Of a stretch of DNA of 32,051 bases, positions 1-32,051 are shown piece by piece (positions within the stretch are counted from its first letter, which is position 1; every line of letters begins with the position of its first letter). This DNA comes from Podaxis mareebaensis (taxonomy: Eukaryota > Basidiomycota > Agaricomycetes > Agaricales > Agaricaceae), in contig JAEUWP010000423.1 in assembly GCA_018524725.1 (NCBI GenBank), positions 1 to 32,051 of the forward strand, read 5' to 3'. The position numbers were made by a program, and so were the translations under genes. The notes under the pieces are model-generated. The model searched no databases. It saw only the letters and a list, made by a program, of their open reading frames with translations, and was not told the DNA's origin.

Positions 1-9329: not shown

Positions 9330-10290
9330 ACAAACATTGCACCAAAGGCCTAGGAGCAATGGTGACAAGTGGCGGGAGCTGCAACGAGGTGAAACGGCAG
9401 CTCTGGGGAGAGGGAGACAGCAAGGAATGGCATAGTGAGTGAAGGTAGCAGAGTAAATTGCGAATCGCGAGACGACGACAGCACGAACACGGTAGTGAGT
9501 AGGCGCGTTCGAAAGAGGACATCGAGCGCATTCCGGAGAGGGTAAGACCGTGCGGAACGAGGGAGAAATGGTTCCAGGACGAAGGAAGTCGGCATTGAGG
9601 TGGGAAGATGAGGAGATTCATGATTTGCGCAACGACGAGCGCAGCGTTCCGGGCGTGTGATGGCTCGTTGGAAAGCGGTTGATGAGGCGAGCAAGAAGAA
9701 CCCGAAAGCGTAGAAAGCGGCGCGGTATCGAAGTTGCAAAGGATGAGGGAGTGGTGAGGTAGATTTTGCGTGTTGCACGACGACGAGTGTGTTTCCCGAA
9801 AAACGAATGCCATCGTCAAAACTGTCTCAGTGAGGCGTCTTGAACGAGGGTACAAACGAGAGAAACGGTGGAGTAATGAGGTCACAGTGAGGGATGGAAT
9901 GTTATGAGGATGGCGAAAATGTTGATGGCGACAGCAAGGGGACAAGTTGACCGATTCATACGAATGAGGGCGCGTCAGAATCATGGCATCGGGGACTATC
10001 GAGCGATATAGGCCGCTTGACGATGCGCAAACCCGTTCCCGAGATATCCTCCAAATCTTCTTCATCCTCCCAAAAATGCGAAAAATCGTCCAAAATCCAC
10101 CAAAAAAACGCGTTTCTTGCCATCTAGGACACGTCCAATGCACAGGACATGTTGCCCTATACCCCTCCACGATGCTCCATGGCATATGGCACGTCTCCTT
10201 AGGGAGAATCCCCCGGAATGGTGGATCCTCCCCAACTAAGGGGGTCCCAAGGCTCACCTACTGCTCACCTTGGTACCCTCCCTAGTCACC
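9330..10290. other. GC- and CpG-rich island of unknown identity
   Basis: Base composition changes abruptly at ITS1: CG dinucleotides are frequent from about 9370 to 10140 (for example GCGAATCGCGAGACGACGAC at 9458-9477), whereas the sequence on either side has almost none. A 325-codon frame on the minus strand (9280-10257) exists, but its translation is Ser/Pro/Arg-rich with no recognisable domain and begins inside ITS1 sequence; high GC favours such chance frames. No rRNA, tRNA or transposase signal is seen. It is most simply a younger insertion that has escaped CpG decay, or an unmethylated functional sequence. ACAAACA occurs at 9330-9336 and again at 10524-10530, a possible but weak target duplication. 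Confidence 0.55.
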
Positions 10291-10410
10291 CCTCCCAAAA
10301 AAATCCCTGGGGTTGAAGGGACCTTTGGGGAGTGCCCAAACGCACTCAAGGGCAGCCTCAAGATGCTAGGCTACTGGGGGGAGGCAGGGAGTGCCTGTGT
10401 AGTGAAGCAA

Positions 10411-10513
10411 CCCATATACTGGGTTATGCAAAAAAATGTAAGGCCTTGGGCCTCACAGAAGGGTGTTGAGAGTCTTAGATCATTGTGCCCAAGTGCATAA
10501 CCAGTTATATAGG
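10411..10513. repeat. Imperfect inverted repeat / possible short MITE-like hairpin
   Basis: The left arm (CCCATATACTGGGTTATGCA at 10411-10430) is complementary to the right arm (TGCATAACCAGTTATATAGG at 10494-10513) with one extra base and few mismatches, separated by about 63 nt. The loop contains further partial complements (CCTTGGGC / GCCCAAG). It could be the terminus or the whole of a small non-autonomous element, or a foldable RNA. I cannot assign it. Confidence 0.5.
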
Positions 10514-10938
10514 TGCTGGCTATACAAACACAGGGCGAGTTGACAAAAATAAAGACCTAAAGAAAGAAAGAAAGCTACGAAAATGATGGCTACCTACAAG
10601 TCCATCACAAATGTGAGAAAACCTGACCTAAGCATTCCTACAGAGTCTTTGTCAAGGGCCTCAGGCTTATAGGGTGATACCCAACTAACATTGCAGCCAG
10701 GAACTATCTATGAAATCTAATATCTATCTACTGAAGAATAAACAGGTTTGGGCATTACTAATTAATAGAATTGTAAGAAGTAAGGACAACTATGAAAGTC
10801 TATCCAGGTCAGTAGTAGAAAATCCTTATGAATTTGGACAGTATCAGTAGCTTTGGGTCAAGCCCTGAACCTGGATCACTACACCAGACAAACTGCCCTA
10901 ATATTCAGGGTGGACTACAATTCCTATTGATCTGCTTC
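10514..10938. other. No recognised feature
   Basis: Low-CpG sequence with a short GAAA-type simple repeat near 10560-10572. No coding frame, rRNA or transposon terminus was recognised. Confidence 0.5.
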
Positions 10939-11355
10939 AATAGATACAGCTTCACAATGAACATCTGATAAGTGGGTAAGCTCACAAATCATTCCTGACT
11001 ATAATCTAACCTTGTTAGATTTCTACTGACCTTTTAATTGATTGGACTATTAATCTGACTATGATCTTTTAGATCCTTCTAGACTCTATTGAGCCCTAAT
11101 TGGCTCTGCTGACAGATTGTCTACCCTTAGGATGGACTCTATTGAATACTGACTTATTTTAATAAATATAGCTATACATTGACCTTCTAGTAAGTGGGTA
11201 AGCCCACAAATTTCTCCTGACCTCAATCTAATACTGTTAGATCTCCACTGATATACTAACTGACTGTTTTACTAATCTGATTATAATTATTCAGATACAT
11301 CTAGATCTTGTCTAGCCCTAAGTGTTCTACTGACAATCAGGTAATCCTGACTCCA
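10939..11355 (+). repeat. Two tandem copies of a ~222-bp unit
   Basis: Unit 1 starts at 10939 (AATAGATACAGC) and unit 2 at 11161 (AATAAATATAGC). Both carry AAGTGGGTAAGC(T/C)CACAAAT, the GTTAGAT..CCACTGA-like segment and an AGCCCTAA block in the same order. Divergence is considerable, largely transitions and small indels. It lies upstream of LINE copy C, so it might be part of that element's promoter region, but this is only positional inference. Confidence 0.6.
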
Positions 11356-11604
11356 CTAATGACTGATAAAGTACAGTAAAACAATACTAACCTCCCCTCA
11401 GATCTCATCCTAGTTTTTACTTAACTATCCCAACCAGCAAACTGTCCTCAGGTAAAATCTACTAATCCATTAGATATACTTTGGTAGTCTACATTCTATA
11501 CTACTACATACAATATATAAAATGTCTCAACTCTCCTATTGAACCTCTCCACCAAATATTATACAGTAGAATAATGATATTACAATAGAAACCACTAACT
11601 TATC
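11356..11604. other. No recognised feature
   Basis: AT-rich sequence between the tandem duplication and the start of similarity shared by LINE copies A and C. It could be additional 5' UTR of LINE C, since copy A is interrupted by an LTR at exactly this point. Nothing else was seen. Confidence 0.4.
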
Positions 11605-11956
11605 CTCCCTGCATCTACTGTAGACTCTGAATGCTAGACTCCAAAAGTAAGCTACCTTTTAACTGACCATTCTACAGACACAACTAAAAAACACTCCCTG
11701 TAAAATCTAGATAAGTAATACCTACCACTCTCACATTTTTATGTCATCTAACCACCTTAAACCCCTACAGAAATCTGAAGAACTAGCATATAATATTGAC
11801 TGAGTAACTCTAATACCCTGATAGACTTATAAACACTAATCTAAAATTAGAACAATATCAGACTTGTAATAAATACTAAATCTATAAGATCTCTATAGAA
11901 ATAAAAGGCCTAAAAACTGAACTCAGTCAAAAGAATGGTAACTGGATAAGTATAAA

Positions 11957-13437
11957 AAGCCTGACTCTCTAGTAAGATTCTCTAATACTGCACACTATAG
12001 CTAAAAGCACTCTCACTCCTGCTCCCACTCTATCTGACCTTTTAGACTGCAAGCAAAAAGACTACTCAGAGCCAGTCTCTGACAGTGACTAACTACTTGC
12101 TACTCTGACTAACACTAGCAGTCAATCCAAGAAAAAAGAGGATAAGAAGAAGCAAAGGCTATTAGATATAGAGATAGACAATTCACTAGTACTCTTCTTT
12201 GACTTTCTGACTCTATCTGCCACTAACAGCCTGACAAGTAAGCCTCTAAAATCCAAAGAAATATATAAGCTAACAATATTTACTAGTCAACCCTATCCAG
12301 TCTGTCCTTAATAAAGCATTCACTAACAATGAGTCAACTGATATAAGCAAGATCAATAAGGATCCCAAGTCTGCTTCTATTAATAAAACCCCTAACCTCT
12401 CAGAAAATGGTATGTAACACTCCCTAGCTAAAACCCACTGATTAACTAACTCTATTAAAGATTGGGACATCTAGGTCAATTCTATAGTAGACAACTCTGG
12501 TAACAAGTGGACTCTACTTGAGGACAAGTCCCTCAAGCCAAAATTCCACATGACTATGAACTTCTATCCTGCCAAGTAGGGCAATAACAAAAACTTCAAG
12601 ACCAATCTCTTGACTTTCTTTATGAATGACTATAAAATAAGTACTTTCTGAGAACCACTCCACTCTATTACTGAAATTTTAAAGTTCAAGCTGCTTATGG
12701 CATATGCTAGTGCTACCAAGACTTAAGAGAAGAAGAATGCTATAATCACAGCTGTCAATGCCCTACTAGATAATAAAGTAGTCAAGAAAGAAGATATCAA
12801 AGAGATATATCCTGAGTCACCATGGTATATAGTTAATATCTATAGTTGGGAGGCAGTCAAAGAGTTAGAAGAGATAGGAGCTGCATATACCTTAAGTAAA
12901 GGTGATCTTGTTACCTTCCATAGTCTGACCACTAGTCACTCCCTCCATGTCACTCTTCATATGAAGGTCTTAGCAAACTGAAACACATTATAGTCTAGCA
13001 TCAAAGTCTGAGATACTTTACAGTCCATCTAGGACAATACTATTACTATTAGAATAGCCTAACTTCATTCTTTCAAATACTTTACTATCATAGACTTCTG
13101 TCATAAGCTTTCCCCTTTCATCCCCAGCTCCTATCATCTTGACTCTTTCTCTAAATTCAAAATCCACTTTGCCTATGACTACAAAATCTACCACTCTTAT
13201 GACCACCCTACTGGAGACTGCTGCTTCAATAAACTAAGGAAGATCTAGAACATGGGATTAGGTGAAGCAGTCCAAGGAACTGCTCTCAGTGAAAAGAAGC
13301 TAGTCTATATATGTTTGAGCCTATACCTCTTCCACTTATCTATAGCTCACATTGTTTACCACTTTCTGTCCTTACTCATAACTAATATATCACACCCCAC
13401 TCTCTGTTCTGAATCAACTAATAAGCCTATATCTTAA
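11957..13437 (+). pseudogene. LINE copy C ORF1 relic
   Basis: This is homologous to the copy A frame at 6036-6992. The start codon seen in A (ATG) is AAG here. It includes a basic Lys/Gln tract near 12130-12155, an Ile/Leu/Lys-rich region with several stops, then a part not present in A (12911-13437) with several aromatic and His/Cys residues (DHPTGDCCF near 13203-13229), ending at TAA 13435-13437. No canonical zinc knuckle or RRM signature could be confirmed. The role (RNA-binding LINE ORF1 protein) is inferred only from its position before ORF2. Confidence 0.5.
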
Positions 13438-13802
13438 TATAAGTCAGCTAACTTTGAGATCACCTAACTAAAGACTACTTGAAAGAAAGATGAGATAAAA
13501 ACAAATAAGCAAATGAAAAATAAATTCAATAAATATCAATGATAACTAAGTCCAACTCCAACCTTCACATAAGGAAACAACTATAAGTGACACTACATTG
13601 ATAAAGAACCATAACCCTACAAGTACACTATTAACTCTATTCTAATAGTCACCTTTAAAAGAAACTAGAAACAACCATCTCAACCCTTATAACTCATACT
13701 TAACAAGAATCAAAGAACAATTATAAAGGACTCAATAAAGCCTGAAAGAGTAATCATACCTTAAAAACAATAACCCCCTCAACCCAAATAGCTACATCTC
13801 AA
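13438..13802 (+). other. Inter-ORF region and possible first codons of LINE ORF2
   Basis: AT-rich with no long frame. A Lys-rich frame with stops continues from ORF1, and the last ~35 bases read NNPLNPNSYISI, like the beginning of an endonuclease domain, before similarity switches to the Tc1-like transposase at about 13803. Confidence 0.35.
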
Positions 13803-13806
13803 TATC

Positions 13807-14579
13807 ATGCCATTAGACTATACAGTGAGCAAGATATTAGTCCCATCTCAGACTGTCAGAAGACACTTGAAGAAGGCAGGTCTCAAAGCTGTAGTGAAGA
13901 AGAAAAAGCTTTTTCTTAGTGCTAGGCATAGGAGGGAAGGAATGGACTTTGCTTTAGTACACCAGCATTGGACCCTAGAGGACTGGAAAAAGGTTATATG
14001 GTCTGATGAGACTAAGATCAATAGGTTGGGGTCAGATGGTAGGAAGCAGGAATGGAAAAGGCCAGGAGAGGGCCTTAGTGATAGGCTGATAGAGGGAATA
14101 GTCAAGTTTGGAGGAGATCACTCATGATTTGGAGCTGCATGTTGTGGAATGGAACTAGGTTTGCAACCAAGATTGATGGGAAAATAGATGATAACCTCTA
14201 TATGAACATTCTGGAAGATGAACTTGGGAGGACTGTGGAGTGGCATGGGCTGGAGAAGGATGAAATGATTTTTCAACAGGATAATAACCCCAAGTACAAG
14301 AGCAAAAAAGCTACAGCCCAGTTTCAGGAAAACCAACTCAAGGTTCTTCCATGGCCAGCACAGTCTTTATACCTCAATCCCATTGAACACTTATGGAATT
14401 ACCTCAAGAAAAAACTAGGAAAGTATAAATCTCTATCCAGGAGAATAAATAAACTGTGGGAGAGGGTGTAGGACTAGTGGAATGACATACTAGCTTCTGA
14501 GTGTCAGAAGTTGATTGAAAGTATGCCTAGGAGGAGAGAGGCAGTAATAAGGGCTAATGGAAGATACACCAAGTACTAG
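13807..14579 (+). pseudogene. Tc1-like DD34E transposase, frameshifted
   Basis: The frame from 13807 carries the end of the HTH region (SQTVRRHLKKAGL), then VIWSDETKI with the first catalytic Asp near 14007. A one-base deletion in the Gly-rich segment near 14115-14120 shifts the frame; the second frame (from 14124) has IWSCMLWNG, FQQDNNPK with the second Asp near 14280, and LNPIEHLW with Glu near 14385. The spacing of 34 residues between the second Asp and Glu defines DD34E of the Tc1 branch. Two TAG stops (14469-14471 and just after, at Gln/Lys positions) precede the typical C-terminus ending GRYTKY at 14579. It catalyses cut-and-paste transposition when intact; here it is inactive because of truncation, frameshift and stops. 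CpG decay is milder than in neighbouring LINEs. Confidence 0.9.
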
Positions 14580-14608
14580 CTATACCCTTGTATGTATGTA
14601 TTAGAATA

Positions 14609-14820
14609 TTGGCAACAAAACTGTTCCAATGAGTAATATTGACCCAATAATTGATATTAAATCAGGCTAAATTAATTACATAATAAAACTTGATGGGATC
14701 AAAGTTAAGAAACTAGGCTATTCTCAGAAATATTTTGGAGGTAGTCACCTTAACCAGTTCAGAGATATTGTAATTTCTTTCTAAAAGTTCCAAACATTGG
14801 AACAGTTTTGTTGCTCACTG
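14609..14820. repeat. Inverted repeat pair at the Tc1 3' end (possible ~210-bp MITE)
   Basis: TTGGCAACAAAACTGTTCCA begins at 14609 and its reverse complement (CATTGGAACAGTTTTGTTGC) occupies 14795-14814, ending with CTCACTG at 14820 and TA beyond. The right arm is the transposon terminus. The left arm, only 30 bases after the transposase stop, could be a sub-terminal repeat or the left end of a nested non-autonomous derivative. Confidence 0.7.
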
Positions 14821-14879
14821 TAACACCAAACCCATCATACTCAAAGCTAAAATGGACAAATTGACCAATATCTCATACT

Positions 14880-15720
14880 CTTCACAACCCAGAAGAAAAA
14901 GACATATAGCTCCAGGCAATTATAGAGCATATAGTTACAAACTGGAGCTAACAAACCAACTAATAATAACCCACACCCTTTATAATCAAAACCAAAAGAA
15001 CATATAGAACTATATATCATAGTATATATAACTATAAATAAAAGCAGGTAAACCAACTATTAATAAATCTCACCCCCCATAACCAAGAAAACAAAAACAC
15101 TCAAACCCATACATTATTGATCATATACTCACAAGCTAAAGCTGACAAATCTATAGACTATATCTCAGAACTACTATAACTAAGATCAAAAAGTCATAAA
15201 AATCCACATACTATAGAACATATACCCACAAGCTGGAGTGAACCAACTAACAAACAATAACCCAGATTTACTACAATCAAGATTGAAAACTATATAAACC
15301 TATACATCTCAGAATATATCATCACAAGCTGGAGTAGACAAATCAACTACTAACAACTCATATCCCTCATACCCAAGACAACAACTCAGACCCAATATAA
15401 CCAAGATTGAAGAACTACATAAACCCATGCAATATAGAATGTATATCCACAAGCTAGAGGTAATGAACCAACCATTAACCCACAACCCATTCATCCTAGA
15501 ACATATATTCATAAGATGGAGTTAACAAACTAATAGACTATAATCTAGACCCACTATAACTAAGATCAAAAAGTTATATAAACCTATACACCATAAAATA
15601 TATACTCACAAGCTGGAGGGAATAAACCAACTAATAACAAATAACAACCCTATAACCAAGATTAAAAAGACACTTAAACCCATACACCTTAGAATATATA
15701 CTTACAAGATAGAGTTAATA
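14880..15720 (+). repeat. Degenerate tandem array, ~96-bp period
   Basis: The motif ATAT(A/C)(C/T)xCACAAGCTGGAG recurs at about 14934, 15130, 15228, 15324, 15449, 15511, 15608 and 15704, mostly 94-98 bases apart or multiples. Units also share AACCAACTA, CCAAGATTxAAA and ACCTATACA(C/T)C segments. It is CpG-free and non-coding. The last unit runs into the 300-bp module, and one similar unit flanks the inverted module copy near 22325-22385. It could be intergenic-spacer subrepeats of rDNA or subterminal repeats of a transposon; neither is proven. Confidence 0.7.
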
Positions 15721-15966
15721 ATCTGGGAAGAAATTCCCAAACCTACCCACAAAGAGGAGTCCTACTCATAATTACATTATAGAAAGTCACAATAATATAT
15801 CAGAGTTTAGCACTGGCTGTTCTAGAACATAGAATAGTAACATTAGGATGAGAGTGCCATCTGCTGCATAGTACTTAAGGGCTTGCAGTATAAACATGAG
15901 TGTGGCAGGTGCCCATACCAACTCCTTAAGCCTGGGGCTGACTATGGGCCCTAGGCTCCAGGACCA
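15665..15966 (+). repeat. 300-bp module, left copy (inverted with respect to 22081-22385)
   Basis: It matches the reverse complement of 22081-22385 over its entire length with mainly transition differences. Shared landmarks are GGGAAGAAATTCCCA (15725-15739), GAGAGTGCCATCTGCTGCA and the TAGTCAGCCCCAGGCTTAAG region on the opposite strand. One strand keeps an open frame in both copies (minus strand here, plus strand in the other copy), but I recognise no protein. It does not resemble 28S, 5S or ITS as far as I can tell. Here its inner end joins 28S sequence at about 15966, with CCTGGTCC present on both sides of the join. Confidence 0.75.
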
Positions 15967-16455
15967 GGAAACTAGGGTCCCATTGCAAAAGTGAGGCTGA
16001 TTCCCAGCCAACATGACTGACTTCAAGCATTTTCCTTTCAGCAATTTCATGTACTGTTTAACTCTCTTTCCAAAGTTCTTTTCATCTTTCCCTCATGGTA
16101 CTTGTTTGCTATTAGTCTCTTGCCAATATTTAGCTTTAGATGGAATTTACCACCCATTTTGAGCTGTATTCCCAAACAACTTGACTCTTTGAGAGCATAC
16201 CACAAAGCCCTGGTGGTCCATATCAGAGACAGGATTCTCACCCTCTATGACACCCCATTCTAGGGGACTTGTACACAGTCCAGCATGGGTAACACTTCTC
16301 TAGATTACAACTCGGACAGCCAGAGACCACCAGATTTTAAATTTGAGCTTTTCCCACTTCACTCACAGCTACTAGGGGAATCCTTGTTAGTTTCTTTTCC
16401 TCTACTTATTGATATGCTTAAGTTCAGTGGGTAGTCCTACCTGATTTGAGGTCAA
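15967..16455 (-). rRNA. 28S rRNA 5' fragment (D1 and start of D2), mutated relic
   Basis: On the minus strand it begins at the canonical TTGACCTCAAATCAGGTAGG (about 16455), passes AACTTAAGCATATCAATAAG, the D1 region and AAAGATGAAAAGAACTTTGGAAAGAG, and fades in D2 near CTTGAAGTCAGTCATGTTGG. Normal CpGs are replaced by TpG or CpA; one survives near 16313 (CTCGGAC). It stops after about 490 nt of a molecule that is normally over 3 kb, where the 300-bp module starts. Confidence 0.9.
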
Positions 16456-16681
16456 AATGTTCAGAGATTGTCCCCTGCAAGGATGATTAGCAGCTGAACA
16501 GACAGAGAGCAGCCCCACAGCATAGATAGTTATCACACCTGTGATGGACTGCAAACAGTTCTGCTAATGTATTTCAGAGGAGCCAACCTTGGTTTACAAA
16601 GGCTGGCATAGACCCCCATGTCCAAGCCCTGAACACCAGCTTCAAAAAACTGGAGTGAACTGGAGTGGAGTTGAGAATTTA
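16456..16681 (-). other. ITS2 relic
   Basis: It lies between 5.8S and 28S on the minus strand. It has the Agaricomycete pattern GGCTTGGAxxTGGGGGTCT, GGCTCCTCTGAAATxCATTAGC, and TGTGATAACTATCTATGC, which supports a mushroom-class host. It is also CpG-depleted. Confidence 0.85.
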
Positions 16682-16836
16682 ATGACACTCAAACAGGCAT
16701 GCTCCTCAGAATACCAAGGAGTGTAAGATGTGTTTAAAGATTCAATGATTCACTGAATTCTGCAATTCACATTACTTATCACATTTCACTGCATTCTTCA
16801 TCGATGTGAGAGCCAAGAGATCCATTGCTGAAAGTT
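16682..16836 (-). rRNA. 5.8S rRNA relic, near full length
   Basis: On the minus strand it runs from AACTTTCAGCAATGGATCTC (normally AACAACGG) through GCTCTCACATCGATGAAGAA to GCATGCCTGTTTGAGTGTCAT, about 155 nt, close to the usual 157-158. The CpGs of AACGG, TCGCATC, ACGCAGCG and TTGAACGC are changed to TG or CA, so base pairing with 28S would be impaired. It is therefore a relic, not a working gene. Confidence 0.95.
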
Positions 16837-17140
16837 GTATTACAAGTTCTATAGGCATGAGAGGCCTATCGAATAACATTCTACAACATGCTACTGTAGT
16901 GTATGAAACAACATAGACCTCTGGGGGAGAGGTCACAAGGCTGCCACTTGAAGGGAGTAGCAGCACTTTCACACAGCACCCCTCACATCCATGAAGAGGC
17001 CAGAGAGAACCCCTTCTTCAATAGTCAGCCCTGCTATCAACCCCCAGAGACTACAAAGGGTGCACAGGTGGATGAATAAAGTCAAGACAGGTGTGCACAT
17101 TGCTCTGGAGAGCCAGCTACAGCCCATCAAGTATATTCAA
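16837..17140 (-). other. ITS1 relic
   Basis: It lies between 18S and 5.8S on the minus strand, about 304 nt. Its beginning matches the ITS1 fragment at 9280-9328, which shows the two rDNA pieces come from the same kind of unit. Confidence 0.85.
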
Positions 17141-17930
17141 TAATGATCCTTCCACAGGTTCACCTACAGAAACCTTGTTATGACTTTTACTTCTTCTAAA
17201 TGACTAAGTTTGATCAGCTTCTCAGCAATAGAGTGTGGTTGCCCACTCCCCAAAGCCAATCTGGAGACCTCACTAAGCCATTCAATTAGTAGTAGCAACA
17301 GGTGGTGTGTACAAAGGGCAGGGACATAATCAACATGAGCTAATGACTCATGCTTACTAGGCATTCCTTGTTGAAGAGCAATAATTGCAATGCTCTATCC
17401 CCAGCACAACAGAGTTTCACAAGATTACCCAGACCTTCTAGCCAAGGTGAGAAACTCACTGGCTCTGTCAGTGTAGTGCACATGTGGCCCAGAATATCTA
17501 AGGGCATCACAGACTTGTTATTGCCTCAAACTTCTGTCAGCTAGACACTGACAGTCCCTCTAAGAAGCCAGCCTGGCTATTTAGCAGGTTAAGGTCTCAT
17601 TCATTATCAGAATTAACCAGACAAATCACTCCACCAACTAAGAATGGCCATGCACCACCACCTATAAAATCATGAAAGAGCTATCAATTTGTCAATCCTA
17701 GTTATATCTGGACCTGGTGAGTTTCCCCATGTTGAGTCAAATTAAGCCACAGACTCCATACCTAGTGGTGCCCTTCTATCAATTCCTTTAAGTTTCAGCC
17801 TTGCAACCATACTCCCCCCAGAACCCAAAGACTTTGATTTCTTGTAAGGTGCCAAGCAACACATCAAATTTGAGGTCACCTAATCCCTAGTTGGCATAGT
17901 TTACTGTTAAGACTACAACGGTATCTGATC
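17141..17930 (-). rRNA. 18S rRNA 3' fragment, mutated relic (copy B)
   Basis: On the minus strand it starts at GATCAGATACCGTTGTAGTC (17930; normal GATCAGATACCGTCGTAGTC) and runs to GGATCATTA (17141), about 790 nt. Only one CpG-containing site (AACGG at about 17918 on the plus strand) is obvious. It shares with copy A (8692-9279) the loss of a short V8 segment before GCTTCTTAGAGGGAC, but CpG changes differ between copies, e.g. a normal ACGCGCGC site reads ATGCATAT in A and ATGTGCAC in B. Its 5' edge is a poly(A)-tailed LINE. Confidence 0.95.
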
Positions 17931-17943
17931 TTTTTTTTTTTTT
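17931..17943 (-). other. Poly(A) tail of LINE copy B
   Basis: Thirteen consecutive T on the plus strand, then C and TTTT, directly next to GATC of 18S rDNA. It marks the 3' end of the element and fixes the insertion site in 18S. Confidence 0.85.
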
Positions 17944-18183
17944 CTTTTCAGTAGGGGAAAATTGGCTTTTACCAACTACCCAGGAACCTGTCCACTTGCC
18001 CATAAGGTTCTAGAGTGTGGGATTGGGCTTTGTCACCACCTGACCCACTAAAAACCCCCCTGCACCACCTGCATTAGCAGTGTACACCCTGTGGTGTCTA
18101 TGGAAGTCATTGGGCTTCCACAGGTCCAAGTGAATTGCTTCACTCCTATTTCCTCTGGGCAGGACCAGTATGAGAGAGACCCT

Positions 18184-21100
18184 CTACAGTGTAACCTTCA
18201 ATAAGTTTTGACTGATTATTTCTATAATGGTGTCTTTAGTTGTCCATTTATTCATGAATTCCTTTGTTAGTTTGGTTTTCTTTTTGAAGTCAGGCTGTCT
18301 GTTGATTGTTCTCCATTCAATTTCAATGTCTTTGGTCATTAATTCCTTCCATTGTCTTATTATTATGCATTTCTTAAGGGAGGAGTTTTCACTGAAGATT
18401 CTGCTGTTTCTAGCCTTCTATATGAACCAGGTGGTCTCTGCTACAATTTCTTTATATTTATTATTAGTTGCTTTTATTGCTTGTTTCCTACTTTTTAGAA
18501 GTTTGATGGCTCCTAGAGACATGATTAATCCATTATCTGGTTCTATCCAGTTAGTGTCTGGAGTTGTTTTCTCCCAAAGTCTCTTTACTTCTTCCCATAT
18601 ATTAGAGCAATGGTTCTCAGGGCAATTTAGGAGGATATGGTCTATTGTTTTTAGTTCTCCACATTTGCACATTGCTTTGTCTTCCCAGCCAGGGATATTC
18701 AGGAACCATGGTCCAACTTTTAGTCTATTATGGAGCATTTTCCATGCAAAGTCTCAGAATTTCATAGGTAAGGGGTCTTTGTTAAGGTATTCCCAAATAG
18801 TTTCTTCTCTCAGCTGTAGGCCAGTTTTTGATTTATGGGCATTAATGGCTTTTCTTAGGTTTGATCTTGTTGTATGAGTTCCTAGTGTTATGTTCCTTGA
18901 TCTTATTATAAGGGAATATGCAGATTTTTGTGTAAGGTTGTTTAGGTGGGCTCCTTCAAGTCAATATTGTCTAGGGATGTGTTTAGTCTCAGTAGGAGTT
19001 GTATTTAGTTTAAGAAGTGATTGTTTTAATGCATTGATTTCTTGTTTTTCAGGGCCATCTGATGCTACTTTTATTTCAATTGTGCCTTCATGGGATCTGA
19101 TTGTATATGCTAGGGTTTTTAGCTCTTTACTCATATTGCTGTCTACAAAGTCTAGGTCTTCCCATTCACTGAGCTTTTTACAGGCAATTTTTGAGGCAAG
19201 GGGCATATCATTAATTACTTTAATGTTTCCTTTAAATTCAAATGCTTTGGTGAGTGCTATTATGTTTGCCTGGTCTTTGTTTTTAGGGTTGCTGGTAGAT
19301 AGTGCTATTGTTTCACTTGTATTTTCTGAGGTGTTTTTCAGTCCAATTTTAAATGTTGAGATGCCATTTGGTAACATAGTCCTTATAGTTGTGACTAGGA
19401 TTGTTGTTTTTCTAGTGTTGACTGGTCTTGGTATTCTTTTGATGGGTGTAGTTGTTAGATTGTTCTTTTTAGTCTTCCTATCTTTGTATCGGGGGTATGA
19501 TCCAAATATCTGAATTGCTTTCCCTGGGGTCACCATTTCTATGGATCTTGGGTTTATAAGTACCAGTTCTTGCTCTGGATTGGTTTTCTGATATTTCTGT
19601 ATTCTAGTTGGGGTGTGGTCTAGGTTGTCATTTAAGAAGAGAATAGTGGGGTTCAGTTTTTCAGGGATCTTTCCTATTAGAATTTTGGCCATATTTACAC
19701 ATCTTTTGTTATGTGGGCATGAGTTGTCACCTTCATTTTCATAGAATTGTTTGACTTGTCCTACTGTTGTGCATTTATGATGTTCTCTGAGACATCTTGC
19801 TGCTTTCTTGTTCCAAGAATAGTGGTTGTTTACTGCTATGTGATACCAGATTAGAAAGTTTTCTTGGATTTCAGATAGGACTCTTAGGGCATCATATCCT
19901 ACTTTATATTTTCATCCAGTTTTTATCATGTTTTTTATATAGTTAGGTACTGTGTTGAGTTTTGCCTCAGATTTATTCCATGATTGAAATATCCAGCTTA
20001 TTCTACTAGGGCCTTCTATTCTTAGTTGCTTTTGTATATTGAGGAATAGGATTTGGTCTGTTACAAAAGCCCAGGTAGGTCATTTACTTTTAGGTAGGAG
20101 AAATTTGTGGAGCCACATAAGGGATATTGCTTCAATTCTTGCTTTAATGTCTAGTATACCTAGCCCTCCTTTTTTTCTTGGTTGAGTGATGTCTTCCCAT
20201 TTCATTAGAGCTTTACAGCCTCTCCAGAGGTACTCTCTCATCATTTTTTCCATTTTTTCCTGGATGTCTTTAGGCATGCCATTAACTGTTGCTAGATAGA
20301 GGGCTCTAGATTGTATCAAAGCTTTTAGGATAAGTTCATCTCCTTTTGTTGAGAGGTTCATTGATTTCCAGTGATTTAGGATTTCTTGTTGTCTTTTAAG
20401 TATAGATTCCCATTGGGGGTATTGATTGGTCTTATTTCCTACCCAGGCTCCTAATGTTCTCATGGATTCTTCCTCCTTTATTATTTTGATTCCTTGTTCT
20501 ATTTTTCCTGATGGTAGGAGGTTTACTTGATGAGTGGTTTCTATTTTTGTTCTGTAGGTTTTGTTACCCATGGGGAGGATTTCAGTCTTGTCTAAATTGA
20601 ACTTTGCTGTTGATGCTCTGCAAAAATCATTGATTATTTTCTGAAGAATAGAGAGGTCATCAGTTTCTGTCATGTAGACAAGGGTATCATTGGCAAATAG
20701 GGAGGCAAGTACTTTTTCAGTGGTTCCAGGAATTTCTATTCCTTTAAGGGAGGATTTTCGGATGGCTATTGCTAGTGGTTCTATAGCTATATCATATAGT
20801 AGGCATGACATGGGGCAGCCTTGTCTGACTCCTCTTTTGATATTTATTGCTTCTGGTAAAGTTCCATTAACCATCACTATTGTATGGGCTTTGTTGTATA
20901 GTTGTCTGACTCTGTATATGAATTTTTGGGGGAATCCAAATTTTTCAAGGACTTTCCATAGGTAGTCATGTGCTATCTTATCATATGCTTTCTCTTGGTC
21001 TAGCACCATTATGTATCCATTTGTATCTGTTATATCACAGTAGTCTATGATAGTTTGGGATAGTCTTGTGTGGTCATATAGTCCTCTTCCTGGGATAAAG

Positions 21101-22070
21101 CCAGCTTGGTCAGGATGAATTATTTTGTGTGCAATGGCATTGGTGAGTGATTGGTCTATAGTTTTCTATTTTTGTGTTGTCTTTCTATTTTTGTGTTGTC
21201 TTTCTTTTTGTAGAGTAGGTGCATGACTCCTAGTATAAAGTCAGGGTTTTTTAGGCCTTTTTCCTCAATTTCATTATATACTAGGGTGAGCATAGCTATA
21301 ATATTGGGGTATCTTTCATGCTTTTTCTTTGGGTTGTCTTTTGACTTTGCTTTGTATTCTTCATATTTTTGTTTCCAAAACTTGTAGAATTCATAAGGGA
21401 TTCCATCTATTCCTGTAGCTATACTATTATCAGATTTTTTGAGTGCTATTAATACATCACATTCTGTTGTTGGTTTTTCCATTAGGTCACTATCCTCTTT
21501 GGAGAGTGTTATGTCAACTTGAGATAGGAAGGTGTTGATGTGTAGGGTGTCTTCTTCTGACCTTGTGGGTTCTGTTTGGAGTTTCCTATGATGATCTGAT
21601 GCTATTTTACTCATTTCTGAGGTTTTATGGATGATCTTGTTATTATAGTTCTTTAGGGCCATTATTATTGATGGGCTGGGTTTAGATCTGTTGAAGTTGA
21701 AAAAATATTTTGTGTTTTGTTCACCTTCCTTTCTGAATTTGGCTTTTGCTGAGAGTTGGGCACTATGTATGTTTTGGCTTTCTAGAGATTCTAGTTCCTC
21801 TATAACTTCTTTGAGTTCATTTCTATTGTCTAGGAGTTCTTGGTTGATTTTGCTGAGGATGAGGGCAAGTTTGGCTTTTTTATTGGTTTTATCTTTGTAG
21901 AGTTGTCTCTTCCTTTGTGTTATTTCTTCTCTACCAAGCTGTTTTATTATTTTCTTTGTTTGGATCCATATTTCTGTAGCACTAGTACCATCTTCCTCTG
22001 TTCTTTCCATTTTTTCTTCAGCTTCTAGTAAGATTTTTTGTGTTCTACAGATAAATGGCTGAAATTCTAT
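18184..22070 (-). pseudogene. LINE copy B ORF2 relic: RT, RNase H-like region, zf-RVT
   Basis: First part (22010-21156): Lys/Glu-rich linker, ATGIDGIPYEFYKFW (RT block 1-2) and LLYKKKDN. At 21165-21205 a ~20-bp tandem duplication and, just beyond, loss of about 60 bases present in copy A break the frame. Second part (21009-20080): LDQEKAYDKI (block A), GVRQGCPMSCLLYDIAIEPL (block B) and LFANDTLVY, where the catalytic second residue of the usual (Y/F)ADD is Asn, so RT would be inactive. Third part (19692-18961): resembles RNase H in its WED...LKTLAYTIRS pattern but lacks obvious catalytic acids. Fourth part (18738-18418): CKCG...HILLNC zinc motif (about 18620-18675), then a TAG and ARNSRIF, with the final stop at 18184-18186. 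Roughly 240 nt of 3' UTR follow. Confidence 0.85.
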
Positions 22071-22080
22071 GGTGTCTTTG

Positions 22081-22385
22081 GTCCTGGGGCCTAGGGCCTA
22101 TAGTCAGCCCCAGGCTTAAGGAGTTGGTGTGGGCATCTGCCACACTCATGTTTATACTGCAAGCCCTTAAGCACTCTGCAGCAGATGGCACTCTCATCCT
22201 GATGTTACTGTTCCATGTTCCAGAACAGCCAGTGCTAAACTCTGATGTATTGTTGTGACTTTCCATGATGTTGTTGTGAGTAGGACTCCTCCATGTGGGT
22301 GGTTTTGGGAATTTCTTCCCAGGTTGATAACTTTGTCTTGTGATTGTATATTCTGAGGTGTGTAAGTTTAGACATCTTTCTGATG
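22081..22385 (-). repeat. 300-bp module, right copy (inverted partner of 15665-15966)
   Basis: It is the reverse complement of the left copy, starting GGTCCTGGGGCCTAGG at 22080 and running to the CACAAG/ATATTCTGAGGTGT unit near 22370. It lies between LINE B and the 155-bp array. Together the two modules point inward and bracket the rDNA-LINE B block (15967-22077). Confidence 0.75.
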
Positions 22386-22439
22386 GTGTGACCAGCTTTA
22401 TTTTCAGTTCAGTTGTTTCTGATAGGTTCTTTATGCCCT

Positions 22440-23621
22440 ACATATCTAATCCATTGGGTCTGACCCATTGATAGTAAGTTCTTGCCTCAGTGTTATAGAG
22501 GAAAGGCTAATTCTGTCCATGAAGGTTTCTAGCATTGTGAGGTTAGCTTCTAGTAGTTGCTTTAAAGGTTATAAGTTATATCTCATGTTGATGTTACTTT
22601 TCATATACTGGGTCTAACTTATAGATGGTAGGTTTATGCCTCAGTTTTATAGAGGGGGGATTAGTTTTGTTTATGAGGGTTTCCAGCTCTGATGGGTTAA
22701 CATCCAAAGTTGCCTTAAAAGGTTAGAGGTTATATCTCATGCTGACAATGTATCTCATACACTGAGTCTGACCTGTTAGTAGTAGATTCATGTCTTAGTG
22801 CCCTAGAGAGAAGACTGTTTCTATCCATGAAGGTTCTCAGTGCTGAACAGGTTTATATTTGGGAGTTGTTGTATAAGGTCAGAAGTCATATTTCTTGTTA
22901 ACATTGCTTTTCAAACACCAGGTCTGGCCCATTGATATCAGGTTTATGCCTTAGTGTCATAGGAGGAGAACTGATTCTATCTATTGAGGTTCCTAGCAGT
23001 AAAGTTGATATCCTAAAGTTTCCTTATAAGGTTAAGGGTCATATCTCATGTTGACTTTGCTTCTCATACTTCAGGTTTGGCCTGTTGGTGGTTAGTTTAA
23101 TCTTCAGTGCCATAGGAGAGAGACTAGTTCTGTCCATGAAGGTTTCTAGTGCTGAGATGGTTTATATCTACAAGTTGCCTTATAAGGATAGAAGTCATAT
23201 CTTATGTCAATATTACATTCCAGAATCCAGGTTTGATTTATTGTTACTAGGTTCATGTTTTGGTATCATAGAAGTGTGACTGGTTCTATCTGTTAAGTTT
23301 CTCAGTACTGAATAAGTTAATATCTATAAGTTGCCTTATAAGGAGGGAAGTTGTATCTCATATTGATATTACATTTTAGACTTTAGGTTTGATTTATTGT
23401 TGTCAGGTTCATGTCTTAGTGTCATAGAGGTAGGACTGGTTCTATCCATTAAGGTTCTCAGCACTGGACAAGTCAATATCCATAAGTTGCCTTATTAGGA
23501 AAGAAGCTGTATCTCATGTTGATATTACATTTTAGACTCTAGGTATGATTTATTGTTAACAGGTTTATGTCTTGGTGTCATAGAAGGAGGACTGATTCTA
23601 TCTATTAAGGTTTCCAGCACT
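22440..23621. repeat. Eight-unit tandem array, ~155-bp period
   Basis: The landmark TGTCATAGA(G/A)G..GACTGGTTCTATCCAT recurs at about 22493, 22647, 22801, 22957, 23110, 23266, 23422 and 23578, spaced 153-156 bases. Each unit also has a GTTGCCTTATAAGG segment and CATATCTCATGTTGA. There is no open frame across units and no spacer/repeat alternation, so it is not CRISPR-like. The last unit is interrupted by the hAT terminus at about 23622. Function unknown; a period near a nucleosome repeat is compatible with heterochromatic satellite. Confidence 0.85.
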
Positions 23622-26600
23622 TAGTGTTGCCACAGCTCAGCTTGGCTCAGCTTGGCTCGATTCAGGCATGGCTTAGCTTCAGAAAGGCTCAGGAGCCATC
23701 AGGGAGCCAGACAGCCAGCTTGGCTCCAGCTGGCTAGCTGAAGAGCCACAATGAGCCAGGTATTTAAAACACCATATATATACTACTTGAACAAATCTTG
23801 GGCAATCATGGCTCAGGAAATGTTCAGTTTACTATGAAAGATCAACCAGGTGGAGCAGGAAATTTCCAGCTACCTCAGTTAGAAAATTAATGTTGACAAT
23901 GAAATGCTAATGAACTTCAAAGTGGCATTATGACAAGATTTCAGTGTGACAGTGATGGTAGCACATTGTAACACTATGGATCAAATTGCAAAGATTGTCA
24001 ATTAATATTGAATGTATTACAAAAGAGTGGCTATGGTATTAGAGCTGGAGTTTTAAGAGAATCCATGAAGCTTGTCACATCTTCAGGTACTTGACTCTCC
24101 TCCATTGTGAGTTCCATTAAGTGTGCATATTCCTCATTCTGGCTTAGTCCAGCTGTAAAGTTGAGTTTGTATCCATGGTTATATGAGTATTTAAGCATTT
24201 GTAAAGCTTCCATTAGCTCAGGAGTAATACAGTTCCATCAGAGTGTCATTGTTTCCTTTGCAGATAAGAATATTCTCTCACAGGGCACAGCTGAGCCTTG
24301 AATTGAAAGAATATTGAGTGCAAGGAGGAAGATGGTAGGATAATGGGAGTGATTTTCCTATGAGGTTGTATATAAGTGATATCTAGGAGGTGTTGAAAGT
24401 GAGCTTACCTGCCAGAATGTAAGACTGCTTGTTGACTGATAGGGATCAAGGAAATAAGATTCCACCTCAGTACATAAGTTGTGATCCTCAGGAGTCAACA
24501 GTGAAAGATTACAGAGGCTAAAGATAAGATTTGGATCATCATGGAAGTCAAAATCATTGTCTGTTGCTGATACCTGAGGCCCTCAAGTGCTCAGTTCCAT
24601 GAAATCATGATACTGTGAGAGCTAGAAAATTTAGGTTAGACTTCATAATATAATTAAAGCAGAAAAAGCATACATGAGTGATAGAAAGCTTACAGACTTC
24701 TTCTACTTCCCCTGGCATGTTTTCTCGAAACCAATTTAACTTCATAGCTGGGTTTATTACTAACCAATTATGAGTCAGAATAGGGTCTTAAGAATTTCAA
24801 TTGTTAGTCTTACATATTGACAATGTATATGCAGGCACCAAAGTCAGTTGATCATGATAATGTTGCAGCTTTTTGATGCCAGCCTGGATTGTTTCATAAT
24901 AATGACCCAGAGGGAGTTGTTCTTGTAGTTCTCACCATCTTGAGATCATTGCATTAAATGCAGGCATTGCTCCACATAGTGTCAGAGTTTTCTCAGCAGA
25001 GAGGACCTGCTGGAAAGCATGTGGAACCTAAGTGAGGTGTAATGTTGACTGTTAGACAACTATTATTTCAGATTAAAAAGACATCACATACAGCAAGAAT
25101 TTGTGCATAGCATTTTAAATCAACCCAGTCCTGTCACTGAAGACAGTATCATTGCAAGTCAGAAGCAAGGGTGAGATATCAGTCAATTGCCTACATAATA
25201 ATGAACTTGTGATTTAAAGAGTCATCTATTCAAAAATTACCTGCTGGAGCTTCAATGCTCATAAAATCATAAGGTAGGTGGAGGACCACCATGTATCTAC
25301 ATCTCGAATAAGTTCATGATCTTGTAGTCCTAGATGTCAACATGTATCTGCAAATGTGTCATGACATAGTGAGGATGATCAGATCTGTTTACCAATATCA
25401 GGGTCCTGCTTTATGAAGTCAGCACCTAGTCATACTTACCATGTGAATAGCAGACTGAAGTACTGCAATGACATCACGCTCTTGTTGCCCAGCACCAGTG
25501 GCTGGCACATAGTCATCAGCAGTTGTGCTTGCCCATCTGAGGTCAGTGACCTTGGATATTATAGCTTGACAGGCAAGGTTAACAATGTGTGGAAAACACC
25601 TGTACTAACCATTAGATGACATAACATGAAACAGAAGGTATCATCTCACCATATACACCTTTTGGCTGCATCAAATCCAGAAATCCCTCAGCTAGTGAGC
25701 TCTTCAGCAAGGGAAGTGATACAGGTGTCATTATTTGAGGCATTGTCAAGAGTGATCCATCCAATCTCATATCATGCATTCTAAGTATCTGAGATATCCA
25801 AATATAATCATATACTACTCACCTTCTGTGACATCTCAAGCTGATTGAGTAAATGCATGAGCATTTGTGCTAGGTGATCACCAGTATGTTGACCAGGAAT
25901 ACAGTGGAAACCAATCAAGTATGATCAGAGCTGGAGAATGGTGTGAGAGCCAGCAGGACCACTGACTTCTACTATATCAACACAGTGGGCAGTAACAGCC
26001 ATAAATGGTGAGAGGTTTTTGTCAGACCATAGATCCATGGTCAGTGAAATTCTTCCACCAGGACGCTGATATCACATTAGATAACCATTAATCAATAAAG
26101 ATACTATTGGTGTGAAGGAATGTGTGATGAGGGATATCTGAGTCTCAGAGGTCACTGTGCATAAGCAGGAGGAGAGATCAGAAGTGTACATTCTCCAGGA
26201 TGTTCATTGCCTGTTCAGATATCAATATAAGGTTCTGTTTACTGTGAATCTTACGCACCTGATCATCAGACACCACAAACTTAGTGATGGCAGCAGTAAA
26301 GTTTTCATGTGTAAAGGCCCAACAAGCTTGGGTACTCCCATCATTCACCTCAAGAGATTGGCCCATCTGTTGTTGATAATTGGCAACAACAGCCTGAGCT
26401 TCCTCACCATTGATCACCAGCTTCTTCTCATCACACTGTGTAACCCATTCCTTGAGGTGGTACCTGTAGAGATGTCATTGGAGAAGATTTGTCCCTGTTG
26501 ACCCAGAGTACTTGAGCACTGTGAAGTCAGGATCTTTCACAGCCTGTGTCCTACATGGGACACATCATTAATGGATTAGATAGTCATTAGATAAGAGCAC

Positions 26601-26790
26601 AAACATACTCACACATTACACAGAACCATTCCTTAGTTCATGAATTGGAGTGGAAGAATATCCAGACATCATCAGCTTTAGCCACCTTCTGTGAGACTGG
26701 CTGTTGTGGAGGTAAGTCAGGCTCTGGATCATTGTCATCATCATCGGACATTTCCTGGGCTGAATCTGGAGATCTGTCCTCTTTTGAGGG
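23622..26790 (-). mobile_element. hAT-superfamily DNA transposon, right part interrupted
   Basis: The terminus begins TAGTGTTGCCACAGC at 23622 within a satellite unit, followed by many copies of a GGCTC/GAGCC-type motif (23634-23760), typical of the sub-terminal transposase-binding clusters of hAT elements. The transposase gene lies on the minus strand. The opposite terminus is not visible before LINE D starts at about 26790, so it has been lost or displaced. Confidence 0.7.
24031..26751 (-). pseudogene. hAT transposase with BED-type zinc finger and several introns, broken
   Basis: ATG at 26751-26749 opens an acidic N-terminus (MSDDDDNDPEPDLPPQQ), then a BED-finger region (VWIFFHSNS, stop, TKEWFCVMC, and after an apparent intron SGSTGTNL...HLYRYH). 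Downstream lie WAFTHENFTAAITKFVVSDD (about 26310-26250), LTMDLWSDKNLSPFMAVTAH (26050-25990), LIGFHCIPGQHTGDHLAQ (25910-25855) and IGWITLDNASNNDT (25770-25730), all hallmark blocks of fungal hAT transposases, with the catalytic Asp residues in the LDNAS and DLWS blocks. The C-terminal dimerisation block includes YPTIFLLALNILSIQGSAV (near 24325) and ends at TAG 24031-24033. Candidate short introns (GTGAG...TAG or CAG) fall at about 25810-25835 and 25620-25660. Stops such as TGA near 26640 show it is dead. Confidence 0.85.
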
Positions 26791-26799
26791 TGTTCCTCA

Positions 26800-28520
26800 C
26801 CTCATCCGCATCTTACAAATTATCGCACATTCTGAGCAATTGTGCAACAAATCAGTCCCCTACAATGGACAACAACTCAAACTGTACAACTTTGTGTCTA
26901 TGCAGTTCCCCCCTTCTCATACCCTATCCCCCACTCCCACACCCATGTCTACTGGCCATCGTAACATATGTTGGGCTGAAAAAGCACTGGCTGTGTCTCC
27001 TCCTACCCCCAAGGATGCTGCTGGGACACCCCATAGCTCCTCCATTATTCCTCCTGACACCTCTGGGTTTCCCCAGGGCTCAGATATGCAATTCGAAAAA
27101 GACACAGCACGAGCAATTGCCCTCTCTCATCTCCCACCTCAAGATATGAACAAACCAGGTGAGCTGTCTGGTTTAAACAAAGATACTGAAATGCTTCCTC
27201 CCCCTCTCCCCTCCACTACCACTACTCCCAAAACTGCTCCTGGAGCCACAAGCTCTGGGAAAGGCAACACCCATCTTAGCTCATGGTTGGAAGTCACCCG
27301 CTGACAGGCACCTTGTAAGCCAATAGCCGCCCAAGCCCCACATAAGCCTATTGTCACTCCTGCTTTCCCCCCCCAGGCACCTAAACCCCCTCCCCTTCCC
27401 TCTTCTCCTCCCCCTATTAATTACAAGACCTGCCCCAGGTCTAATGCCCCATCACCGTCCACCCAGAGGTCATCTTATGCTAAGACCGCCTCTAACACCC
27501 CACTTAAAGCTGAGGAATTGCAGAAATATGCTACCCTCCAAAATCAATTCCCCCAGATGTCGCTGGTAGACATCATCAACTTCCTCCGCTCTTTGGGAGA
27601 TATTAAATCCAACTCCCTGACCCCATCCAAACCCTCCCCTCATTCCTCCAACTCACCCAAGGCCACCCAAGGCCCCTCTCACAAGAACATCATCGTTCCC
27701 TATAACAATGTTTTCAAACCTATCCACATCACCTCTCTCGACCTTGTTGTTAGGAATTGCAACAATGCCCTTTACCAAAAGGGGCTCCTACTCAAAGTCA
27801 AATCAGCCAAGTCCAATGACCAGACTCTTTGGCTGTCCACCAATCAAGTAGCCACCGATGAGGAACTTCTCATCATTAAAAAAGGCATTACAAACTCAAA
27901 CAGGTCTGCCTTTGCCACCCCCGAAATTAGGGACGCCATCGTTCCCTCCCTTCCCATGTCCAAATTGTTCATCAAATTGATGAACCTCCCTTACTTCCAC
28001 CCTGACAGTACCCCACATACCTCTGATGATTTCAAAGAAGTCATCGATTCCTCACCTTATCATGAGATAAGCCAACATCTTGTCAGTAAGCTGCACTTCC
28101 ACCAGGTTTCCCCCCATTCGGATTCTGCCATCCTCTTCTTTGACCTCTGGGATTCTCAATCCACGACAAGGGCAAAACTCCTCATTAACCACACCCTCTT
28201 ATTTGAAAATTGAGTCTGCACCTTCCATGGTGCTTCTATGCGAACTGCTTCTCCTCTCTGAAACAGGTGCTGGAGGTGGGGCCACCCTACACACCTATGT
28301 AGAGCTCACAATCCCAGATGCACAATATGCGGAGACCCCCATCACACTGACAATCACTGCCATGACGGATTCTGCTGCCACAGCAAACCTGGACCTAACC
28401 CCCACCTCCCCACCCCTGCCAACATCACGGAGTGTCCCCACGTGACCTCCTTCCAATGCCTCTCATGCGATTCCAAGGACCATCACATGAATTCTGACAA
28501 ATGCCCTTTCTTCTGCCACT
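26800..28520 (+). pseudogene. LINE D ORF1 (Gag-like) with CCHC zinc knuckles
   Basis: One frame can be followed throughout. A Pro/Ser/Thr-rich N-terminal half is interrupted by TGA at 27302-27304; an ordered central segment follows (27518-28213, with VDIINFLRSLGDI, a Gag-like DEELLIIKKGITNSNRSAFA region), then TGA at 28211-28213 and 28259-28261. Next come knuckles: CWRWGHPTHLC (28268-28300, whose first Cys has become the stop at 28259), CTICGDPHHTDNHC (28319-28360, perfect CX2CX4HX4C) and CLSCDSKDHHMNSDKC (about 28460-28505). It ends at TGA 28518-28520. The protein would bind LINE RNA. The start codon is not certain; the open frame upstream of about 26790 belongs to antisense hAT sequence. 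Confidence 0.8.
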
Positions 28521-28523
28521 GAT

Positions 28524-31500
28524 TTGATCAGGAGTGGATTACCTCTAAACTTCGCGAACTTAAGTCCAAGAAGAATTGACGCGACTTCAACTCAGGTGCT
28601 GTTAATGTCTAAAGGACCCCTTAACCGCCCTGCTCCTTCTTCCATTTCTTCTATTCCTATCATTTTCTTCAACATTCATTGCTCTTCCTCTCTCGTTGAA
28701 CTTCTCCTTAACGACCCTCTTTTTAAAGACATCCTTGTCCTATGTATTCAAGAACCCCCTTTCAACATTATCCACAATATTCCCTCTATGACCGACTCTG
28801 AAGGAGTCCCCTACAAAGGCATGCTGTATAACCCAAATTGGCATATCTTCTTGTCGGATGAAGATCATCCCAGAACAGCCACCTTCATCCGATGTTCATG
28901 CGATGTACTCCTACCAACTTCTCACCCAAACATTATTTCTTCCCCTGACTTTCAACTTATCTCATTATCTTTCCCAAGAAAGGTTTTCTTTCTTAACTGT
29001 TATCTTGACCCTTCTAACAATAGCTCTCTTTCATTGTTGGAAGAACACTCTCACCTCCTACCTAAAAATCTTGTATGCACCAGAGGAGATTTTAATTCCC
29101 ACTCTCCAGAATGGGACCCTCACATTACTCACCATACCACGCAAGGAGATCTACTAACTGACATCATGAACTCCCTAGGCCTCTCTCTTTCCACACCATC
29201 ACAGGATAAGTACATGCACATTCCCTATGATGGTAATAAACACCCATCTGTTATTGACCTTATTTTCATGATAGACAAGGCTACCCAAAGCCCAGTCCAT
29301 CAAATCTGTGACGATTGGCAATTCACTTCAGATCACCGACCACTCCTCACCTCCCTTCCTACCCCCTCCCCCTTCCAACCCTTCATAGAGAAACTTACTG
29401 TTCCAAAGGATTCCGAGGAAGAAGCCACCTTCCTCTACTCTGTTGGCATTTGTCTTCAGGCCATTCCACCCACCTTCAACTCAGCTGAAGACGTACACTT
29501 GTATGCTCAAGCCATTTCTCAAATTATCACTCAAGAATGGCAACGCAATGCCAAACTCATCAAAATCTGCACTCGGTCCAAGCCATGGTGGAACCCAGCA
29601 TGCTCCTCCACCCTTAGAGCTTTCCAATTCCACAAGTCCAAAGCAAATTGGGCTAAATTCCAATGCACTACCTGCACTGCCAAGCGCCAATTCTTTGATA
29701 AGAAAATTAGAGATATAGCTGAGGAAGACTGCCGTCCCTGGGATTTAATGTCCTGGATTGGCAAATGCAACCTCCCCTCCTCCCAATCCATCACTTTCAA
29801 TGGGAAGAGTTGTGACGAGCTAGAGGACCTCTGGCATGCTCTCAACTCTTCCTATAACTCTGCCTCTGAGTGTCCCATGGACTTAGATGCCATCAATTCT
29901 TTTGACACTCACCCAGAACGCCTGTGGCTGCCATTTTCTAAGGCCAAACTATTTGATGCCCTTAACCCCTGCGCTAATGCTTCTGCCCCAGGTCCTGATC
30001 ATCTCTCGTGGGCCCACATTAAACATATCATGTCCAATGATATCTTCCTTTCCAACTTCCTCACATTCACTTCAAAATGCATCGAATTTTCCACCTGGCT
30101 GGAACACTTCAAAAATTCCACTTCTGTCATCATCCCCAAACTGAACAAACCCCACTATTCTACCCTGAAAATGTTCCACCCCATAGTCCTTCTCAACATG
30201 CTAGGCAAGCTGATCGAGAAGATGATTTCCACCTGAATGCAATTCGAAGCATCTCAATTTGACCTCATTCACCCCCTCCAATTCGGAGGAATTATCCAAT
30301 GCTCTACCAAAGATGCTGGCGTCTACGTCACCCACCTGGTTCGATTGGGTTGGAAACATAAACTCAAGACTAGCATCATCACCTTCGACATAGCACAGTT
30401 TTTCCCTTCCACTAACCATGAAATCCTCACCTCCACTCTTCACTGCCAAGGCTTCAATTCTTGACTTGTTTCTTTCTTTTCTGATTATTTAAGTAATCGC
30501 TTCACTACTTATTCTTGGAACAATAACTTGTCTCCAAAATTTTCTGCTTCTGTTGGTGTTGGCCAAGGATCTGCTCTTTCCCCCATTCTTACAGCTCTGT
30601 CTCTTTCCCCTTTTATGTACAAATTCTCCAATGACCCTCATTGTAAAATAATCTCTTTCGTTGATGACGGACTCATTGTAGCTCAATCAGACTCATTTTC
30701 TACTAACTGCTGCCTCCTTTCACAGGTCTACAAAAACTGTGAAGAATACCTCTGCTGCCTTGGATTTGTCCTCAAAAGAGACAAAACTGAGGCCTTCCAC
30801 TTCTCCAACCACTCCTCCCAGGAACCCAATCCCCCTGTCGTCATCAATGACTCCCTCATCATTCAACCCAAACCCTTCCTCTGCTACCTTGGCTTCTGGT
30901 TCGACAGAAGCCTCTCCTTCAAGGAACACGTCTGCTTTTACTCCACCAAAGCACTTTCCACCATCCGATGCATGCACATGCTCAGCAACTCTATCCGTGG
31001 CCTATCTCCCCTCCACAAGAGGCTTTTATATCGATCCTGTGTTGTCCCCATAGCAACATATGGATTCTGTCTCTGGTTCAATCGCAACATGAGATACCAC
31101 AGACTCATCAAGTCCCTCCAATGCATGCAATGCCAAGCCACTTTATGGATTACTGGCGCATTCTGTACTACCCCCACAGGTGGAGTTGAAGCCATCACAG
31201 GCCTCATCCCTATTCAACTCCACCTCTTCAAACTCATGAAATGATGCTCTCTTCATTTCCACACCCTTCCCCCTTCCCATCCCCTTAAACTCCTCACATG
31301 CGACATCAACCCCTTAGACGTGTGTCAAACCAAGCAGTGCTCAACAGTGCTCAACTTTATTTCACATGCCCAGTTGGTCACAGACTGATTTTAATGTCTC
31401 CATCCCAGTGCCAAACCTGGCCAGCACCTGCTGGACTTATTTAGCGATCAAATTAAATTCTTTGAATGCCCTGACCCTTCAAAAGAAGGTGCCATGGCAC

Positions 31501-31856
31501 TTCACATTGCCAATGCCTCCCATGCTCATGACCTTGCCTTCTCATCCCCTGTCTCCCTCCTTGTAGCTACAGACAGTTCAGTTCCCTCTAACTCTTCTTT
31601 TTCTGCCACTTCCGCTTTTCTTGTTTTCAACTCTTCCGATACAGACATACTTTCTTCCATGGTCCACCCCTGTGGGGAAGTGACCTCTTCTGATTCTGAG
31701 TCTTATGCTCTCCATCTCGGACTCTTCTCCACTATTTCTTTTTCTCATTCTCTCAATATCTCCTCAATTGTAGTTTTCACAGACTCAATTTCATCTGCTA
31801 AATGTCTATTCTCTTATAGGCCTCACAGTGTGCACCCAGACTCCATCGCGGTGTAG
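28524..31856 (+). pseudogene. LINE D ORF2: AP-endonuclease, reverse transcriptase, RNase H (truncated)
   Basis: It stays in one frame from 28524 with TGA stops at 30234-30236, 30462-30464, 31242-31244 and a TGA/TAA pair near 31386-31394. Endonuclease: IIFFNIHCSS start, LCIQEPPF (about 28740), RGDFNSHSPEWDP (about 29083-29120), VIDLIFM (about 29250) and SDHRPLL (about 29330). RT: ASAPGPDHLSW (29970-30005), PLQFGG (30271-30290), TFDIAQFFPS (30382-30410, block A), GQGSALSPILTALSLSPF (block B) and SFVDDGLIVA (about 30655-30685, block C with both Asp intact). RNase H: VATDSS (31563-31580), SESYAL and VFTDSISSAK, cut at HPDSIAV and TAG 31854-31856. Catalytic motifs are intact but stops prevent full-length protein. 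It starts 4 bases after the ORF1 stop, suggesting reinitiation coupling. Confidence 0.88.
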
Positions 31857-32051
31857 AGGGTAGAAATGTAGGTAGTAGTTACAACAACAACAAAATGCTG
31901 CTTAGTAGCTACTACTGTCCTCAGATGAGTTCTGGGGGACAATGAACAGAAAATAGAGGAGATTGGGGTTATGCGAAAGCGAAATAGAGCTCAGTGGACT
32001 GTCCTAAACAATCACAAGCTCAAGCTAAAGGCCTCTATAACAGCTGTGCCC
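31857..32051. other. Unassigned right edge with small hairpin
   Basis: Similarity to LINE D ends at about 31856. A GTAGTAGTTAC / GTAGCTACTAC inverted pair (31872-31882 and 31905-31915) surrounds a CAA-repeat loop. From about 31940 one plus-strand frame reads as a charged helix-like segment (EIGVMRKRNRAQWTVLNN) running off the window; it may be the beginning of another coding relic, but I cannot name it. Confidence 0.35.

Follow-up and report, generated by a model that had tools for sequence, protein, structure and literature searches.

Among the described systems that come closest to the element analysed here, R7Ag has a mosquito as its source, and the Tx1 clade is placed near L1. In the passages of the sources searched, R7Ag is described as an 18S-specific LINE of the R1 clade with a poly(A) tail (PMC7265360) and R8 of Hydra as an 18S-specific LINE within the R2 lineage (PMC5035012; PMC3636483), R2 itself being said there never to have been found outside animals (PMC5035012). 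Target-specific families are placed mostly in R1, Tx1 and the early-branched LINEs (PMC4640811, in the part searched). In the titles, abstract beginnings and passages covered by our literature search, the LINEs named as targeting rRNA genes come from animals, those specific for 18S are the animal families R7 and R8 only, and no fungal 18S LINE was found.

Here, we describe a LINE that meets the 18S gene at one nucleotide on two contigs of a draft assembly, and which we consider likely to represent a degenerate, APE-type, L1-group LINE family of an agaricomycete that integrates preferentially at a single 18S site, GAAGAC^GATCAGATACC. The window, that is, the whole stretch of DNA analysed (32,051 nucleotides), is contig C393 of the 36.95-Mb Podaxis mareebaensis assembly in 429 contigs. 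At least five LINE copies were found, three in the window (A, B and C) and one each on contigs C62 and C208; rRNA pieces in the window were located with Rfam. Searches of this draft did not find a normal rDNA unit. Within the window the rDNA fragments are rearranged, with joins such as those at 15982 (copy C against 28S) and 9326 (ITS1 against CpG-rich DNA). The features are as follows:

5685 to 8687, plus strand: LINE copy A; endonuclease/RT from 6992 on, preceded by and joined to an ORF1-like part (5685-6992); the 3′ half is lost and an LTR-like repeat breaks into the 5′ side
8696 to 9326, plus strand: 3′ part of 18S with the beginning of ITS1, following copy A
10623 to 15982, plus strand: LINE copy C; ORF1-like part to 13486 and N-terminal part of ORF2 at 15661-15982, with the 5′ end near 10623
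15983 to 17140, minus strand: ITS1, 5.8S (16683-16836), ITS2 and the beginning of 28S, in uninterrupted continuation of the 18S part (Rfam)
17141 to 17930, minus strand: 3′ part of the 18S rRNA gene, CpG-depleted, downstream of copy B (Rfam)
17920 to 17930, minus strand: GATCAGATACC, the 18S target and presumed 11-bp target-site duplication (partner at C62:6303-6293, minus strand)
17931 to 17943, minus strand: A13 tail that closes copy B and adjoins 18S without a gap
17931 to 23621, minus strand: LINE copy B; 3′ UTR, A13 tail, ORF2 with RT, N-terminal part of ORF2 and 156-bp tandem repeats; 3′ end common to C208, 5′ part colinear with C62
18421 to 18753, minus strand: C-terminal piece of ORF2, zinc-binding and zf-RVT-like, below the curated Pfam cut-off
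20083 to 21165, minus strand: the longest stretch of ORF2 that stays open, a reverse transcriptase (RVT_1, Pfam)

On the minus strand, copy B closes with ...TTTTCCCCTACTGAAAAG and A13 (17943-17931), and the 18S sequence GATCAGATACCGTTGTAGTCTTAAC follows directly (from 17930); the last LINE bases before the A13 are ...CCCCTACTGAAAAG and the first 18S bases after it are GATCAGATACCGTTGTAGTC. The first-pass annotation had reported an A13 ending exactly at 18S, and the letters bear this out. In the SSU_rRNA_eukarya model the junction falls at position 1005|1006, which we take to be the '790 loop', and the string A7GATYAGATACC was found a single time in the 36.95-Mb assembly, at this junction. The A-tail marks the genuine 3′ terminus of the LINE, since the C208 copy is colinear with copy B up to that position in the 3′ UTR and then enters an A-run too. 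The other end had been placed too early, at 22077: as C62 shows that 22079-23621 belongs to the same LINE, copy B goes on to about 23621 through the N-terminal part of ORF2 and the 156-bp repeats, with an internal deletion at 22078/22079 and loss of the endonuclease.

The fuller copy, 94-95% identical to copy B, lies on the minus strand of C62 (15,948 bp). Its 5′ UTR and ORF1-like part are followed by 156-bp repeats that together span about 2 kb, and then by an ORF2 that retains the endonuclease and is cut off by the contig end close to where the RT region begins. Upstream of this copy stands a near-complete 5′ half of 18S, which starts with TACCTGGTTGATCC and, apart from 15 model positions missing close to its 5′ end, runs to ...GGGGATCGAAAATGATCAGATACC and then directly into the LINE 5′ end, CTGAGGGCAGG. 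The LINE 5′ end therefore borders on 18S ...GATCGAAAATGATCAGATACC; this junction shares its 18S nucleotide with that of copy B and has the same orientation, and in A, B and C62 alike the LINE is co-oriented with 18S. The 3′ junction (B) lies before GATCAGATACC and the 5′ junction (C62) after it; the natural reading of the pair is an 11-bp target-site duplication of GATCAGATACC, assembled from two copies, each copy found having at most one of the two 18S junctions. In common with R elements, an exact junction at one rDNA nucleotide is present in more than one copy (3′ in B, 5′ in C62).

Since C62 holds them together, the stretches of the window at 5685-6992, 11605-13486, 15661-15982 and 22079-23621, separate repeats by appearance, are parts of one LINE. 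Three other assignments were tried and rejected: the repeat "X" (22079-22384 and 15661-15966), taken as 28S D2 or a satellite, is shown by C62 to be the N-terminal part of the LINE ORF2; 5685-6992 and 11605-13486, taken as a separate element, both precede the repeats within the LINE of C62; and the 156-bp repeats, taken as coding, have many stops in all six frames.

The assembly is a draft of 429 contigs in which searches did not find a normal rDNA unit, and the window has several rearranged joins (15982, 9326), so that the LINE-18S links might be assembly joins or products of recombination after insertion. We regard this as very improbable, however, as the junctions, found on two contigs, coincide with LINE ends (the A-tail in one, the 5′ end in the other) and share one 18S base, with an 11-bp overlap as in a target-site duplication.

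The RT of copy B matches RVT_1 at 2.5e-27 and has FAND where all seven aligned relatives have FADD. In a phmmer comparison, a list of matches to 11 distinct sequences, none named R1 or Tad, and no tree, the RT (query residues 12-346) matched human L1 ORF2 at 7e-37 and R2 at 3e-19, and is L1-like, as in the L1 group. The Pfam matches of the endonuclease are weak and below cut-off (Exo_endo_phos_2, E = 0.0062; Exo_endo_phos, E = 0.03); the C62 translation contains QETK, GDFN, SRIDR and SDH, which we take to be motifs of an APE endonuclease, and many RT relatives carry PF03372 among the matches listed. A protein search with the RT found 1259 sequences, and the best among the 120 listed was 51% identical over 99% of the query; the five organism-named matches among these 120 come from Lentinula edodes, Panaeolus cyanescens and Rhodofomes roseus. 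ORF2 is colinear with its relatives (P0001 and others; seven aligned). RNase H is listed by Pfam in four of these seven (P0003, P0004, P0007 and P0071); the LINE gave no Pfam match for RNase H, and the region looks degenerate by eye, as it does in P0001 and P0002. The best reading of the element, from its sequence, is that it would comprise an ORF1-like part, the 156-bp repeats (C62, B), and an ORF2 with an APE-type endonuclease, an L1-like RT, an RNase H-like region and a zinc-knuckle-like end.

These proteins also bear on membership in the animal 18S families R7 or R8, the element being then one of them in a fungus. The target gene would be the same, and a poly(A) tail is described for R7Ag as well (PMC7265360, in the part searched); but R8 is placed within the R2 lineage (PMC5035012, likewise), which is marked by a restriction-like endonuclease and an R2-type RT, and our element shows APE-type motifs N-terminal to the RT and a far stronger match to L1 than to R2; the organism-named RT matches (five among the 120 listed of 1259) are from three agaricomycetes. 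We give such membership almost no credence.

The remaining copies were compared for their flanks. Copy A lies directly upstream of 18S in the same relative orientation, as the first-pass annotation had noted together with an internal deletion. The join cost the LINE its 3′ half and the 18S segment roughly its first 206 bases; the junction of copy A lies in that deletion, and recombination could have joined the LINE to 18S. Copy C begins, with the LINE 5′ end, near 10623 (the final ~20 homologous bases are gapped), in CpG-normal DNA without an rRNA match, and is broken at 15982 against antisense 28S; between its ORF1-like part and ORF2 are a DDE transposon (~13790-14830) and another repeat array (14837-15660), which gave no clear match to the 156-bp repeats (best 56 bases, E = 0.001). 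The 5′ flank of copy C bears a weak likeness, in register, to the 18S flank of C62 (14/26; 0.2% of 8164 background positions) and matches general 18S at 12/26 (1.7% of background). The C208 copy (1849 aligned bases) is 5′-truncated, ends in an A-run and is flanked by a duplication of its own, TCCCTCAATCTT, or up to four bases more, the A-tail being ambiguous (12-16 bp). Rfam gave no rRNA match in the 9.3 kb around it, and its site resembles the 18S site at background level (11/40 at the chosen nick, at best 13/40 over nine offsets, background mean 10).

Copy A has no readable end; of the four copies that have one, B and C62 are at the 18S site and C208 and C are outside rDNA, a distribution that departs from the R-element pattern of all or nearly all copies in rDNA. 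The proposal that the family targets 18S thus gains from the 5′ end of C62 at the identical 18S nucleotide and from the 11-bp duplication, and loses its strict form to C208 and copy C: the specificity of the family for 18S is not strict. As for the 3′ ends in the host, whose flanks the first-pass annotation had suggested tabulating, the A(n)-18S junction was found once (B), and the 3′ end of C208 is in non-rDNA. Site preference of the family is probable but not proven.

Do the 18S-linked copies go back to one insertion or several? Between A and B, the LINE differs by 130 transitions and 22 transversions in 1019 bases and the rDNA flanks by 61 transitions and one transversion in 631 bases (Fisher, p = 3e-4 for transversions and 0.06 for transitions), transversion divergence being about 13-fold higher in the LINE; a poorly aligned stretch was dropped (with it, transversions are 39/1087), and transitions between copies are inflated by CpG-type decay. 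The difference between LINE (22/1019) and rDNA (1/631) makes a single recently duplicated locus unlikely as the origin of the 18S-linked copies, judging from these alignments. In ORF1 (1141 columns), pairwise transversions number 17 for A-C, 29 for A-C62 and 38 for C-C62, the odd one out being C62 at 23, C at 9 and A at 2. The N-terminal part of ORF2 (291 columns) has no transversion between B and C62 and six between C and each of them (odd one out: C 6, B 0, C62 0), and the start of the RT (326 columns) has four for A-B, three for A-C62 and one for B-C62 (odd one out: A 3, B 1, C62 0). Assuming roughly even rates, the LINE appears to fall into the lineages {A,C} and {B,C62}, and 18S linkage would then be present in both. 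Gene conversion or constraint that kept the 18S parts alike, or recombination linking A to 18S, would soften this two-lineage argument if any of them occurred.

These divergences bear on the principal rival explanation, in which a LINE without site preference inserted once by chance in 18S, and B, C62 and perhaps A descend from that one unit through copying inside the rDNA and subsequent dispersal. B and C62 are indeed close (nine transversions in 1872 compared bases), C208 and copy C are outside rDNA, and the rDNA fragments of C393 are rearranged, all as such a history would have it. It sits poorly, however, with the ~13-fold excess of A-B transversions in the LINE over the rDNA flanks, and with an ORF1 in which A is nearer to the non-rDNA copy C (17) than to C62 (29) over 1141 columns. 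We consider this history unlikely, though a good deal less so than artefactual joins. The related suggestion of the first-pass annotation, that one rDNA insertion had been duplicated, is disfavoured by 18S linkage in both {A,C} and {B,C62}, yet it may still hold in part, as B and C62 may be descendants of one insertion.

All five copies found are CpG-depleted and broken. ORF2 of copy B is interrupted by stops and a frameshift, and the ORF2 frames of C62 and C208 contain one stop in 506 codons and four in 586 (end included), respectively. In those LINE and rDNA stretches for which it was measured, the observed/expected CpG ratio is 0-0.28; three host stretches have 0.85-0.94, and the 3′ flank of C208 has 0.27. 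Next to the rDNA of C62 lies a gene whose closest matches are agaricomycete proteins; among those with an organism name, one from Leucoagaricus gongylophorus comes nearest (87%).

Under the preferred reading, a family with preference for the 18S site, integration would proceed by target-primed reverse transcription. The endonuclease, on which targeting would depend, would nick the bottom strand before GATC, the poly(A) RNA would be reverse-transcribed from the nick, and a cut of the top strand 11 nt downstream would follow and yield the 11-bp duplication. Independent insertions would have occurred repeatedly, some copies would have inserted elsewhere, and copies outside the active array would then have lost CpGs, gained stops and deletions and been rearranged. 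We lean, with some reserve, towards the broader proposal of an 18S-site-preferring L1-group LINE in mushroom-forming fungi, in effect a non-animal R element, whose 18S targeting evolved independently of R7 and R8, and which lives in, and escapes from, the rDNA array. If this is true, rDNA targeting would have arisen separately in a fungal L1-type LINE aimed at 18S, among hosts whose genomes are small and whose repeats undergo CpG-directed decay, and it would become directly testable whether residence in the rDNA array protects a LINE against repeat silencing.

Relatives were also sought by junction and pattern: the junction A8GATYAGATACCG was not found in viral contigs, and none of 94 pattern matches in viral_contigs and 37 in genome_contigs was confirmed as a relative. 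The fungal-type LINE proteins (P0001 and others) share a colinear ORF2 with our element at no more than 51% identity, and are known from proteins alone. R7Ag is likewise a poly(A)-tailed LINE in 18S rDNA (PMC7265360, in the part searched), a likeness at the level of the gene, but it has an animal host and belongs to the R1 clade, whereas the RT here is L1-like, by matches that include neither R1 nor R7. R8Hm of Hydra is also a LINE in 18S rDNA (PMC5035012; PMC3636483), but of the R2 lineage and with a restriction-like endonuclease, as the passages searched have it (PMC4640811), where our element has APE-type motifs and an L1-like RT. Pokey of Daphnia, as described in the abstract beginnings searched, resembles the LINE in occupying a specific rDNA site plus other genomic sites, and differs from it in being a DNA transposon of an animal host. 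The Tx1 clade consists of APE-type site-specific LINEs (PMC4640811, in the part searched), as the family described here would also be in its preference for one 18S site.

Antisense 28S sequence adjoins LINE copy C at 15982/15983 of the window, where the copy is broken within the N-terminal part of ORF2, and this junction is a rearrangement rather than an insertion end. Downstream of its ORF1-like part, copy C also contains a piece of a DDE_3 transposase. In the fuller LINE copy on contig C62 of the same assembly (sequence L014), the ORF1-like part and ORF2 are separated by a tandem array of 156-bp units that spans roughly 2 kb; the unit length is divisible by three, yet every frame contains stops. 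The features concerned are:

Window 14085-14468: DDE_3 transposase piece (E = 4e-8), in a transposon block at about 13790-14830
Window 14837-15660: repeat array within copy C, spacing mostly about 97 bases
Window 22443-23621: 156-bp tandem repeats of copy B
L014:1560-3500, minus strand: 156-bp tandem repeats of the C62 copy

The array in copy C occupies the position held in C62 by the 156-bp repeats, but a comparison of the two showed no clear match. For copy B, colinearity with C62 ends at 23621, where sequence beginning near AGTGTTGCCACAGCTC takes over; the stretch beyond the colinear part (23621-26650) may, by its look, be a hAT-type insertion.

The 5′ part of copy A is broken up by an LTR-retrotransposon-like block (1-5685). 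A 1.2-kb repeat, present at 79-1317 and again at 4441-5685, frames this block, parts of which also match C208, a contig with a 5′-truncated LINE copy outside rDNA. A CpG-normal stretch (9327-10620; observed/expected CpG of 0.88 over 9327-10560) separates copy A's ITS1 from the point where copy C starts at its 5′ end, and forms an island of unmutated DNA within the decayed contig.

Another LINE, distinct from the 18S-linked one, occupies 26800-31800, with domain matches to Exo_endo_phos_2 (6e-14) and RVT_1 (8e-9). Compared with the 18S-linked LINE, its open frames are longer and its sequence is richer in CpG.
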